A stretch of 64,000 nucleotides of DNA, from assembly GCF_016889425.1 (NCBI RefSeq), contig NZ_CP069513.1:992001-1056000 (forward strand). The letters are read 5' to 3'. The first letter of the stretch is position 1; every line of letters starts with the position of its first letter. This stretch comes from Corynebacterium amycolatum. GTDB taxonomy: Bacteria; Actinomycetota; Actinomycetes; Mycobacteriales; Mycobacteriaceae. The notes below the pieces were generated by a model. That model did no database searches. It was not told where the DNA came from and worked only from the letters and a program-made list of their open reading frames with translations. The position numbers were made by a program, and so were the translations under genes. Below, piece by piece: positions 1 through 64,000 of the stretch.

Positions 1-1
1 C

Positions 2-934
2 GACACGCATATCGGCGAAAACGGGCACGGTATTGTTGTCGGCAATTTGCCTGCACCTATTTTCCCTGAAGCCGGTGCCGCACCGTACCCCGAGGTCATG
101 TTGACGGCTGCCCTCGCTGAGCTTCGGGGGATGGGTATTGAAAGGGTTTTCATCAACGGTGATGCCACGTCGGAGGCACGTCCGGTGGAGGTACGTCGAT
201 TTGCCGAGATTATGAATACTTTTGGCGCTCAGGGGCAGCAGTGGTTTGTCACCCGCGGAAATCACGATCGTCCGCATAAGCCAGATGCCGATCCGTCTGC
301 TGGCTACGACGAATTCCCGGTTTTGGAGGGCACCGAAGATCATCGCGATCCCTTCGGAGTCCTACTGGGGCGTCCGCGACAAGAACTGTGGGTCACTCAG
401 CAGGGGCCGGTCCGCGTCATCGGTCTGGATTCGTCGAAATTGGATCAGTCCGGTGGCGAGATTAGCCCGGGACAGTTCGATGCACTAGAGCAAGAACTAC
501 AGCGCGACCCCAACAAGCCGACGGTTGTGCTGGCTCATCACCCAATTACTTCTGAGGCTGGCTGGACAAATGCTGCCGGCCCCATATTCATTCTCAATAG
601 CGCTGATGCACGACGTTTGCAGCAGCTGCTTAACGACGCTTCGGGTGTATTCTTCGCGGGAGCAGGTCACACCCACCGTGCAAAGCGTACTCGCGGTGAT
701 TTTGGTGCCGGCGTTGATTATTTGGAGACCGGCGCGTGCAAGGCATACCCCGGTGGCTACACGCTGCTGCATGTCTATTCCGGTGGTTACCAGGTTAATT
801 TCCATCGTTTGAGCAGTGAAGATGCGCTTGCGTGGACTGCGCGTGCCCGTTGGGCGATGTACGGCTTCGAGCCCGAGGCGCTGCTTGGTGAGCTCGCTGA
901 TCGCAACTACGTTGTTAACCTTGTTATCGCCTGA
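2..934 (+). CDS. Metallophosphoesterase, 5' end outside the window
   Basis: Calcineurin-like phosphoesterase. The frame is open from base 2 and begins inside the first metal motif (DTHIG), so the true start and any signal peptide lie before the window; the TTG at 47 is internal. Further metal-ligand motifs follow in order: NGD, RGNHD, AHHP and GHTHR. It is a clear paralogue of the gene at 3938-5395; both share WFVTRGNHD, a C-terminal RW.M.G.EPE block and DRNYV near the end. The paralogue has a Tat-type signal, so export of this protein is likely but cannot be seen. The substrate is unknown; the family includes nucleotide and phospholipid phosphodiesterases. The downstream gene is an acyl-CoA dehydrogenase with its own upstream region. 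Confidence 0.85.
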   Translation, partial: DTHIGENGHGIVVGNLPAPIFPEAGAAPYPEVMLTAALAELRGMGIERVFINGDATSEARPVEVRRFAEIMNTFGAQGQQWFVTRGNHDRPHKPDADPSAGYDEFPVLEGTEDHRDPFGVLLGRPRQELWVTQQGPVRVIGLDSSKLDQSGGEISPGQFDALEQELQRDPNKPTVVLAHHPITSEAGWTNAAGPIFILNSADARRLQQLLNDASGVFFAGAGHTHRAKRTRGDFGAGVDYLETGACKAYPGGYTLLHVYSGGYQVNFHRLSSEDALAWTARARWAMYGFEPEALLGELADRNYVVNLVIA

Positions 935-986
935 CAAGTTAGAAACCTGAAAGTTTTCTGTTACTTGGCAATGTTTTTTCAATTCC

Positions 987-1002
987 TGTGACAACGGTCA
1001 CG
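987..1002. promoter_or_regulatory. GlxR/CRP-like binding site upstream of acyl-CoA dehydrogenase pair
   Basis: The 16-mer TGTGACAACGGTCACG matches the corynebacterial GlxR consensus TGTGA-N6-TCACA in all but the last base. It lies 55 bases before the start of the acyl-CoA dehydrogenase gene, in the 122-base gap after the phosphoesterase. GlxR is the cAMP-responsive global regulator of carbon metabolism in Corynebacterium, so control of fatty-acid oxidation genes would fit. This is a consensus match only. Confidence 0.55.
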
Positions 1003-1056
1003 TGATTCATTTATTGTTATGCCAGTAATAGTTCTGACTCGAAAGGCCATGATCAC

Positions 1057-2463
1057 ATGAGCGAGAAGAAGAACCGCGAAGATTCGACTGTCGGCCGCAA
1101 TAACCCTGGTCGCGACGCTATCGGAGCGGCAATGCGGTTCATCACGTCGATTACTGGTTCGGACTTCGCCCAGAAGTACGACCTTCAGCCAAAGATCGAC
1201 CGCGTGGTGTACCAGTCCACCAAGTCCGGTTTTAAGACCCTTGGTGCCGCGAATCGTCAGTTTAAGAAGATTTCCGGTTCCGGTAAGCCGGAGCGTCCGG
1301 CTGAGGAAGCCCAGGCTGCACAGGAGGCCGCAGCCGAGGAGAAGGCAAAGAAGCTCTTCGACCTCACCCCGACCGAGGATCAGCAGATGATCGTCGAGAC
1401 GGTGAAGGAGTTCGCTGAGTCTCGTCTGCGCGAGGCTGCTTACAAGTCCGACCACGAGGCAACTCCGCCGGAGAACCTCGTCTCTGAGGCTTCTGAGCTG
1501 GGCGTCACCATGATCAACGTTCCGGAGGCTTTCGAGGGCATCGCTACAGGTGAGGACGTCACCACCAACGCGCTGGTCGCAGAGGCTCTGTCTTACGGAG
1601 ACATGGGTCTGGCTCTGGCTGTGCTGGCTCCGGCCGGTGTCGCTGCCACCCTGACCGCTCACGGCTCCGACTCGCAGCAGAAGACCTACCTGCCGGCATT
1701 CGCTGGCGAGAACGTCCCGGCTGCCGCTGTTGTTCTCGCAGAGCCGCGTCCGCTTTTCGACGCGCGCAAGCCTGAAACCACCGCGAAGCGCGAGGGCGAT
1801 TCGCTGGTACTCAACGGTGTTAAGTCCTTCGTTCCGAACGCCGGCGCAGCTGAGCTGTTCATCATCGGTGTTGAGCTCGAGGGTAAGCCAGCTCTGGTTA
1901 TCGTTGAGTCCGACACTGAGGGCCTCCACGTTGAGGCTGACCCGTCCATGGGTCTGCGCGGTGCCGCAATGGGCCGTGTCATCCTGAAGGATGTCAAGGT
2001 TCCGGCTGAGAACATTCTCGGCGGTGCTAGCACCTCTGCTGAGGATCGTGAAGAGGCATACCTCGACATTCTGCGTCGTTCCCGCCTCGGCTGGGCTGCG
2101 CTTGCAATGGGTACTTCTCAGGCAGTTCTCGACTACGTCATTCCTTACGTCAACGAGCGTCAGGCATTCGGCGAGCCGATTTCCCACCGCCAGGCAGTGG
2201 CCTTCATGGTCGCCGATATCAAGATTGAGCTCGATGGTCTCCGTATGATCACCCTCCGCGGTGCTTCCCGCGCTGACCAGGGCCGCGGCTTCGCTCGCGA
2301 GGCAGCTCTGGCTAAGACCTTCGCCACGGAAAAGGGTATGAAGATTGGTTCCGACGGTGTGCAGCTGCTCGGTGGACACGGCTTCACCAAGGAGCACCCG
2401 GTTGAGCGTTGGTACCGTGACCTCCGCGCAATTGGTGTCGCCGAAGGCATCGTCGTTCTGTAA
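1057..2463 (+). CDS. Acyl-CoA dehydrogenase, FadE24-like
   Basis: FAD-dependent acyl-CoA dehydrogenase that would introduce the alpha-beta double bond in acyl-CoA during beta-oxidation. There is an unusual N-terminal extension of about 105 residues, rich in charged residues and Ala/Glu, before the dehydrogenase fold (from about FDLTPTEDQQM). The C-terminal helix signature LLGGHGFTKEHPVERWYRD is clear, and the Glu in the following AEG is in the position of the usual catalytic base. At 468 residues the length equals that which I recall for M. tuberculosis FadE24, whose partner FadE23 is adjacent there as here. The ATG has GAAAGG 11 bases upstream. It is followed after 42 bases by a second acyl-CoA dehydrogenase, so a heteromeric enzyme is plausible. 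Confidence 0.88.
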   Translation: MSEKKNREDSTVGRNNPGRDAIGAAMRFITSITGSDFAQKYDLQPKIDRVVYQSTKSGFKTLGAANRQFKKISGSGKPERPAEEAQAAQEAAAEEKAKKLFDLTPTEDQQMIVETVKEFAESRLREAAYKSDHEATPPENLVSEASELGVTMINVPEAFEGIATGEDVTTNALVAEALSYGDMGLALAVLAPAGVAATLTAHGSDSQQKTYLPAFAGENVPAAAVVLAEPRPLFDARKPETTAKREGDSLVLNGVKSFVPNAGAAELFIIGVELEGKPALVIVESDTEGLHVEADPSMGLRGAAMGRVILKDVKVPAENILGGASTSAEDREEAYLDILRRSRLGWAALAMGTSQAVLDYVIPYVNERQAFGEPISHRQAVAFMVADIKIELDGLRMITLRGASRADQGRGFAREAALAKTFATEKGMKIGSDGVQLLGGHGFTKEHPVERWYRDLRAIGVAEGIVVL

Positions 2464-2505
2464 ACCGCTAGATACTTCAGCCGAAAAGAATTAAGAGGAA
2501 AGAAA

Positions 2506-3717
2506 ATGATTAACCTCGAACTGCCGAAGTTCCTCAAGGCGGGCGCGTCCCAGTCGCATCAGGCCGCCGCTGAGATCTTCCGACCGATTTCCCGTAAGTA
2601 CGATCTCGCTGAGCACGAGTACCCGAAGGAACTCGACACCCTTGCCTCCATGATGGACGGCATGGCAGATGGTGGCCGTGGCTTCTCCGGTGCTTCCGGT
2701 GGACGTGGCGATGACAAGAAAAAGAAGCGTACCGGTGTGAAAAACGGTGGCAACATGGCTTCGCTGCTCAACGTTATTGAGACTTGCTGGGGTGACGTGG
2801 GTCTGACCCTGTCCCTGCCGTACCAGGGTCTGGGTAACGCAGCTATCGCAGCTGTTGCTACTGATGAGCAGCTGGAGGCTTTCGGTAAGACCTGGGCTTC
2901 CATGGCAATTACCGAGCCGTCCTTCGGTTCTGACTCCTCCGCTGTTTCCACCACTGCCAAGCTCGATGGTGACGAGTACGTCATCAACGGTGAGAAGATC
3001 TTCGTTACTGCTGGTGAGCGTTCCGATTCCGTCGTTGTGTGGGCGACCCTGGACAAGTCCAAGGGCCGCGCTGCCATCAAGTCCTTCCTGGTGAAGAAGG
3101 GCACCCCGGGCTTCACCGTGGAGCGCCTGGAAGAGAAGCTGGGTATTCGTTCCTCGGATACTGCAGTGCTCCGCCTGGACAACGTCCGCGTCCCGAAGGA
3201 GAATCTGCTGGGTTCCCCGGACATTGACGTTAAGAAGTCCTTCGCCGGCGCAATGGCGACCTTCGACAACACTCGTCCGCTGGTTGCCGGTATGGCCATC
3301 GGTGTCTCCCGTGCTTCGCTGGAAGAGCTGCGTCGCATTCTGGAAGAGGCTGGCATCGAGATTGACTACGATGCACCGGCACACACCCAGAGCGCTGCTG
3401 CAGCTGAGTACCTGAAGCTGGAGTCCGATTGGGAGGCTGCGTACCTCCTGGCTCTGCGCGCTGCGTGGATGGCTGACAACAAGCAGCCGAACACCCTGGA
3501 GGCTTCTGAGTGTAAGGCCAAGGCCGGCCGCGCAGGCACTGAGATCTGCTTGCGTGCCGTTCAGCTGGCAGGCACCTTCGGTTACTCCGAGCGTAACCTG
3601 CTGGAGAAGTGGTCCCGCGACGTCAAGATCCTGGATATCTTCGAGGGAACCCAGCAGATTCAGCAGCTGGTTGTTGCTCGCCGCACCCTGGGGCTGTCCT
3701 CCAAGGAACTGAAGTAA
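2506..3717 (+). CDS. Acyl-CoA dehydrogenase, FadE23-like
   Basis: Second acyl-CoA dehydrogenase of the pair, 403 residues, near the family's usual length. Visible are the FAD/substrate segment MAITEPSFGSDSSAV, the central KLGIRSSDTA segment, and the C-terminal DIFEGTQQIQQLVVARR block with the catalytic Glu in FEGT. An insertion near residues 60-80 contains GGRGDDKKKKR, an unusual basic stretch. The start ATG follows GAGGAAAG at good spacing. It is cotranscribed with the upstream dehydrogenase and ends at a strong terminator (3791-3834). Gene order and lengths resemble mycobacterial fadE24-fadE23. The substrate is not predictable from sequence. Confidence 0.88.
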   Translation: MINLELPKFLKAGASQSHQAAAEIFRPISRKYDLAEHEYPKELDTLASMMDGMADGGRGFSGASGGRGDDKKKKRTGVKNGGNMASLLNVIETCWGDVGLTLSLPYQGLGNAAIAAVATDEQLEAFGKTWASMAITEPSFGSDSSAVSTTAKLDGDEYVINGEKIFVTAGERSDSVVVWATLDKSKGRAAIKSFLVKKGTPGFTVERLEEKLGIRSSDTAVLRLDNVRVPKENLLGSPDIDVKKSFAGAMATFDNTRPLVAGMAIGVSRASLEELRRILEEAGIEIDYDAPAHTQSAAAAEYLKLESDWEAAYLLALRAAWMADNKQPNTLEASECKAKAGRAGTEICLRAVQLAGTFGYSERNLLEKWSRDVKILDIFEGTQQIQQLVVARRTLGLSSKELK

Positions 3718-3790
3718 TTACAGCTTCAGAGCAATCTACATACTGGTGAGCCGGTAAAAGTTCACTTGAGATGCTCAAGCCCCATTTCTT

Positions 3791-3834
3791 AAAACACCGT
3801 CCTTCCATGACCTGGTAGGGCGGTGTTTTATTTT
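3791..3834 (+). terminator. Rho-independent terminator after the acyl-CoA dehydrogenase pair
   Basis: Inverted repeat AAAACACCG (3791-3799) with CGGTGTTTT (3821-3829), extended inward by CC/GG, followed by a TATTTT run. It closes the fadE24/fadE23-like operon. Confidence 0.8.
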
Positions 3835-3937
3835 GCGCTGTTGTAGTCGTGTGTCTTTTGTTGTTGTGCTCCTATTTTTCTGAGATTAGAGGAAGAGTTC
3901 ATCTATTTTTCATCTTTAGGTTCTAGGCTTATTGGCC

Positions 3938-5395
3938 ATGAGCATTTCCCGCCGGGCCTACCTCTCTGTTGCAACTCTTGCTGCAAGTTCAATGGCCGTC
4001 GCGAAAACCTCGGGAGCGTACGGCCTGGAGTACGTCACGTCGGGGCTGGGGCTTACCCAGTCGGATTCCAAGTCGTGGCAGGTACTGGCTAGCGACTTGG
4101 AGGTCATTACTGTTACAGATACGTCAGTGGCATTTACATGGGCAACATATGCTCCGGGAGTGCAGACAGCGTATGGCTTTATTAAACCGACCGTTCCTTC
4201 GGATGAGCGGGTGCTGCTTGCTCCAGCGGATTCAACGCAGCTAGAGCTCGTGCACGAGGGGTACTCAGAGTCGGGCTACCACCATGTGGTCATTGACGGG
4301 TTGGAGCCGGGACGGGAGTACCGCTTTGAGTGCTGGTCCCACAACTGCCGCGCGGTCCCATCGCTGAATATCACCATAAGCAAGACGGCGCCGGAGAAGA
4401 CAGGCGTCGTAAGTACTCTGCCAGCGTTGGCGGGTGCACATTTGGCGACGTTCGCGCTGACGAATGACACACACATTGGTAAGCCCAATCACGACGGCAT
4501 TCGCATTGGCAACCTCGGTCTTTCCTCTGATCCAGGAGAGCAGCCTTTCGCCTCTATGCAATTGCAGGGACTGGTGGACACGGTAAAGGCTGCCGGGTTA
4601 GACACTCTCGTCGTCAATGGCGATTGCACGGATAGCAACCGCCCTGAGGAGTATGACGAGCTCATCAGGGTTTTGGATACTTTCGGTGAGTTTGGGAAAA
4701 ACTGGTTTGTCACCCGTGGTAATCACGATGTGCACCCGCCCGGACTGCCCAATATCAATGGTTTCCGGGGACGCGGAATCCGCAAGGGCAAGACCGCGGT
4801 TCCGGATTACTTCAGCCAGCGTCTTGTGCCGACGCAGCAGCACTGGTCGACTCGCGTCGGCGAAGTGCGTCTCATCGGTGTTGATACCGCCGAGTTTGGT
4901 TATGCAGGTGGGCGTATTAATGAGCGCCAGATGCGTGCATTGCGTGCTGAACTTGCAGAGGATCCAGAGCGTCCGACAATTTTGTTTGCGCACCACCCGT
5001 TTACTCAGGATGCGGTGCGTTCGCATTTCGGTGGTGAGGCATTCATGGTCGAGGCTCAACAGGCCAAGATTTTCCAGGAGATCCTGGCTGCCACGCCGGG
5101 CGCCAAAGGTGTGTTCGCTGGTCATACGCACCGTAGCCGTCGTGGTATTGCTGACTATGGGGATACGGACTTCTGTGAGCGGGGTGCTGCACTTGGCTAT
5201 CCGGGTGGATACACGCAGATTCGAGTGCACACTGACGGTTACCAGATCAGCTACCACCGCACCACAACACCGCAGTCGCTGGCCTGGTCAACGAAGACTC
5301 GTTGGTCGATGTTCGGGTTGGAGCCAGAGTTTATGCTGGGAAAGATCTCCGATCGGAACTACGTCAATTTCTTCAAGAACAAAGTGCCACTCTGA
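3938..5395 (+). CDS. Tat-exported metallophosphoesterase
   Basis: Secreted calcineurin-like phosphoesterase of 485 residues. The N-terminus SISRRAYLSVATLAA is a twin-arginine signal (SRRxYL). An N-terminal beta-rich region (about 50-150) resembles the fibronectin-like domain of purple-acid-phosphatase-type enzymes. The catalytic domain then shows NDTHIG, NGDCTD, RGNHD, AHHP and AGHTHR. It is paralogous to the truncated gene at the left edge; together they bracket the acyl-CoA dehydrogenase pair. I chose the ATG at 3938 over the TTG at 3932. There is no ribosome binding site and a possible -10 (TAGGCT, 3925-3930) ends seven bases before it, so the mRNA may be leaderless. The substrate is unknown. 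Confidence 0.85.
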   Translation: MSISRRAYLSVATLAASSMAVAKTSGAYGLEYVTSGLGLTQSDSKSWQVLASDLEVITVTDTSVAFTWATYAPGVQTAYGFIKPTVPSDERVLLAPADSTQLELVHEGYSESGYHHVVIDGLEPGREYRFECWSHNCRAVPSLNITISKTAPEKTGVVSTLPALAGAHLATFALTNDTHIGKPNHDGIRIGNLGLSSDPGEQPFASMQLQGLVDTVKAAGLDTLVVNGDCTDSNRPEEYDELIRVLDTFGEFGKNWFVTRGNHDVHPPGLPNINGFRGRGIRKGKTAVPDYFSQRLVPTQQHWSTRVGEVRLIGVDTAEFGYAGGRINERQMRALRAELAEDPERPTILFAHHPFTQDAVRSHFGGEAFMVEAQQAKIFQEILAATPGAKGVFAGHTHRSRRGIADYGDTDFCERGAALGYPGGYTQIRVHTDGYQISYHRTTTPQSLAWSTKTRWSMFGLEPEFMLGKISDRNYVNFFKNKVPL

Positions 5396-5544
5396 GCTAG
5401 TGCTAGCTTCTAGCAGGGTACGCTGGGCAACGCATAGTGTTAATGGAAAATACGTAGTGGCAAGTTCCGCTGTGGGCGAAGTCGCAAGCCACCACGTTAT
5501 TGGCCGAGCACAAGTGTGGCTCTGAAGTAATAAGGAATTTAGCG

Positions 5545-6372
5545 ATGACCGACCAGTACAACCCGCGTTCGTCCTCCCCGCAGGATTGGGAGCAGGACGG
5601 TTATGCAACATCTGCCTGGGAGCAGCCGCAGGGTGGGGCTCAAGACGAGTACCAGCCTCAGTACCAGTACCAGTCGCAGGGGCCGAACCAGGGAGGTTCA
5701 CCCCAGCAGTATCCGGCTTATCAGCAGGCTCCGGTACCTGAGCAGAAGAGCAACAACGGTCTGTACGTGGTTTTGGGCATCGTCGGTGTCGCACTTGCAG
5801 CGGTCGCCGGTATCGGTGGCGCGTACTACCTGAATAATTCCTCCGATAATTCCCCGCAGTCTCCCGATACGGTTGCGGCAGGGGACTCGTCGTCAAGCAC
5901 TGCGTCCCCGGCGCCGGTGGAGACGTACACGGAAACCTATACCCAGACCGTCGAGCCGGAAACGACGAAGCAGCCGGAGAGCAGCGCTCCTACCACTACG
6001 CAGCGGGGAAATTTTGGTCTTCGCGCGTTCGGTATGAATCGCGATGATATCGATGCCAAAGGTTGGGTTGGCAGTACCGCTCGCTGCTCGGGTGGGTATT
6101 ACGCGCGTGTGTTGGCGGAGACTTCTTCGGGTAAGGCCGTGATTTGTGAGAACTCCAATAACCGCCAGCAGCGCCATTACATTGGTGACTTCGGTGAGAT
6201 TTCGGATACCCCGGATGCGTACACAGTAGATAGTTTCTCCGGGAACCGTGCTGTCGCGAAAAATGGTGGCTACACGTATACCGTCACTCCGAATGCGGTA
6301 ACCGTGACCCAGGACGGCGAAGAGATTTTCCGTGAGCCCGTCACGGACTACGGTGTTTTGAACGCTGGCTAA
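5545..6372 (+). CDS. Single-pass membrane protein with P/Q-rich cytoplasmic tail
   Basis: Protein of 275 residues, not recognised as a named family. About 70 residues of Gln/Pro/Tyr/Ser-rich low-complexity sequence (repeated YQ and PQ) are followed by one membrane helix (GLYVVLGIVGVALAAVAG), a Ser/Thr-rich linker with ETYTETYTQT, and an extracellular domain of about 110 residues containing two Cys (SARC.. and VICENS). Such an architecture is common in actinobacterial envelope proteins. The ATG at 5545 has AAGGA upstream; an in-frame TTG/ATG further upstream lacks a ribosome binding site. It converges on the acyl-CoA synthetase gene with a shared terminator. Confidence 0.8.
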   Translation: MTDQYNPRSSSPQDWEQDGYATSAWEQPQGGAQDEYQPQYQYQSQGPNQGGSPQQYPAYQQAPVPEQKSNNGLYVVLGIVGVALAAVAGIGGAYYLNNSSDNSPQSPDTVAAGDSSSSTASPAPVETYTETYTQTVEPETTKQPESSAPTTTQRGNFGLRAFGMNRDDIDAKGWVGSTARCSGGYYARVLAETSSGKAVICENSNNRQQRHYIGDFGEISDTPDAYTVDSFSGNRAVAKNGGYTYTVTPNAVTVTQDGEEIFREPVTDYGVLNAG

Positions 6373-6391
6373 TCAGCTCTAGTTCTTCCTA

Positions 6392-6454
6392 GGACACGCA
6401 AAAAGGACGCGGTAAATTCCATAACGGAAGTTTTTACCGCGTCCTTTTCGTGTC
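6392..6454. terminator. Strong bidirectional terminator
   Basis: Long inverted repeat between convergent genes: GACACG then AAAAGGACGCGGTAAA (left arm) against TTTACCGCGTCCTTTT then CGTGTC (right arm). A/T runs on both sides suit termination in both directions. Confidence 0.9.
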
Positions 6455-6484
6455 TGCCGTTCGCTTTACGACGGTCCCTGCGCC

Positions 6485-8209
6485 CTAAGCCACCTTCTCC
6501 TCGGTGACATTCTCCCACGGCTTCGGCAGGTGGCGAGGAACCACCTTGCCGACTGCGTTGCGTGGCAGTTCATCGAGGAACACGGTCTCGCGCGGAACGG
6601 CGAATCGGCTGAGGCGCTGCTTGACGTATGTGCGAATCTGCTCATTGGTCAGGGCGCGGCCCTCAGGGGAGTCGTCGCGGACAACCCAGGCGACCAGGGC
6701 CTGACCGAAGCGCTCATCCGGGACACCTGCGACTGCGCACTCGCGGATACCCTCGAGCTGGCTGAGTGCATCTTCGGTCTGGCGTGGGAAGACGTTCTCG
6801 CCACCGGAGACAATCATGTCGTCCTCGCGACCGGAGATGTAGAGCAAGCCGTTTTCCATGCGACCCAGGTCACCGGTACAGACCATGCCGTCAATGACCT
6901 GCTTGTCCGCGCCCGGGCGGGTGTAGCCCTCGTACAACATGTTGTTGCCGACGAAGATTCGACCGGTCTCGCCGTCGGCGACGCGGTTGCCGTCTTCGTC
7001 GAGAATCTGGACACGAGTGCCCAGCGGTGCGCGACCAGCTGTGGTTGGGTTTGCCTTGAGCTCATCCGGGTTAGCAATGGTTGCCCAGCTGACCTCCGTG
7101 GAACCGTACTGGTTGTAGAGAACCGGCCCGAAGCGCTCGAGGGTCTTGGTGACAATTCCCTCTGGAATAGCCGAACCGCAGGATGCGATGACCTTTAGCG
7201 ATGTCGCGCCGATGTCGTAGTTGTCCGGGAGAATCTCAATCATGCGCTGCAGCATGGTCGGCACCAGGAAGATGGTGTGCGGAGAGTGCTGCTCGATAAT
7301 GCGCAGGCTGTCGGCTGGATCGAACTTGCGGCGCATAATCATGGTGGAACGCAGTGCGATGCACAGCTGCGCAGTCGCGAATCCCCAGGTGTGGAACAGC
7401 GGAGCCGCAAGGTAAGCCGGGCGACGCTGACGCAGAGGAATTCGGCTCATGATGGAAGATGCCGGCATCCAGCTGCGCGGCTCCGGACGCTTGGCACCCT
7501 TTGGAGTGCCGGTGGTTCCGGAAGTCAGAATAATAACGCGGCCACGGCGCGGGCGGGTTGGCAGCTCGGCGGTCGGCCACTTTGCCGGCGGTGCTGTCTT
7601 CAGCATCTCCTGCATGGAGGTCCAGCCCTCGCGAACGCAGGAGGTGTCACCGTAGTTTTCAAACCACGACACGGCGACCGGGCACTCATCGAAGTCCTCC
7701 GGCAGCATGTGAGTGAATTCCTCATCAATGAACAGGAAGTCAATCTTCTGTTCACGAATTACGGCCAGAGTCTGCTCGGCGGAGGCGCCGGTATTGAGCA
7801 GCACCAGGTCGGTGCCGAGACGACCGTGGGCACACAGAGCCATAATGAAACCGCGGTGGTTGCGAGCCAGCACACCGATGCGGTCGCGCTGCTGAATATC
7901 GCCGTGACGGAGTGCTCGCGCCAGGGCAGTGGAGCGCTCGTGCAGCTCCTCGTAGGTCAGCGAGCCGCCATCATCAATAATCGCAGTGTGGTGCGGATCG
8001 CGGCCGGCTGCAATGCCGAGGAGACCAGCTGGCAGGAAGTCCCAGCGGTAGATGGAACTTAATGCCTTACCAGCCGCGCCGGGCCCCATCGAGCCGAGGA
8101 CGCCAGCCTGAGTCACCGGTGCGAGTCCGAGAACGAGGTCCGAGGTAGCTCGCGAAGCTTTGCGCACCTTATTGAGAATCGAGGTCTGTGGATTAGATGT
8201 CATAGTCAC
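6485..8209 (-). CDS. Acyl-CoA synthetase (AMP-forming, FadD family)
   Basis: Fatty-acid/aryl-CoA ligase of the ANL superfamily, 574 residues: activates a carboxylic acid to the acyl-adenylate and then the CoA thioester. Motifs in order: the P-loop ILTSGTTGTPKG (about 233), the A5-like YNQYGSTEVSW, the A8 hinge ISGREDDMIVSGGENVFP, and the A10 catalytic Lys in RNAVGKVVPR. It is similar in type to mycobacterial FadD12/FadD2. The start may be GTG 8209 (GGAAG 5 bases upstream) or ATG 8203. With the two acyl-CoA dehydrogenases nearby it suggests a fatty-acid degradation neighbourhood. The substrate is undetermined. Confidence 0.9.
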   Translation of the reverse strand: MTMTSNPQTSILNKVRKASRATSDLVLGLAPVTQAGVLGSMGPGAAGKALSSIYRWDFLPAGLLGIAAGRDPHHTAIIDDGGSLTYEELHERSTALARALRHGDIQQRDRIGVLARNHRGFIMALCAHGRLGTDLVLLNTGASAEQTLAVIREQKIDFLFIDEEFTHMLPEDFDECPVAVSWFENYGDTSCVREGWTSMQEMLKTAPPAKWPTAELPTRPRRGRVIILTSGTTGTPKGAKRPEPRSWMPASSIMSRIPLRQRRPAYLAAPLFHTWGFATAQLCIALRSTMIMRRKFDPADSLRIIEQHSPHTIFLVPTMLQRMIEILPDNYDIGATSLKVIASCGSAIPEGIVTKTLERFGPVLYNQYGSTEVSWATIANPDELKANPTTAGRAPLGTRVQILDEDGNRVADGETGRIFVGNNMLYEGYTRPGADKQVIDGMVCTGDLGRMENGLLYISGREDDMIVSGGENVFPRQTEDALSQLEGIRECAVAGVPDERFGQALVAWVVRDDSPEGRALTNEQIRTYVKQRLSRFAVPRETVFLDELPRNAVGKVVPRHLPKPWENVTEEKVA

Positions 8210-8391
8210 TCATCTTCCGTGGTTCATGTCCTGTGGTCTTCGGAGAGGCCTAATCAGGCGAAACCTCATCGGTAGGACTGCCGATTTAGTTTCTTTTACA
8301 GTAAGAATAAGTGTCCTAGGTCACTTTTGTGCGCCTTTTTGCAAAATTTTTTATCAGAAACGAATAGTTGTGAAGATATGAGGCGTGACCA

Positions 8392-8664
8392 GTGAAGATG
8401 GTCAAGTATCAGTTCTCTTTCGCAGCTCAATGGGTGCTGACCTTAGCCGGGGAGGGTTCTGGTTTGGAGCTGATTCTTTTGGGGAAAGCTCCTGAAACGT
8501 GTTCTAATCCAGCTGCGCCCTCGACTCGGTGGCGAAGGGCGAACCTATCCGATACGACTCCAGTCCAGACCACTACGGTGACGTCGACTGAGGAGCTGGA
8601 CGATGATCGCGATGACGTTGATGACACGGATGATGATCGTGACGATGACCGTGTGAACAATTAG
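8392..8664 (+). CDS. Doubtful small ORF with Asp-rich tail
   Basis: Open frame of 90 codons from a GTG, with no convincing ribosome binding site or known family. The last 25 residues are almost all Asp with Arg/Val/Thr (DDDRDDVDDTDDDRDDDR), after a Thr-rich stretch. The first part looks neither like a signal peptide nor a domain. It could be a real small acidic protein, or the surviving end of a decayed secreted protein. It lies between the acyl-CoA synthetase promoter and the perfect palindrome at 8712. Confidence 0.3.
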   Translation: MKMVKYQFSFAAQWVLTLAGEGSGLELILLGKAPETCSNPAAPSTRWRRANLSDTTPVQTTTVTSTEELDDDRDDVDDTDDDRDDDRVNN

Positions 8665-8711
8665 TCTTCTAATCGGCGCCGTAGATTTTGTGAATTATCG
8701 GCCCCACGTAA

Positions 8712-8751
8712 CCCATGAACCCCAGCTCACTAGTGAGCTGGGGTTCATGGG
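8712..8751. terminator. Perfect 40-nt palindrome, probable bidirectional terminator
   Basis: Twenty bases followed directly by their exact reverse complement, centred on ACTAGT. It lies between the doubtful ORF at 8392-8664 and the convergent membrane-protein gene ending at 8773. There is no U-run on either side, so it might act as an mRNA-stabilising hairpin or cruciform instead. Confidence 0.6.
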
Positions 8752-8772
8752 CGTTTATGGCAGGGACGCTAT

Positions 8773-9480
8773 TTATTGTTCTTCAGTGTCCGGTTTCTTA
8801 TTGAGCTCAGCGGCATTACTGACCTTTTCGGCAATATCTGTGGCCTTTTCCTCTGCGTCGGCCCATGGCCCAGAGTCAGAGACCCACACATTGAGCCGAA
8901 GATAATCATCATTGTGGATGATTGATTTTAAGTAGCCGTCGGTTAATTTCCCTGTCTTGTCGTCACTACTTTCTCCGCTAACTAGAATGATGATCTCCCC
9001 GTCGGGATTTTCGAACTCGTACGAGCAGCCAACGCCTAGGGAGCCCCAACTAGTCTGTTGCGCCCCTGTTTCTGCGGGCATGTAGTCGCGAGCATCGCAG
9101 ACGTTCAGCCAGTCGAGCGCCTTTTTGTAGTTATAAGCGGCTGCGGCAGCTTGGTCGGACTTGAGGCTCTCGCGATGAGTTTTCGAGTTCTTGTCCTCCA
9201 GCTCATCAATCTTTGTTTGCAGCTCGCTTTCCCGCTCCTCTGCCTGCTGTTGCAACGAGTAAATCTCTTCATTCGCGCTTGCAAGTTCGGACTCAGCATT
9301 CTTACCGCCCATGGCAAAACCTGCCGCGCCGGCAACAATCACTCCGACTGCGCCAAGGATGAGCGGCAACGTCAATGGCTTACTCTTTCCGGACTTAGTG
9401 CCGAAAGCTCTCTCCGACACTTTCTCGGAAGTGCCCGACTGGTTGCTATTCCACGGATCGATGGGTTCGTGAGTGCTCAT
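8773..9480 (-). CDS. Membrane-anchored coiled-coil protein
   Basis: Protein of 235 residues, not assigned to a family. An N-terminal cytoplasmic tail of about 35 residues is followed by one membrane helix (LTLPLILGAVGVIVAGAAGFAM), a predicted coiled coil (about 60-105, LQQQAEERESELQTKIDELE), and an extracellular domain with two Cys (NVCDARDY and GVGCSYEF). It starts two bases after the stop of the lipoprotein gene, so the two form an operon. This operon is divergent from the Hsp70/kinase cluster across the inverted repeat at 10320, suggesting shared control. Confidence 0.75.
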   Translation of the reverse strand: MSTHEPIDPWNSNQSGTSEKVSERAFGTKSGKSKPLTLPLILGAVGVIVAGAAGFAMGGKNAESELASANEEIYSLQQQAEERESELQTKIDELEDKNSKTHRESLKSDQAAAAAYNYKKALDWLNVCDARDYMPAETGAQQTSWGSLGVGCSYEFENPDGEIIILVSGESSDDKTGKLTDGYLKSIIHNDDYLRLNVWVSDSGPWADAEEKATDIAEKVSNAAELNKKPDTEEQ

Positions 9481-9482
9481 TT

Positions 9483-10232
9483 TTATCCGACTACCTTTAC
9501 TTTCTGTGCAATTGTGATGGGTTCGAATCCCGGTTGCTGGGCTGTCACAGCAACGATGTATTCACCGGGTCCTGTAAACGTTGCGTAGGCCTTCTCCCCA
9601 AACCGGCGAACGATTTGGCAAGGAGTATGTTGTCCAGTCACACCTGCGCTGGCACTTGCAGTCGGCTTGCCTTCGGCATCGTAGACCTCCACCTTGTTTT
9701 CGCAGGTTTCAGTTCCTCCGGTCTGGCTGAAATTCCACAGCAACCTGACGTTTGCTTCGCCATCAACCAGGGGATAGGTCAACAGGCTATTGGCCCCCTC
9801 GAAAGGAAACGTGATCCGAGCAGTGTCGAAGCCGCCCAATTCTTTTTGGTGAGCAGTTGCGTCAATCTTGACGTTTTGGCGCTTGGCGCTGCCAGGCTCC
9901 ATGCCGCCAATTTTGGTCAGCTCCATCGAGCTGTTCAGCGTTACTACACCAGAGTCATCGTCCGAATCCGAAAGTTCGCTGTTGGGAGAATTCTTATCCT
10001 GCGAACTGTTGGCATATTCCTGTTCTGGATCTTCCGACTCGGTCGAACTCTCAGTCGAGCTAGGGGTCTCGGATTGTGCATCAGAAGCAGGGGACGTTTC
10101 TGTAACTGTCACCACTGCGGGGGACTCCGGGGCAGCGTTGTTAGTGGGCATACCTGAGCAGCCAATCAGGGTCAGGGCAGTCGCGGCGGCTGCCGCAGCC
10201 AAAACGTGCTTTGAATGAAACTGGGATGACAT
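9483..10232 (-). CDS. Lipoprotein with Ser/Glu-rich linker
   Basis: Predicted secreted lipoprotein of about 249 residues from ATG 10232. A signal peptide ends in the lipobox LIGC (LTLIGCSG), followed by a roughly 80-residue low-complexity Ser/Thr/Glu/Asp linker and a beta-rich domain with one Cys pair (TETCENK and HTPCQIV). The C-terminal GPGEYIVAVTAQQPGFEP looks like an Ig-like or PKD-type strand pattern. The start at 10232 is preferred over 10280 because it has GGAGG upstream and starts a normal signal peptide. It is the first gene of a two-gene operon divergent from the Hsp70/kinase cluster. Function unknown. Confidence 0.75.
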   Translation of the reverse strand: MSSQFHSKHVLAAAAAATALTLIGCSGMPTNNAAPESPAVVTVTETSPASDAQSETPSSTESSTESEDPEQEYANSSQDKNSPNSELSDSDDDSGVVTLNSSMELTKIGGMEPGSAKRQNVKIDATAHQKELGGFDTARITFPFEGANSLLTYPLVDGEANVRLLWNFSQTGGTETCENKVEVYDAEGKPTASASAGVTGQHTPCQIVRRFGEKAYATFTGPGEYIVAVTAQQPGFEPITIAQKVKVVG

Positions 10233-10319
10233 GGGCGTTAAAAACCTCCGAGTTAAGCGCCGAATAAGCGTTTTCTTCATCTGCTTGACGACGCTATAGC
10301 GGAGGCCTCAGAAGCGGTA

Positions 10320-10333
10320 CGGGAGTTCTCCCG
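10320..10333. promoter_or_regulatory. Operator-like inverted repeat (shared motif, copy 1)
   Basis: CGGGAGTTCTCCCG, a 14-base inverted repeat in the divergent region between the lipoprotein operon and the membrane/Hsp70/kinase operon. Its reverse complement differs in only one base from the second of two tandem copies at 18494-18521. The recurrence at both ends of the block suggests a common DNA-binding regulator, identity unknown. Confidence 0.5.
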
Positions 10334-10424
10334 GTGACTTTCACTACCCGTGCAGGTTTAACTAAATCCTGTCGGGTTCAGCGAATTAATCGTTGGACAA
10401 AGGATTGAGGGAAAGAACCGTTTA

Positions 10425-11183
10425 ATGAACCTCCAACAGCTGAAAGATGTGGCCAAAAGCTACTTCTCAAAAACCACAGATATTGTGAAGGGTGTTCCAG
10501 ATCGTACTAAAGGTTGGCGCGGTGATTTGGAGGATCAAGGAATTATTCCAAACCGTGTTGGTGTAGATCAAGAAGGTCGTATCATTCCGCCATTTTTTGT
10601 TTGGTGGGCACCCTGGATGTTTCGAGTCGTACTCATTATCGCCGGATTCATAATTGGCGGAATTTTGGAATCCATCAATAGTGGACCATATCCAGATACG
10701 GCGATGTTGATTCCATTCGCCATGGGGTTTGCGATGTGGTTCTTGCGAAATCAGACTAGTTGGATTCCCGGCCTCATTATCACGGTGCTGGCAGTCACCG
10801 CAGCATCGCTTATGTCTAAAAGCGTCCTTATTTCGCTCGAAGCATTAATCCTTTTCGCTCTCGTAGTCCTAGTGGAATACATCTACGCTCGCGCCGCATT
10901 CGACTACAACACTGCCGCGGCGTTTGAAGAGATGAAGCAGGCGCTTTCCACGTACGGCACTGCCTATGAGCTTGAAGAACGAGAGGACACCAACGTCAAC
11001 GGAGAGACTCTGACAACTGTCTCCGCGCTTGATTCGGGACGCCCTGCTCGGGCAATGATTCGACTGTTGCCGGAGCATGTAGACCCCGGATGGCTTATCG
11101 CAGTAGATCCCGCCAGGCGGTTTATGACAGGCCTATCTCCAGAACAGCGTGTTCGCATCAGTGAGATTCAGGAGCAGATGTGA
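10425..11183 (+). CDS. Four-helix membrane protein, first gene of Hsp70/kinase cluster
   Basis: Protein of 252 residues, no family recognised. A cytoplasmic N-terminus of about 60 residues is followed by four membrane helices (about 64-165: FRVVLIIAGFIIGGILES, AMLIPFAMGFAMWFL, PGLIITVLAVTAASLM, ALILFALVVLVEYIY) and a soluble C-terminal domain of about 85 residues. The start ATG has GAGGGAAAG upstream. Its stop overlaps the GTG start of the next gene (ATGTGA), so the two are translationally coupled. It may anchor or sense for the chaperone/kinase proteins encoded downstream; this is inference from context. Confidence 0.75.
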   Translation: MNLQQLKDVAKSYFSKTTDIVKGVPDRTKGWRGDLEDQGIIPNRVGVDQEGRIIPPFFVWWAPWMFRVVLIIAGFIIGGILESINSGPYPDTAMLIPFAMGFAMWFLRNQTSWIPGLIITVLAVTAASLMSKSVLISLEALILFALVVLVEYIYARAAFDYNTAAAFEEMKQALSTYGTAYELEEREDTNVNGETLTTVSALDSGRPARAMIRLLPEHVDPGWLIAVDPARRFMTGLSPEQRVRISEIQEQM

Positions 11184-12481
11184 GTCTGAATCCCGCAGTT
11201 CGAGACAACCTAGCTGAAAACTTATTTTCACCAGGCGCAGTGCCAACGGGCGCCAAGTTAGCTCAGCTGATTGCTGACATTCCCATGGGCGGAGATGCCT
11301 CTTCCTCGGATTTTTGGGAAGCGCGTGTCCGTTTAATTCGAGACCTGTTGTTCTTCGGTAAGCAGTCCCAGCGCGCACTGGACATTATCGATGAGCTGCA
11401 CACCGAAGATTTTGTCGACGCAGTGCGAAAGAAGTTCGGTGTTTCTTTTCGACTTGTTCTCAAACGAGTACAGCGTCCTCAGTACTTCTTCACTGATGTG
11501 CAGATGAAGGCAGTTAAAGAGGGGTTCTTGAAGCCGTATGCAAAGGGCAGCGGAAAAGCGATTACCGAGCACGGGCTTGAAGAGTTCTTCGATCGGATAT
11601 TGGTTCCAACGTCTAACCGCATGGAGCTCCGTGAATACGTCGACGTTGAAGATAGCCAGGAAATTGAGACTGATCCGACGAACAACGCGGAGAAACGAGT
11701 CTGGGCGGCCTTTGATGAGGCCAGTAGTGCAAATACCGACATTCGGTCGATTGCAGACGTCATTGCGAGCGGTTTTCGTGAACAGTCCGAAGGCTTTATT
11801 GACGGCAAGCCAATCGATAGCGACATGCTGAAGAGTGCAACTAAATCCATCGGTGCGAACTTTCGTACCGGTTCGCCAGAGGCTGAAACCCGCACCGGTT
11901 TTATTCGAAGGTTGCAAGCAGTCGATGATCCAGCGGATTTAGTGACTCGACATACTTTCGGTCTGCTTAACGACGGAACGTCGCTGGACCCAATGAGACT
12001 TCGTAAAGAATTGCAAATTGCTGAGGGAGCCTACTGTTCTAGTTCCGATTCAACAATTGAGAATCGCGTTCTTCAAAACGTCAATCCTGACGATGTCCTG
12101 AAGGCTGATACCGGAAGGGGAAAATCGGATTTTAAGACGCCCCATGCCGGTGAAGGGGATGCGATTGCCAAGGAGTTATTACGATTTCTTTCTCCATTTG
12201 TTGTGCTCGGTTTAATAGTGCAGTTCATGCAGGAGGGTAATGGATTTATTGCTGTACCGGTGCTGGCTATTTTTGTCGGTATCTTGTGGGCGTTGGTAAA
12301 GAAGCGAGTGGCAAAACGATGGATTGCTGTTTTTGGAATCGTATATTTCATTGCCATGGGGGTTATAAATGATAATTTCTATGAATTAGGATGGGTTCTA
12401 TTTTCTATATTTATCATTACATTTGTGTCGATTGCCTATCTATTCGCTAAGGGGAAGGAATATAAAAATGGGGTTCTTTAA
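11180..12481 (+). CDS. Membrane protein with large cytoplasmic domain and four C-terminal helices
   Basis: Protein of 433 residues, no family recognised. The first 310 residues are soluble and mixed helical. Residues about 325-425 form four hydrophobic helices (FLSPFVVLGLIVQFM, FIAVPVLAIFVGILWALV, WIAVFGIVYFIAMGV, VLFSIFIITFVSIAYLF). It contains no J-domain HPD motif. The GTG start overlaps the previous stop and has AGGAG 5 bases upstream. The 3' third (about 12180-12480) is clearly AT-richer than the surrounding genes. It overlaps the GrpE-like gene start by 14 bases, consistent with one coupled transcript. Confidence 0.72.
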   Translation: MSLNPAVRDNLAENLFSPGAVPTGAKLAQLIADIPMGGDASSSDFWEARVRLIRDLLFFGKQSQRALDIIDELHTEDFVDAVRKKFGVSFRLVLKRVQRPQYFFTDVQMKAVKEGFLKPYAKGSGKAITEHGLEEFFDRILVPTSNRMELREYVDVEDSQEIETDPTNNAEKRVWAAFDEASSANTDIRSIADVIASGFREQSEGFIDGKPIDSDMLKSATKSIGANFRTGSPEAETRTGFIRRLQAVDDPADLVTRHTFGLLNDGTSLDPMRLRKELQIAEGAYCSSSDSTIENRVLQNVNPDDVLKADTGRGKSDFKTPHAGEGDAIAKELLRFLSPFVVLGLIVQFMQEGNGFIAVPVLAIFVGILWALVKKRVAKRWIAVFGIVYFIAMGVINDNFYELGWVLFSIFIITFVSIAYLFAKGKEYKNGVL

Positions 12482-13367
12482 TAACAAAAAGGATGAAAAC
12501 AAAAGGTCGGTTAAACATTCAGACGGTCGTGCTGATGAGTATCAGGAACGAGATCCTAAGTATCCGGAGGTTGACTTCGGTGGAGCGCATAATTTCGCCC
12601 CGCTGCCGAATTTTGATGAGTCCTTCGGCCCCCGGGGCACGGTCGACAATGGTGATACCACAGGTCAGGAGCCGGTCGAGTATTCCGGAGATCCAAAACT
12701 AGACACCGACGAAGCTGCATGGTCCAAGGTTGAGAACGTCGAATTTGACGGTGTTGAATTTGGTGGTGCCGAGTTTGGCCATGATGAAGACACCGCGGAA
12801 GGAGTTCCAGCCCAGCAGGATTTTCCTCCCGCGACAGTGGAAGAGCTCCCAGAAACGGATGCTGAAAGTACCGCAGGTGTTGCGGCCGGGAACGTCGTAA
12901 AGCAGTTGGATTTGATTCAAACACGGCTGGACACAATGAACGCAGTATTGCGCTCTCAAAGTGAAGAGTTGGAAGCGCTGACTGATCGTCGTTGGTACGC
13001 CCAGTTGATGCCGCTGGCGGAAAAGTTGGCGGCCATCCATGACGGGATTTGCGCTGACCTTTCGCGGCTCGAAGAAACTACCGAAACTGATGGCAGTGAC
13101 CTGTATTCGACCCTGGATTTCCTGCAGGACTCGATCGCAGATGCGCTTCAGTCCATGGGAGTGGCAATTACAGAGGCGAAGGTGGGCGATGCCTTTGATT
13201 CTTCAATTCACCGTCGTACCAAATTCGCGGATTCGGATAACCCCGCGCTGCACCGCACGCTGGCGCCATCACGACGAATCTCGCACTACTACACCTTCAC
13301 CAGTTCTACCAGTCCAATTGTGGTGGCCAAGGCGCCGGTCACGGTGTACCGGCACAGCGGCAACTAG
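12468..13367 (+). CDS. GrpE-like protein with long acidic N-terminus
   Basis: Protein of 299 residues from ATG 12468 (GGGGAAGGA upstream). Residues 1-140 are acidic and low-complexity (repeated EFDGVEFGGAEFG). The rest follows the GrpE pattern: a helical segment with LDLIQTRLDTMNAVL, AEKLAAIHDGI, LQDSIADALQSMGV, then GDAFDSSIHRR and a beta-rich end with VVAKAPVTVYR. GrpE releases ADP from Hsp70, and an Hsp70 gene follows after 115 bases, which supports the reading. It is diverged from housekeeping GrpE, whose gene would be expected next to dnaK elsewhere. I am fairly sure of family, not of activity. Confidence 0.65.
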   Translation: MGFFNNKKDENKRSVKHSDGRADEYQERDPKYPEVDFGGAHNFAPLPNFDESFGPRGTVDNGDTTGQEPVEYSGDPKLDTDEAAWSKVENVEFDGVEFGGAEFGHDEDTAEGVPAQQDFPPATVEELPETDAESTAGVAAGNVVKQLDLIQTRLDTMNAVLRSQSEELEALTDRRWYAQLMPLAEKLAAIHDGICADLSRLEETTETDGSDLYSTLDFLQDSIADALQSMGVAITEAKVGDAFDSSIHRRTKFADSDNPALHRTLAPSRRISHYYTFTSSTSPIVVAKAPVTVYRHSGN

Positions 13368-13482
13368 GCCAAAACTCGAGTCTGAACAGAGCACAGCTCG
13401 AGTCCGGCCAGCACACAACTAGAGCGCTGACACGGCAAAAGAAGTCAAGAATCCAACAGATTTCAGAATAAGGAGAAAAATC

Positions 13483-15102
13483 ATGGCTGAACGTATTTAC
13501 GGCATCGATCTGGGCACATCCAATAGCGCAATTTCCTACGTGGACTCACTGGGTGTTCCTGTCATTCAAGAAAACCTCGACGGAGATCTGTCGACACCAA
13601 GTGTGGTGTGGTTTGAATCGAAGGCCAATACCGTTGTCGGAAAGCTGGCACGTGAAGAGAAGCTCTTCAGCCCCAATGACGTCATCGAGCTGGTGAAGCG
13701 GAGCATCGGCACCGATAAGAAATGGAATTTCAGCGGGAAGGCGTATACCCCGGAGGAGATTTCTTCATTGATTTTGCGCTCGTTGGTTCCAGACGAAGCA
13801 GCTGACGACGAGATTTCGGCAGTTATTACTGTGCCGGCATATTTTGGTGCGAAGGAGCGCGAGGCAACTCGCAACGCAGGGCAGATTGCTAATTTCAATG
13901 TGTTGGAGCTGGTAGCAGAACCGGTTGCTGCGGCCCTCTACTACGACTCCAAGCAGCCTCTAAAGGACAAGACCTTGCTGGTGTATGACCTCGGAGGCGG
14001 TACATTCGATGCCACGATTGTGCAGGGGATTGACAACACCTTCCGGGTTATTGCCACCGACGGTGATGCTCGACTGGGCGGTGCTGACTGGGATAAGGCG
14101 CTTGGTGAATTTATCCTGGATAAATTCATTGAGCAGACTGGTGACGAGGAGGCGGAAAACGATGAGACCTTCGTCGCTAAGTTGCATGAGCAGACGGTGA
14201 ACTGTAAAGAGGCGCTGAGTAATGCGGAAAGCGCCACTGTGCGACTTGCCAGTGACTCTGGTTCCCGCGCCAAGATTGCCGTTACCCGCGAAGACTTGGA
14301 GCGTGTCACGGCGCCATTGCTCGAGCAGACGGAGATTCCTTTGACCCGTGTATTGGAGACGGCAAAGGAAAAGGAGCCGGGACTGACAATTGATGAGGTC
14401 ATCCTGGTGGGTGGATCTTCGCGAATGACCGCCGTAACCAAACTGGTGGAGCGTCTGACGGGTAAGAAGCCACTGTTGGTTGAGCCTGATCTAGCCGTTG
14501 CTAAGGGTGCTGCCCTTGCTGCGATGATCAGCAAGCTCGGGGGAGTGGTTAATGCTGAGTCCAGCCCTGCTGTCCAACAGCAGTCAATTGCGCAGATCGC
14601 GGCTGAGACAGGGATTGACGCCGGGCAGCTAGCCGCGCTGTCGGAGAAGAAGGTGGCAAATGTATTGCCAAAGTCGATTGGCATTCGAGTTGTCGATCAT
14701 CTGAACAACCCGTACATCGACTATCTGGTCAACCAGAATGACATGATTCCCCTGTCTGAGCCGGTGGTCCGGGAGTATTCGACCGTAGCTGATGGCCAAG
14801 AGGAAGTAGATTTGACGCTGTATCAGCAGGCCAGTGACGTTCCATCCGAAGATGTCGCTCTCAATGACATCATTAGTGGATCGGAATCTATGCTGACAGG
14901 TATCCCGCCGTTGCCCAAGGGTCAGCCAATTCAGGTTAAGTTCTTTGTAGCAGCAGACGGCATGATTACCGTGGAAGGCACTCACGTTCCATCGGGTCGC
15001 TCAATCGAATCCCACGTGCGCATTGGTGTGATGAATGAGGAAGAGATTTCGGCTGCTCGCACGACGATGATGAAGGTTTCTGTCAGCCAAGGAGATAACT
15101 GA
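13483..15102 (+). CDS. Short Hsp70-family chaperone
   Basis: ATP-dependent Hsp70 of 539 residues, shorter than DnaK (about 610-640) and nearer HscC-like proteins. The nucleotide domain is intact: YGIDLGTSNSAISY phosphate 1, AVITVPAYFGAKEREAT, the phosphate 2 loop LVYDLGGGTFDATI, and the adenosine motif ILVGGSSRM. An Ala-rich segment (about 350-385) replaces the usual linker, followed by a beta domain (about 390-510) with the substrate-domain pattern but no helical lid or acidic EEVD-like tail. AAGGAG precedes the ATG. Its stop overlaps the next start (TGATG). It likely works with the GrpE-like protein, and the client may be membrane or kinase components of the cluster (inference). Confidence 0.85.
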   Translation: MAERIYGIDLGTSNSAISYVDSLGVPVIQENLDGDLSTPSVVWFESKANTVVGKLAREEKLFSPNDVIELVKRSIGTDKKWNFSGKAYTPEEISSLILRSLVPDEAADDEISAVITVPAYFGAKEREATRNAGQIANFNVLELVAEPVAAALYYDSKQPLKDKTLLVYDLGGGTFDATIVQGIDNTFRVIATDGDARLGGADWDKALGEFILDKFIEQTGDEEAENDETFVAKLHEQTVNCKEALSNAESATVRLASDSGSRAKIAVTREDLERVTAPLLEQTEIPLTRVLETAKEKEPGLTIDEVILVGGSSRMTAVTKLVERLTGKKPLLVEPDLAVAKGAALAAMISKLGGVVNAESSPAVQQQSIAQIAAETGIDAGQLAALSEKKVANVLPKSIGIRVVDHLNNPYIDYLVNQNDMIPLSEPVVREYSTVADGQEEVDLTLYQQASDVPSEDVALNDIISGSESMLTGIPPLPKGQPIQVKFFVAADGMITVEGTHVPSGRSIESHVRIGVMNEEEISAARTTMMKVSVSQGDN

Positions 15103-15695
15103 TGACCGACGATCGCACTCTAATCCCGGGCGTCGATGACATTGACAGCGGTGCAAATTCCGATACTGATGGTCGAAATCGGAAGATTCTGCTGTTCGTG
15201 CTCGCCATTCTGGTTGTCGTCATCCTGGCAATGGTGGTCTGGATCCTAAATTTCCGCTCTAACCAGCAGGATAACGCCGACGGGTTGTTTGAAACCACTG
15301 AAAGCACCGAAGTGGAAGTCTCGCCGTCCTACTATGTGGGCGATGATCAGGAACCAACCTCGACTACAATCGCACCGCCTGCCGACGATCGGTTCGTAGA
15401 CCCAGAGGTCTTAGCGTCGACCGTTGATCCGACGTGCCCGATGCTGCAGAGTGCCTGGTCAAACCAGGGCTCCGATATGGACTGTGAAGCATATTACGAG
15501 GTAGTGCGGGCGCTCAGTAAACAGCGGCAAGAGCAAGGAACACTGCCAAAGCAGACGACAATCGAGATTGAGTATGACGGTCAGCCACTGACGATGGAAT
15601 GCCAAGAAGTTTCGCCTAATTATGATTGCCGCTCTGAGTCTGGGATTCAGATTATGGTGGGTAATCTCGATGGGTCTGGGCAACGGAACCGATGA
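15102..15695 (+). CDS. Single-pass membrane protein with Cys-containing outer domain
   Basis: Protein of 197 residues of unknown family. About 28 cytoplasmic residues are followed by one membrane helix (ILLFVLAILVVVILAMVVWIL), a Thr/Glu-rich linker, and an extracellular region with four Cys (PTCPML, MDCEAY, MECQEV, YDCRSE) that could form two disulfides. Start overlaps the Hsp70 stop and its stop overlaps the kinase start (ATGA), so it is made in step with both. A partner of the kinase extracellular domain is plausible but not shown. Confidence 0.75.
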   Translation: MTDDRTLIPGVDDIDSGANSDTDGRNRKILLFVLAILVVVILAMVVWILNFRSNQQDNADGLFETTESTEVEVSPSYYVGDDQEPTSTTIAPPADDRFVDPEVLASTVDPTCPMLQSAWSNQGSDMDCEAYYEVVRALSKQRQEQGTLPKQTTIEIEYDGQPLTMECQEVSPNYDCRSESGIQIMVGNLDGSGQRNR

Positions 15696-17287
15696 CTAAT
15701 CTTCCCCAGGTAGGCGATATTTTTGAGGGCTACGAGGTTGAAGCTCTCATCGGTGCCGGCAATATGGGGACTGTTTTTCGAGTACGAAATCCCAAGCTGG
15801 GCCGAAACGAAGCACTGAAAATCGTCCCACTGCCGGAAGAGGCCAGTGCTTCTAAGCGAATGGAGGCACTGTTCCAGAACGAGGTTTCTATCGCAGCCAC
15901 TGTTCACGTTCCCAACGTTGTGACCGTGTTCGATGGCGGGCGAGCCGGGAACCTGCTTTGGTTCACCATGACTCTTATTAGCGGTAATTCGTTGGGCGCT
16001 GAACTGGCCGAATATCCGCCGCGCACTTTCGATAAGAGCGAGGTCATGTCGATTGGTGTGGAGATTGCTACCGCGCTAGATCGGCTAGCAAAGCACGAAC
16101 CAGCGGTGATTCATGGTGATGTAAAACCATCAAATATCGTCGTAGAGCGAGATTCGTCGGGGCTTGTGTTAAGCGCGACGCTTGTGGATTTCGGTGTATC
16201 AACCGCCACTGAAATCGACAGTGTTGGCGTGACCAATCGTGTTGCCGGCTCATTGCCCTACATGGCGCCAGAGATCTTCACTAAGGGTTGCATTAGTGCA
16301 GCTAGTGACGAGTATGCGTTTGCGTGCACGATATTCGAGCTGTTGCAGGGATATAAGGCATTTCCAGCTACTGACGCGGCCAGTGCGCGGCAATTGCACT
16401 GCGGTAAGCGACCGGTTACCAACCTCGGTGCGGTAGTTGATTCGGTCTTCGCCAAGGCGTTGGCGGTTGACGCCGATGAACGCTACGAATCCTGCAATGC
16501 GTTTATTAGCGATCTCATTGCTGCGCTAAATGGTGGTGCCGTCGAGGTTCGCAATCCGAAGAACCGGAAGAAAGCCCTTGCAGCGTTCTCCGTAGTGGCA
16601 TGTCTAGGCCTTATTGGTGGTGGCATTGTTGTTGCCGAACGTAGCGGCATTGGAGATGGCGGTCTCTTTAGTGCCAAGCACTTGGCACAGCCAGTAGCTA
16701 TCGGAGGTTCTGCGGAACCGATGCGACTTCGCGCTCCCGATTTGGCGAAGGGGCCTCGGATTCCGGTGGGTGACCGATGGACCCTTACGTCGTTAAGCGA
16801 CGTCCCCATCGGTGAGAAGAGCTGGCAGGGGATTCAGCGGATGGGAACATTCAACGGTGCTGCATATCACGCGACGCAGTTTGCTTCGGCAGATGAATTC
16901 TTGCTGCCATTTCGCCACGGTATTGATGAGAAGAAGCCGATTGCAGAGGCTGAAAATGACAAATGGCGGGGTGAAATTCTGGATGCCGTGAGCAAGAACC
17001 GGTCAGTGGCTGAACCAGCTGGCTCTGAAGTGGTGAAACTGCGAATGGAGCCCGATGGTCGCCGGCTGGATGTCCTACAAACGTCAGGCTCATTTCAAGC
17101 TGTGAACAGCGAAGGTTCCGAGGCAACACGGCCGATTAATTACTGCTTGGTTCAGCCGGCGGAAAGTTCTGCGCCATCCAGTCCCGAAGTGCTTCGTCCG
17201 GTATTTGTCGTTTTGAGTGAAGGCGATCCTTGTCCTGCTGCCTATGACACGGTGGCGGCGTGGGCAATGCAAACCACGACGAATTAA
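15692..17287 (+). CDS. Membrane Ser/Thr protein kinase (PknB-like)
   Basis: Eukaryotic-type protein kinase of 531 residues. The kinase domain (about 10-280) has the Gly loop IGAGNMGTVF, the ATP-binding Lys in ALKIVP, a catalytic loop HGDVKPSN, DFG and MAPE. The catalytic loop is HGD rather than HRD, making it a non-RD kinase. One membrane helix (about 291-311, AAFSVVACLGLIGGGIVV) is followed by an extracellular domain of about 210 residues without PASTA repeats. It is the second-last gene of the Hsp70 operon, and the FHA-like protein encoded after it would be a natural phosphothreonine-binding partner. Confidence 0.88.
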   Translation: MTNLPQVGDIFEGYEVEALIGAGNMGTVFRVRNPKLGRNEALKIVPLPEEASASKRMEALFQNEVSIAATVHVPNVVTVFDGGRAGNLLWFTMTLISGNSLGAELAEYPPRTFDKSEVMSIGVEIATALDRLAKHEPAVIHGDVKPSNIVVERDSSGLVLSATLVDFGVSTATEIDSVGVTNRVAGSLPYMAPEIFTKGCISAASDEYAFACTIFELLQGYKAFPATDAASARQLHCGKRPVTNLGAVVDSVFAKALAVDADERYESCNAFISDLIAALNGGAVEVRNPKNRKKALAAFSVVACLGLIGGGIVVAERSGIGDGGLFSAKHLAQPVAIGGSAEPMRLRAPDLAKGPRIPVGDRWTLTSLSDVPIGEKSWQGIQRMGTFNGAAYHATQFASADEFLLPFRHGIDEKKPIAEAENDKWRGEILDAVSKNRSVAEPAGSEVVKLRMEPDGRRLDVLQTSGSFQAVNSEGSEATRPINYCLVQPAESSAPSSPEVLRPVFVVLSEGDPCPAAYDTVAAWAMQTTTN

Positions 17288-17438
17288 GCGATAACGCCGA
17301 GAATATTTGTTATATTTCGGATAACTATCATGAATGCCAGTCACTTCAGCCGTCGTTGGGCGATTCCCCCAGGAGCGTTGGGTAGGGTTCCTGATTCGCG
17401 GTTGGTGGCTGGTGGTGCGAGAGAAAGGCCTGGTCAAC

Positions 17439-18134
17439 GTGACATCGCTCCCAACACTTGTGGTTGATAATTTGTGTGGGGATGCGATTGTTGCCAATCC
17501 GAGTGAGGGATTGACCATCGGGCGTGACGCCGACCTCAAAGTGGGCGAAGATAACCGCTACATGCACCGCATAGCAATGTATGTGTATGCGGAATCCGGA
17601 ATGTGGTTTCTGCTCAATAACTGCGAGCACGTGACTGCAATGGTGCACATTCCGGAGGTGTCGCGGTCATTCCGGCTGGCTCCGCAACAGCGTTTTGATT
17701 TGAGCTACCCGGAGTATTTCATCCGCTTTTCCGTCAAGGATGACCAGTACGAAATTCAGATTAAACAGGATATTGAGCACGCCGATGCGAAGGTCGTGCT
17801 GCCAACTGACGGGACTGAAACCATCTCGGTTGGGGAGCTGCCGGAGCGCCAGCGTGCTCTGATCGCTGCATATGCGGAGGATTATCTGCGCGGCCGAATC
17901 GACACCATTATGGTTTCATGCACCGATGCCGAGGCCGGCCGAAAGCTGGGAGGCAAGACCGCAAAGGCAGTCGAGCATTACCGCACCGCACTTTTTGAAT
18001 CCGCTTTGAGCAAGGGGCTGGTCTCAAGCAAGGAGCGGCAACGGGTTAATCAAAAGAGCCGTCTGCAGCTGGTAGTTGTCGCTGCAATCGAAGCACGATT
18101 GGTCACTGCAGACGACTTGAAACTGCTCGCTTAA
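17439..18134 (+). CDS. FHA-like domain protein with C-terminal helical domain
   Basis: Protein of about 231 residues from GTG 17439, which has GAGAAAGG 10 bases upstream and starts just before the domain; the frame is open back to ATG 17334 but that start has no ribosome binding site. Residues about 1-95 resemble a forkhead-associated domain: LTIGRDADLKVG, then NRYMHR where FHA domains have SRxH, and LLNN before the last strands. The remaining half is helical and basic, ending in SRLQLVVVAAIEARLV, and could be a DNA- or protein-binding domain. It follows a Ser/Thr kinase gene, which fits phosphopeptide recognition. Its stop overlaps that of the convergent DUF4236 gene. Confidence 0.65.
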   Translation: MTSLPTLVVDNLCGDAIVANPSEGLTIGRDADLKVGEDNRYMHRIAMYVYAESGMWFLLNNCEHVTAMVHIPEVSRSFRLAPQQRFDLSYPEYFIRFSVKDDQYEIQIKQDIEHADAKVVLPTDGTETISVGELPERQRALIAAYAEDYLRGRIDTIMVSCTDAEAGRKLGGKTAKAVEHYRTALFESALSKGLVSSKERQRVNQKSRLQLVVVAAIEARLVTADDLKLLA

Positions 18135-18325
18135 CGACGGTACTTGCGATAAGTCAATCCTTTAATTGGCGTGTTCACAGTAGTGGTTCGGCCGCCACGG
18201 GCATTCTTCGTCCACCGAACGGGCCCCATGCGATAGGAATATCCGAGGCCAGAACGCGATAGCGTAACCCGGGAGTTGCGGGTGGGGCGGAAGGTCTTTC
18301 GGAAGCTGAATAGTTTGAAAGCCAT
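18131..18325 (-). CDS. DUF4236 family small protein
   Basis: Basic protein of 64 residues. The pattern FRKTFRPTRNSRVTLSRSG then GRTTTVNTPIKGLTY matches DUF4236: an RK-F start, an NLSKSGxG-like segment, and a GxGLxY end. No function is established for that family. The stop codon overlaps the stop of the FHA-like gene on the other strand. A second DUF4236 gene lies at 24833-25009. Confidence 0.65.
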   Translation of the reverse strand: MAFKLFSFRKTFRPTRNSRVTLSRSGLGYSYRMGPVRWTKNARGGRTTTVNTPIKGLTYRKYRR

Positions 18326-18493
18326 TGATATAAATCCATTCTCGGTGCGTCACAGACTGCCATGCGCTCTGACCGTGCTGCTTTGGACAGCATCGCTCTC
18401 TGACTGCATTGTGCCGGTGACATAAGCGGATAAATCGTGGTGCGTTTGATGGCACCACTGTCCAGATTTGGGCAGTCCAGCATGGTTTAGCTA

Positions 18494-18521
18494 GGGGAGA
18501 ACTCCCCGGGGAGAACTCCCG
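18494..18521. promoter_or_regulatory. Operator-like inverted repeat, two tandem copies
   Basis: GGGGAGAACTCCCC (18494-18507) is followed immediately by GGGGAGAACTCCCG (18508-18521). Each is a 6-bp inverted repeat around AA. They lie 36 bases before the secreted-protein gene at 18557. The same motif occurs once at 10320-10333, at the opposite end of the accessory block, in reverse orientation. A shared regulator is the simplest reading. Confidence 0.55.
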
Positions 18522-18556
18522 TTTCTTTTGTGTCCGAGAGTTTTTAATCTGAGATC

Positions 18557-19015
18557 ATGTTCACCAAGAAGATTTCCGCTGTAGCCGCCGCAATCACTGC
18601 CGCCACTGCGCTTGCTGTTGTCAATCCGTCCGTCGCCGATGCAGCTACGAACTACCCCAAGATCAACCGTGACTATGTCAGCTATTCCACAGACGGAGAA
18701 ACCGTAGTCTGTGGTGGGTCGGTAAATCAGGACATGTTCCGCTGCCAGACCACAGCTAAGTGGGGTAACAAGAAGAACGCCCACAATCTGGTCACCTTTG
18801 ATCTCGAGGATGCATCTGGAAGTTGGGAAGCCGGAATGAGCGGTGGAAATTGGGATGCCTCGCGCCCGCCATTCCGACTGAAGGAAGGGAAGAAGTACAG
18901 CTTCCACGGGATCGTGGTCCTGAATAAGAATGGCACCCTGTACTTCAGTTCTCCGTACCACGAGGTGCGCGGTGAAGTGACTCCGTATGAGTGGGAGATT
19001 ATGGAGACTGACTGA
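18557..19015 (+). CDS. Small secreted protein
   Basis: Protein of 152 residues with a clear Sec signal peptide (MFTKKISAVAAAITAATALA) and a likely cleavage after ADA near residue 29. The mature part of about 120 residues has two Cys (VVCGGS, FRCQTT) and is rich in Tyr, Trp and Gly, suggesting a compact disulfide-bonded beta domain. No family recognised. The tandem inverted repeats just upstream tie its control to the Hsp70/kinase block. A terminator follows at 19091. Confidence 0.75.
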   Translation: MFTKKISAVAAAITAATALAVVNPSVADAATNYPKINRDYVSYSTDGETVVCGGSVNQDMFRCQTTAKWGNKKNAHNLVTFDLEDASGSWEAGMSGGNWDASRPPFRLKEGKKYSFHGIVVLNKNGTLYFSSPYHEVRGEVTPYEWEIMETD

Positions 19016-19090
19016 TATCCCGTGCAAATACTCCTTCTTGTCTGGCGTTTGGCTTAACGCGCAGGAGTAATTCATTCCAACATTCGTTTC

Positions 19091-19122
19091 CTCCCGGTGG
19101 CATTGCCGCCGGGAGCTTTTGC
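19091..19122 (+). terminator. Terminator after the secreted-protein gene
   Basis: CTCCCGGTGGC (19091-19101) pairs with GCCGCCGGGAG (19105-19115) across a 3-base loop, then CTTTT. It isolates the accessory block from clpC. The remaining 145 bases to clpC would hold the clpC promoter; I see no site I can name with confidence. Confidence 0.75.
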
Positions 19123-19269
19123 TGCCGTACGAGCAGTGATACCTCTCTCGACCAGGCTGTTCGCTACTGGCGTACGGCTATAGGGATTAATCTGTGTCGC
19201 GTCGCGTTTAAGCTAGGTGAAACAACCTTTATTGAATTACGGCAAAAATAGACACTTGAAAGGGCAGTG

Positions 19270-22002
19270 ATGTTCGAGAGGTTTACGGACCGAGCACGTC
19301 GCGTTGTCGTCCTGGCACAGGATGAGGCACGCGAGCTCAATCACAATTACATCGGCACGGAGCACATCCTGCTCGGCCTGATTAGTGAAGGCGACGGTGT
19401 AGCTGCCAAGGCGCTGGAGTCCATGGGTATTTCCCTGGATGCTGTGCGCTCTGAGGTAGTCGACATTATTGGTCGTGGCTCCCAGCCGCCGAGCGGTCAC
19501 GTGCCGTTTACCCCGCGTGCAAAGAAGGTGCTGGAGTACTCTCTGCGCGAGGCTCTGCAGCTGGGTCACAAGTACATCGGTACTGAGCACCTGCTGCTCG
19601 GCCTGATTCGTGAGGGCGAAGGTGTTGCTGCTCAGGTCCTGGTTAAGCTCGGCGCTGACCTGCCGCGCGTACGTCAGCAGGTTATTCAGCTGCTCAGCGG
19701 TTTCCAGGGCGATGAGTCCGATGGTTCTCCGGAGCAGCGTCCGGTCGGTGCTACTTCCGGCGCTCGTGTGCAGGAGGGTAACCACCAGTCGGGTTCGCTG
19801 GTGCTTGATCAGTTCGGTCGTAACCTGACCGTTGCTGCACGTGAGGGCAAGCTGGATCCGGTTATTGGCCGCGAGAAAGAAATCGAGCGCATTATGCAGG
19901 TTCTTTCTCGTCGCACCAAGAACAACCCTGTGCTGATTGGTGAGCCTGGTGTTGGTAAGACCGCCGTCGTGGAGGGGCTTGCACTGGACATTGTCAACGG
20001 TCGTGTGCCGGAGACGCTGAAGGATAAGCAGCTTTACTCTCTCGACCTGGGCTCGCTGGTTGCGGGTTCCCGTTACCGCGGTGACTTCGAGGAGCGTCTG
20101 AAGAAGGTGCTCAAGGAGATTAACCAGCGCGGTGACATCATCCTGTTTATTGACGAGATTCACACGCTGGTTGGTGCCGGTGCCGCCGAGGGCGCAATTG
20201 ATGCAGCCTCGATTCTGAAGCCGAAGCTGGCTCGCGGTGAGCTGCAGACCATCGGTGCTACCACTTTGGATGAGTACCGTAAGCACATTGAGAAGGACGC
20301 CGCTCTTGAGCGTCGTTTCCAGCCGGTGAACGTGCCGGAGCCGAGTGTGGATCTCACTATCGAGATTCTGCGCGGTGTCCGCGATAAGTACGAGGCTCAC
20401 CACCGCGTATCCATCTCGGACAAGGCTCTGGTTGCCGCAGCTACGCTCTCCGACCGCTACATCAACGACCGCTTCCTGCCGGATAAGGCCGTTGACCTGA
20501 TCGATGAGGCCGGTGCTCGCATGCGCATCAAGCGCATGACTGCCCCGGCTGACCTGCAGGAGATTGACTCCAAGATCGCCGATGTGCGCCGCCAGAAGGA
20601 AGCCGCCATCGACGAGCAGGACTTTGAGAAGGCAGCTGGTCTGCGCGACAAGGAGCGCAAGCTGGGCGAAGAGCGCCGCGAGCGCGAGAAGAAGTGGCGT
20701 GCGGGCGAGTCCGACACCATCGCTGAGATTGGTGAGGAGCAGATTGCGGAGGTCCTGGCTTCCTGGACTGGCATTCCGGTGTTCAAGCTCACCGAGGAAG
20801 AGTCCTCGCGTCTGCTGCGCATGGAGGATGAGCTGCACAAGCGCATTATCGGTCAGGAAGAGGCCGTCAGTGCTGTCTCCCGCGCTATTCGTCGTACCCG
20901 CGCTGGTCTGAAGGACCCGAAGCGTCCGTCCGGTTCGTTTATCTTCGCCGGCCCGTCCGGTGTTGGTAAGACCGAGCTGTCGAAGGCCCTGGCGGAGTTC
21001 CTCTTCGGTGAGGAAGACGCCCTCATTCAGATTGATATGGGTGAGTTCCACGACCGCTTCACCGCTTCGCGCCTCTTCGGTGCTCCTCCCGGATACGTCG
21101 GCTACGAAGAGGGCGGCCAGCTCACTGAGAAGGTGCGCCGTAAGCCGTTCTCCGTCGTGCTTTTCGACGAGATTGAGAAGGCCCACAAGGAGATTTACAA
21201 CACCTTGCTGCAGGTCCTGGAAGACGGTCGTCTGACTGACTCTCAGGGGCGAGTGGTGGACTTCAAGAACACGGTTCTGATCTTCACCTCGAACCTGGGT
21301 ACCAGCGACATTTCCAAGGCTGTTGGTATGGGCTTCTCGGGCGTCGGCGAGGCCGATGAAGACGGCAAGTACGAGCGGATGAAGGACAAGGTCCACGACG
21401 AGCTGAAGAAGCACTTCCGTCCGGAGTTCCTGAACCGTATCGACGAGATTGTGGTCTTCAAGCAGCTGAGCCAGGCCGAGATTGTTCAGATGGTCGACCT
21501 CATGCTGGCCCGCGTCAGCGACCAGCTCGGTGAGAAGCGCATCACCATGGAGATTTCCGACCGCGCCAAGAACCTGCTGGCCAAGCGTGGCTTTGATCCG
21601 GTGCTCGGTGCCCGTCCGCTGCGTCGCACCATCCAGCGCGAGATTGAGGATCAGCTCTCCGAGAAGATTCTCTACGGTGAGGTTGGTCTCGGCGAGACCG
21701 TCTTCATCGATGTCGAAGGCTGGGATGGCGAGTCCAAGGACGTCGACAAGGCGAAGTTCACCTTCACCAACAAGGGCAAGGCCGGGAACGTTGATGCCGA
21801 CGGCGGTGCTCTGGGGGAGTCTGAGGAAGACAAGGACGTTCTCGGCAGCGCTGGTACCAGCGAGTCCGATATCATCACCCCGGATGTACCGGGTGACGGC
21901 GGTTCCACCGCCGCTGGAACCGACCTAGAGTCCGGTTCGGACTCCGATGACGACGGCCACAACCCGCCACCGGCTGGTGCGGGTGCTGGCCAGCCGCTCT
22001 AA
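19270..22002 (+). CDS. clpC: ATP-dependent Clp protease ATPase subunit ClpC
   Basis: Hsp100 unfoldase that feeds substrates to ClpP, 910 residues. Order: N-domain with two Clp-N repeats ([11 protein letters not shown].. and [13 protein letters not shown]..), first AAA domain with GEPGVGKT (about 224), the middle UVR-like coiled region ([20 protein letters not shown]), second AAA domain with GPSGVGKT (about 561), and a ClpP-docking-type C-terminal region. The tail from about 825 is a non-conserved acidic/Gly/Pro stretch ending in [11 protein letters not shown], longer than usual. I start at ATG 19270, matching the family N-terminus, rather than GTG 19267. A damaged copy of this gene's 3' end lies at 24600-24832. 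Confidence 0.97.
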
Positions 22003-22030
22003 GAGGTTTAGCCGCTAGCAGTACCAACGA

Positions 22031-22085
22031 ACACTGCCGCCCCAGTTCCGACTCCATTATGGGAGGAGGAACTGGGGCGGCAGTG
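22031..22085. terminator. Strong bidirectional terminator after clpC
   Basis: A perfect 19-bp stem: ACACTGCCGCCCCAGTTCC (22031-22049) against its reverse complement at 22067-22085. It sits between clpC and the convergent membrane-protein gene. Confidence 0.88.
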
Positions 22086-22128
22086 TGTCTATATGCGGTC
22101 TTTCCTAAAAGCGCGGAGAGTTGTAGTT

Positions 22129-22974
22129 CTACTTGGCCACGCCGAGGTCGACCAATGCTTTCTTTGCTACTTCAGGGTCATCATTTTTGATCATGTACTC
22201 AACGATTCCCTGGTCCTCTGGGAGGATTTCCGCAACTGTGATGAGGGACTCCACTCGCTGCGCCTTGAATGTGGAACCGCGCGTTGATTCTGCCGGAATC
22301 TCAACGGCATCCAAGACGGGCTTGCCGTCACGAACGGCGGCGGTGGCGGCAGGGTCATCGGTGAAGACTACGTAACCAACGTCGGGTGCCTTCGTAGTAT
22401 CCACGGAACAGTTGGTACCCATTGCCTGTGGGGCGGGGGCACTATCCGCACCATAGTAGCTAAACACCACTTCATAGTCTGTGCAGGCCCGCACGAAACT
22501 AGCAATCGGTTCGGGTGCGTGGTCGGCAGGGGTGAGGCCGCCAGCGGTATCCCCACCAGTGGCACCGGTAGCTCCACCGTTGGAAGCGCCGGGATTGGCA
22601 GGTGCTTCAGCGGCGGACTGTGCGGGAGCAGCGGACTCGTCTGACTTGTCACTAAAGAGCGCGTCTTTAGCTGCAACGTAGGCAATCGCTAGCACCACGA
22701 TGCCCGCTATCACTAAGGGGAGGAGTAATAGCTGCTTCTTTACACTGAGACCTTTCGATGCGCCGCTGGTCTGAGCACCTGTCGTGCCCGCGCTGGAGTT
22801 TGACCTGGAGGTAGCAGTCGTATTTGCCGGAGATGCTCCAGTTTCTAGTAATGAGCCATGCTTGATGTAATGGCGATAGCCATTTTCCGCAATAGCCAGG
22901 TTTTGCTCGATGTGTGATGTGTCTTCTGCCCCATTAAAGCGGTCGGGCGAACCCGGGTATGCAAGTCGAATCAT
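22129..22974 (-). CDS. Single-pass membrane protein with Ala/Gly-rich linkers
   Basis: Protein of 281 residues, family unknown. A cytoplasmic N-terminus of about 75 residues with a Ser/Thr-rich linker is followed by one membrane helix (LLLLPLVIAGIVVLAIAYVAA), an Ala/Gly/Pro-rich linker, and an extracellular domain of about 130 residues with two Cys (VRACTDYE and GTNCSVD). Its ATG overlaps the stop of the PH-like gene (TAATG), so the pair is one operon. The layout resembles the membrane proteins in the Hsp70/kinase block, but I see no direct sequence similarity. Confidence 0.75.
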   Translation of the reverse strand: MIRLAYPGSPDRFNGAEDTSHIEQNLAIAENGYRHYIKHGSLLETGASPANTTATSRSNSSAGTTGAQTSGASKGLSVKKQLLLLPLVIAGIVVLAIAYVAAKDALFSDKSDESAAPAQSAAEAPANPGASNGGATGATGGDTAGGLTPADHAPEPIASFVRACTDYEVVFSYYGADSAPAPQAMGTNCSVDTTKAPDVGYVVFTDDPAATAAVRDGKPVLDAVEIPAESTRGSTFKAQRVESLITVAEILPEDQGIVEYMIKNDDPEVAKKALVDLGVAK

Positions 22975-23534
22975 TATTCAGTCCACCACCGTGAATCAAT
23001 GTCGGAATACAGGGAGCGCATCGCCCCTGCAAGCTCTTCCAAACTATTGCGATTGAGACGGTGCTTGTTTTCTTTCCATCGCTCAAAAAGCTCCGTCGAC
23101 GACACTGCACGCGAGGCCTCCGTTCGTGCCTCTCGGCCTGCGGTCAGGGCCCACTGGGCAGCAAATTGCACACGTTTCGCAGCTTTTTCTGTGAAACCGC
23201 TCCACACTTTATATGTGTTGTAGAGCTGGGCCACGACGGCCCAGCCACCCTTGTAAGGCAGAACGATTACATTGGCGAGGTTGTCGAGTTCAAGGAACTC
23301 GAATTGAGACGGATCTTTCTTGTTGGCGGTCACGAGAATTCTTCGGTTGGTGACGAACGCTGCGCCATCGACTCCACTGGTTTTTGTAGCGGCGGCCTCG
23401 AGCACAATCTCGTCGACACCAAGACCTTCTACAACAGCGACGGCGGCAGTGCGCACAATCCCGGAATTACCGGCACGTTCAAGTGCGGCACCGAGATCTG
23501 GCCGGTCGGTCAATGCAATCTGGGATCCTGTCAT
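22974..23534 (-). CDS. PH-like / unknown cytoplasmic protein
   Basis: About 186 residues from ATG 23534; the open frame continues to 23681 but crosses the intergenic inverted repeat and the start of the divergent gene, so the longer form is unlikely. The central part (GAAFVTNRRILVTANK, then FEFLELDNLANVIVLP) has the strand pattern of bacterial pleckstrin-homology-like domains that contain a TNRRI-type motif. The C-terminal half is helical and ends in a WxxxKHRLNRNSLEELAG segment. Coupled to the membrane protein downstream. Function unknown. Confidence 0.65.
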   Translation of the reverse strand: MTGSQIALTDRPDLGAALERAGNSGIVRTAAVAVVEGLGVDEIVLEAAATKTSGVDGAAFVTNRRILVTANKKDPSQFEFLELDNLANVIVLPYKGGWAVVAQLYNTYKVWSGFTEKAAKRVQFAAQWALTAGREARTEASRAVSSTELFERWKENKHRLNRNSLEELAGAMRSLYSDIDSRWWTE

Positions 23535-23594
23535 GCACACGAGACTAGCAACACAATAAAAACCGCGCCTGACGTTCAGTACTATGACATAACT

Positions 23595-23612
23595 CACCCC
23601 AGGTGTGGGGTG
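23595..23612. promoter_or_regulatory. Inverted repeat in divergent promoter region
   Basis: CACCCCAGGTGTGGGGTG, arms of 7 bases around GGTG, between the PH-like/membrane operon and the DUF1266 gene. A candidate operator for both directions; the binding protein is unknown. Confidence 0.4.
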
Positions 23613-23664
23613 GTGCGTGAAGTAACACTGACTCAACCCCGAAACCTCGGTACTTTGTGAGGAT

Positions 23665-24498
23665 ATGAGCCCTACATTCACCCCAGCAAAGTTTGATGAT
23701 TCTTCGCTTTACAGGTTTGCCAAGTTCCCGTGGCCGGAACCGGCGCCGAGCAAAGATGAAGTGCGCCGCCACTCGTGGGGAATGACGTACAAGCACAATA
23801 AGGCGTTTGCGACCCCGCTAGGGGTTGAGAACATCAACGCAAGGGCGGTCAAGTACTACAAAGCATCTCTCGAGCAAAACTGGGGGGTCACCGGTGCCCA
23901 GGAAGCGCATCAGGTTATTGATGCCCTGCTTGAGGGCAACCAGCATGTGGAAAATGACCTGCTTTTACCGCTCGCATATGCAGTGAAGGACATCTCTGAG
24001 AACGAGCTCGAGGCAGAGATGGAGGAGCGGATCGAGTTTCTGAAAGACTTCTTTGTTGTCCAAGGCGTGGATCCGCGTGGTGCAGAACATAAGTTCCGCT
24101 ACCTCGTACGGATGTTGCGCTCCGAAAACTTTGCCAAAGCAGCAGCCCCGGCATTGCCCGCCACTACTCGCGCATGGGACATAATCCGAATTCACAGCGT
24201 TGGTGGTGCGGCAACGGAGCTGGGATGGATCTCTCCAGAAGAGTTCCTTCAGATTTCCGATAAGGCCGTGGCGGCGTTGCAGCGCTACTTCGTGTCGTGG
24301 GCTGACGTAGCCGCAAGCTTCTGGTGGGGACGAATGATCTGGGCGAGTGATGGTGAGCCCGACGTTGCCGCTGCGATGAAAGACCAATCGCAACGGCTCA
24401 CCGAGTTGCTCGCACACAGTGATTCACCTTGGGTTCGCGTGCCCTTGCATGACATCGTGGCCGAGGAACCATTCTCATCCTTAGACGGTCTGCACTAA
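23665..24498 (+). CDS. DUF1266 family protein
   Basis: Protein of 277 residues, soluble. The C-terminal half fits DUF1266: TTRAWDIIRIHSVGGAATELGWIS, then an AVAALQRYFVSWADVAASFWWGR segment, where families show a conserved 'W-D-R' start, a 'GW' turn and a 'sW..y..s...GR' helix. DUF1266 proteins have no established role; some sit in accessory loci. The start ATG follows GAGGAT. It is divergent from the PH-like gene. Confidence 0.65.
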   Translation: MSPTFTPAKFDDSSLYRFAKFPWPEPAPSKDEVRRHSWGMTYKHNKAFATPLGVENINARAVKYYKASLEQNWGVTGAQEAHQVIDALLEGNQHVENDLLLPLAYAVKDISENELEAEMEERIEFLKDFFVVQGVDPRGAEHKFRYLVRMLRSENFAKAAAPALPATTRAWDIIRIHSVGGAATELGWISPEEFLQISDKAVAALQRYFVSWADVAASFWWGRMIWASDGEPDVAAAMKDQSQRLTELLAHSDSPWVRVPLHDIVAEEPFSSLDGLH

Positions 24499-24599
24499 CT
24501 AGCTGTCGTCATTGTTCGGGATGCCGTGGCAGCGGCCGGTTTCATGAGCTCATTAGAATCGGTCACAAATAACGGATTGAGGCATCTATGGCGCAGGAA

Positions 24600-24832
24600 C
24601 GGCGAGTTCAAGGGGCATCTGCAAGGCGAAGTTACCTTCACCAATATGGGGCAAGGTCGGTAACGTTGATGCCGATGGGCGGTGCCTTGGCCGATTCTGA
24701 GGAAGATGACGGGCGTTCTCGGCAGTGCTGACGGTATCCTGAGCGTTTGGATCTGGCGACATCAAAGCTACTGTCGATCAGGCCACTGCCGAGGCAGAGA
24801 CCGAATCTGATAACTCCGAGGGAGAGAACTAA
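24600..24832 (+). pseudogene. Decayed copy of the clpC 3' end
   Basis: Bases 24622-24730 align with clpC 21747-21853 at high identity (shared blocks include AACGTTGATGCCGA and TCTGAGGAAGA, and CGTTCTCGGCAG), with single-base insertions and deletions that break the frame. The match extends back to about 24600. The following segment to the TAA at 24830 reads as an acidic tail (ATAEAETESDNSEGEN) that is plausible as an alternative ClpC end but does not match the present one. The TAA is directly followed by the ATG of the DUF4236 gene. It suggests duplication or insertion of the intervening 2.6 kb. Confidence 0.75.
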
Positions 24833-25009
24833 ATGGGGATCCAATTTCGCAAGAAGCAGAACCTGGACAAGGACACGTGGCTGAACTACTCGGGTTCGGG
24901 AGTCTCTGGTTCGAAGCGTATCGGTCCGGTGACCATTAACAGCCGTGGCGGTTACACCGTCCGACTGGGCAAGGGCTTGACCTTCCGTGGTCGCTGGAAG
25001 AAAAAGTAG
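24833..25009 (+). CDS. DUF4236 family small protein
   Basis: 58-residue basic protein: MGIQFRKKQNLDKDTWLNYS.., then GSGVSGSKRIGPVTINSRGG and a LGKGLTFRGRWKKK end. This is the DUF4236 pattern. GAGGGAGAG lies 9 bases before the ATG. It starts right at the stop of the clpC remnant, so it may once have been coupled to it. It pairs with the more diverged DUF4236 gene at 18131-18325. Function unknown. Confidence 0.65.
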   Translation: MGIQFRKKQNLDKDTWLNYSGSGVSGSKRIGPVTINSRGGYTVRLGKGLTFRGRWKKK

Positions 25010-25048
25010 CTGTACTTGCTAGATGGAGGAAAGCGGCGGTTGTCGCCG

Positions 25049-26311
25049 CTAGTACCCCATTTTCTGATTCACCCACGCAAGCATCTCTTCGTGGGTGAGC
25101 ACGTAGGCAAGGCCGTGCGTCCCATCACCGAGGTCAGTATCGACCTCCACGTAGGTGATGTCGGAGCCGGCCTTTTGCCATTTCTGCACAAGTTCGCGTG
25201 CCGACGTCACGGGTAGCACATCATCCAATGCGTTATGGGTAACGAATACGGGCATACTGGGAGTCTTTGTCCCCAGAGCTTGTTCTTCCACGTGGCGCCG
25301 AACGACGGGGGAGAGCTCCGGCGAGCGCAGATTTTCCGCTATTCCTAAGTCGTTGGCCGTGAATGCCTTGGTGTCATTGCGGGGCCAACGTTCGACAGTG
25401 GCGCCAATGCATTCATCGGCCGTGAGCTTCAGGAAATCCTGCCCCAGCGGGCTCAGCATGCGCTCGATCGGTTCTTTTGTCTCTGGGTACTCTGCAATCA
25501 AGCCGTTCATGAAGTAACCGACGAGCCCCGCCAGCGCCGAGCCGCGAATATGCAGTGCAGTGTCGGTGAGATCGGCCGGAATAGCCCCGGCGTAAACAGC
25601 GCGGATGTTCAGCTCCGAGGCGTACGCATCGGCTAGCTCGGCGGCTGCAGCGGTGGCGCCTCCGCCCTGTGAGTAGCCGAACAGCGCAATGGGAGTATCT
25701 GCAGGTAGTTGTAAAGTCTCAATAGCCGCTCGCGCCATATCGAGCGTGTTATTCCCGGCAATCTCACGGTTGAGATACGGATGTACCCCAGGCGTGCCGA
25801 GCCCCTGGTAGTCCACAATGGCAACATTCCATCCCTGTGCCAGCAGCTGAGGTGCCGGAGGCGTCGGAGGCGCTTCGTAACGCAGGGCGACCGAACTGGC
25901 ACAGTTATCAGCCATGCCGAGAGTTCCAGGTGCAATTACTGCCAGTGGGCGCGGGGATTTCTCTGACCATCGGGCGTAGGGCTGCAAAATCGTGCCGGAC
26001 ACGGCTGTCTGGCGGTGGTCGCGTGCACCTGTGGAGGAAAACACGACCCGCTGTGCGCGTGCGGGCGTATTGACCGGAAATGGCGTCTTCGTAATTACCT
26101 GCCCCGGAGGCAATCGCTTCACCGTAGAAGAGTCAGAATCCGAAGAACCGAAGCCAGTCGCTCCTAGACCATCCACCGCCGAGCAACCACCGAGCGTTCC
26201 CACGCTAGAGCCCAGAAGAGCAACTCCAAGCACTGTGCTCAGCGCAATTCTGCGCTTACTAGCCCCAAAGAGACAGCGCTGGCGCTGAGGTCGATGGGGC
26301 GTGGCATTCAT
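25049..26311 (-). CDS. Secretory lipase (LIP family) lipoprotein
   Basis: Predicted extracellular lipase/esterase of the LIP family, 420 residues from ATG 26311. The signal peptide ends in a lipobox (LGGC in VGTLGGCSA), so it is probably lipid-anchored. Nucleophile Ser in GYSQGGG (about 205). Asp in HNALDDVLP and His in DGTHGL complete a plausible triad. The oxyanion region is APGTLG. Similar corynebacterial secreted lipases degrade host or medium lipids. A hairpin AGCGGCG/CGCCGCT (25032-25050) overlaps the stop and may terminate transcription from both sides. Confidence 0.85.
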   Translation of the reverse strand: MNATPHRPQRQRCLFGASKRRIALSTVLGVALLGSSVGTLGGCSAVDGLGATGFGSSDSDSSTVKRLPPGQVITKTPFPVNTPARAQRVVFSSTGARDHRQTAVSGTILQPYARWSEKSPRPLAVIAPGTLGMADNCASSVALRYEAPPTPPAPQLLAQGWNVAIVDYQGLGTPGVHPYLNREIAGNNTLDMARAAIETLQLPADTPIALFGYSQGGGATAAAAELADAYASELNIRAVYAGAIPADLTDTALHIRGSALAGLVGYFMNGLIAEYPETKEPIERMLSPLGQDFLKLTADECIGATVERWPRNDTKAFTANDLGIAENLRSPELSPVVRRHVEEQALGTKTPSMPVFVTHNALDDVLPVTSARELVQKWQKAGSDITYVEVDTDLGDGTHGLAYVLTHEEMLAWVNQKMGY

Positions 26312-26373
26312 GTGTCTAATTCTAGGCAACGCACTTGTTCGAATCTGGTCTTTACCGGAGCATTGCCTCGGCT

Positions 26374-27306
26374 TTAACGGGGCAACTGGAAGCGGCCATC
26401 GGAGGTTTGCTCCGCAAGTCCGTCGTCAAGCAGGGAAAACAGTGCGCGGGAACGCTGATGCGCATCATCCCAGACCGCATCCAGAGTGGCCTGTTCGACG
26501 GGGGAGTCGGCGGCGCGGAGCACGTCGAGAAGCAAGCCCCGGACTTGACGGTCGGTGCCTTCGAACTTCTGCACACGCCGTTTAGCAGCGGCGATTTCGT
26601 GGTCTTCGGGTTCGGGGCGACCGGCGGCAATCCATGCGCAACTGGTGGCGATGGGGCAGACCTCGCACTCGGGTGTCGTTCGACAGACGGTAGCGCCGAG
26701 TTCCATGAGTGCGACGGAAGTCTCGGCCGCAGTCGTGGGGTCGAGTGGTAGGAACTCTTCGACGAGCGTCATGTCGGCGCGTTTGGCGATGCCGGGTAGG
26801 TACGTGCCCTGACGGTGTCGCCGGAGTACGCGGCGCACGTTGATGTCCACCACCGGCGTACGCACGCCAAAGGCAAACGCCGCTACTGCCCGAGCGGTGT
26901 AGTCTCCTACCCCCGGAAGGGCTAACAGTGTGTTCACGTCGCTTGGTACTTCGCCGTCGTGCTTTTCGACGATCTTTTCTGCGCATTCACGCAGCCGGAG
27001 TGCACGTCGGGGGTAGCCGAGTTTTCCCCACATACGTAGGACTTCATCCTTGGGCGCGACTGCCAAATCGGCTGGGGTGGGCCATTTTTCCAGCCAGGCG
27101 CGCCAGGAGGGGATGACGCGGGCGACGGGAGTCTGTTGACTCATCACTTCGCTGACGAGCACAGCCCATGGTGAAGTGCCTTCTTCGCGCCAGGGAAGTG
27201 GCCGCATGTTGGTGCGATACCAATCACGTAAGGCGGCATCGACGTGTTCGTCGAAGTCGTCGGATTGGTTAATTGCAGAGGTCAATCTACATTCTCGCTT
27301 TCCCAT
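26374..27306 (-). CDS. mutY: A/G-specific adenine DNA glycosylase MutY
   Basis: Base-excision enzyme that removes adenine opposite 8-oxoguanine, about 310 residues. Motifs: PWREEGTSPWAVLVSEVMSQQT with the catalytic Glu, the helix-hairpin-helix LPGVGDYTARAVAAFAFG, catalytic Asp in VVDINVRRV, and the 4Fe-4S ligands in CRTTPECEVCPIATSC. The usual C-terminal NUDIX-like domain is reduced, as in actinobacterial homologues. ATG 27306 is used; TTG 27285 with GGAAAGCGAG upstream is an alternative. Divergent from the carbonic anhydrase gene. Confidence 0.93.
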   Translation of the reverse strand: MGKRECRLTSAINQSDDFDEHVDAALRDWYRTNMRPLPWREEGTSPWAVLVSEVMSQQTPVARVIPSWRAWLEKWPTPADLAVAPKDEVLRMWGKLGYPRRALRLRECAEKIVEKHDGEVPSDVNTLLALPGVGDYTARAVAAFAFGVRTPVVDINVRRVLRRHRQGTYLPGIAKRADMTLVEEFLPLDPTTAAETSVALMELGATVCRTTPECEVCPIATSCAWIAAGRPEPEDHEIAAAKRRVQKFEGTDRQVRGLLLDVLRAADSPVEQATLDAVWDDAHQRSRALFSLLDDGLAEQTSDGRFQLPR

Positions 27307-27335
27307 AAACAGCAGAGTCGTTGCACAATATAGCT

Positions 27336-27968
27336 ATGAGCAATTCTGAGAGGACTCCTGAGAGTGTATGGCAATCGATGGTGCGCGGAAACCTCCGCTT
27401 CTGCGAGAGCAAGACTGCGCATCCTCGCCAGGACTTGGTTCGTCGTAAGCAGCTGACGCAGGGGCAGAAGCCGAAGGCCGTTGTGCTGGCTTGCTCGGAT
27501 TCCCGCGCTCCGGTGGAGATTATTTTCGATCAGGGCTTGGGCGATGTATTTGTAATCCGTACTGCCGGTGAGATTACTGACCTGTCGGTGCTGGCTTCGC
27601 TGGAATTCGCAGTTGATGGTCTTGGAGTTCCGCTGGTGATTGTTCTCGGTCACGAGTCCTGCGGCGCTGTGGCTGCGGCGAAGAATGCACTGGATGGTGG
27701 CGAACTGCCGGGTGGTTTCCAGCGTGTGCTGATTGAAAAGGTCACCCCGTCGCTGCTGGCGGCTCGCAAGGATGGCGAGACTGAAATCGACGAATTTGAG
27801 CGTCGCCACGTGCGCGAGATTGTTAATCACATTATTGATCGCTCTCCGGAGATTTCGTCGCGACTGGAGACCGGCGAGGTAGGCGTTGTCGGTATGCGGT
27901 ACCGCTTGGAGGACGGACGCGCTGAGACCGTCGTTACCCATGGAGTCAGCGAGAACCCGCTAACCTAA
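27336..27968 (+). CDS. Beta-carbonic anhydrase
   Basis: Interconverts CO2 and bicarbonate; 210 residues. The zinc ligands and the active-site dyad are in CSDSRAP (Cys, Asp-Arg) and HESCGA (His, Cys). ATG 27336 is preferred over the frame's earlier start; there is no ribosome binding site, and a weak -10 (CACAAT) ends six bases upstream, so a leaderless transcript is possible. It supplies bicarbonate for carboxylases. A membrane-protein gene follows after 4 bases. Confidence 0.92.
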   Translation: MSNSERTPESVWQSMVRGNLRFCESKTAHPRQDLVRRKQLTQGQKPKAVVLACSDSRAPVEIIFDQGLGDVFVIRTAGEITDLSVLASLEFAVDGLGVPLVIVLGHESCGAVAAAKNALDGGELPGGFQRVLIEKVTPSLLAARKDGETEIDEFERRHVREIVNHIIDRSPEISSRLETGEVGVVGMRYRLEDGRAETVVTHGVSENPLT

Positions 27969-27972
27969 ATGT

Positions 27973-28683
27973 GTGACCAATAAGCTGCCTCCAGAAATCT
28001 ACCGGCGTCGGCGTATCGCCGCGGCGGTGTTGCTCGTTATCATCCTCGTTCTCCTGGGCTGGGGTATTTCCGCACTGGTAAACCGGGACAGCGAGGATTC
28101 TGAACCGGTGAATGTCACCAGGGATGACGGGAAAGAGGTGACTCCTCCGGAACAGCCCAAGGAACCTTACGCGCCTAAGTCTGACAAGGACTCGGAGAAC
28201 GACAAGTCTGACAAGGACGCCAAGAAGGGCGACAAGGAAGGCGAAGACTCCGCGAAGGATGACGCTCAGGCGGCGCTTGCGAGCAAAAAGGACTGTACCC
28301 TTGCAGATCTGCAGGTGACGGCCACCTCGGATCAGCCGAACTACGGCGATGAGCAGCCGACTCTGGCGATTACCGTCCACAATCCCACCGGCGGTGAATG
28401 CCGCGTGAACCTTGATGAGCAGCAGTTGCGCTTCGAGGTGTACGACCTGGCAACGTATGAGCGAGTCTGGTCGGATGTGGATTGCAATGACTCCGAAGGC
28501 CACGGTGAACTGGTATTGGCACCGGGCGAGGAAGTCAACTATGCCGCCACCTGGTCGCGTCTGACCTCGGCGCCGAACAAGTGCTCCGAAGAAGACCGGG
28601 TCCCAGTTCCCTCCGGGTCGTACATCTTCTACGGCGTGATTGGTGACAACAACTCTGACGCCTACACGTTCAACATGCGCTAG
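27973..28683 (+). CDS. Membrane-anchored protein with charged linker
   Basis: 236 residues from GTG, 4 bases after the carbonic anhydrase stop. One membrane helix (IAAAVLLVIILVLLGWGISAL), then a Lys/Asp/Glu repeat linker (SDKDSENDKSDKDAKKGDKE), then an extracellular Ig-like beta domain of about 130 residues with four Cys. Such proteins are commonly found next to this carbonic anhydrase and radA in corynebacteria, to my knowledge. Function not known. The stop overlaps that of radA. Confidence 0.78.
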   Translation: MTNKLPPEIYRRRRIAAAVLLVIILVLLGWGISALVNRDSEDSEPVNVTRDDGKEVTPPEQPKEPYAPKSDKDSENDKSDKDAKKGDKEGEDSAKDDAQAALASKKDCTLADLQVTATSDQPNYGDEQPTLAITVHNPTGGECRVNLDEQQLRFEVYDLATYERVWSDVDCNDSEGHGELVLAPGEEVNYAATWSRLTSAPNKCSEEDRVPVPSGSYIFYGVIGDNNSDAYTFNMR

Positions 28684-30239
28684 CGCTTAGCTCCTAACCC
28701 AAGCTCAATGGCCTCGGCAACGGTGGCTGCTTCCAGCAGCTGCATCCCTGCCGGGCCTTTTGCGCCTCTGGGCACAATTGCCGTGTCGAAGCCCATTCGA
28801 TGAGCTTCCTTAAGGCGCCACTCCAAATCGGTCACTCGCCGCACTTCGCCGGCCAACCCCAGTTCGCCGAGTGCAATGGTTTTGTCCTGGAAGGTCCGCT
28901 TAGTCATGGATGAGGCCAGTGCCAGCGCAATCGCCAGGTCCGCGGCAGGCTCCGACAGCGTCATTCCGCCGACGGTGGACACGTACATCTCCATGCGGGC
29001 CAACTGCTTGAAGTTACCGTGTTCAGTCAGCACGGCCGCGACCATCGGCACGCGCCTCGGGTCGAGACCAGAGACATTGCGTCGTGGATTATGTGCCTCG
29101 GTGTTGATTACCAGGCCCTGCACCTCCGCCAGCAGCGGTCTGCGGCCATCCATGGCCACGGTAATTGCAGTTCCCGAGGTCGGTGTTCGGTGATGCAAAA
29201 ACAGCCCCGAGGGATCCTCAACTTCCGCAATACCGCCCGCGGTCTGCTCGAAGCAGCCCACCTCATCGGTGCTGCCGAAGCGGTTTTTCAGACCCCGCAA
29301 GAAGCGTAGCCCCGAGTGTCTATCGCCTTCGAAGTTGAGTACCACATCAACGAGGTGTTCCATCGTGCGCGGGCCGGCCACATTGCCGTCCTTGGTCACG
29401 TGCCCTACCAAGAAAATCGCAGTCCCGGTCTCCTTTGCCAACGCCGCCAGGGCAGAGGTTACGGCGCGGGCCTGAGCAACGCCACCGCGAGCACCTTCGA
29501 CGTCGGCACGCATCGTCTGCACGGAGTCCACAATGAGCAGACCGGGGGAGAGCTCTAGCGTCAGATCGATGACGTCCTCGATATTCGACACCGCCGACAG
29601 GTACAGCGAGTCCGACAGCGCGCCAGTGCGCTCGGCACGCAGTCGCACCTGACCGACCGACTCCTCACCTGTGACGTAAAGTGTCGGCCCCAAATCGCCG
29701 TCCGCGCAGCGATAGGCCACTTCAAGCAGCAACGTCGACTTACCAACCCCCGGCTCGCCGGCCAAGAGCACCAACGAACCCGGCACAATACCCGAACCGA
29801 GCACCCGATCCAGCTCACCGATGCCCGTGCGCACCGCGTGCGCAGCTTTGGCGGAAATCCCGGTAATGGCCGTCAGCTCAGAAGAAGAAGTGGGGATTCG
29901 ATCTGTTGCGGATGTCTCGGCGAGGAAACGTTCCTCCGCATCGTCGTCAAGCGCGCGCTGTGCTAAACGCTGGCTCTCAGCCGCGACGGAAGTGGAAGAT
30001 GCTTTACGACGGTCACCTCGCGTGCCGGGCTCCGTTGTGGCAGCACTCCGGCGACGTTGCTTGGCTGCCCGGGTGGCGATTTTGTCCTCAAGGGTGGAGC
30101 CGGACTTCCCTCTGCTGGAGCGGATAGTGACCTTCTCCAGTGTGCCCCACTCTTTGCAGTTGGGACATTGACCAACCCATTTCGACACCTGCCAACCGCA
30201 TGCCGAGCATTCGTAGGCTTCGTCTTTGGTCTTGGCCAC
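28680..30239 (-). CDS. radA: DNA repair protein RadA
   Basis: RecA-related recombination ATPase involved in branch migration, 519 residues. N-terminal zinc finger CSACGW.. CPNC, an actinobacterial Ser/Arg-rich insertion (about 45-115), Walker A GEPGVGKST (about 165), the RadA motif LKNRFGST, and a C-terminal Lon-protease-like domain (from about 380). ATG 30239. Order radA-lpqE-carD is conserved with mycobacteria. Confidence 0.95.
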   Translation of the reverse strand: MAKTKDEAYECSACGWQVSKWVGQCPNCKEWGTLEKVTIRSSRGKSGSTLEDKIATRAAKQRRRSAATTEPGTRGDRRKASSTSVAAESQRLAQRALDDDAEERFLAETSATDRIPTSSSELTAITGISAKAAHAVRTGIGELDRVLGSGIVPGSLVLLAGEPGVGKSTLLLEVAYRCADGDLGPTLYVTGEESVGQVRLRAERTGALSDSLYLSAVSNIEDVIDLTLELSPGLLIVDSVQTMRADVEGARGGVAQARAVTSALAALAKETGTAIFLVGHVTKDGNVAGPRTMEHLVDVVLNFEGDRHSGLRFLRGLKNRFGSTDEVGCFEQTAGGIAEVEDPSGLFLHHRTPTSGTAITVAMDGRRPLLAEVQGLVINTEAHNPRRNVSGLDPRRVPMVAAVLTEHGNFKQLARMEMYVSTVGGMTLSEPAADLAIALALASSMTKRTFQDKTIALGELGLAGEVRRVTDLEWRLKEAHRMGFDTAIVPRGAKGPAGMQLLEAATVAEAIELGLGAKR

Positions 30240-30528
30240 GGTGCAACCGCCTTTGCTTCAAACGAGGGGGCGACAGACCCGACAACGTTTGGTGCGGGAT
30301 GTGCGGGAAATGTCGCTAAAAAATTGCCCCAGATACGCGAGAACGGGCCAGGGCAGAGTCAATGACATGTGTCAAGGACTGACTGTACCGCCGTGGCCCG
30401 TATCAAGCGACCAATCGCCCATGCCCGCTCGATGAAGCTCCTCGCGTTATTTGCGGGACAGGACTGCGCTGTACCAGCGCTAATAGTGCGCTGCGCGTGA
30501 ACAGCGCAGGAACCGCGCCGTGCTGCGC

Positions 30529-31215
30529 TTACTTGGATTCAATCATGCCGTCAGCACCGCGGTTCGGTGCGCCAGCTTCCAGAATGTCAGCGGAGATGGT
30601 GATGTCCAGGTCGTAGGTGTTGGTCTGGCCCTGTGGGTCAGTGAACTCGAAGGTGGCCTCGCGGTTCTGGCCGGCAGCGCTGCTCTTGTCGCCAACCAGG
30701 GTGCTCGGGTCCAGCTCATTGGTGTAGTACGCGATGCAGCCGGTGTTGTCCTTAGCGGTCTTAGCCAGCGGATCGATGACGGACTTCGGGCCGGCAACGA
30801 TCTGGCACTCACGCGGTAGGGAGTTCTCGCCCTTGGCAGCCTTAGCGAAGGAAGGAGTCTCAGCGACCTTCTTCAGCTCAACCTCGCCGATACCTTCAAC
30901 GGTGACGGACTTCAGCGTGTAGACTGACTCGGCAGCGCGCTGCTGGTTGCTGGCGGAGAACTTCAGACCAGCGGTACCAGCCTCCGGGTCAACCAGGATG
31001 TGAGCGTCGCGGATGTTGACGAAGCCAAGAGCCGAGTTGGTGTTCTCAGCACCCTTGCCGGCAGCATCTTCGCCGCCGTTCATCGCACCGTCGACAGCCG
31101 GGTGCTGATTTGCGGTCTGCGAAATCTGACCGGCGCCACAAGCAGCAAGTGCAACTGCAGATGCTGCGGAGACGGTGACGAGGGCGCTGCGGCGAAGTAC
31201 GGACTTGAAGGCCAT
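30529..31215 (-). CDS. lpqE: LpqE-like lipoprotein
   Basis: 228-residue lipoprotein. Signal peptide with the lipobox LAAC (VALAACGAG); mature part has the VNIRDAHILVDPEAGTAGLKFSASN segment typical of LpqE, a copper-chaperone-like beta fold (PCuAC-like) without its metal motif. Two Cys (RECQIV and TGCIAY). Symbol given because of the position between radA and carD. ATG 31215 has GGAGGAAAT upstream. GC-rich repeats follow the stop (30480-30525). Confidence 0.75.
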   Translation of the reverse strand: MAFKSVLRRSALVTVSAASAVALAACGAGQISQTANQHPAVDGAMNGGEDAAGKGAENTNSALGFVNIRDAHILVDPEAGTAGLKFSASNQQRAAESVYTLKSVTVEGIGEVELKKVAETPSFAKAAKGENSLPRECQIVAGPKSVIDPLAKTAKDNTGCIAYYTNELDPSTLVGDKSSAAGQNREATFEFTDPQGQTNTYDLDITISADILEAGAPNRGADGMIESK

Positions 31216-31369
31216 GACTAGATTTCCTCCAGTAGCTTGAGGATGGGCGATAGGATTTTCAGTATTTAAAGAACACCTTAGTGTCTTCCTAAGATGTTCT
31301 CATACTACCCGTAAAATCATGGGGGGACATGATAGGGTGGAAGGCCGTTGGAAAGGGCGTGTGCATTAC

Positions 31370-31945
31370 ATGGAATTCAGCATTGGCGATACCGTAGTTT
31401 ATCCGCACCACGGAGCTGCGAAAATCGAAAACATCATTGAACGAGAGCTTAACGGTGAGACCGTTCAGTACCTCGTACTGCAAATTCTGCAGAGTGATCT
31501 GAATATCCAGGTTCCCGCCAAGAATGCCGAGTTGGTTGGCGTCCGCGACGTTGTCGGTGAAGAGGGGCTGCTAAAGGTCTTCTCCGTTCTGCGTGAGACC
31601 GATGTGGAAGAGGCCGGCAACTGGTCCCGCCGCTACAAGGCCAACCAGGAACGACTGGGTTCGGGCGATATTAACAAGGTCGCTGAGGTAGTCCGTGACC
31701 TGTGGCGCCGCGATCAGGACCGCGGTCTGTCCGCCGGTGAAAAGCGTATGTTGAGCAAGGCTCGCCAGGTTCTCGTCGGTGAGCTCGCGCTTGCCGACGG
31801 CGTTGATGAGGCCAAGGTCGAGGAAGTCTTTGCCCGCGTCGATGCCACTATCGAACGTCACCGCACACTGGCACAGGAAGGTGCCGCTGGTGAGAAGAAG
31901 GATGAAGCCGACGATAAGCCGGTGGACCTGGACGCAGACGCATAA
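31370..31945 (+). CDS. carD: RNA polymerase-binding transcription factor CarD
   Basis: 191-residue CarD/CdnL. N-terminal RNAP-interaction (TRCF-like) domain: [20 protein letters not shown], followed by the helical DNA-binding domain with [13 protein letters not shown] and ending in an acidic tail. It stabilises RNAP open complexes, especially at rRNA promoters. ATG 31370 matches the conserved N-terminus; the frame's earlier starts do not. In mycobacteria and most corynebacteria ispD and ispF follow; here the next gene is cysS. Confidence 0.95.
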
Positions 31946-32000
31946 GTCGTTTCCCTTCCCCGGTTCCTTCCAGTAGGGATTTTCTGCACTTTTCCGGTTA

Positions 32001-32047
32001 ACGGCTAGCGCACACACATTGCCCGTGTGCGCTAGCCGTTTTCTCTT
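32001..32047 (+). terminator. Terminator after carD
   Basis: Perfect 15-bp stem ACGGCTAGCGCACAC (32001-32015) and GTGTGCGCTAGCCGT (32025-32039), then TTTCTCTTTTT. Confidence 0.9.
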
Positions 32048-32084
32048 TTTCACCCGTATCTATTTCCCCGCTATGCTCGGGGCT

Positions 32085-33488
32085 GTGACTTTTCAAATCT
32101 TCGATACCGCAACCCGCCAACTGAAGGATTTTGAGCCTCTCCGCGAGGGGCATGCCTCCATTTACCTGTGCGGTGCGACCCCGCAGGCTCAGCCGCACAT
32201 TGGCCATGTTCGTTCCGGCGTGGCCTTTGATATCTTGCGCCGTTGGTTGATTGCCAAGGGGTATGACGTCGCGTTTGTGCGTAACGTCACCGATATCGAT
32301 GACAAGATCTTGAATAAGGCCGCCGAGCACGGCCGCCCTTGGTGGGAGTGGGTCTCCCGCTTTGAGCGCGAATTTACCTGGGCCTACAACCAGCTCGGCG
32401 TTCTTCCGCCGAGCGTTGAGCCGCGCGCTACCGGACATGTCACTCAGATGGTGGAGTACATGCAGCGTCTGATGGATAACGGCTTCGCCTACGCTGTCGA
32501 TGGCAGCGTCTATTTCGACGTGGACGCCTGGTCCAAGGCTGAAGGCAGCGACTACGGTAGCCTGTCCGGCAACCGCGTTGAGGAGATGGAGCAGGGCGAG
32601 ACCAATACTCCGGGCAAGCGTGGCGCGCACGATTTTGCGCTGTGGAAGGCCGCCAAGCCGGGCGAGCCCTCCTGGCCGACGCCGTGGGGCAATGGGCGTC
32701 CGGGCTGGCACCTGGAGTGCTCGGCCATGGCCACCTACTACTTGGGTTCGGAGTTCGACATCCACTGTGGCGGTCTCGACCTGCAGTTCCCGCATCATGA
32801 AAACGAGATTGCGCAGTCGCACGCAGCTGGCGACGGCTTTGCCCGCTACTGGATGCACAATCACTGGGTCACCATGTCCGGTGAAAAGATGTCGAAGTCG
32901 CTCGGCAACGTTTTGTCTGTGCCGCACATTTTGACCATGGTTCGTCCGGTTGAGCTGCGTTACTACCTCGGCAGTGCGCACTACCGCTCCGTGCTGGAGT
33001 ACTCCGAGGAGGCTCTGCAGGAAGCGGCAGCGGGCTACCGTCGTATCGAGGCGTTTATGCACCGTGCCGTCGATAAGCTCGGCGATATCGAAATCGGTGA
33101 GTGGACGCCGGCGTTCGAAGCAGCGCTCGACGACGACCTCGCTGTCCCGCGCGCGCTCGCAGAAATCCACAACGCTGTTCGTGGAGGCAATCAGGCGCTT
33201 GCCGACGGCGACGAGACCAAGGCCAAGGAGATTGCCGGTGCTGTCCGCGCTATGGCCGCAGTCCTTGGATTCGATCCGCTGAATGAGCAGTGGGCAACCT
33301 CCGATTCCGGTTCTGATGCAGCAATGCATGCGCTCGGTGTGCTGGTTGAGCACCAGTTGGAGGAACGCACCCGGGCTCGTGCAGAGAAGGACTGGGCTAC
33401 GGCTGATGCTGTGCGCGACCGCCTGAAGGAAGCGGGTATCGAGGTAACTGATACCGCGGATGGTCCAGCATGGTCTGTCGCTGACTAG
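32085..33488 (+). CDS. cysS: Cysteinyl-tRNA synthetase
   Basis: Class I synthetase charging tRNA-Cys; about 467 residues. Zinc-site Cys in [12 protein letters not shown] motif in PHIGHVRSG, zinc ligands CSAM and HCGG..H, and [10 protein letters not shown] (KMSKS). I use GTG 32085 (VTFQIFD) as start because family members begin just there and CGGGG lies upstream; ATG 32073 is the alternative. rlmB follows after 57 bases, probably cotranscribed. Confidence 0.95.
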
Positions 33489-33545
33489 GGCTGAAAAGCT
33501 GGCTTTAGGCTAAAGAAAACTATTAACAACAGGAAGCAGGTAGCT

Positions 33546-34490
33546 ATGGCAGGCAACGGTCGTCGTGGTGCAGTGCGCAAGGCAAGCAAGAAGAACGTTG
33601 GCGGCTCCGGTGGCCAAAAGCGTGGCTTGCGTGGCAAGGGGCCGACCCCGAAAGCAGAGGACCGCGTTTATCACGCAGCTCATAAGCGGGCGAAAGAGAA
33701 GCGCCGCCGTGACTCGGGGCGTCATGAGCGCAAGGGGGATGGCACCGAGCTGGTAGTTGGCCGTAACCCGGTCGTGGAGTGCCTGCATGCAAAGGTGCCA
33801 GCGGCCGCGCTGATTGTGGCGCTGGGTACCGACAATGACGAGCGCCTGCAGGAGTCAGTGCGTATTGCTAACTCCCGTGGTATCCCGATTCGCGAGGTAC
33901 CCCGCCACGAGTTGGACACCATGACCGGCAACACCATGCACCAGGGTATCGGCCTGCAGATTCCGCCGTACAAGTACGCATCTGTCGAAGATCTGATTGA
34001 TTCTGTGGCCAAGACCGGTGAGCCGGGCCTTATCGTCTGCCTGGATAACATCACTGATCCGCGTAACCTGGGTGCGGTCATTCGCTCGGTGGCGGCCTTT
34101 GGTGGTCACGGTGTGGTGATTCCGGAGCGTCGCTCGGCTGCCATTACGGGCGTCGCCTGGCGTACCTCTGCTGGTACTGCTGCGCGTCTGCCGGTTGCGC
34201 GGGCGACCAACATGGTGCGCTCGCTCAAGCAGTTCCAGAAGGCTGGTTACCAGGTCGTTGGACTGGATGCCGGTGGCGATCACACTCTGGACACTTACGA
34301 CGGCACCACCCCGGTGGTTGTGGTCGTCGGCTCCGAGGGCAAGGGACTTTCGCGCCTGGTGCGCGATACCTGTGACACCATCATGTCCATTCCGATGACC
34401 GGTTGGGTTGAGTCGCTCAACGCTTCCGTTGCTGCCGGCGTGACTCTGAGTGAGTTTGCCCGCCAGCGCCGGGCAAAGAGTAGCCAGTAG
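33546..34490 (+). CDS. rlmB: 23S rRNA (guanosine-2'-O-)-methyltransferase RlmB family
   Basis: SPOUT methyltransferase, 314 residues. Basic N-terminal extension of about 65 residues ([15 protein letters not shown]..), substrate-binding domain [13 protein letters not shown], and the catalytic SPOUT motifs [33 protein letters not shown] and [18 protein letters not shown]. It methylates a conserved 23S rRNA guanosine (Gm2251 in E. coli). Next to cysS as in other actinobacteria. Terminator follows at 34499. Confidence 0.92.
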
Positions 34491-34498
34491 CGCATTTG

Positions 34499-34559
34499 AT
34501 ACCCCCGTAGGCACCATTACCAATTCGTCATAGTAATGGCGTTTACGTGGGGTATTTTG
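34499..34559 (+). terminator. Terminator after rlmB
   Basis: ATACCCCCGTA-GGCACCATTAC on the left pairs with GTAATGGCG-TTTACGTGGGGTAT on the right, with a small internal loop, followed by TTTT. Confidence 0.75.
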
Positions 34560-34842
34560 CGTTCTAAATGGCGGCCGGTACTTATGGCTACCCCCAGTAG
34601 TTCAGCGCTTTAAAGATAATTCTATTTCCGGCGTGCGCTGCAGAAATGACGGCGTTATTATCACTTCCAACAGAAAATTATCCGTAGTTTCCTGAAGGGG
34701 AGGGCGGGCAAATCATGCTCCTAGAAATGGGGGCGTAATTGGCCGTAATTTAGGGATGCTCACGGACCTAGCGGTGGCTTGTACAGCTAGCTTTTGGGTC
34801 ACTGAGATGTCAGACCACGACATCCTCAGCGTTAGTTTTTCT
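34560..34842 (+). other. Non-coding stretch ending in a terminator-like hairpin; possible small RNA
   Basis: About 280 bases with no credible reading frame after the rlmB terminator. It ends in CTGAGATGTC (34802-34811) pairing with GACATCCTCAG (34819-34829), then GCGTTAGTTTTTCT, an intrinsic-terminator shape on the + strand. A terminator with no gene before it suggests an RNA gene. I can find no promoter with certainty and match it to no known RNA family. Confidence 0.3.
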
Positions 34843-34931
34843 GTCTGCCGGGTCACCCCATTTCGGCAGCCTCGCAGTCTTAAAAAGAGCGGGGGTATTG
34901 GAGTCTGCTTTTAGAGAATCCAGTAAAAATA

Positions 34932-35003
34932 CGGGCAGCCCCTCGGTGGCGAGAGGGGAGGTGGACGCACCTTCTCCGCAATCGTCACTCGAGGAGCTGC
35001 CCG
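34932..35003. terminator. Large nested stem-loop after the metal-transport operon
   Basis: Outer stem CGGGCAGC (34932-34939) with GCTGCCCG (34996-35003), continued after a single mismatch by CCTCG/CGAGG. Inside is a second hairpin, GGGGAGGTG-GACG-CACCTTCTCC (about 9 bp with wobbles). T-runs flank it on both strands (GATGTTTTTG on +; GTATTTTTAC on -). On the minus strand it lies just after the ABC transporter operon, so it is probably its terminator; the size and inner hairpin are unusual. Confidence 0.6.
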
Positions 35004-35046
35004 ATGTTTTTGTTGTTTTAAAAGCCACTCCGAAAAGCGTATGTGT

Positions 35047-35919
35047 CTATTTGCTCCACTTGGCAGCCTGAACGTCGTCACGCGTTGCCTTACGCGACTG
35101 CACCGTTCCGATGGCGTAGCAGGTCAGGTAGATGACGAACGCGATTGTTGTCACTAGAACGCTGACCGGGATGCCCGGTGCGAGCGAGAGGACGATGCCG
35201 CCGACAGCCGCGACCTCGGCGAAGATGGTCGACAGGATGATGGCCTTCACCGGCGAGGCAGTGACGAATGCGGCCGCGGCACCCGGGGTGATAATCAGGG
35301 CGATGACGAGCAGGGAGCCGACAATTTGCACGCCCTGGGCGGCGACGAGACCGGTGAGAATCGCGAAGTAGATCGATAGCGCCTTGACGTTGACACCACA
35401 GGCGGCGGCCATGATGGGGTCAGCGGAGGCGAATAGCAGCGGCCGCCATTTCCAGGCAACGCCGCCGACGACGATGACCGCGACGATGGCCATCGTCCAT
35501 AGAGAAGTGTCAGTCAGACCAATGATCTGGCCGGTGAGAAGTGAAAACGCGGTACTTGTCCGGCCAGGGTAGAGGTGGATAAACAGCACCGATAAGCCCA
35601 TGCCGAAGCTCAAAACCACGCCCACAACCGCATCTTGGCGCCCTCGAAGCGACAGTGCTGCCAGGACTATTGCGATGAGCACCGAGCCGATAATGGCGCC
35701 GCTGCTGACACTGACACCCAGTAATAGAGCCGCGGATGCGCCCATGAGTGCCAGCTCACTGGTGCCGTGGACCGTGAAGCTCATCTGCCGCATGACAATC
35801 AGGGGCGAGATGATGCCGGAAATTAGCCCAAGCAGTGCTGCTGCAATGAGGGCATTGTGGACGAATCCGACCTGGAGTAGGGCGGCGGTGTCGGAGAAAT
35901 ACTGAGCCAGTAGGGTCAT
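35047..35919 (-). CDS. Zinc/manganese-type ABC transporter permease
   Basis: ZnuB/TroC-type membrane subunit, 290 residues with 8-9 hydrophobic helices. Family segments: ALLGLISGIISPLIVMRQMSF, LALMGASAALLLGV, and GSLLVIALIITPGAAAAFV. Its ATG overlaps the ATPase stop (TAATG). It forms the permease of an importer with the ATPase and His-rich binding protein upstream. The metal is most likely zinc given the His-rich loop of the binding protein. Confidence 0.9.
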   Translation of the reverse strand: MTLLAQYFSDTAALLQVGFVHNALIAAALLGLISGIISPLIVMRQMSFTVHGTSELALMGASAALLLGVSVSSGAIIGSVLIAIVLAALSLRGRQDAVVGVVLSFGMGLSVLFIHLYPGRTSTAFSLLTGQIIGLTDTSLWTMAIVAVIVVGGVAWKWRPLLFASADPIMAAACGVNVKALSIYFAILTGLVAAQGVQIVGSLLVIALIITPGAAAAFVTASPVKAIILSTIFAEVAAVGGIVLSLAPGIPVSVLVTTIAFVIYLTCYAIGTVQSRKATRDDVQAAKWSK

Positions 35920-36599
35920 TAGGCGATAACCAACTTTCCCTCGACACGGGCAACCACAATTTTGGTTTGGTAGAGCTCCGAGAGCGTCTCTGAGGTGATA
36001 ATTTCCTCGACCGATCCGACCGCATGTCCATGCGGCGTCAGGTAGAGCACCCGGTCACAGACGCCCAGGATGGGGTTGATGTCGTGGGTGACAAAGACGA
36101 CTGCCGTGTCATTTTCCCGGCGATGCCGGTCCAGGCGCTTGACCGTGGTTCGTTGTGCCGCAGGGTCGAGGGAGAGCAGAGGCTCGTCGCAAAGCAAAAA
36201 ATCCGGCGCCGAAACGAGCGCCTGTGCCTGACGGACAAGCTGCTGCTGACCGCCAGAGAGCGTGCCGACACGACGGTCCGCAATACCCGTTGCGCCGACA
36301 AACTCCAGCATCTGGTCGGTGGCGGAGCGGTTCTTGCCGGCCGCCAGCTCGACGAGGTCGCGAACCCGAATGGGCAGCGAGGGCTCGAACATCCGCTGCT
36401 GCGGAATGTAGCCCAGGTTTCCGTCGACTTTTACTGAACCGTGAGTCAGCCGTCGCATGCCAAGGGCGGTGGTCAGCAGCGTGGATTTGCCGACGCCGTT
36501 CGGACCCAGGATGGCCAAGAACTCGCCGGGCTCGATATCCAAATTCAGACCGGACCACAGCGGTTCGACGGCTGCGTCAGTAAAAGTCAGTGAGGGCAA
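35919..36599 (-). CDS. Metal ABC transporter ATPase
   Basis: ZnuC-like ATP-binding subunit, 226 residues. Walker A GPNGVGKSTL, Q-loop near GYIPQQRMFEP, signature LSGGQQQLV, Walker B FLLCDEPLLSLD, and H-loop His in VFVTHD. Starts 3 bases after the binding-protein gene stop. Energises the permease encoded next. Confidence 0.92.
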   Translation of the reverse strand: MPSLTFTDAAVEPLWSGLNLDIEPGEFLAILGPNGVGKSTLLTTALGMRRLTHGSVKVDGNLGYIPQQRMFEPSLPIRVRDLVELAAGKNRSATDQMLEFVGATGIADRRVGTLSGGQQQLVRQAQALVSAPDFLLCDEPLLSLDPAAQRTTVKRLDRHRRENDTAVVFVTHDINPILGVCDRVLYLTPHGHAVGSVEEIITSETLSELYQTKIVVARVEGKLVIA

Positions 36600-36601
36600 A
36601 G

Positions 36602-37618
36602 TTATGCGGACTCCATATCGGAAAGGGTTTGCTTGTAGAGGTCAAAGAACGACTGGTCAGTGCTGGGTGACTCAAAAACATCGACGATTTTAACGCCCTT
36701 TGCTTTGGCTGCCTCGACGAGTCGCTGCGAGACCTGGTCGTGGGTCTGTGGCGAGTCGATGAGGTAGTCCAGCTCGCCGGACTCGATCAGCTTGAGCATT
36801 TCATTGACATCGCTTGCCGACGGCTCGGACTCATTCAGCGTGGACTGACGGTAGCCCTTCGGGGTGATGTCCTTGATCTTCGTGTCCTTCAGGATGTCAT
36901 CGGCCAGCGGGTGAACCTGAGCAACCTTAGCGGCCTTGAGCTTGCTCTTGGCCTCTTCGATGTCCTTGATTTCCTTGTCGACAGCCTTGGTGTCGGCCTT
37001 GGCGCCCATCTTGGTCAGAGCTTCGGCGAGCTGCTCTGCAGTTTCTTCAACCGCATCGGTGTCGTACCAGACGTGCTCGTTGGCCTCGCCATCGTGGTGG
37101 TGCTCGTGGCCTTCGTGGTCGCCATGGTCGTGGTCGTGGCCGTCGTGGTCATGGCCTTCGTGGTCGTGATCGTGGCCCTCGTGATCATGGTCATGTTCAT
37201 GGTCATGGCCCTCGTGATCGTGATCGTGATTGTGGCCCTCTTCCTGCGGCAGCGCAGAGATGATGACCTTATCCTTTGCGTCACGCAGAGAGGAGGTCAG
37301 CCATGCGTCGTAATGCCCGCCACCTGCGACGAGAATATCGGCGTCCTCTACCTTTGCCATGTCGGTTGCGGCCGGTTCGTAGGAGTGAGGATCGATGTCG
37401 TTGGACGCGATAATCGGGTCGATGGCGACCTTCTCGTCGTCGGTGACTGCGTCGGCGACGTCCGCCCAGACCTTGGTGGAGGTGACCACCTTAATGGTGT
37501 CTTCGGACTTGTCCGCGGACGTAGCGCTGTCATCATTGCTGGAGCATGCGCCGAGACCTGCGACGAGGCCGGCGCTGGCGACTAGCGCCGCGATGCGCGT
37601 GGAAAAGCGTGCCTTCAT
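36602..37618 (-). CDS. Metal-binding lipoprotein with long His-rich loop (ZnuA-like)
   Basis: Cluster A-I (ZnuA/TroA) solute-binding protein, 338 residues from ATG 37618. Signal peptide with the lipobox LGAC. Metal ligands: His in DPHSYEPAATD, His in NEHVWYD, and His in AQVHPLAD. Between the first two lies a loop of about 50 residues almost wholly His/Asp/Glu/Gly (HDHEGHDHEHDHDHEGHDHD..), longer than in most ZnuA proteins and a sign of zinc scavenging. First gene of the operon; regulatory repeats lie just upstream. Confidence 0.9.
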   Translation of the reverse strand: MKARFSTRIAALVASAGLVAGLGACSSNDDSATSADKSEDTIKVVTSTKVWADVADAVTDDEKVAIDPIIASNDIDPHSYEPAATDMAKVEDADILVAGGGHYDAWLTSSLRDAKDKVIISALPQEEGHNHDHDHEGHDHEHDHDHEGHDHDHEGHDHDGHDHDHGDHEGHEHHHDGEANEHVWYDTDAVEETAEQLAEALTKMGAKADTKAVDKEIKDIEEAKSKLKAAKVAQVHPLADDILKDTKIKDITPKGYRQSTLNESEPSASDVNEMLKLIESGELDYLIDSPQTHDQVSQRLVEAAKAKGVKIVDVFESPSTDQSFFDLYKQTLSDMESA

Positions 37619-37641
37619 ATATGTATCCAATCCTGTTGCGG

Positions 37642-37702
37642 GCTGAATTATTTCCTCTATTCAGCTCCTGAGTATTAACCGCTATTGAAAACAGTTGTCT
37701 TT
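37642..37702. promoter_or_regulatory. Candidate metalloregulator sites upstream of metal transporter operon
   Basis: Two elements before the binding-protein gene: an inverted repeat GCTGAAT-N10-ATTCAGC (37642-37665), and an AT-rich imperfect palindrome TTGAAAACAGTTGTCTTTT (about 37685-37703) reminiscent of Fur/Zur-family boxes. Zur control would fit a zinc importer; this is a shape match only. Confidence 0.35.
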
Positions 37703-37935
37703 TAGTTCAAAGAATATAGTAGGGGCTGCGGAGACCCAGTCACAAGGCGGATCGCTGCCGGAGTGGCAGAAATGACAGTCGCGCACATTCGTTGGGTAAA
37801 GTTGTCCGCGATTAGATGCGTGTAATGCTCGTTGCAGTTCTTTTCCATAAAACTGAGGTTTTCTACCTGAGGTAGATGAGTGAAGATAGCTGAGCGCGCA
37901 GTCACTGTTGGTTTTTCAAGAAGGGTCGGTATTCC
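37703..37935. other. Intergenic region between metal operon and LacI regulator
   Basis: No reading frame I can support. It holds a short palindrome CTACCTGAGGTAG (37863-37875), 60 bases before the LacI-family gene, which could be an autoregulatory operator. No other structure seen. Confidence 0.35.
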
Positions 37936-39042
37936 GTGCAAAGTCGGCGTCGTCGTGGCACCTTGGCTTCCATCGCAGCAGAACTTGGGGTCTCGCGCAC
38001 GACTGTGTCCAATGCTTACAACCGCCCTGACCAGCTCTCAGAGAAGTTGCGCGAGCACATCCTGGAAACGGCGGAGAGGCTTGGTTATCCGGGGCCGGAC
38101 CCAATGGCTCGGGGTCTGCGCATGCGCCGGGTTGGCGCCATCGGCGTGCTGTTCACCGAGCACCTCCCATTCGCTTTTGAAGACCCTGCGTCGGTGGATT
38201 TTCTCGCCGGCCTTGCAGAAGAGCTCGGCGAAATGGGCGACTCCATGTTGGTCATCCCAGCTTCCTCCGAGGAGGGCGGGGACGTAGATCTCAATCTGAT
38301 TCGGCAGGCGGTGGTCGACGGCTTCGTGGTCTACTCCGTCGCGGACAACGATCCGTTCCTCGCTGCGGTGCGCGCTCGCGGCTTGCCGACGGTCGTGTGC
38401 GACCAGCCTGCAGATGCGGCGGCTCTACCGTTTGTGGGCATCGACGACCGTGAGGCCATCAAGCCCGCGGTGCGGCACCTGACTGAGTTGGGGCATAGGA
38501 AGGTGGGAATCCTTTCGGTGCGCTTGTCGCGTACCCCGAACTCGGGATATGTTACGGAGAAGCGACTGGCAGAAGCTCATCACCAGGTGCAGAAGAATCG
38601 TGTCGAAGGTGCGCTGGAAGCGCTTGCCGAGGCCGGTATTCAGCAGGCAGATGTGCCCATCATCGAGCGTCACCTCAATGACCGCGAGAACAACCGCGAT
38701 GCGGCTCGCCAGCTGCTGACCGACAACCCAGATCTCACGGCGGTGGTCTGCACTACCGATACTCAGGCAATTGCGGTCTTGGAATATGCCAAGGAGAACG
38801 GAATTCGTGTTCCGGAGGATCTGTCCATCACCGGCTTTGACGGAATTGAGCGCGCCCTCTTCCACAACCTGACCACCGTGATTCAGCCGAATAGGCAGAA
38901 GGGCATTGCCGTCGGCCGCGCGCTGGCCGAGGAGCTTGAGGCCGCACACGAGGACAGCGGTCGCGCTCCGCGCGTCTTGCTAGAGACTGAGTTTGTCGTT
39001 GGAGCGACAACTGCAGCGCCGTCGGTACCGTCAGCCGGGTAG
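37936..39042 (+). CDS. LacI-family transcriptional regulator
   Basis: 368 residues. N-terminal helix-turn-helix GTLASIAAELGVSRTTVSNAYNRPDQLSEKLREHIL with the hinge helix PDPMARGLRMRR, then a periplasmic-binding-protein-like effector domain (GAIGVLFTEHLPFAF.., VGIDDREAIKPAVRHLTELGHRKVGIL). Start GTG 37936 with AAGAAGGG upstream. The HTH sequence SRTTVSNAYNRP is of the type seen in actinobacterial sugar/nucleoside regulators; there is no adjacent sugar transporter to suggest the effector. Confidence 0.9.
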   Translation: MQSRRRRGTLASIAAELGVSRTTVSNAYNRPDQLSEKLREHILETAERLGYPGPDPMARGLRMRRVGAIGVLFTEHLPFAFEDPASVDFLAGLAEELGEMGDSMLVIPASSEEGGDVDLNLIRQAVVDGFVVYSVADNDPFLAAVRARGLPTVVCDQPADAAALPFVGIDDREAIKPAVRHLTELGHRKVGILSVRLSRTPNSGYVTEKRLAEAHHQVQKNRVEGALEALAEAGIQQADVPIIERHLNDRENNRDAARQLLTDNPDLTAVVCTTDTQAIAVLEYAKENGIRVPEDLSITGFDGIERALFHNLTTVIQPNRQKGIAVGRALAEELEAAHEDSGRAPRVLLETEFVVGATTAAPSVPSAG

Positions 39043-39143
39043 CGGGCACGAGGGTAACAACATCGTGGCGCTATCGGAGGTTCCTGGGGTGGTAAACCCC
39101 ACCTCGTCTTTACTGTGTTCGGATTCAGATTAAGGTCTATTAC

Positions 39144-39767
39144 ATGACAGATTCAACAAATTCGAGCACCGACCGATCAGCTGCGGCTCTCAATAGTCCG
39201 GAAGCTACCCGCGACGACCATGTCGAACTTGGTGGCCCCGTCGAATTGGATGAAATGTCTATCCGTGGCGCGATGAGTGAGTTCACCACTGGCGTGACCA
39301 TTATCGCCACCGAGGATGAAGGCGAGGCGTACGGTTTTGCCTGCCAGTCTTTTTCCTCTCTCAGCCTCACTCCACCGATGGTTCTGTTTACTGTCATGAA
39401 GACCTCGCGGTCGTGGCCGCACATACGGAACGCTGGACGTTTCTCCGTCAACGTGTTGGCTGAGGATCAGGAGGATATCTCGGCAGCCTTCGGTCGCAGT
39501 AATGGAGAAAAGTTCAAGACGGGGAAGTGGACCCGCTCTGAGCTGGGCAACCCTTTACTGCACGGCTGCTCCGTGTGGATTGATTGCACCGTCGTCGATG
39601 TTTACGAAGGCGGCGATCACTGGATTGTGACGGCGGATATTGTGGCTATCGGCAAGCGTGAAGAAATCAATCCGCTCATTTACCACCGCGGTTCTTACGC
39701 ACGGGTTTCTCACCCCGGCATCGATGCGCCTGTTGATCAAAAGTGGCGTCAGCGCCCCTCGGTGTAA
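39144..39767 (+). CDS. Flavin reductase-like FMN-binding protein
   Basis: 207 residues; after a non-conserved, acidic N-terminus (about 40 residues) the flavin-reductase fold starts at IRGAMSEFTTGVTIIAT, with QSFSSLSLTPPMVLFTV and the late segment YHRGSYARV. Such proteins are NAD(P)H:flavin reductases or two-component monooxygenase partners (HsaB/HpaC type). No monooxygenase is adjacent. A -10-like TAAGGT ends seven bases before the ATG with no ribosome binding site, suggesting a leaderless mRNA. Its 3' end overlaps the convergent META-like gene by 19 bases. Confidence 0.85.
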   Translation: MTDSTNSSTDRSAAALNSPEATRDDHVELGGPVELDEMSIRGAMSEFTTGVTIIATEDEGEAYGFACQSFSSLSLTPPMVLFTVMKTSRSWPHIRNAGRFSVNVLAEDQEDISAAFGRSNGEKFKTGKWTRSELGNPLLHGCSVWIDCTVVDVYEGGDHWIVTADIVAIGKREEINPLIYHRGSYARVSHPGIDAPVDQKWRQRPSV

Positions 39768-40225
39768 CCCGAGGTTGTCGCAGTCCAGCCACGGCGATCC
39801 TCGCCTGGCTTGGTGTCTTTCATCTCTCGCATGCGCAGACCGTTGTTGTCCTGCTTGTAGGTGAATTCGCCCGCAACAATTTTGTGGAAGCGCTCCGAAT
39901 AGGTCTGCGCCTGGTCTGAGCAGTCCAAACTGCGAGTCTGCTCCGGGGCGCCGAATTCGACCGCCTCGCCCTTCCACTGCAGCGAACCAGAGCCGTTGCC
40001 ACAGGAATCAGCGAAAGTATATGTTGTCTGCCCCAGCGTAATAGTCGGTGCCTGCGTTCCGTCCGGCACACCGTGGGGCAGGTTTGGGTCATCAAAAATC
40101 GCGGTTATCTGCCACTGCTTGCCGACGATCTCCGCTGCCGGCTTTGCCTGGCATGCGGTAGCCGTCATGGACACCGCCGCAACGACAGCTACTGTGGCAA
40201 CCGCCTTTTTCCCGCTCCGCCCCAT
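39749..40225 (-). CDS. META/HslJ-like lipoprotein
   Basis: 158 residues. Signal peptide with a lipobox-like TATAC; the mature part begins VGKQWQITAIFDDPNLP and continues with TITLGQTTYTFADSCGNGSGSL, a pattern like META-domain proteins (a tryptophan early, then a 'DxCN'-like turn). Two Cys, SCGNG and LDCSDQ. Role unknown. Confidence 0.7.
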   Translation of the reverse strand: MGRSGKKAVATVAVVAAVSMTATACQAKPAAEIVGKQWQITAIFDDPNLPHGVPDGTQAPTITLGQTTYTFADSCGNGSGSLQWKGEAVEFGAPEQTRSLDCSDQAQTYSERFHKIVAGEFTYKQDNNGLRMREMKDTKPGEDRRGWTATTSGYTEGR

Positions 40226-40239
40226 GCTGCGTGACCCCG

Positions 40240-40617
40240 TTAGTTAGCTGCCTTCTTGGTGCTCTTCTTAGCAGCCTTCTTCGTCGTCTTCTTGGCGGCC
40301 TTCTTTGTAGCCTTCTTCGCCGTCTTACGAGTGGTCTTCTTTGCTGCCTTCTTGGCCGACTTCTTTGCAGTCTTCTTAGTGGACTTGCGTGTGCGCTTTG
40401 CGGTCTTCGGAGCGTTTTCCTTCTCGTACTCCTCGTGAACCTTCTTGAAGCTCAGGCCTTCCTTCTCCACTCCGAGCATGCACATCAGAGTGACGGCATC
40501 GTAAAAGTCCTCGGCGAAGGTAGCCACAATTCGCCGTGCGCCAGCAGCGGTCTTTTCTTCGACCTTGTGAAGAGCCTCGTTCTGAGCAGTGCGAGTGTCT
40601 GTGACCTTCGGTGGCAC
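40240..40617 (-). CDS. Histone H1-like nucleoid protein with KKA-rich tail
   Basis: 125 residues from GTG 40617, chosen because AGGAGGA lies 3-4 bases upstream; the longer frame to 40659 has no such site. An N-terminal domain of about 75 residues (TDTRTAQNEALHKVEEKTAAGARRIVATFAEDFYDAVTLMCMLGVE) is followed by a tail made of Lys/Ala/Thr repeats (TKKAAKKTTKKAAKKSTKKA) as in HupB and eukaryotic H1 tails. It probably binds DNA without sequence specificity; the N-terminal domain is not HU. Confidence 0.75.
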   Translation of the reverse strand: MPPKVTDTRTAQNEALHKVEEKTAAGARRIVATFAEDFYDAVTLMCMLGVEKEGLSFKKVHEEYEKENAPKTAKRTRKSTKKTAKKSAKKAAKKTTRKTAKKATKKAAKKTTKKAAKKSTKKAAN

Positions 40618-40838
40618 GAATCCTCCTGGCAAGCATGGCCTTAATTGCGCCCAATACACCTACTTCTGCCAGCCATCTCGCCATATGCTCCCGTCACTGA
40701 GCTCAACCGAGTTCAGCGGAGAAGGAATGGGATTGTGATGACGCAGTTTCGGCTTTAAGCGCTACTTACAATTCAAAAACCTAATTCTACCACGTTGTTG
40801 ATAGGTCGCGCGGTGTGGACAATGCTCCCACGGTACGG

Positions 40839-42491
40839 CTAGTCCACGCGCGGGTTCATACCGCCCTTGAAGCGGTAGTTGCGTGGACGGCGAGGCTTGT
40901 TCCGCGGATTCACAGGACGGATGCGACGCATACCGGCCCGGATTGGACGGGTCAGGCCACTGTCTTCGCGCAGTGCGCGAGGGCGACGGAGCCTGCGCGC
41001 CATCCATTCACCGAGGACAATGCCCGCAGCTAGTGCCGTCGCAATGCCCAGCGCTGAGGCCAGCGCCGTAAACCCCTTGGTCGGGTGGTCGTGCAGCAGT
41101 GCGTGCATACCGCGGTAGATTGTCATACCCGGAAGCAGTGGGGTTACGCCTGCCACTGCCGTAATTAGCGGCGGGATGGACCAACGTCGTGCCAGCAGGC
41201 CACCGATGAGACCAATCAGTGTTGCTGCCGCGCCTGCGCTGGTCACCGGATGAACTCCCAGCGGAGTCAACACGTAGTAGTAGGTCATTGACCCCAACAG
41301 GGCGACCGTTCCGGACACTGCCAACGCAGTGAACCCAGCATTCGAGGCCAACGCAAATGCGATTGAGGCGGTAGTTCCCGCTATCACCCGCACTGTCGCC
41401 TGGGCCAGGTTGAGGTCGGAGCCCGCGATGACGTCGGGAAGCGGAATGCCCAGCATTCCAGAAAACTCGATGCCCATCGCGATGCCAGCGACGATGCCGC
41501 CGGTCAACAGCATGGTGTCGAAGAAGCGCGCTGAGCCAGTCACTGGCGCGCCGGTGATGCCGTCTTGCAGTGCTTGCACGAGGGTTAGGCCGGCGAGCAT
41601 CACGATGATTCCCGAGGCAATTAGCCTGGATGGCTGCATTTCAAAGGGAAGGTATGCCTGTGCTGCATTGAGTACAGCAGCGGAGAGTGTGGCGATGAGA
41701 CCGCCGACTGCGTTTTGGAAGAATGTGGGCAACTCGCGGGCGGCAAGCTCGCCAATCACAATGACAATGGCCAGTGTGACGGCAGCCGCGATGAGAGCGA
41801 CCTCGAAACCAGAGCCGAGTAGCACTGTCACAGATGAGGCCAGCAACGCCCAGCCAGCGTAGATGACGCGGAGGCGGTATTTTGCGGGCTCACGCTCGAC
41901 CTTGTCGATAGCCTCAATAGCCTCCTCCAGGCTCAGATGGCCCGCGCGAATTCGGCGGATGACACGGTCCGTGTGGCGCAAGCGCTCGAAGTCGGGCACT
42001 GGTGCGGTGACTACGCGCATAGCCGTAATTGGTGTGCGGCGGGCACCGATGAGGTGGTAGACCGTCACCGAGGTCAACGTGATGTCAACCTGGATCTGGG
42101 TGAGGCCATAGGCTGAGGTCACGGTCTTAATCTGCAGCTCGGTGTCGCGGTTGCCCGAGCCACATGCCAGCAGCAGTCCTCCGATGCGAGCAGCGAGATC
42201 GAGTACGGCCGTAACCTGGCTGGGGTCGGAATAATCAATCGGTGCCAGCGGCAGTGGGGTAGTGGTCGAGTGCACTAGGTCGACAGTTGCCGTTGGGCCG
42301 GAAACGAAATCAATCACGCGCTGCTTGAAGGCGGACTGATTGTCGATTGCAGGAAACTGGGTCTGCGGAGTGTCGTCGTAAGAGACAGTGGGGTCAGCGG
42401 GGTAAGCGACAGCGGCTTCGGCATCGTAGGCATCGTCCTTCGCAGCGGAGTTTTCTTCGGCGTTGGATTTGTTGCCACCATCGAATGGCAT
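40839..42491 (-). CDS. thrE: Threonine/serine exporter ThrE
   Basis: 550 residues, longer than the 489 I recall for C. glutamicum ThrE. Acidic N-terminus (about 60), the ThrE soluble domain (about 85-200, with AARIGGLLLACGSGNRDTE), then about 10 membrane helices including the GWALLASSVTVLLGSG and LPGMTIYRGMHALL segments. Basic C-terminal tail with repeated RRP/RP. GGAAAGGAAG precedes the ATG. Exports threonine and serine using proton motive force. Confidence 0.92.
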   Translation of the reverse strand: MPFDGGNKSNAEENSAAKDDAYDAEAAVAYPADPTVSYDDTPQTQFPAIDNQSAFKQRVIDFVSGPTATVDLVHSTTTPLPLAPIDYSDPSQVTAVLDLAARIGGLLLACGSGNRDTELQIKTVTSAYGLTQIQVDITLTSVTVYHLIGARRTPITAMRVVTAPVPDFERLRHTDRVIRRIRAGHLSLEEAIEAIDKVEREPAKYRLRVIYAGWALLASSVTVLLGSGFEVALIAAAVTLAIVIVIGELAARELPTFFQNAVGGLIATLSAAVLNAAQAYLPFEMQPSRLIASGIIVMLAGLTLVQALQDGITGAPVTGSARFFDTMLLTGGIVAGIAMGIEFSGMLGIPLPDVIAGSDLNLAQATVRVIAGTTASIAFALASNAGFTALAVSGTVALLGSMTYYYVLTPLGVHPVTSAGAAATLIGLIGGLLARRWSIPPLITAVAGVTPLLPGMTIYRGMHALLHDHPTKGFTALASALGIATALAAGIVLGEWMARRLRRPRALREDSGLTRPIRAGMRRIRPVNPRNKPRRPRNYRFKGGMNPRVD

Positions 42492-42851
42492 GTCGGCACT
42501 TCCTTTCCCCGATACTGCCTGGGGTGCGTTGCAGCGCTATTGCAAAGACGAGTTCTAGAGGCGTTGCAGCAACATAGCCCCAGTGATTTAGCGATAGTCA
42601 CACTACCCCGTCGGTGACGGAGAATCTCAATTCGTTTTCGGTGGGGTGAATTTACCTATCTGAGCGGGGCTTTTAGTGTGCAGAAAAGTGTTCAAGAAGT
42701 GCGGTTGCAGTATTCCTGTGGTGTCGTTTTTAACTTCTGCTTGCCAACCTGTACAATCGCCTGTCAGCGGCACAGCTGAGTTCGATTCTCAGGTTGACTC
42801 TGATTCTTTCGAGCCAGCGACGGCTAACGCCAAAAGGGTCGCTTTAAAGTT
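42492..42851. other. Upstream regions of thrE and tRNA-Thr
   Basis: No gene supported. The right part likely holds the tRNA promoter: TACAAT at 42752-42757 is a good -10 with a poor -35 (TTTAAC, 42729-42734) at 17 bases. The rest shows no structure I can name. Confidence 0.35.
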
Positions 42852-42927
42852 GCCGGGATGGCGCAATTGGTAGCGCAACTGATTTGTAATCAGTAGGTTA
42901 CGGGTTCGAGTCCCGTTTCCGGCTCCA
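42852..42927 (+). tRNA. tRNA-Thr (TGT anticodon), CCA encoded
   Basis: 76 bases. Acceptor stem GCCGGGA with TTCCGGC, D-arm GCGCAATTGGTAGCGC, anticodon stem ACTGA/TCAGT with loop TTTGTAA (anticodon TGT), T-arm ACGGG-TTCGAGT-CCCGT, discriminator T and encoded CCA. A terminator follows directly. Confidence 0.95.
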
Positions 42928-42928
42928 A

Positions 42929-42965
42929 AACCCCAGGCCAGGAAGTTTTCCGGCCTGGGGTTCTT
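42929..42965 (+). terminator. Terminator after tRNA-Thr
   Basis: AACCCCAGGCC pairs with GGCCTGGGGTT across a loop of about 12 bases, followed by CTTTGGTTT. Confidence 0.8.
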
Positions 42966-43056
42966 TGGTTTAAAGGAGAAAAGTAGGGGGTTAAGTAGCG
43001 TGAGGGGTGAAATCGTCTAACAGAACGTCCGCATCCCTTCTGCCCCGTAAGCCGGC

Positions 43057-44559
43057 TTAGAAGCTGGAAGAACCACCTGAACCGGAAAACCCCGAGCTAA
43101 ACCCGCTGTTGACGCCGCCGCTACTAGAAGAGCTGTCGCGGGCAGTGGTGGCATCGCTATCCCAGGTGCTCACGACATAGAAGGGCACGTAGCCGTGGTA
43201 GCCGGAGCCAGCGAAGAAATTAGAGTCGTAGATGCGCGTGCGCTCGGGGCGCTCGTCGGCCTCATTGCGCTTCTGCAGTTGGGACTGCACGTGCTCCGAC
43301 AAGAGCGCGGAGCGATCCAAGAGTTCTAGGTAGCGCTCCATGAACTGCGGATGGTGTGGTTCCTTGGATAATTCAGTGGCGGCATCTTCCAACTCCTTCG
43401 CGTGGCGCTCAAGCGTCGAGTCGATGCTTGCGGCCAAGTAGCCTGCCTGTGCCAGATCCTTCCCCAGCTCGTAGAGTTCATAGCGGCGAGCATCCGCATC
43501 AGCGTTCTCAATGCGGTGCAGCTTTTCAATATTGACCTCAGCGGTTTCCACGCGCTCGCACAGTTGGCGCGCATTGGCGATGAGCTCAGAGCGTGAGCGG
43601 AATTGCTCATCTGGCGCATCCGCCGGAATCGACATGAGGGAACCAACCTGGCTATCGATCGCTAGGAAGTCATCGCGCAAACCCTCCCAGTCCTGGCGCA
43701 GGCGCTCATCCACCAGTCCTGATTGGAGCGAGTGCGCTCGAATATCAATCTCCCTTAGCCGTTGCGCCACATCGGTGTAGGTCTGCGACACGTAGTCCCA
43801 GTCCTCGCGTGCCTGCTGTGCCTGCTTCTGTCGGCTGCGGCGTATACCGCCGGCGAGGCCGACACCAGCGCCGCCAACGCTCAGGCCCGCCACCCCGAGG
43901 CCAACGGCCGCCCCCATCCGATCCTCTTTTGCGCCCTCGTACTGAGTATCCGCAGCACGGTCTACGTCGATTGCAGCCGCTGCGCCAGCAAAGAGGCCAG
44001 CAGGAATGTTGCCATCCCGCACGCCCGGCTTAATTGCTTCGATGGACTGTTTCAGATGGCTGTCATTCTTGCGTAGCTTCATTTGAGCAGCCACGTCCTC
44101 ACCCGCGAAGACGAAGGCTTGGCGCGGATCAAGGCCCACGCCGACGAAGACCTGGCCATCAGCAAACTTATCCTTGCCGATGAGCTCCTGGTGGTTATCG
44201 CGCAGGTACTCCTCTACGGAGTCATTAACGTTTTCCTTGTTCTCGGCAAAGACCATGTAGTGCAGCTCTTGGACCACGTCAGGGGCGGCGATCAGGGAGA
44301 CATCGCGAAGCATGCGCTCTTCTTCCTCTGGGGTGAGCACATCGTCCGGGTCCATGATGTCAGCCTGTACCTCACGCTGCGCAGTCTTCATGACGTAGTC
44401 GGAGCGCTCGGGCACATCGAGAATTGCCAAGCAGGTGCCCGCACCGACACCTCCGAGAAGTAGGCCGCTCACTGCTGCTGCGCCGATGATGGAGCCGATG
44501 GAGGTCACTTTGGAGCTGCGGTTGGCTGCAAAAGGTTTAATATCGCGAGAGTCGGTCAC
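43057..44559 (-). CDS. DUF5129-type membrane protein
   Basis: 500 residues. One N-terminal membrane helix (about 20-45), a TPM-phosphatase-like extracellular domain (about 75-180: DVLTPEEEERMLRDV.., GQVFVGVGLDPRQAF), a second Gly-rich membrane segment (MGAAVGLGVAGLSVGGAGVG), then a long cytoplasmic helical part and a Ser/Gly-rich tail ending SGSGGSSSF. The TPM fold plus G/S-rich tail is shared by YgcG-like proteins. I know it as a corynebacterial DUF5129 protein; function not known. Common next to this tRNA-Thr, in my recollection. Confidence 0.75.
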   Translation of the reverse strand: MTDSRDIKPFAANRSSKVTSIGSIIGAAAVSGLLLGGVGAGTCLAILDVPERSDYVMKTAQREVQADIMDPDDVLTPEEEERMLRDVSLIAAPDVVQELHYMVFAENKENVNDSVEEYLRDNHQELIGKDKFADGQVFVGVGLDPRQAFVFAGEDVAAQMKLRKNDSHLKQSIEAIKPGVRDGNIPAGLFAGAAAAIDVDRAADTQYEGAKEDRMGAAVGLGVAGLSVGGAGVGLAGGIRRSRQKQAQQAREDWDYVSQTYTDVAQRLREIDIRAHSLQSGLVDERLRQDWEGLRDDFLAIDSQVGSLMSIPADAPDEQFRSRSELIANARQLCERVETAEVNIEKLHRIENADADARRYELYELGKDLAQAGYLAASIDSTLERHAKELEDAATELSKEPHHPQFMERYLELLDRSALLSEHVQSQLQKRNEADERPERTRIYDSNFFAGSGYHGYVPFYVVSTWDSDATTARDSSSSSGGVNSGFSSGFSGSGGSSSF

Positions 44560-45072
44560 GGTGATTCTCCTATTCGCGAGCGATTGGCCCCGCCAATTTT
44601 ATCCGGTCTAAGGGGGCCGGGGCGGGGAGCAAAGGATTCTTTTGAAGGCAGATTAAAGGGCAAATGCCTGTCGGGGGCTGGGGCGGGGGAATTTTCTGTC
44701 ACTTATGCGCACGTTGTCGGAAGTCCCGGTCGACATATGGATGAGCTTTCCACTTATGGCCACGCTGCTGCGTATCGATAGGTGAATATTGCATCGATAG
44801 GACAGCGCAACACCGACAGCCGGACAGCGCAACACCGACAGCCGGAAAATCACAGGCCACGGAGCGTTCACATCTGCAACTCTAGCCCCATGCTTCACAG
44901 GGGTTGCATGCGCATGTAAAGTGGACTTTGTTTTTAAGTCATAAGCGCCGATAGGGCTGGTCTCGGGGAAGGGCCTGCGCTATGGGCGCTTTTGGCATTT
45001 TTCTGCAAAACCTTCCAGAAAACCCCACAAGCTGGGGTGATTTCTCTGAGAAAAATATTCTACGATAGAGCC
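44560..45072. other. Intergenic region with G-rich tracts and tandem repeat
   Basis: No reading frame supported. Contains two G-rich tracts on the + strand, near 44612-44627 and 44683-44699 (each three runs of 4-5 G), and the tandem 22-base repeat at 44800. The right end holds the promoter of the phosphatase-fold gene: TACGAT at 45061-45066. Confidence 0.4.
44800..44843 (+). repeat. Two tandem 22-base repeats
   Basis: The 22-base unit beginning GGACAGCGCAACACCGACAG occurs twice back to back (44800-44821, 44822-44843) with no mismatch. ATCGATAGG also recurs just upstream. Exact identity suggests a recent slippage duplication. Confidence 0.85.
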
Positions 45073-45480
45073 ATGTCAGAGGTGCTCTTTGTCAGTAGTT
45101 CAAACATGGGACTCTCACGCGTACTCGAAGGGCTGCTGCGGCAAGCTGCCCCAGGCTTGACAGTTTTGTCAGCAGGTATCAGCATCGATGATGATGACCG
45201 CGGTCTGGATGAAGACGCGCGGCGTGCGCTCTGTGAGGTGGGGGCACGGTGCGATGGCGATCCTCATCAACTCACGCCGTCTCTCGCAGACAGTGCGGAT
45301 GTGGTCATTGTTGTGGGGAAAATCGACGTTTCGGACTACATCGCGCCAGATGTAGAGACTGAGCGCTGGGAATATGATGACCCAGCTGACCGCGGGATTT
45401 ATGGTTATTCCCGCTACGCGGAATTGCGGGATTTCTTCACTCTGCGCGTCAATACGCTGGCGAAACGGTTTGCTGCCTAA
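45073..45480 (+). CDS. Low-molecular-weight phosphatase/ArsC-fold protein without catalytic residues
   Basis: 135 residues from ATG 45073. The start VLFVSSSNMGLSRVLEGLL follows the P-loop of thioredoxin-coupled arsenate reductases and LMW tyrosine phosphatases (VLFVCxxNxGRSxxA), but the nucleophile Cys is Ser and the phosphate-binding Arg is Leu. Middle part DEDARRALCEVGARCDGDPHQLTP fits the family; the C-terminal part still has a WEYDDPADRG segment where the catalytic Asp-Pro lies. Probably catalytically dead. -10 TACGAT ends 6 bases before the ATG and there is no ribosome binding site, so leaderless. Confidence 0.78.
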   Translation: MSEVLFVSSSNMGLSRVLEGLLRQAAPGLTVLSAGISIDDDDRGLDEDARRALCEVGARCDGDPHQLTPSLADSADVVIVVGKIDVSDYIAPDVETERWEYDDPADRGIYGYSRYAELRDFFTLRVNTLAKRFAA

Positions 45481-45606
45481 ATAGTCGCTGTCTTAATAAA
45501 AGGTGGGGCGCGGGAACCGTCGTAAAGCATGCGCTGAAGCTGACACACTTTTGTTTTCTGACAATAATGCCCGCGTTCGCCCGGTCAACACCTAATGTAA
45601 GTAGTT

Positions 45607-46449
45607 ATGTCTATTGGTCCATCGCTGCGACGCACCCTGTACAAACTTGCTGAGAAAGAGATGTCCCCGGCTAAGGCAAAGTTCTTGCTGAACATTTGGC
45701 CGCCGCTGTTTGGCACCGGCATCCGTATCACCGAGATTGCGGATGACTGGTCTGAGGGACGATTGGAGCTGCGCCTAAACGCTCTGACTGCGAATATGCA
45801 TGGCGCGGCATTTGGCGGTGCACTGTTTTCGATGACGGATGTGCTGTTTGGCACGCTGGTTATGCAGCGCCTGGATGTCAAGAAGTACGAGGCGTGGACG
45901 CGAACTGGGTCGTTTGAATTTATCCGGCCGGGTAAGAATGGTGCGTACCTCGAGGTAGAGGTGCCGGATGAGATGGTCGAAAAGCTTAAGGCCGAAACCG
46001 AAGGTGGCTATTCGACGGTCGTTCCATACACCTCTGTAATCCGAAACCGCGATGGTTCCCTGGTCGGTATTGGTCAGCAGGAGCTCTACGTGCGCCGTCG
46101 TGGTCGTAAGAAGCCGCCGGCCAATCCGAATCAGCAGGATCGTGTTGCCGGTGAGAACCTCATCTCTGCTGCTCGCACTCTTGCGCGGCTGGGGATGCGC
46201 GGGGTGGAAAACCGTGATGTGCTCGTCCAGCAGGAACGCACCGCACGACGCTGCATTTCGCCAGAGTCGCGTGCAGTCGCATGGCTCCACGGGGTCCTCG
46301 AGTACGGCGATGTCACTGTCGACGACTACCGCGCCGCAGGGCTTCCCGACGTCGTCATCGAGGCCCTCACCTCCGATAACCCCTCGCCAGCCGCGCAGCA
46401 GCTGCTTGCGGATGTCGTCACCGCGCGCGAGTCGCTGACCAAGTTCTAG
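45607..46449 (+). CDS. Hotdog-fold (DUF4442) thioesterase-like protein with extra C-terminal domain
   Basis: 280 residues. Residues 1-165 form a DUF4442/PaaI-like hotdog domain: FGTGIRITEIADDWSEGRLEL, then NMHGAAFGGALFSMTDVLFG and TRTGSFEFIRPG. After a basic linker (RRRGRKKPPANP) the last 100 residues are not hotdog; SRAVAWLHGVLEYGDVTVDDYRAAGLP resembles the central helix of HD-domain hydrolases, with HG in place of HD. Hotdog enzymes hydrolyse acyl-CoA. The role of the fused part is unclear. Confidence 0.72.
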   Translation: MSIGPSLRRTLYKLAEKEMSPAKAKFLLNIWPPLFGTGIRITEIADDWSEGRLELRLNALTANMHGAAFGGALFSMTDVLFGTLVMQRLDVKKYEAWTRTGSFEFIRPGKNGAYLEVEVPDEMVEKLKAETEGGYSTVVPYTSVIRNRDGSLVGIGQQELYVRRRGRKKPPANPNQQDRVAGENLISAARTLARLGMRGVENRDVLVQQERTARRCISPESRAVAWLHGVLEYGDVTVDDYRAAGLPDVVIEALTSDNPSPAAQQLLADVVTARESLTKF

Positions 46450-46458
46450 GTCGAAGCC

Positions 46459-47232
46459 CTACGCCAATAGCCGAGTGATTAGGTCGATCACCTCGGAGTC
46501 TGTTTGCTGCTTCCAATGCGCAACAGACCTGCCCTCCAGCTCGGTTTCGAGCAAAACAGTTTGGCTGTCTGGCAGGAAGCTCTGCGCGGTATCGGACCAC
46601 GGAATGACCAGGTTGTCATGGTGGCTGATGACATTAATCCAGTCAGGTGCGGCTGCCTTGCGCCCTCGGAGGTGCGGGGCAGTGTTGGCTGCAGGAAGTT
46701 CATATTTTCCTGCAGCTACCGCAATCTGATCGGCTAAAGCCTGTCCCATTAGCCAGCGGGCAGGAGCCCCATTCCACCAGCCCAAAATGCGGGAGATCTC
46801 AGTCAGATTTACACCGCCGACAGATCCCGACACACTGATGACACGTCGAAACGAAAAACGCTCGCATTCATGGTTTGCAAGACGCGTAAACAGCAGGAAA
46901 GCCAGTAGCCCACCCTGCGAGTGAGCCACAATATCGACCGTGTCCGAGTTCGTTTCAGTGCAGACTCCGTTGATATAGGACTCGACCTCGGCGACAGAAT
47001 CTACAAGGGCAGCAGTGCCACGGTCTCCGTAGGCCGGTACATAGACTCGGCGGCCGAGGGTACGGAGACCGTCGGCAAGCGGTGCCCACGCGCCGGGACT
47101 ATCGAGCGTGCCATGAAGTGCGATAACCGGAACGGGGTCTCTGAGGTCCCCCGACGCTGGACTCGGATTTGGTGAGGACGGATGTGCGGCTGTCGGTGGG
47201 AAAATCCGCGTTAGGAGCGGTCTATTCCGCAT
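46459..47232 (-). CDS. Alpha/beta hydrolase (lipase-like)
   Basis: 257 residues from ATG 47232. Oxyanion segment VIALHGTLDSPGAW, nucleophile Ser in AHSQGGLLA (about 110), acid Asp probably in SHHDNLVIP and His in SVAHWKQ. No signal peptide seen. It overlaps the stop of the upstream hydrolase by 11 bases, so the two are cotranscribed. Similar to triacylglycerol-lipase-like proteins of actinobacteria; substrate unknown. Confidence 0.82.
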   Translation of the reverse strand: MRNRPLLTRIFPPTAAHPSSPNPSPASGDLRDPVPVIALHGTLDSPGAWAPLADGLRTLGRRVYVPAYGDRGTAALVDSVAEVESYINGVCTETNSDTVDIVAHSQGGLLAFLLFTRLANHECERFSFRRVISVSGSVGGVNLTEISRILGWWNGAPARWLMGQALADQIAVAAGKYELPAANTAPHLRGRKAAAPDWINVISHHDNLVIPWSDTAQSFLPDSQTVLLETELEGRSVAHWKQQTDSEVIDLITRLLA

Positions 47233-47941
47233 GCTCGATTGGGTCAAAATCCTCGCCTACCAGCTTGAATAGTGCCTCGCGAGTAAGTGCGCGGGGACGC
47301 CAATCGTGCGCCATCTGCTCATGCAAAATTATTGCTTGAGGGAACGTGTCCTGCACATAGAGATTGGTGACCATGCCTGTGTCACCATCATCCAAGAAAC
47401 AGGACTGTGGCGGGGAAATGAGCTGGTCATACTTGGTGGCAATGCAGGTGTAAGTAACACCGGGACCGAGGATATCGTGGGAATTGGAGTTCAAAACCAT
47501 CTTTGAACCCGTGAGCTGTTCCAAACCGGAAACGCCCCAGTAACTCTGAACGAAGTTGCTCATCAGCGACTTTGTGCCGGGGATCTTAGTGATACTGGAA
47601 GCGATGCCGCCCAGATTGGTGCCGTGATTGGGCGCGGCAAGGCAGACAACATGCTTGATGTACTTGGAAATGCGCAGAGAAAGCAGAGTGGCAATTAAGC
47701 CGCCTTGCGAGTGCCCCACGATAACGGCGTGCTTTGCGTCAGTGGCGTGCAGGACAGCCTTGATGTAAGGCACGAGCATGTCGATGGACTGATTGATGGG
47801 GTCTGTTGCACGGTGTCCAAAATCTGGCGCGAAGACAGCCCAGCCATCCTCCCGTAACTGACCGCCGAGGGTCTCCCAAATACCCTTGACCTGGCCTGTT
47901 CCATGCAGGAGGATGACCGGCCACGGCCGGGATTTGGACAC
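47222..47941 (-). CDS. Alpha/beta hydrolase (lipase-like), 5' end unresolved
   Basis: At least 239 residues from GTG 47941: VILLHGTGQVKGIW, nucleophile Ser in GHSQGGLIA, a LAAPNHGTNLGG segment typical of the LipA/EstA-type lipase group, and a late DDGDTGMV loop and HEQMAHDWRP with the likely His. The N-terminus given by GTG 47941 cuts into the fold: upstream in the same frame the sequence reads LPYAIFRPLRGVFEDNWGAK, normal for this family, but no ATG, GTG or TTG exists in frame before the stop near 48122. Confidence 0.75.
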   Translation of the reverse strand: MSKSRPWPVILLHGTGQVKGIWETLGGQLREDGWAVFAPDFGHRATDPINQSIDMLVPYIKAVLHATDAKHAVIVGHSQGGLIATLLSLRISKYIKHVVCLAAPNHGTNLGGIASSITKIPGTKSLMSNFVQSYWGVSGLEQLTGSKMVLNSNSHDILGPGVTYTCIATKYDQLISPPQSCFLDDGDTGMVTNLYVQDTFPQAIILHEQMAHDWRPRALTREALFKLVGEDFDPIEHAE

Positions 47942-48121
47942 TTTGGCTCCCCAGTTATCTTCGAAAACACCGCGCAGCGGACGGAAGATGGCATAGGGGA
48001 GCGATGCTGATCCTTCAGCTGCAGCCGGTTTTTGCGCCTCCGGTTCCTGCGCTTCAGGGGCAGGAACCGGAAGTTGTTCTTCCCGAAAATCCTCGTTTGA
48101 AGCGGCGATTAGCGCACCAAC
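47942..48121 (-). other. In-frame coding-like extension of the hydrolase without a canonical start
   Basis: Read on the minus strand this region is open in the hydrolase frame and encodes SNEDFREEQLPVPAPEAQEP, a Pro/Glu/Ala linker, and FRPLRGVFEDNWGAK before the GTG at 47941. The frame runs under the end of the HIT gene. Either a non-standard start, a frameshift from the HIT gene (or from the ATG at about 48126 in the third frame), or a sequence error is needed. Confidence 0.6.
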
Positions 48122-48531
48122 TTTCCGTCTTCATCAGTCCCGAGGACCTTCCGTAGCTTAGCGGCGGCCTCATCCATGGACTCTGCGGAAGGATTGCGAT
48201 CGACCGACTGGAGGTTGTAGCCGGACATGTCGTGGGCAGGGAAGATATGGATGTGGGTGTGCGGAACCTCGAAGCCGGCGATGAGGTAGCCAGCACGTGG
48301 AGCGTCAAAAGCGGAGACAACAGCCTGACCAACCTTGTGGGCAACCTCATTGAGGTGAGCCCACAGCTCAGGCGAGGCATCCGTCCACTTGTCCACCTCT
48401 TCAATAGGGACAACCAGAGTGTGACCAGGTGCGATTGGCTCGATGGTCAAAAATGCGACGACCTTGTCATCGCGGTAGACAAAACGACCGGGGAGTTCAC
48501 CGTTGATGATCTTGGTAAATACTGTGCTCAT
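48109..48531 (-). CDS. HIT family nucleotide-binding protein
   Basis: 140 residues. N-terminal STVFTKIINGELPGRFVYRDD and the histidine triad HTHIHIFPAH (H-x-H-x-H). HIT proteins of this branch are nucleoside phosphoramidases or dinucleotide hydrolases. First gene of an operon with the two hydrolases. Divergent from purD. Confidence 0.93.
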   Translation of the reverse strand: MSTVFTKIINGELPGRFVYRDDKVVAFLTIEPIAPGHTLVVPIEEVDKWTDASPELWAHLNEVAHKVGQAVVSAFDAPRAGYLIAGFEVPHTHIHIFPAHDMSGYNLQSVDRNPSAESMDEAAAKLRKVLGTDEDGKLVR

Positions 48532-48611
48532 GTGCCAAGGGTAACCCGAATAGCGGATTGAGGGGTTGGGCGCGATGAGAGTTATCCGGGCTGATTAGTA
48601 AGATGATTGCT

Positions 48612-49886
48612 ATGCGCATCCTCGTAATTGGCTCCGGTGCCCGTGAGCACGCCCTGTTGTACGCAATGAGTAAGGACCCGCAGGCTACTGATCTTCACGT
48701 AGCCCCTGGTAATGCGGGTATGAGTGAAATTGCCACCATGCATCCACTGGTCGTGGATGACCCCGCTGGCGCTGTTGCGCTGGCCAAGGAAATTGGGGCC
48801 GATTTGGTTGTTATTGGCCCGGAGGTTCCGCTGGTCGCGGGTGTGGCAGACGCGCTGCGCGACGCTGGCTTTGCAGTTTTTGGCCCGAACGCGGACGCGG
48901 CTCGGATTGAGGGGTCTAAGGCTTTCGCTAAGGACGTCATGAAGGCGGCTGGAGTAAAGACCGCCTCGGCAGAGGCCATTCAGCCGGAGGCTTCCGATGA
49001 AGACATCGAGGCCGCCATTGACCGCTTTGGTCCGAACTGGGTCGTGAAGGATGACGGTCTGGCTGCTGGCAAGGGCGTTGTGGTCACTAAGGACCGCGCT
49101 GAAGCTCTTGAACACGCAAAGGCGGTGCTGGCAGCCGGTAACCCGGTGCTGCTGGAGTCCTTCCTGGATGGCCCGGAGGTTTCCCTGTTCTGCCTGGTCG
49201 ACGGCGAAACCGTCGTCCCGCTGTTGCCGGCTCAGGACCACAAGCGCGTCGGTAATAACGACGAGGGGCCGAACACCGGTGGCATGGGCGCTTACAGCCC
49301 GCTGTCCTGGCTGCCGGAAGGCGCAACTGAGCGCATCGTCACCGAGGTCTGCGAGCCGGTCGCTCGTGAAATGGCCGCTCGCGGCTGCCCGTTCCAGGGT
49401 CTGCTGTACGCGGGTCTGGCCTGGGGCGAGGACGGCCCGGCTGTCATTGAGTTCAACTGCCGTTTCGGTGACCCGGAGACCCAGGCCGTGCTGGCGCTGC
49501 TGGAGTCCCCGGTGGCGCAGCTGCTCAACGCCGCTGCTACCGGCACATTGGCGGACTTCAGTCCGCTGTCTTGGCGTGATGGGTACGCTCTGACTGTTGT
49601 GCTGGCAGCTGAAGGCTACCCGGTGTCGACGCGCACGGGCGATGTCATTGAAGGTGCAGAGCCTGGTCGTGAGGCAGATGGCATTCTCCACGCAGGTACT
49701 GCCCGCAATGCTGCAGGTGAGCTGGTCTCCGCTGGTGGCCGTGTGCTCAACGTCATCGGCGTTGGTGACACGCTGGAAGAGGCTCGCGACAAGGCGTACG
49801 AGACCATCAAGACCATTAAGCTCGAGGGCTCGCACTACCGCACCGACATTGCACTACCTGCAGTTGAGGGCCGCATTTCCATTTAA
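48612..49886 (+). CDS. purD: Phosphoribosylamine-glycine ligase
   Basis: GAR synthetase, second step of purine synthesis; 424 residues. ATP-grasp protein beginning [16 protein letters not shown], with [25 protein letters not shown], and [18 protein letters not shown] 48612 rather than 48603: a -10-like TAAGAT (48599-48604) ends seven bases before it and there is no ribosome binding site, so the mRNA may be leaderless from this ATG. Confidence 0.96.
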
Positions 49887-49989
49887 ATAATGCTCGAGGC
49901 GGTCAGGCTGCACTCGAATACCTCACTGGTGCACCCACCCGGGCTGAATTGGATTTCCCGGGGGCCTCGGTGGCTGCAAAGATGAAGGT

Positions 49990-51261
49990 ATGCACGCCGA
50001 ATCTCCGCAGTCGCCAAAGTCGTTGCAGTCACCGCAATCACCGCAGCCGTTAAACTTCTCGGGGCCTCCGCAGGCATCCCAGCCCGAGCGCGATCTAGCA
50101 TCCCGCCGCAGTGAGGTCGCACCTTTCCATGTGATGGATGTTCTCGCGCTCGCACAGGAGCGTCAGCGTACTCACGGTGACGCTCTGTTCCTCTGTGTGG
50201 GGCAGCCCGCGACTGCGGCCCCGGCTGCCGCGATTGCCCGTGCTCGTGCCGATTTGGAAAATCAGGTTCTGGGCTACACTGCGGCCGTCGGCACGCCTGA
50301 GCTGCGCGAAACCATCGCCGCCTGGCATCGTGAAAACTACGGCACGGCCACGGAAGCTGCCGATGTTGTCATCACCACCGGTTCTTCCGGCGGTTTCGTG
50401 GCACTTTTCCTCGCAGCGCTCGACGTCGGCGACGATATTGTGCTCGCGCGCCCGGGCTATCCCGCATACCGCAATACTCTGCAGGCGCTCGGCGCCAACA
50501 TTGTCGAGATTGACTGTGGTCCCGAGACCCGCTTTCAGCTCACTGTCCAACACCTGCAGGAACTTCCGCGCGTGCCCAAGGCCGTGATCGTCACCAGTCC
50601 GGACAATCCCACTGGCACCATTATCGATGCCGACGAGCTGCGTGCCATTGCGAAGTGGTGCGAGCAGCACGATTGCCTGCTCATCTCCGATGAGATTTAT
50701 CACGGCATTACCTATGGTCGAAAGTGCGCGTCAGCACGCGAGTTTTCTGATGCGGCGGTCGTAGTCGGCAGTGTCAGTAAGTACTTCTCGATGACCGGCT
50801 GGCGCGTCGGCTGGCTCATCGTTCCAGAGTGGCTGCGTGCGCCCCTGGATCGACTCGAAGCCAACCTCACTGTCTGCCCACCGGCAATTTCGCAGGAAGC
50901 GGCGGTAGAGGCGTTCAGCGCCGAGTCCATTGCCGAGCTCAATTCGCACGTGAGGCGTTACGCGCGCAACCGCGACGTTTTGCTCGAGGGGCTGCCCCGC
51001 GTCGGTCTCGGTAATATCGCCCCGCCCGACGGCGGTTTCTATATCTATGCCAATATCGCAGGGCTTTACGACGACCCGAACTCCGTCGACTCCATGACAT
51101 GGGCTCGGGAACTGTTGGCTGCAACGGGCGTGGCCGTTGCCCCTGGAATCGACTTCGACACAGAGAACGGCCATGAGTGGGTTCGCCTCTGCTTCGCCGG
51201 TGAGACTTCCGAGATGGAAGAGGCTATTCGGCGTATTGGGGCGTTCACTGGTCGTGGTTAA
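49990..51261 (+). CDS. PLP-dependent aminotransferase (class I/II)
   Basis: 423 residues. The first 35 form a Gln/Pro/Ser repeat (SPQSPKSLQSPQSPQPL), absent from usual homologues. Then the aminotransferase fold: TTGSSGGFVALFLA, TSPDNPTGTIID, SDEIYHG, and the PLP Lys in SVSKYFSMTGWRVGW, ending PDGGFYIYANI. Comparable actinobacterial proteins are annotated as pyridoxal-dependent aminotransferases of unclear substrate. If translation starts at a later codon the repeat would be lost; GTG/ATG candidates near 50130 have no better signal. Confidence 0.87.
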   Translation: MHAESPQSPKSLQSPQSPQPLNFSGPPQASQPERDLASRRSEVAPFHVMDVLALAQERQRTHGDALFLCVGQPATAAPAAAIARARADLENQVLGYTAAVGTPELRETIAAWHRENYGTATEAADVVITTGSSGGFVALFLAALDVGDDIVLARPGYPAYRNTLQALGANIVEIDCGPETRFQLTVQHLQELPRVPKAVIVTSPDNPTGTIIDADELRAIAKWCEQHDCLLISDEIYHGITYGRKCASAREFSDAAVVVGSVSKYFSMTGWRVGWLIVPEWLRAPLDRLEANLTVCPPAISQEAAVEAFSAESIAELNSHVRRYARNRDVLLEGLPRVGLGNIAPPDGGFYIYANIAGLYDDPNSVDSMTWARELLAATGVAVAPGIDFDTENGHEWVRLCFAGETSEMEEAIRRIGAFTGRG

Positions 51262-51284
51262 GCGGCCGTTAGCGACGTTTGCGA

Positions 51285-51300
51285 TGTGATTTACCTCACC
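51285..51300. promoter_or_regulatory. GlxR-like binding site
   Basis: TGTGATTTACCTCACC fits TGTGA-NNTANN-TCACA in all but the last base, including the central TA. It lies 24 bases after the aminotransferase stop, with no gene close downstream on either strand, which is odd for a functional site. Confidence 0.5.
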
Positions 51301-51925
51301 CTTTCAGGGGTGTTTTTGAGGTCGGTTGAGATAGGGGCTCGGTGGACGAATCGCTGCTTTAAATCCTGTGCCGGTAACCGCTTGCTGGGCTGATGTTGGG
51401 GCAGTTTTGGGAGGGAGGCGTTGGGGCTCTGTTTTCCTGACTGCTCGTTCGCCGTAAAGGCGGAAAAACTGCCTCAGATTGAAGGCTTCGTGGCTGCGGC
51501 CACATCCAGCGAGGCTAGGGTTGAGTTGATAGAGGGGTGGGATGGCCTTCACGGTAGTGGTTTCGGCGGTCGGCAGCTCTGTTGGTGGGCTATTTATGCT
51601 GGCAGTGGGTTCTTTTTCTTTAACTGGCGCTGGGGTGGACCCCTGGGAAGCTGGTGGCTATTCGTGCGCGGGGTGACGATTGAGTGTGGTGTGTAATCCA
51701 CATTCAACGATGGTTACAAGCGCTTTCAGTGGGGATAGTTTATGTTCGGCCAAAAGAGACTTTCGCGCCTGGCTTTCGGCTGTGTAAAAGAGCGTGATTT
51801 TGAAGCGGTTATCAAGGGCAGTAAAGCGAGGTATGGGGCGGCGTTGAGGGGCACTGTTTGTGGCTCAGTGTCTGAGCTAAAAAGTGTCCAAAAGTTAACA
51901 AACGGTTAACTAAAAATAAAGTTTA
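51301..51925. other. Long region without supported gene
   Basis: About 600 bases with low coding quality. Frames of 80-90 codons exist on both strands (51421-51696 +, 51304-51552 -) but show no domain, signal or codon pattern I trust. Contains GCTCAGTGTCTGAGC (about 51862-51876) and two GTTAAC sites 11 bases apart (51894-51899, 51905-51910) just before the promoter of the small protein. Confidence 0.4.
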
Positions 51926-51929
51926 GTGC

Positions 51930-51958
51930 TTGCCAGGTCTTGTGTTGTCGTCTACGGT
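51930..51958 (+). promoter_or_regulatory. Probable promoter of the 51-residue protein
   Basis: TTGCCA (51930-51935), 17-base spacer, TACGGT (51953-51958), a good vegetative-type match. The two GTTAAC sites lie 20-30 bases before the -35. The transcript would have a leader of about 110 bases. Confidence 0.5.
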
Positions 51959-52077
51959 TGCAAGTCATAAGTTCCAAACGGTTCGATGAAACATTGTTTC
52001 AACTGCTGAATCGCAAAGAATCGGTTGGAGAAGTCCAACAATAAAGATCAAAGAGATCTTAAGAGAGGTGACCTCTG

Positions 52078-52233
52078 ATGAACGCATTCAACGAGATTAT
52101 GGATACTGTGTCCCCGATTTTCCAGGACGGCAAGGAATCCAAGCAGGATGCGCTGGCATCGCTGCTTGCCGAAGCCATCGTGGAGGCGAACCCGAAGCAG
52201 GGCATCGCCGCTGACGATCGCCGTGCTGCCTAA
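52078..52233 (+). CDS. Small acidic helical protein, 51 residues
   Basis: ATG preceded 9 bases upstream by GAGAGG. The sequence (MNAFNEIMDTVSPIFQDGKE.., DALASLLAEAIVEANPKQGI) is amphipathic-helical, has no Cys and no signal peptide, and uses the codons of highly expressed genes. The leader contains AAGATC-N5-GATCTT (52044-52060) and an inverted repeat AGAGGT-G-ACCTCT (52064-52076) that covers the ribosome binding site. Size and expression features recall the short corynebacterial channel proteins, but I see no sequence match; function unknown. Confidence 0.6.
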   Translation: MNAFNEIMDTVSPIFQDGKESKQDALASLLAEAIVEANPKQGIAADDRRAA

Positions 52234-52299
52234 CAAGAATTAGCTTTGGTCCGATTCCTGCTAGGCAGCTAGTGGGGAAGCAATCCCTACTGGTTATTC

Positions 52300-53625
52300 C
52301 TACTGGTTCAGGAACTCCCGGACCTGCTCCATATCCTTATCACCGCGACCCGACAGGTTCACGAGCAACAGCAAAGGCTCATCGCCTTCGTGAACCGGCA
52401 GCCCGAACTCGCTACCAGCGGCAGGGTAGGTTTCACGGAGTCGCGTAATTTTAATGGCCTGCGCCAGCGCATGCGAGGATTCCATCGCCGGAATAATGCC
52501 CTCCATGCGGCTGAGCAGCTGGAACGCTTCCAGCGCCTCCTCGTCGGTAATTCCGACATAGCTGGCGCGGCCATTCTCCTTCAGCATGCCGTGCTCCGGG
52601 CCAACGGACGGGTAATCCAAGCCCGCCGAGATGGAGTGCGATGGCAACACCTCGCCGTCGTCGGAAAGCATGACAAATGAGCGCATGCCGTGAAGGACAC
52701 CAGTCTTGCCCCCATTGATGGGCGCCCCGTGACGATCGGTGTCGAGTCCCTCACCTGCAGGCTCGACGCCAATGAGGGCGACATCGGAGTCGTCGATGTA
52801 GTTAGCAAATGCGCCAATGGCGTTGGAGCCGCCACCGACGGCTGCGATGACAGCGTCGGGAAGCTTGCCGTAACGCTCGACCATCTGACTGCGTGACTCC
52901 TCCGAGATGACCTGCTGGAATTCACGCACGATAGTGGGGAATGGGTGCGGCCCGGCGGCTGTGCCCAGCAGGTAGAAAGTGGAGTCGAGAGTCTTGCTCC
53001 ACTCGACCAGTGCCTCGTCAATAGCATCCTTCAAACCGGCCTCGCCGGTGGTGACGGGAACGACCTTCGCGCCCATGAGCTCCATGCGCTCGACATTGGG
53101 GTGCTGGCGGGCGACATCGTGCGCGCCCATGTAAATCTCGCACTCAAGTCCCAGCAGCGCTGCGGCCATCGCGGTGGCCGTGCCGTGCTGGCCTGCACCC
53201 GTCTCAGCAATGAGACGGGTTTTTCCCATGCGCTTTGCCAGCAGCGCCTGGCCGACCACGTTGTTGCCCTTGTGCGCGCCGCCGTGGTTCAAGTCCTCGC
53301 GCTTGAGCACAATCGTCGTGTTCGGCGTGGATAGACGTCGGCATTCGAACAGCGGGGTTGCGCGGCCGAGGAAATCGCGACGCAGTTCTTCCAGCTCGCG
53401 CTGGAACTCCGGATCGCTCATCGCCTCGATGTAAGCCGCTTCCAGCTCATCGAGTGCTGGCAGCAGGAACTCCGGCACTTCCTGTCCACCGAAGCGACCG
53501 AAAAATGCAGGCAAGAGGGTTTCGCGCACCTCGCCCGCGCCGTTAACGCTTGCCGACGGCACCCTGGTTGCAGTCGGTGCTGAAGCCTTGGCGATGGCAT
53601 CCGCGCTGGGGTTGTAATCAGTCAT
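52300..53625 (-). CDS. trpB: Tryptophan synthase beta chain, stand-alone
   Basis: 441 residues; makes tryptophan from indole and serine with PLP. The PLP Lys is in [15 protein letters not shown], where the canonical sequence is NHTGAHKINN; both changes are unusual. Other motifs: [11 protein letters not shown], the phosphate cup [24 protein letters not shown]-terminal 45 residues are non-conserved. No trpA or other trp gene is within the window. Expression is controlled by the trp attenuator at 53689-53860. Could salvage indole or complement another TrpB. Confidence 0.92.
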
Positions 53626-53688
53626 TGAAGAGAGCCTTTCGTTGCTGTTGTTTATTTCAGCGGGCCCTGGTTCTCTTCGCCGAACCGA

Positions 53689-53796
53689 TAAAAGAAAAGA
53701 GCCCGCCAGATTTATCTTCTTGCGAGCTCGTACTTGACGGGTTTGCCGTCGACATTAATGAGATGACGTGACGTTGCTCGCGGACTTAGGCGAGCC
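53689..53796 (-). promoter_or_regulatory. Trp transcription attenuator (four-segment)
   Basis: On the minus strand: segment 1 GGCTCGCC overlapping the last codons of the leader peptide (53789-53796), segment 2 GCGAGC (53776-53781), segment 3 GAGCTCGC (53722-53729), segment 4 GCGGGCTC (53699-53706), then TTTTCTTTTA. 1:2 and 3:4 pair (the latter an 8-bp terminator stem); 2 can alternatively pair with GCTCGC in 3. Ribosome stalling at the WWW codons would release 2 to form the antiterminator. Confidence 0.8.
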
Positions 53797-53860
53797 ACCA
53801 CCACTGTGCGCCGCACGGCGCGAGTGTGTTCATCAGGGGTGTCATCATGAATCTGACCAT
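53786..53860 (-). CDS. trpL: trp leader peptide with three tandem Trp codons
   Basis: 24 codons from ATG 53860 ending QWWWLA and TAA: three consecutive TGG codons just before the stop. Starts at the ATGs at 53848 or 53845 would give 20 or 19 residues. No strong ribosome binding site is obvious. It ends where segment 1 of the attenuator begins, the position expected for a Trp-sensing leader peptide. The attenuated gene is trpB at 52300-53625. Confidence 0.75.
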   Translation of the reverse strand: MVRFMMTPLMNTLAPCGAQWWWLA

Positions 53861-54047
53861 AACTCAAGGTTTCCGTAGTAGCCAAAGCGGGGTGGGGTGT
53901 GGGGGCGGGGATGGGGCGCGAAATGTGTACGGGATATCGCAACGGTGTCTGGGGGCGTAAAGCAGCTCCCCGCTAAGTCCCGGCATATGCAGAGACGGAA
54001 TATCAGCATTCCCCTCGACATCGCTGGCCACGAGGACTAACGTTCCG

Positions 54048-55478
54048 ATGGTGATTACGCTGTCGCGGCAGGCCACTAAAACACGTCGGGGAGTTCGTCC
54101 CACGACGTTGGTGGTGTGGTGTTATGTCGCCTTGATAACCGCTGGCACGGTTTTGTTAATGCTGCCGATTTCGGCGGTCAATAGCCATCCTACGGGGCAG
54201 TGCGCCCCGAGCCCTGGGGATATGTGTTTGCCCACGGCGCTGTCTGATGCGCTGTTCACAGCCACCTCGGCAACAAGCCTGACCGGCCTGATCACCGTAG
54301 ATACGGCCACCCATTGGTCAACCTTCGGCAAGGTCGTCATCATGTTGTTGATTCAGCTGGGTGGTCTCGGGTTCATGACCTTGGCTTCACTTTTCGGCCT
54401 CTTCGTAGCAGGAAGGCTCGGCCTGAACCGCCGTGCCGGTGCCCGCGTTGAAGGCCGCGGTATGGATATGGGCGAGATTTCGTGGGTTGTCCGTGCTGCC
54501 GTTAGCTTCACTCTGTTGGTGGAGTTTGTGGTGGCAGTGGCACTTACGCTGCGGTTCCACTCCGGATACGGGTATGGCTGGGGAAAGGCTGCATGGGAAG
54601 GCTTGTTCCATGCCATCTCAAGCTTCAACAACGCCGGTTTCGCTCTGTATACCGACAATGTCATCGGGTTCTATAGCGATGCCTGGGTGCTTTTGCCACT
54701 GGCCTTCGCCCTCATCGTGGGTGGTCTGGGTTTTCCTGTTTTGCTCGAGGCCTGGCGGCACGGCAAAGCGTGGCTTAGTGTCTGCACTCGAGGACAGCTG
54801 CCTAAACGCTGGTCGCTGACTACTCGCTTCACCATTAAAGGCACGATTCTGCTGATTGCTTTGGGTACGCTCATGGTGGCTTTTGGGGAGTGGTCCAATG
54901 CCATGTCTGGATTCACCGCGGGGGAGAAGATACTCAACTCATTCTTCGCTGGTGTGAGCCCGCGTACCGCGGGGTTCAACGCGCTCGATTACGCGGAGTT
55001 CCACCCATCGACACTGCTGGGCACTGACTTCCTCATGTTCATTGGTGGTGGCACCGGCGGTACTGCAGGTGGCGTGAAAATCACGACGTCGGCAGTCATT
55101 CTCGCCGCTGTTCTCGCGGAGATTCGCGGTGACACCTCCGTGTCCGTGGCTAGGCGGCGCCTCAACCCAAAGGTGCTGCGCCAGGCTCTCGTTGTCCTTG
55201 CCTTCGGTATCGGCCAGGTATTCCTGGCAGTAATCGCCGTCAGTTTCCTAGCACCACAGTTTTCTACTGACCAAATTCTTTTTGAAGTAATCAGTGCTTT
55301 CGCCACGGTAGGCCTTTCCACAGGTATTACCGCCGACCTGCCGGTGGCAGCACAGGCAATCTTCATCGTGCTGATGTTCACCGGACGTGTTGGCCCAATC
55401 GCCTTGGCGACGGCCTTGGCCGCCCGCCCACGCCAGCGCGTCTACGAATATCCAGAAGAAAGGCCCTTCATTGGCTAA
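54048..55478 (+). CDS. ktrB: Potassium uptake membrane subunit KtrB/TrkH family
   Basis: 476 residues with the four repeated membrane-pore-membrane units of the Trk/Ktr family: filter-like segments TSATSLTGL, SSFNNAGFAL, GVSPRTAGFNAL and SAFATVGLSTGI. ATG 54048. The downstream KtrA gene starts inside its last codons. Forms a Na/K-dependent uptake channel controlled by KtrA. Terminal Gly is right before the stop. Confidence 0.93.
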   Translation: MVITLSRQATKTRRGVRPTTLVVWCYVALITAGTVLLMLPISAVNSHPTGQCAPSPGDMCLPTALSDALFTATSATSLTGLITVDTATHWSTFGKVVIMLLIQLGGLGFMTLASLFGLFVAGRLGLNRRAGARVEGRGMDMGEISWVVRAAVSFTLLVEFVVAVALTLRFHSGYGYGWGKAAWEGLFHAISSFNNAGFALYTDNVIGFYSDAWVLLPLAFALIVGGLGFPVLLEAWRHGKAWLSVCTRGQLPKRWSLTTRFTIKGTILLIALGTLMVAFGEWSNAMSGFTAGEKILNSFFAGVSPRTAGFNALDYAEFHPSTLLGTDFLMFIGGGTGGTAGGVKITTSAVILAAVLAEIRGDTSVSVARRRLNPKVLRQALVVLAFGIGQVFLAVIAVSFLAPQFSTDQILFEVISAFATVGLSTGITADLPVAAQAIFIVLMFTGRVGPIALATALAARPRQRVYEYPEERPFIG

Positions 55479-56172
55479 CTCGAAATTCAACCCGTTTGCT
55501 GGTTTTGCAGATCATTTCTCCAACCAAGCCAGCTCTTCGCCTGTTGTCATCCTCGGTATGGGGCGTTTCGGACAGGCACTCGGCGAGGAGCTGGTCGCTG
55601 GCGGTATCGAGGTTCTCTGCGTAGACCATCGCGAAAAGGTGGTTCAGGAGCTGTCCTCGACCTTCGACCACGTGGTCACCGCCGACACCACCATGCCGGA
55701 GGTACTGAAGCAGCTCGGTGTCGATGAAGCCGAACGTGTTGTTATCGCCATCGGCAGTGACATTGAGGCTTCATTGCTGACCGCGTCTGCGCTGGTGGAT
55801 ATGGGGGCGCCCATGATTTGGGCAAAGGCCGATAACCAGGCCCACGCCAAAATCCTGGGCCAGATTGGTGTGCACCACGTCATTCGCCCGGAGGCCGACA
55901 CCGGTCGTCGTATTGCGCACCTCATCGGCGGCAAGGTCCAGGACTTCCTGGAGTTCGACCGCGATTACGCAGTAGGCAAGGTCGCGCCGCCAATCCACTG
56001 CCTGGATAAGACGGTGGCGGAGATTAACCAGAGCGCACCGATTACGGTTGTCGCCGTACAAAAGCGCGGTCAGCGATTCCGCCCTGCGCTTGCCGACGAC
56101 CGCATTTCCGCAGGTGATCTCCTGATTGTCTCCGGCGCTATTCGGCAGTTGGAGACATTCGCCGGAGAGTAA
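55471..56172 (+). CDS. ktrA: Potassium uptake regulatory subunit KtrA
   Basis: 233 residues. TTG start at 55471 (LANSKFNPF..) with AGAAAGG upstream; it overlaps the ktrB stop by 8 bases. N-terminal RCK/TrkA-N domain VVILGMGRFGQALGEELVAGG (GxGxxG), and a C-terminal TrkA-C domain. Binds nucleotide and gates KtrB. The longer frame to 55387 lies within ktrB and is rejected. Confidence 0.92.
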   Translation: MANSKFNPFAGFADHFSNQASSSPVVILGMGRFGQALGEELVAGGIEVLCVDHREKVVQELSSTFDHVVTADTTMPEVLKQLGVDEAERVVIAIGSDIEASLLTASALVDMGAPMIWAKADNQAHAKILGQIGVHHVIRPEADTGRRIAHLIGGKVQDFLEFDRDYAVGKVAPPIHCLDKTVAEINQSAPITVVAVQKRGQRFRPALADDRISAGDLLIVSGAIRQLETFAGE

Positions 56173-56178
56173 CAGGAA

Positions 56179-56211
56179 GCGACGGAGTCCGTGCACGCGG
56201 GGCTCCGTCGC
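56179..56211 (+). terminator. Hairpin after ktrBA
   Basis: GCGACGGAG (56179-56187) pairs with CTCCGTCGC (56203-56211), loop of 15, no clear T-run. Probable terminator. Confidence 0.55.
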
Positions 56212-56290
56212 GATGGAAATCAACGACCAACAGTGTGGAAAGGCGGGGTCCACGCCCAGCTCAACGGGCTGCAAATGTGAAACTGTGCGA

Positions 56291-56336
56291 GTTTATGACG
56301 CTTTCAGGCCATTTTTGGGCCAATTTTGTCATAAAC
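56291..56336. repeat. Nested inverted repeat in ktrA-thiE region
   Basis: GTTTATGAC (56291-56299) and its exact complement GTCATAAAC (56328-56336) flank a small GGCC/GGGCC hairpin. Just after it, two near-identical 21-base direct repeats start ACACTTTTTGCC.. and ACACTTTTGC.. (about 56411-56454), next to the thiE stop. No gene explains them. Confidence 0.5.
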
Positions 56337-56460
56337 GCAGTCACTAACTCGCATTGGGGCAAAGTAGGGCTAGATAGCACATGGTGCCCACCCAGCGACA
56401 CGCCGAGCGGACACACTTTTTGCCTATTAACCCACACTTTTGCTACTTAACCCACGAAAC

Positions 56461-57219
56461 TCAGCGACCGTTCGTAACCGCAGCGCGCAGGGCACGAGCT
56501 GCCTCTTCCGGATTTTCTGCCTCGGTCAGTGCGCGAACCACCACAATGCGCTCCGCACCAGCGGCGATAACCGCATTGGCGGTCTCGGCGTTGATACCGC
56601 CAATTGCCCACCATGGCTTGACGGGGTCACTTGCGCCGCGGTCGTGTGGGCGCACAATATCGGCCACGGAATCCTGGTGGGACTCCGCTGATCCCTGTGC
56701 CCGCACTCTCCGCACCAGTGCCGCAGCTTCATGAACCATCTCGACTCCGACGGGCTGACGGTCGGGCTTCGTCGGGGTGGCATACACCGGGCCGATTACC
56801 GCGTAATCGATGCCATCGTCGGCAAGTGAGGCGGCGAACATGTCCAGATTTCGGTTGGATCGGCCGATGAGAACCTCGGGGCCAACGATCTGGCGGGCCT
56901 GCTCGGTCGTGAGGTCTTCCTGGCCCACATGCAGAATGTCTGCGCCGGTCAGCGCGGCAATGTCGGCGCGGTCATTGACGGCGAAGAGCTTGCCGTGTTC
57001 AGCGGCGACCTCGGCGAGGATCTCCACGGCGGCAATCTCGTCGCGAGTGTCGACTTTCTTGTCGCGCAGCTGGATGATGTCGGTGCCGCCTTCGTAACAG
57101 GCGTGCAGAAATTCGCGCAGATCACCGCGGGATGCACGCGAGTCGGTGCAGAGGTACAGACGGGCATCGGCAAGCAGGGCGCGTCGTGTTGTGCGAGTGG
57201 CAGCTGATGAGGCGTTCAT
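56461..57219 (-). CDS. thiE: Thiamine phosphate synthase
   Basis: 252 residues. Joins HMP-PP and thiazole phosphate to form thiamine phosphate. TIM-barrel motifs: YLCTDSRASRGDL, IIQLRDKK, FAVNDRADIAALTGADILHVGQEDL, IGRSNRN, VIGPVYATPTKP, and WWAIGGINAETANAVI. A 25-residue insertion near 185-210 (GSAESHQDSVADIVRPHDRG) is not usual. It is transcribed divergently from the riboswitch-controlled thiOSGF operon. Confidence 0.93.
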   Translation of the reverse strand: MNASSAATRTTRRALLADARLYLCTDSRASRGDLREFLHACYEGGTDIIQLRDKKVDTRDEIAAVEILAEVAAEHGKLFAVNDRADIAALTGADILHVGQEDLTTEQARQIVGPEVLIGRSNRNLDMFAASLADDGIDYAVIGPVYATPTKPDRQPVGVEMVHEAAALVRRVRAQGSAESHQDSVADIVRPHDRGASDPVKPWWAIGGINAETANAVIAAGAERIVVVRALTEAENPEEAARALRAAVTNGR

Positions 57220-57295
57220 GTCCCCATGTTAGGCGAGGTCGAGGATGCGGTGTAGTGGCGGCCATCGGGAAGTCATATGATGGGGGAGTACTACG

Positions 57296-57398
57296 TTCCG
57301 CGGGAGCCGTACTCGGCATCGATGAGATGCCGCTGGCTGAGAGGGCGAATAACGCCGACCGCTTTTACCTGATGCGGGTTATGCCGCCGGAGGGAGGA
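57296..57398 (+). ncRNA. TPP riboswitch (THI element)
   Basis: Conserved pieces in order: GCGGGAGCC (P2-side), the pyrimidine-sensor core CTGAGAGGGCG, ACCTGATGCGGGTTATGCC, and GGAGGGAGG just before the thiO start. The last piece is also the ribosome binding site, so TPP binding would hide it and repress translation of the thiO operon. Confidence 0.92.
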
Positions 57399-58583
57399 AT
57401 GGCAGTGAATGCTGCCGCTATGGGTGCTGCCTCGATAGGTGAGGGTGGCACAGGGGATACGTCGTCAAGCGTTGTTATCGCAGGTGCGGGCATTATTGGC
57501 TTGGCGACGGCATGGAGACTACTTCGCCGGGGATTCGATGTGACCGTCCTCGATGCCGAGCCCGTTTCCGGCGCAACTTTCGCCGCAGCTGGCATGCTGG
57601 CGCCGGTGGCCGAAGTCGTGTGGGATCAGCCGACGCTGTATCCGCTGATGGTTGAGTCGGGCAAGCTCTACCGCGACTTTGCCCAGGCCATCGCTGAGGA
57701 ATCAGGCCACGATGTCGGCTACATCGAGAATTCCACGTTTGTTTGTGCGGGTGATGCCGCCGACCGGCAGACCCTTAGCGAGCTCGTTGAGTTGCAGCAT
57801 GACATGGGTATGGAGATCAACCGCATTACCGCCACCGAAGCGCGCCGGGCCGAGCCGGCACTGGGGCCGGGTTGTGTTGGTGCGGTGGATATTCCAGGAG
57901 ATCACCAGGTCAATCCGCGTCTGCTCGCCGACGCACTGCTGACCATCCTGGGAGACCGTGTCATCCGCACCCGCGCGCAAGAGGTTATCTACGCTTCCGA
58001 CCGCGCCATCGGTCTGGGCGGTGCGGACGGAAATGATTACCTCGCCGATGAGGTCGTTCTGGCTGCGGGGTTGAACACTGCCGATATCACCGGGCTGCCG
58101 GAGAATCTGAATCTGCCACTGCGCCCGGTCTATGGGGATGTGCTGCGTCTGCGTGTACCGGAGCGCCTGCGGCCGCTGGTCACCCGCACTATTCGCGGTG
58201 TGGTTCAGGGGCGTCCGGTTTATATCGTCCCGCGTGCTGACGGCACCGTCGTGCTCGGCGCTACCTCGCGTGAAGATGACCTGACCGGTGTCTCCGCCGA
58301 AGGAGTCCACCAGCTACTCCGCGACGCATACCGCCTGGTGCCCGGCATTCTCGACTGCGAAATCTACGAGATGACCGCCCGCGCCCGGCCGGGTTCCCCG
58401 GACGATGTCCCCATGATTGGCCGCGTGGCTCCAGGACTGACCGTGTCCACCGGCTACTTCCGCCACGGCATTCTGCTTACGGCTATCGGTTCCAAGCTCA
58501 CCGCCGATGTCGTCGCCGGTCGAGAAAATGATAACGACCCGGCGCTTCTTTCCGCCGTCGATCCATTCCGCTTCAGCGACTAG
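57399..58583 (+). CDS. thiO: Glycine oxidase ThiO
   Basis: 394 residues from ATG 57399 directly after the riboswitch. FAD-dependent amine oxidase that makes the glycine imine for the thiazole ring. GxGxxG dinucleotide fold VVIAGAGIIGLATAW, then GATFAAAGMLAP, and the C-terminal FAD segment DDVPMIGRVAPGLTVSTGYFRHGILLTA. N-terminal 30 residues are an Ala/Gly-rich extension. First gene of thiO-thiS-thiG-thiF. Confidence 0.93.
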   Translation: MAVNAAAMGAASIGEGGTGDTSSSVVIAGAGIIGLATAWRLLRRGFDVTVLDAEPVSGATFAAAGMLAPVAEVVWDQPTLYPLMVESGKLYRDFAQAIAEESGHDVGYIENSTFVCAGDAADRQTLSELVELQHDMGMEINRITATEARRAEPALGPGCVGAVDIPGDHQVNPRLLADALLTILGDRVIRTRAQEVIYASDRAIGLGGADGNDYLADEVVLAAGLNTADITGLPENLNLPLRPVYGDVLRLRVPERLRPLVTRTIRGVVQGRPVYIVPRADGTVVLGATSREDDLTGVSAEGVHQLLRDAYRLVPGILDCEIYEMTARARPGSPDDVPMIGRVAPGLTVSTGYFRHGILLTAIGSKLTADVVAGRENDNDPALLSAVDPFRFSD

Positions 58584-58596
58584 AGGAGGCTCGCTT

Positions 58597-59704
<1,108 letters not shown>

Positions 59705-59705
<1 letters not shown>

Positions 59706-60907
59706 TGGCTGAGCAGGGGGTCAATCTATCGGATCGTGACCTGCGTCGGTACGCGCGGCATCTAACACTGCCGGGCTTTGGCGCCGAGGGGCAGCGAACT
59801 TTGCGAGCTTCCCGCGTCCTCGTTATCGGCGCTGGTGGCCTGGGATCGCCCGCGTTGTTGTACCTGGCCGGTGCAGGGGTCGGACACATCACCATTATTG
59901 ACGATGACGTAGTCGACGAGTCCAACTTGCAGCGCCAGGTCATTCACCGCGAGTCTGACATTGGTCGCCCGAAGGCCGAATCCGCCGCCGATGCCGTGCG
60001 GCGCCTCGACTCCGAGGCATCGGTGACCGCAATTGTCGGCAGGTTGAGCGTCGACAATGCCGAGGAGCTCTTTGCCACTCACGATGTAGTGCTCGACGGC
60101 GCGGACAATTTCGCCACGCGCTACCTGTCCTCCGATGCTGCGGAGCTGACCGGAACACCGCTGGTCTGGGCCACGATTCTGCAGTTCGCCGGGCAGCTGT
60201 CCGTCTTCTGGCCAGGCCACGGTCCCATGCTTCGCGATCTCTACCCCGACATTCCCGACCCCGGCTCCGTACCGTCGTGCGCCGCAGGTGGTGTCCTCGG
60301 CGCAATGGTCGGACAGATTGGCTCGATGATGGTCGTCGAAGCAATCAAGGTGCTCACTGGTGTTGGCAAGGTCGGCGTTGGCAAGCTCGTGCTTATCGAC
60401 GCCCTGGAGGCAACCACCCGCACACTGTCCTTTGCAGCCGACCCGGAGCGCGAACCCGTTTCCGACCTGACCGAAATTGCGCAGGTGTGCGCAGCATCGT
60501 GGTCCGAGGATGAAGAGGACCCGGCGCAGAGCGTGCGCAGCATCGGTCCCAACATGGCGCACGAGCTTCTTGCCAGGGGAGTGCCTCTCATCGATGTACG
60601 CGAACCCGATGAGCACGCGGAGGTCGCCATTGCCGGATCTGTGCTTGTGCCACTCGGTGACATTCGCAGCCGTGGGTGGGCTGCTGTGAATGAGGCACTT
60701 GCGCAGGCTGACGGTGTCGCAACTGGGGCAGAGGGAGTTCTCATTCACTGCCACTCGGGGGCCCGCTCGCAACAGGCGATTGAGCTGCTGGCCAGCGATA
60801 CCGAGGCTGATGGTGTCACGCCGGAGCTCATTAACCTGGACGGGGGCATTGTGGCCTGGCAGGCGGCGGGGCAGGAGACCGTCGTGAAGCGTGGCGGAAC
60901 GCACTAA
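59705..60907 (+). CDS. thiF: ThiF/MoeB-type adenylyltransferase with rhodanese domain
   Basis: 400 residues. N-terminal E1-like domain with GAGGLGSPALLYLAGAG, DDDVVDESNLQRQ and active-site-type VPSCAAGGVLGAMVG; C-terminal rhodanese domain (about 290-395) with the active Cys in IHCHSGARSQQA. Activates ThiS and transfers sulfur. No Zn-binding CxxC pair is visible, unlike E. coli ThiF/MoeB. The start overlaps the thiG stop by one base (TAATG). Confidence 0.9.
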
Positions 60908-60943
60908 TTAGTAGCTGCCACCACGCTCTGTTGAACAGCTTGC

Positions 60944-62530
60944 CTACGCCTGCGGCTGCAGCGTTGTCGACCACAATTCGGTGCCCCGGGTGGTGAGCAG
61001 ACGGACAGTCATCTCGCGTGAGTCGCCGTCGATATCGACTTCGCCGAAGTGTTGGAAATCCTGTGTGGGGTCGGCGTTGGCATTGTCCTTACCCGGTGCG
61101 TGGACGTACTCCACCTTCGGCCCGAAGGTCGGATCCATTTCGTTGGGGCCGAAAGCGCCCGCGTGGAGAGGACCGGAGACGAATTCCCAGAAGGGTGCGA
61201 AGTCAGTGAACTGTGCGCGCTCCGGGCTGTAGTGGTGAGCCGCGGTGTAGTGCACATCGGCGGTGAGCCAAACGATATTTGAAACATCCTTAATGGCGCT
61301 GAGCAGACGGGCGATTTCACGTTCACGTCCTGCAGGCGCACCGGTGGCACCATTGGATACGCTTTCTTGGTCACCATCGTCGCCGTCGGGGACGATGATT
61401 CCAAGCGGTAGGTCATTGGCAACAATCTTCCACGTTGCGCGGGAGTCCTTGAGGGAGTCGATTAACCAGTTTGTCTGCTTTTCGCCAAGGATTGGTTCTT
61501 CGGTTGTCGAGCGCGGATTATTGGAAGTGTTTTCTCCCTTGTAGCTGCGCATATCCAGGATGAAGATGTCTAGCAAAGGGCCGTAGGAAACCTTGCGGTA
61601 TACGCGCCCATCAACAGCCATTTGCTGATCAAGTGGCTGCCACTCATGGAAAGCCTGGTAGGCGCGCTTGGCCAGGGTGTTGACATCGCGCTCGGTATAG
61701 CGATCATCGTCTAGGACTTCGTTGGGGTACCAGTTGTTGACTGTTTCGTGGTCATCCCACTGGACCAGCTGCGGAACCTGCGCATTGAAGGCCAAGTAGT
61801 TCTTGTCCATGAGGTTGTAGGAGTACTGGCCGCGATAATCCTCGAGGGTTTCAGCAACTTTGGATTTGGCCGGAGTGACATGGTTGTGCCACACAGTGCC
61901 GTCGGAAAGCGTGACGGATTCCTCCAGCGGACCGTCGGCGTAGCAGGTGTCGCCTGAGTGAATGAATAGGTCTGGATTGCGCTCCAGCATGGTGGAAAAG
62001 CCGGTGTAGCCACCGATCTCGTCGTTAATTCCCCAACCCTGTCCTGCGACATCGCCGGACCAGTGCAGGCGGATGTTGGATGCGCGGTTGGGGGCAGTAC
62101 GGAAGGTGCCGATAACGGGATCAGAGCAGATTCCAGTATCTGCCTCTTCGAGCGTGACGCGGTAAAAGATTTCCTGTCCCGGCTCGAGACCGACGACACG
62201 TAGACGTCCGGTGCCGTCCGTGTCCGGAGTTAACAGAGAGTTGCTGCGGAATACCTTGGCATTCTGGAAGCTCTCTGTCGCGGCAGTTTCAACAACCATG
62301 TGGGCGGGGCGGTCTGAGCGAGCCCAAATTAATGCGCCGTCGCCGCGGATATCGCCACTTGCAACGCCGTGAGTGAGCTGTGGCCGAGAACGCAATAGCC
62401 CTGGGGAGGCCAGTGACGGCGAACCCGGTGTAACTGAAGCGGCAGCTCCAGAGGCATGAGCGAGCGTGACTGAAGTAGCAAGTGCGGTGGATGCGCCTAA
62501 ACGTAGAGCGCTACGACGGGAAAGCTGCAT
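60944..62530 (-). CDS. phoD: Tat-exported alkaline phosphatase PhoD
   Basis: 528 residues from ATG 62530. Twin-arginine signal LSRRSALRLGASTALA; metal/active-site motifs of PhoD: HGVASGDIRGDGALIWAR (N-terminal domain), HSGDTCYADG, WDDHETVNNW, and ADVHYTA. A phosphate-starvation enzyme releasing phosphate from esters outside the cell. The frame also allows GTG 62554; neither start has a clear ribosome binding site. Downstream of the thi operon on the opposite strand. Confidence 0.9.
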   Translation of the reverse strand: MQLSRRSALRLGASTALATSVTLAHASGAAASVTPGSPSLASPGLLRSRPQLTHGVASGDIRGDGALIWARSDRPAHMVVETAATESFQNAKVFRSNSLLTPDTDGTGRLRVVGLEPGQEIFYRVTLEEADTGICSDPVIGTFRTAPNRASNIRLHWSGDVAGQGWGINDEIGGYTGFSTMLERNPDLFIHSGDTCYADGPLEESVTLSDGTVWHNHVTPAKSKVAETLEDYRGQYSYNLMDKNYLAFNAQVPQLVQWDDHETVNNWYPNEVLDDDRYTERDVNTLAKRAYQAFHEWQPLDQQMAVDGRVYRKVSYGPLLDIFILDMRSYKGENTSNNPRSTTEEPILGEKQTNWLIDSLKDSRATWKIVANDLPLGIIVPDGDDGDQESVSNGATGAPAGREREIARLLSAIKDVSNIVWLTADVHYTAAHHYSPERAQFTDFAPFWEFVSGPLHAGAFGPNEMDPTFGPKVEYVHAPGKDNANADPTQDFQHFGEVDIDGDSREMTVRLLTTRGTELWSTTLQPQA

Positions 62531-62738
62531 GGAGTCGAACTTTAGGTTTTCCACTTTGATGTTCGGTTAAACCGGCGTGAACTCGAAGGGAAAAGTCGCA
62601 ATTGCAGTACAAAGACCCGGTTATTGAGAATGGCTCCGCTTCTTTTTGTAACGTAGATAACTGACTTGGGAGGAATGTGTCTTCCGAGCTGTCTTTTAAA
62701 GACAGACAATCTAGAAGTGAAAGGCGCCGACCCCGACA

Positions 62739-64000
62739 ATGGGATCTACAACAACGCCACAAGTAAACAAGCAAGAAAAGAAGTCGGGCGGTTTTCTTAA
62801 GAACCTGCCGACCGACCCGTTGATCTTCACGACAGCGATAGGTTTCATTGTCCTCTTTGTGGCAGTGACCGTTGTGCTGGGGGACACAGCTCGGGGTGCC
62901 TACTCGGCCGCTTCCGAATGGGTTACATCTAACCTGGGCTGGCTGTTCATCGGTGGTGTTTCTGCGAGCTTTATCTTCCTCATCGGCTTGTTCGTGTCCC
63001 GCTACGGACGCATTCAGCTTGGCGATGACGACGAAGAGCCCGAATACAGCATCGCTGAGTGGTTCGGCATGCTCTTCGCCGGTGGTACTGGCTCCATGCT
63101 GATGTTCTGGGGTGTGGCTGAACCACTCAACCACGCCTACAACCCGCCGTTCGGTCAAGAGCCGATGACCCGCGAAGCTCAGAACACTGCGATGGCATTT
63201 ACCATCTACCACCTGGGTATTCACATGTGGGTCATCATGGCGCTTCCGGGGCTCGCACTGGGATACTTCATTTACAAGCGCCATCTGCCGCCACGCGTCT
63301 CCTCGATTTTCGCGCCGCTGCTCGGTGCCCGCATCTACTCATGGCCGGGCAAGCTTATCGACGCCGTTGCCATCATCGGTACGGTCGTCGGTATCGCGGT
63401 ATCGGTTGGCATGGGTGCGCTGCAGATTAACTCCGGTGCTGCTCGTGTAATCGGTACCCCGGAAAACTCGATGGTGCAGCTCATTCTGATTGCCATCATT
63501 ATTGTGATTGCCTCGATCTCTGTGGCACGTGGTTTGGACAAGGGCATCAAGTTGCTGTCCAATGCCAATATTTGGGCCGCCATGGGGTTGATGGTCTTCG
63601 TGCTGCTGATGGGCCCGACTTTGACGTTGCTGCGCCAGACTGTCGACACGACAGGTGTCTACTTGGATGCGTTGCCACGCGTCATGTTCTGGACTGACTC
63701 CTACGACGTCAACCCGAATTGGAAGCAGGGTGCCTGGACGGTCTTCTACTGGGCCTGGACAATCTGCTGGTCGCCATTTGTGGGCATGTTCGTCGCCCGT
63801 ATTTCTCGTGGCCGTACAGTACGTCAGTTCATCGCCGGTGTGATTGCACTGCCGACAATCGTGTCAATTATGTGGTTCTCCATCTTCGGGCGTGCAGGCT
63901 TTGAATTGGAAAATGAGAATCCGGGTATTCTGACCAAACCAGTTGTCGAAGGCGGAGATCCCTCGCCGGCACTCTTTATCCTCCTGGAGCAGTACCCGCT
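62739..64000 (+). CDS. BCCT-family betaine/choline/carnitine transporter, 3' end outside window
   Basis: At least 420 residues, runs off the right edge. BCCT motifs: GTGSMLMFWGVAEPLNHAY (the GxGxG-like substrate region with the GVAEPL signature), AFTIYHLGIHMW, and the Trp-rich helix FYWAWTICWSPFVGMFVARIS. Likely sodium- or proton-coupled compatible-solute or choline import; C. glutamicum BetP, EctP, LcoP and BetT belong here. ATG 62739 with GAAAGG about 13 bases upstream. Divergent from phoD. Confidence 0.9.
   Translation, partial: MGSTTTPQVNKQEKKSGGFLKNLPTDPLIFTTAIGFIVLFVAVTVVLGDTARGAYSAASEWVTSNLGWLFIGGVSASFIFLIGLFVSRYGRIQLGDDDEEPEYSIAEWFGMLFAGGTGSMLMFWGVAEPLNHAYNPPFGQEPMTREAQNTAMAFTIYHLGIHMWVIMALPGLALGYFIYKRHLPPRVSSIFAPLLGARIYSWPGKLIDAVAIIGTVVGIAVSVGMGALQINSGAARVIGTPENSMVQLILIAIIIVIASISVARGLDKGIKLLSNANIWAAMGLMVFVLLMGPTLTLLRQTVDTTGVYLDALPRVMFWTDSYDVNPNWKQGAWTVFYWAWTICWSPFVGMFVARISRGRTVRQFIAGVIALPTIVSIMWFSIFGRAGFELENENPGILTKPVVEGGDPSPALFILLEQYP

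What the first reader, a model, noticed from the sequence alone, without database searches (positions are those of the whole stretch)
8773..18134. Membrane-associated Hsp70/GrpE-like/Ser-Thr kinase/FHA cluster
One coupled run (start/stop overlaps at 11180, 12468, 15102 and 15692) encodes two multi-pass membrane proteins, a GrpE-like protein with an acidic tail, a short lidless Hsp70, a Cys-rich single-pass protein, a non-RD membrane kinase and an FHA-like protein. A divergent lipoprotein/coiled-coil pair shares the promoter region. No J-protein or ordinary DnaK partner is visible. The combination suggests an envelope-linked chaperone machine under phospho-control, which I do not recognise as a described system.
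Basis: partly seen in the sequence, partly recalled or inferred. Interest (0 to 1): 0.85.

Follow-up and report, generated by a model that had tools for sequence, protein, structure and literature searches.

The report
Kinase-linked Hsp70/GrpE membrane gene cluster
A Corynebacterium close to C. amycolatum carries a gene cluster in which a stripped-down Hsp70 chaperone and its GrpE partner, relatives of pairs found beside bacterial GTPase "conflict" systems, are joined to a membrane signalling kinase and two membrane proteins, hinting at a chaperone switched by signals at the cell envelope.

Summary
The cluster is real: nine genes with the four named start/stop overlaps. It is a chimera of two separable modules. 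Module A is a lidless Hsp70 (g6) with an upstream GrpE-like gene (g5). It is related to GrpE-Hsp70 pairs in loci with a GAP1-N2 gene in other Corynebacterium, the "HSP70 and GrpE" theme of PMC7159879. G000 has no GAP1-N2 or DO-GTPase2 match, so here the pair stands apart from that system. Module B is a membrane kinase (g8) with an atypical FHA protein (g9), widespread without Hsp70 (FHA-like gene in 53 of 242 genus genomes; kinase within about 3 kb in 14 of 14 loci I fetched). Both modules with g3 and g4 occur together in 6 of 201 Corynebacterium genomes. The Hsp70 keeps ATPase motifs but lacks the J-domain docking residues and linker of DnaK, which fits the missing J-protein. Most likely it is an envelope-sensing, kinase-coupled, J-independent Hsp70 remodeller. 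Anatomy and relatedness are supported; function is inferred.

The parts
5500..6372 (+). g0: single-pass membrane protein (true start perhaps near 5548), possible outlying member
   Evidence: Its G101 counterpart (L042 17762-18619, 52.5% identical) clusters with membrane proteins of kinase/FHA-like loci (8-locus cluster); an acyl-CoA-synthetase-like gene (by eye) lies between it and the cluster
8773..9480 (-). g1: coiled-coil, single-pass membrane protein with 2 Cys beyond the TM; found only in the amycolatum-type loci
   Evidence: 68, 95 and 74% identity to G069, G034, G101
9483..10280 (-). g2: lipoprotein (Cys after a hydrophobic leader, by eye)
   Evidence: homologues in L043, L044, L053 and 5 of 14 kinase/FHA loci
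10425..11183 (+). g3: membrane protein, 3 TM, C-terminal part
   Evidence: in the fetched loci, homologues outside the amycolatum-type loci only in L043 and L044
11180..12481 (+). g4: N-terminal all-helical domain (about 300 aa) plus 4 TM; fold without match
   Evidence: 7 of 201 genus genomes; model mb46cca5d418b, no PDB fold match at E <= 0.001
12468..13367 (+). g5: GrpE-like protein with acidic N-terminal tail
   Evidence: alignment A1; A1 profile hits PDB GrpE 4ani E=2.4e-7; window-type-only profile vs GAP1-type GrpE prob 98.9
13483..15102 (+). g6: lidless Hsp70 with ATPase motifs kept, J-docking residues and linker changed
15102..15695 (+). g7: single-pass protein with 4 Cys beyond the TM
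   Evidence: only a weak profile link, mainly over the TM region, to the Cys-bearing membrane proteins of other loci
15692..17287 (+). g8: membrane Ser/Thr kinase, HGD (non-RD), one TM, extracytoplasmic part
17433..18134 (+). g9: atypical FHA domain plus helical C-terminal domain; GTG start inferred from the alignment (ORF opens at 17334)
   Evidence: alignments A2/A4; model m3517e8baa228, FHA and SMAD chains at probability 1.0 but none at E <= 0.001

Best explanation
The locus is a chimera. A GrpE-Hsp70 pair related to those of GAP1-N2 systems sits in one unit with a membrane kinase/FHA signalling module, a helical membrane adaptor (g4) and a second membrane protein (g3). Shown by comparison: the parts, their relatedness, recurrent co-location, and change of the J-docking site with the ATPase motifs kept. 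Inferred: the kinase's outer part, with g1, g2 and g7, senses a state of the cell envelope; the kinase phosphorylates cytosolic partners (candidates are the acidic GrpE tail and g4); the FHA-like protein reads or relays this; and Hsp70/GrpE, recruited by g3/g4 instead of a J-protein, spends ATP to assemble or take apart a membrane complex.
For: The window Hsp70 clade (100/100) falls with 13 GrpE-coupled Hsp70s, seven of them from loci with a GAP1-N2 gene, on the side of the tree away from DnaK (94/98, just under the tool's star threshold, loci). Co-location of g2-g6, g8 and g9 in three lineages: the amycolatum-type loci, G039 with another divergent arm, and G007 in another order at another site. 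g6-g7-g8 overlap. J-docking triad R/N/T of the own DnaK reads E/A/V and linker VLLLD reads KKVAN, while GIDLGT, the VKR Lys and DLGGGTFD are kept. Hsp70, kinase and FHA-like have dN/dS 0.02-0.05 against G034 and G101. Locus GC 52.5% vs 58.5% for the rest of the window.
Against: Module B commonly exists without Hsp70: 53 of 242 genomes have an FHA-like gene but 7 of 201 a close Hsp70 relative, and G131 has lipoprotein, kinase, FHA-like and g4 homologues without a close Hsp70 relative. None of 15 GrpE loci fetched in the order has a kinase or FHA-like hit. Three GrpE-coupled Hsp70s (L095, L101, L103) fall on the DnaK side of the tree. A 115 bp gap separates g5 from g6. No phosphorylation, binding or ATPase data exist. 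FHA-like lacks Ser of SxxH and NG. The promoter/terminator scan was no better than shuffles.
Confidence: 0.45

Rival explanations
1. A reshaped conflict (for example anti-phage) system: the Hsp70/GrpE pair keeps the role it has beside GAP1-N2 GTPases, with the kinase and membrane proteins replacing the GTPase core as sensor and effector (membrane damage by g3/g4).
For: Kinship with GAP1-N2-linked pairs; low GC, patchy spread, apparent block loss in G087; the last 133 residues of g4 are replaced in G101 (35% vs 95% identity for the first 300) and g1 has divergent alleles; a GAP1-N2 system lies about 16 kb away in G034 and G101, tubulin-type in G034 by Pfam.
Against: PADLOC hits are generic kinase hits and one weak Hsp70 hit; g4 has no match in the plasmid collection, and g9 has one unverified phage record that looks bacterial; no effector domain recognised by Pfam; no defence assay.
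Confidence: 0.25
2. Two neighbouring but functionally separate units: a kinase/FHA signalling operon and an Hsp70/GrpE operon that happen to lie together.
For: No Hsp70 hit in the 14 kinase/FHA loci fetched; no kinase or FHA-like hit in the 15 GrpE loci fetched in the order; 115 bp gap between g5 and g6.
Against: g6 overlaps g7 and g7 overlaps g8; the set recurs in G007 at another site and in another order, and in G039; g4 overlaps g5; what is left in G087 looks like one deletion of most of the set.
Confidence: 0.2
3. A regulator or assembly helper of a type VII-like secretion or other surface export system.
For: In two distant relatives the kinase/FHA-like genes lie by an EssC-like ATPase (L177 by NCBIfam, below the model's cut-off; L175 by similarity to it).
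Against: No similar ATPase in the window or in the Corynebacterium loci searched (L042-L056, L144-L157; not searched genome-wide); the Corynebacterium loci do not show the PP2C-FHA-kinase-FHA-like block of the relatives.
Confidence: 0.1

Closest known systems
GAP1-N2 DO-GTPase systems, HSP70 and GrpE theme (eLife 2020, e52696, PMC7159879; author names recalled: Kaur, Burroughs, Iyer, Aravind)
   Same: GrpE gene beside a short Hsp70; related to g5/g6; GAP1-N2 systems are said to work near the membrane
   Different: No GAP1-N2 and no DO-GTPase2 match in G000, G069 or G007; no FNIII, DnaJ or TPR match in the proteins scanned; kinase, FHA-like, g3 and g4 instead
GAP1-N2 systems, kinase theme (same paper)
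   Same: A protein kinase described as catalytically active, sometimes with TM helices
   Different: That theme is described with PP2C and vWA genes; none was recognised in this cluster, and the paper calls its themes non-overlapping
DnaK-DnaJ-GrpE
   Same: Hsp70 ATPase motifs, substrate-binding beta domain, GrpE partner
   Different: No lid, J-docking residues and linker changed, no J-protein recognised in the cluster; the genome has the ordinary dnaK-grpE-dnaJ set near C1:883304-886001
Actinobacterial membrane Ser/Thr kinases (PknB, PknE, PknI) with FHA partners
   Same: Kinase fold, single TM, outer part, FHA-type neighbour
   Different: HGD instead of HRD, no PASTA match, FHA with degenerate motif and a helical C-terminal domain

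Membership tests
GAP1-N2 GTPase-centric system | DO-GTPase in the genome or locus | tested here: not met
   No PF19993 match in G000, G007, G069, G087, G131; matches in G060, G034, G101 and, below cut-off, G039. DO-GTPase1 was not searched genome-wide
GAP1-N2 GTPase-centric system | GAP1-N2 protein | tested here: not met
   No PF20013 match in G000, G007, G069, G087, G131; 11 of 16 genomes searched match
GAP1-N2 GTPase-centric system | FNIII-repeat protein, DnaJ/TPR fusion | tested here: not met
   No such Pfam match among the 10 proteins scanned; FNIII was not searched genome-wide
GAP1-N2 GTPase-centric system | HSP70 plus GrpE genes of this lineage | tested here: met
   Tree (94/98), gene order, profile match prob 98.9
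Hsp70 | ATPase motifs (GIDLGT, Lys, DLGGGTFD) | tested here: met
   Aligned with own DnaK; the residue after GIDLGT is Ser instead of Thr
DnaK-type Hsp70 | Helical lid, J-docking residues, hydrophobic linker | tested here: not met
   E. coli numbering R167/N170/T173 and their role are recalled
GrpE | Pfam GrpE above its cut-off | tested here: not met
   g5 has no PF01025 match; relatives L046, L050, L051 pass it, L043 does not, nor L044
GrpE | Profile similarity to solved GrpE over helix and beta head | tested here: met
   A1 (9 rows, most of them GAP1-type) vs 4ani E=2.4e-7, 3a6m 7e-4, 1dkg 0.008; coiled-coil chains of other proteins start at 0.0075. A window-type-only profile vs two canonical GrpE is weak: score 34.2, 20 shuffles up to 16.5
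FHA domain | FHA-type beta sandwich | tested here: met
   Foldseek: FHA chains at probability 1.0, E 1.6e-3 and weaker, none at 0.001 or below; SMAD MH2 (related fold, recalled) ranks first; model pLDDT 73.6; no Pfam FHA match
FHA domain | pThr motif GR, SxxH, NG (as given in PMC1262709) | tested here: not met
   GR and H kept; Ser and NG absent in the window and in the 18 relatives aligned
Ser/Thr kinase | Kinase domain with catalytic Asp, DFG, APE | tested here: met
   HGDVKPSN, DFG, APE; PF00069 1.5e-31
Type VII secretion | EssC/EccC-like ATPase nearby | tested here: not met
   None among the window ORFs with the L177 query; genome not searched

The most novel reading that the evidence does not exclude
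A J-protein-independent Hsp70/GrpE machine switched by a membrane kinase: the kinase and FHA-like protein replace the J-protein as the factor that decides when and where Hsp70 acts, using phosphorylation of the acidic GrpE tail or of the membrane adaptor g4 to direct ATP-driven remodelling of an envelope complex.
Probability: 0.3. Interest if true: 0.85.

Novelty: new variant of a known kind. Interest (0 to 1): 0.55.

Why it matters
Hsp70s normally act where J-proteins send them (established knowledge, recalled). A family that keeps the ATPase motifs and an exchange-factor relative but lacks the J-docking site of DnaK, and that lies beside a sensor-type kinase, would be a natural test of what else can direct an Hsp70. 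It also suggests that the Hsp70/GrpE part of the predicted GAP1-N2 conflict systems can work apart from the GTPase core, which makes the question of what that pair does testable in a small, self-contained cluster.

Tried and rejected
Ordinary second DnaK operon: rejected by the tree, missing lid, changed J-docking residues and non-canonical GrpE. GAP1-N2 system proper: rejected, core genes not found. Kinship of g3/g4 with the GAP1-linked membrane proteins (cl28): profile comparison gave nothing (probability 8.5% or less). Known defence system: PADLOC gave only generic kinase hits and one weak Hsp70 hit. Fold of g4: no match. Mobile origin: g4 no match in plasmids; g9 one unverified phage record that looks bacterial. 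Regulatory signals: no excess over shuffles. The search for related loci in genome contigs with g9 gave two loci, both amycolatum-type; the search for homologous proteins with g9 and g4 gave 5 and 12 proteins, none named.

Literature: searches. PMC7159879 was read in passages and one part of one section, PMC1262709 in passages; the other papers were seen in listings only. That the combination is not in print rests on those searches of an open-access library only.

Limits: the gene caller used on fetched loci was my own heuristic and mis-called some ORFs; L044 was corrected, L176, and L089, L094 and L101. The 14 Corynebacterium kinase/FHA loci were chosen by me (13 of the 53 matching genomes, one twice); a fifteenth region was the G087 remnant. 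L150 has a second FHA-like gene with no kinase within 6 kb. Six loci were chosen from the other-genus matches. The 15 GrpE loci are among the best-scoring matches; 12 of the 15 gave tree rows (L092, L094 and L099 were left out, as were L045 and L049), and L102's Hsp70 turned out to be an ordinary DnaK. One search's list of matches was cut, and its second matches in genomes such as G023, G045 and G055 were not examined.
Full report
The observation. Overlaps are 4 bp (g3/g4), 14 bp (g4/g5), 1 bp (g6/g7) and 4 bp (g7/g8); 115 bp separate g5 and g6, and 145 bp separate g8 from the likely GTG start of g9 at 17433. So there are two coupled blocks, g3-g4-g5 and g6-g7-g8, then g9, with g2 and g1 divergent. 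The stretch has 52.5% GC against 58.5% in the rest of the window, and the window's lowest-GC stretch of that length (8001-17362, steps of 500) nearly coincides with it.

Family identity. g6 is Hsp70 (Pfam 1.8e-88) and g8 a protein kinase (1.5e-31); the other eight of the ten proteins scanned have no match above a Pfam cut-off. Five kinase matches are in the genome, g8 among them; the ordinary DnaK and two DnaJ lie elsewhere. g8 has HGD in place of HRD, with DFG and APE kept.

The Hsp70/GrpE half. In 201 Corynebacterium genomes, seven carry a close relative of g6: G000, G069, G034, G101, G007, G039 and G087 (100, 100, 100, 99, 62, 56 and 61% identity; the last is truncated). Of the next matches I fetched eight loci. 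Six (G060, G120, G179, G158, G156, G148; 38-45%) have a GrpE-like gene directly upstream and a GAP1-N2 gene in the same 20 kb; in L046 and L050 DO-GTPase2 matches were seen too. The other two (G159, G174) have a different neighbour, with DnaJ and TPR matches in L052; they were not searched for GAP1. G248 and G292 of another family also have GAP1-N2 in the locus. This corresponds to the HSP70 and GrpE theme of GAP1-N2 systems in PMC7159879 (passages and one section part read). Of 15 loci fetched around good GrpE-profile matches in the order, 14 have an Hsp70 match directly beside the GrpE match: in pieces in L099, an ordinary DnaK in L102, on the other strand in L101. L092 does not, and none of the 15 has a kinase or FHA-like hit.

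Tree. In 27 rows the window Hsp70 forms a 100/100 clade with G101, G007 and G039. With 13 GrpE-coupled rows it lies apart from DnaK at 94/98, just under the tool's star threshold. Three other GrpE-coupled rows (L095, L101, L103) fall on the DnaK side; L101 and L103 have long branches. The window clade has a long stem and the root is a midpoint, so its exact sister is unsure.

GrpE identity rests on profiles. A1, with nine sequences of which six are GAP1-type, matches solved GrpE 4ani at 2.4e-7, 3a6m at 7e-4 and 1dkg at 0.008; coiled-coil chains of unrelated proteins appear from 0.0075. A profile of only the three window-type sequences matches the GAP1-type GrpEs strongly (score 117.8; best of 20 shuffles 18.3) but two canonical GrpEs only weakly (34.2; best shuffle 16.5). 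No structure model of g5 was made.

J-docking site. Against the genome's own DnaK, VLRIVNEPTAAAL reads VLELVAEPVAAAL in g6, and the linker VLLLD reads KKVAN; the five GAP1-linked relatives aligned differ at the same three residues. GIDLGT, the Lys of the VKR motif and DLGGGTFD are kept. That these three residues dock the J-domain is recalled knowledge. The Hsp70s of L052 and L054 keep two of the three, and L052 has an adjacent protein with a DnaJ domain (1.2e-9).

The kinase/FHA half. The A4 profile of g9 finds relatives in 53 of 242 genus genomes. In 14 of 14 loci fetched (13 genomes, chosen by me) a kinase match lies within about 3 kb, and 5 of the 14 have a g2-like match; single-pass membrane proteins recur. 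In the order, 26 of 200 genomes match, G000 among them. Six loci fetched all have a kinase match within about 4.4 kb, and three of them (L172, L173, L176), like L177, have the block PP2C, FHA, kinase, FHA-like. The g9 model (pLDDT 73.6) matches SMAD and FHA chains at probability 1.0, best E 1.3e-3 and 1.6e-3, none at 0.001 or below. The GR and His of the phosphothreonine motif are kept; Ser and NG are not (motif as in PMC1262709).

Together or apart. The complete set is in G000, G069, G034, G101, G007 and G039: 6 of 201. In G007 it lies at another place with kinase and FHA-like on the other arm; in G039 it is beside clpC as in the window, with a second kinase in the divergent arm. A kinase/FHA locus without Hsp70 also lies beside clpC in G065, though in another orientation; this weakly suggests that the signalling module was there first. 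G131 has lipoprotein, Cys protein, kinase, FHA-like and g4 homologues but no close Hsp70 relative. G087 keeps an FHA-like end abutting a truncated Hsp70, with no g4 match, between flanking proteins 95-99.5% identical to those of G007. That looks like one deletion (inference), so the block seems dispensable.

What varies. Against G034 and G101, Hsp70 has dN/dS 0.02, kinase 0.03-0.04 and g9 0.03-0.05; G069 is too close to measure. The g5 tail has 0.28 and 0.47 against 0.04 and 0.02 for its GrpE half; in G069 the tail is identical. The last 133 residues of g4 are 35% identical in G101, with saturated dS, against 95% for the first 300. g1 is 68, 95 and 74% identical (dN/dS 0.42, 0.12, 0.28) with raised dS in the two divergent copies. 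So g4's end and g1 look like replaced alleles rather than sites of proven positive selection. As a control, clpC gives 0.28, 0.08 and 0.02, so single values at low dS are noisy (all). The membrane and outer parts change while the engine is held constant, as expected of a sensor or of a part facing a changing partner.

Verdict. The cluster is a recurrent chimera of two known kinds of module with two membrane proteins of its own. The mechanism proposed, kinase-directed and J-independent Hsp70 remodelling at the membrane, is inference. The nearest rivals are a reshaped conflict system and two unrelated neighbours.

Noticed in passing
L150 2682-3842 (-), genome G039: A 386 aa membrane protein related (2e-10) to the membrane partner of GAP1-linked GrpE/Hsp70 pairs lies near FHA-like and kinase genes: a possible second link between the two modules.
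   Followed up: partly
L177, MT835585.1 (labelled Bacteriophage sp., unverified): Looks like bacterial DNA: PP2C-like, FHA, kinase and FHA-like genes and an EssC-like type VII ATPase in a row.
   Followed up: partly
L105 and L106 (G034, G101): A GAP1-N2 system lies about 16 kb from the Hsp70 gene in these two relatives (tubulin-type by Pfam in L105; L106 has the same layout); no GAP1-N2 match was found in G000 or G069.
   Followed up: partly
L053 3813-5423 (-), genome G131: A 536 aa protein next to the Hsp70-less version of the cluster looks like a WXG/PPE-type secretion substrate by eye.
   Followed up: no
L052 8749-11391 (G159) and L054 7977-10790 (G174): Another short Hsp70 beside a related membrane protein, which has DnaJ and TPR matches in L052: a J-linked counterpart.
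   Followed up: partly
L044 15713-17266 (+), genome G039: A second membrane kinase with Cys beyond its TM in the divergent arm of the cluster.
   Followed up: no
window 47-934 and 3932-5395: Two similar metallophosphoesterase-like proteins (by eye) near the cluster, separated by two acyl-CoA-dehydrogenase-like genes (by eye).
   Followed up: no
L057, NZ_JVVM01000022.1: Record labelled C. vitaeruminis carries a locus whose cluster proteins are 95-99.6% identical to the window's (as G034, L056), as C. amycolatum SK46 has a close one, so the label may be wrong.
   Followed up: no
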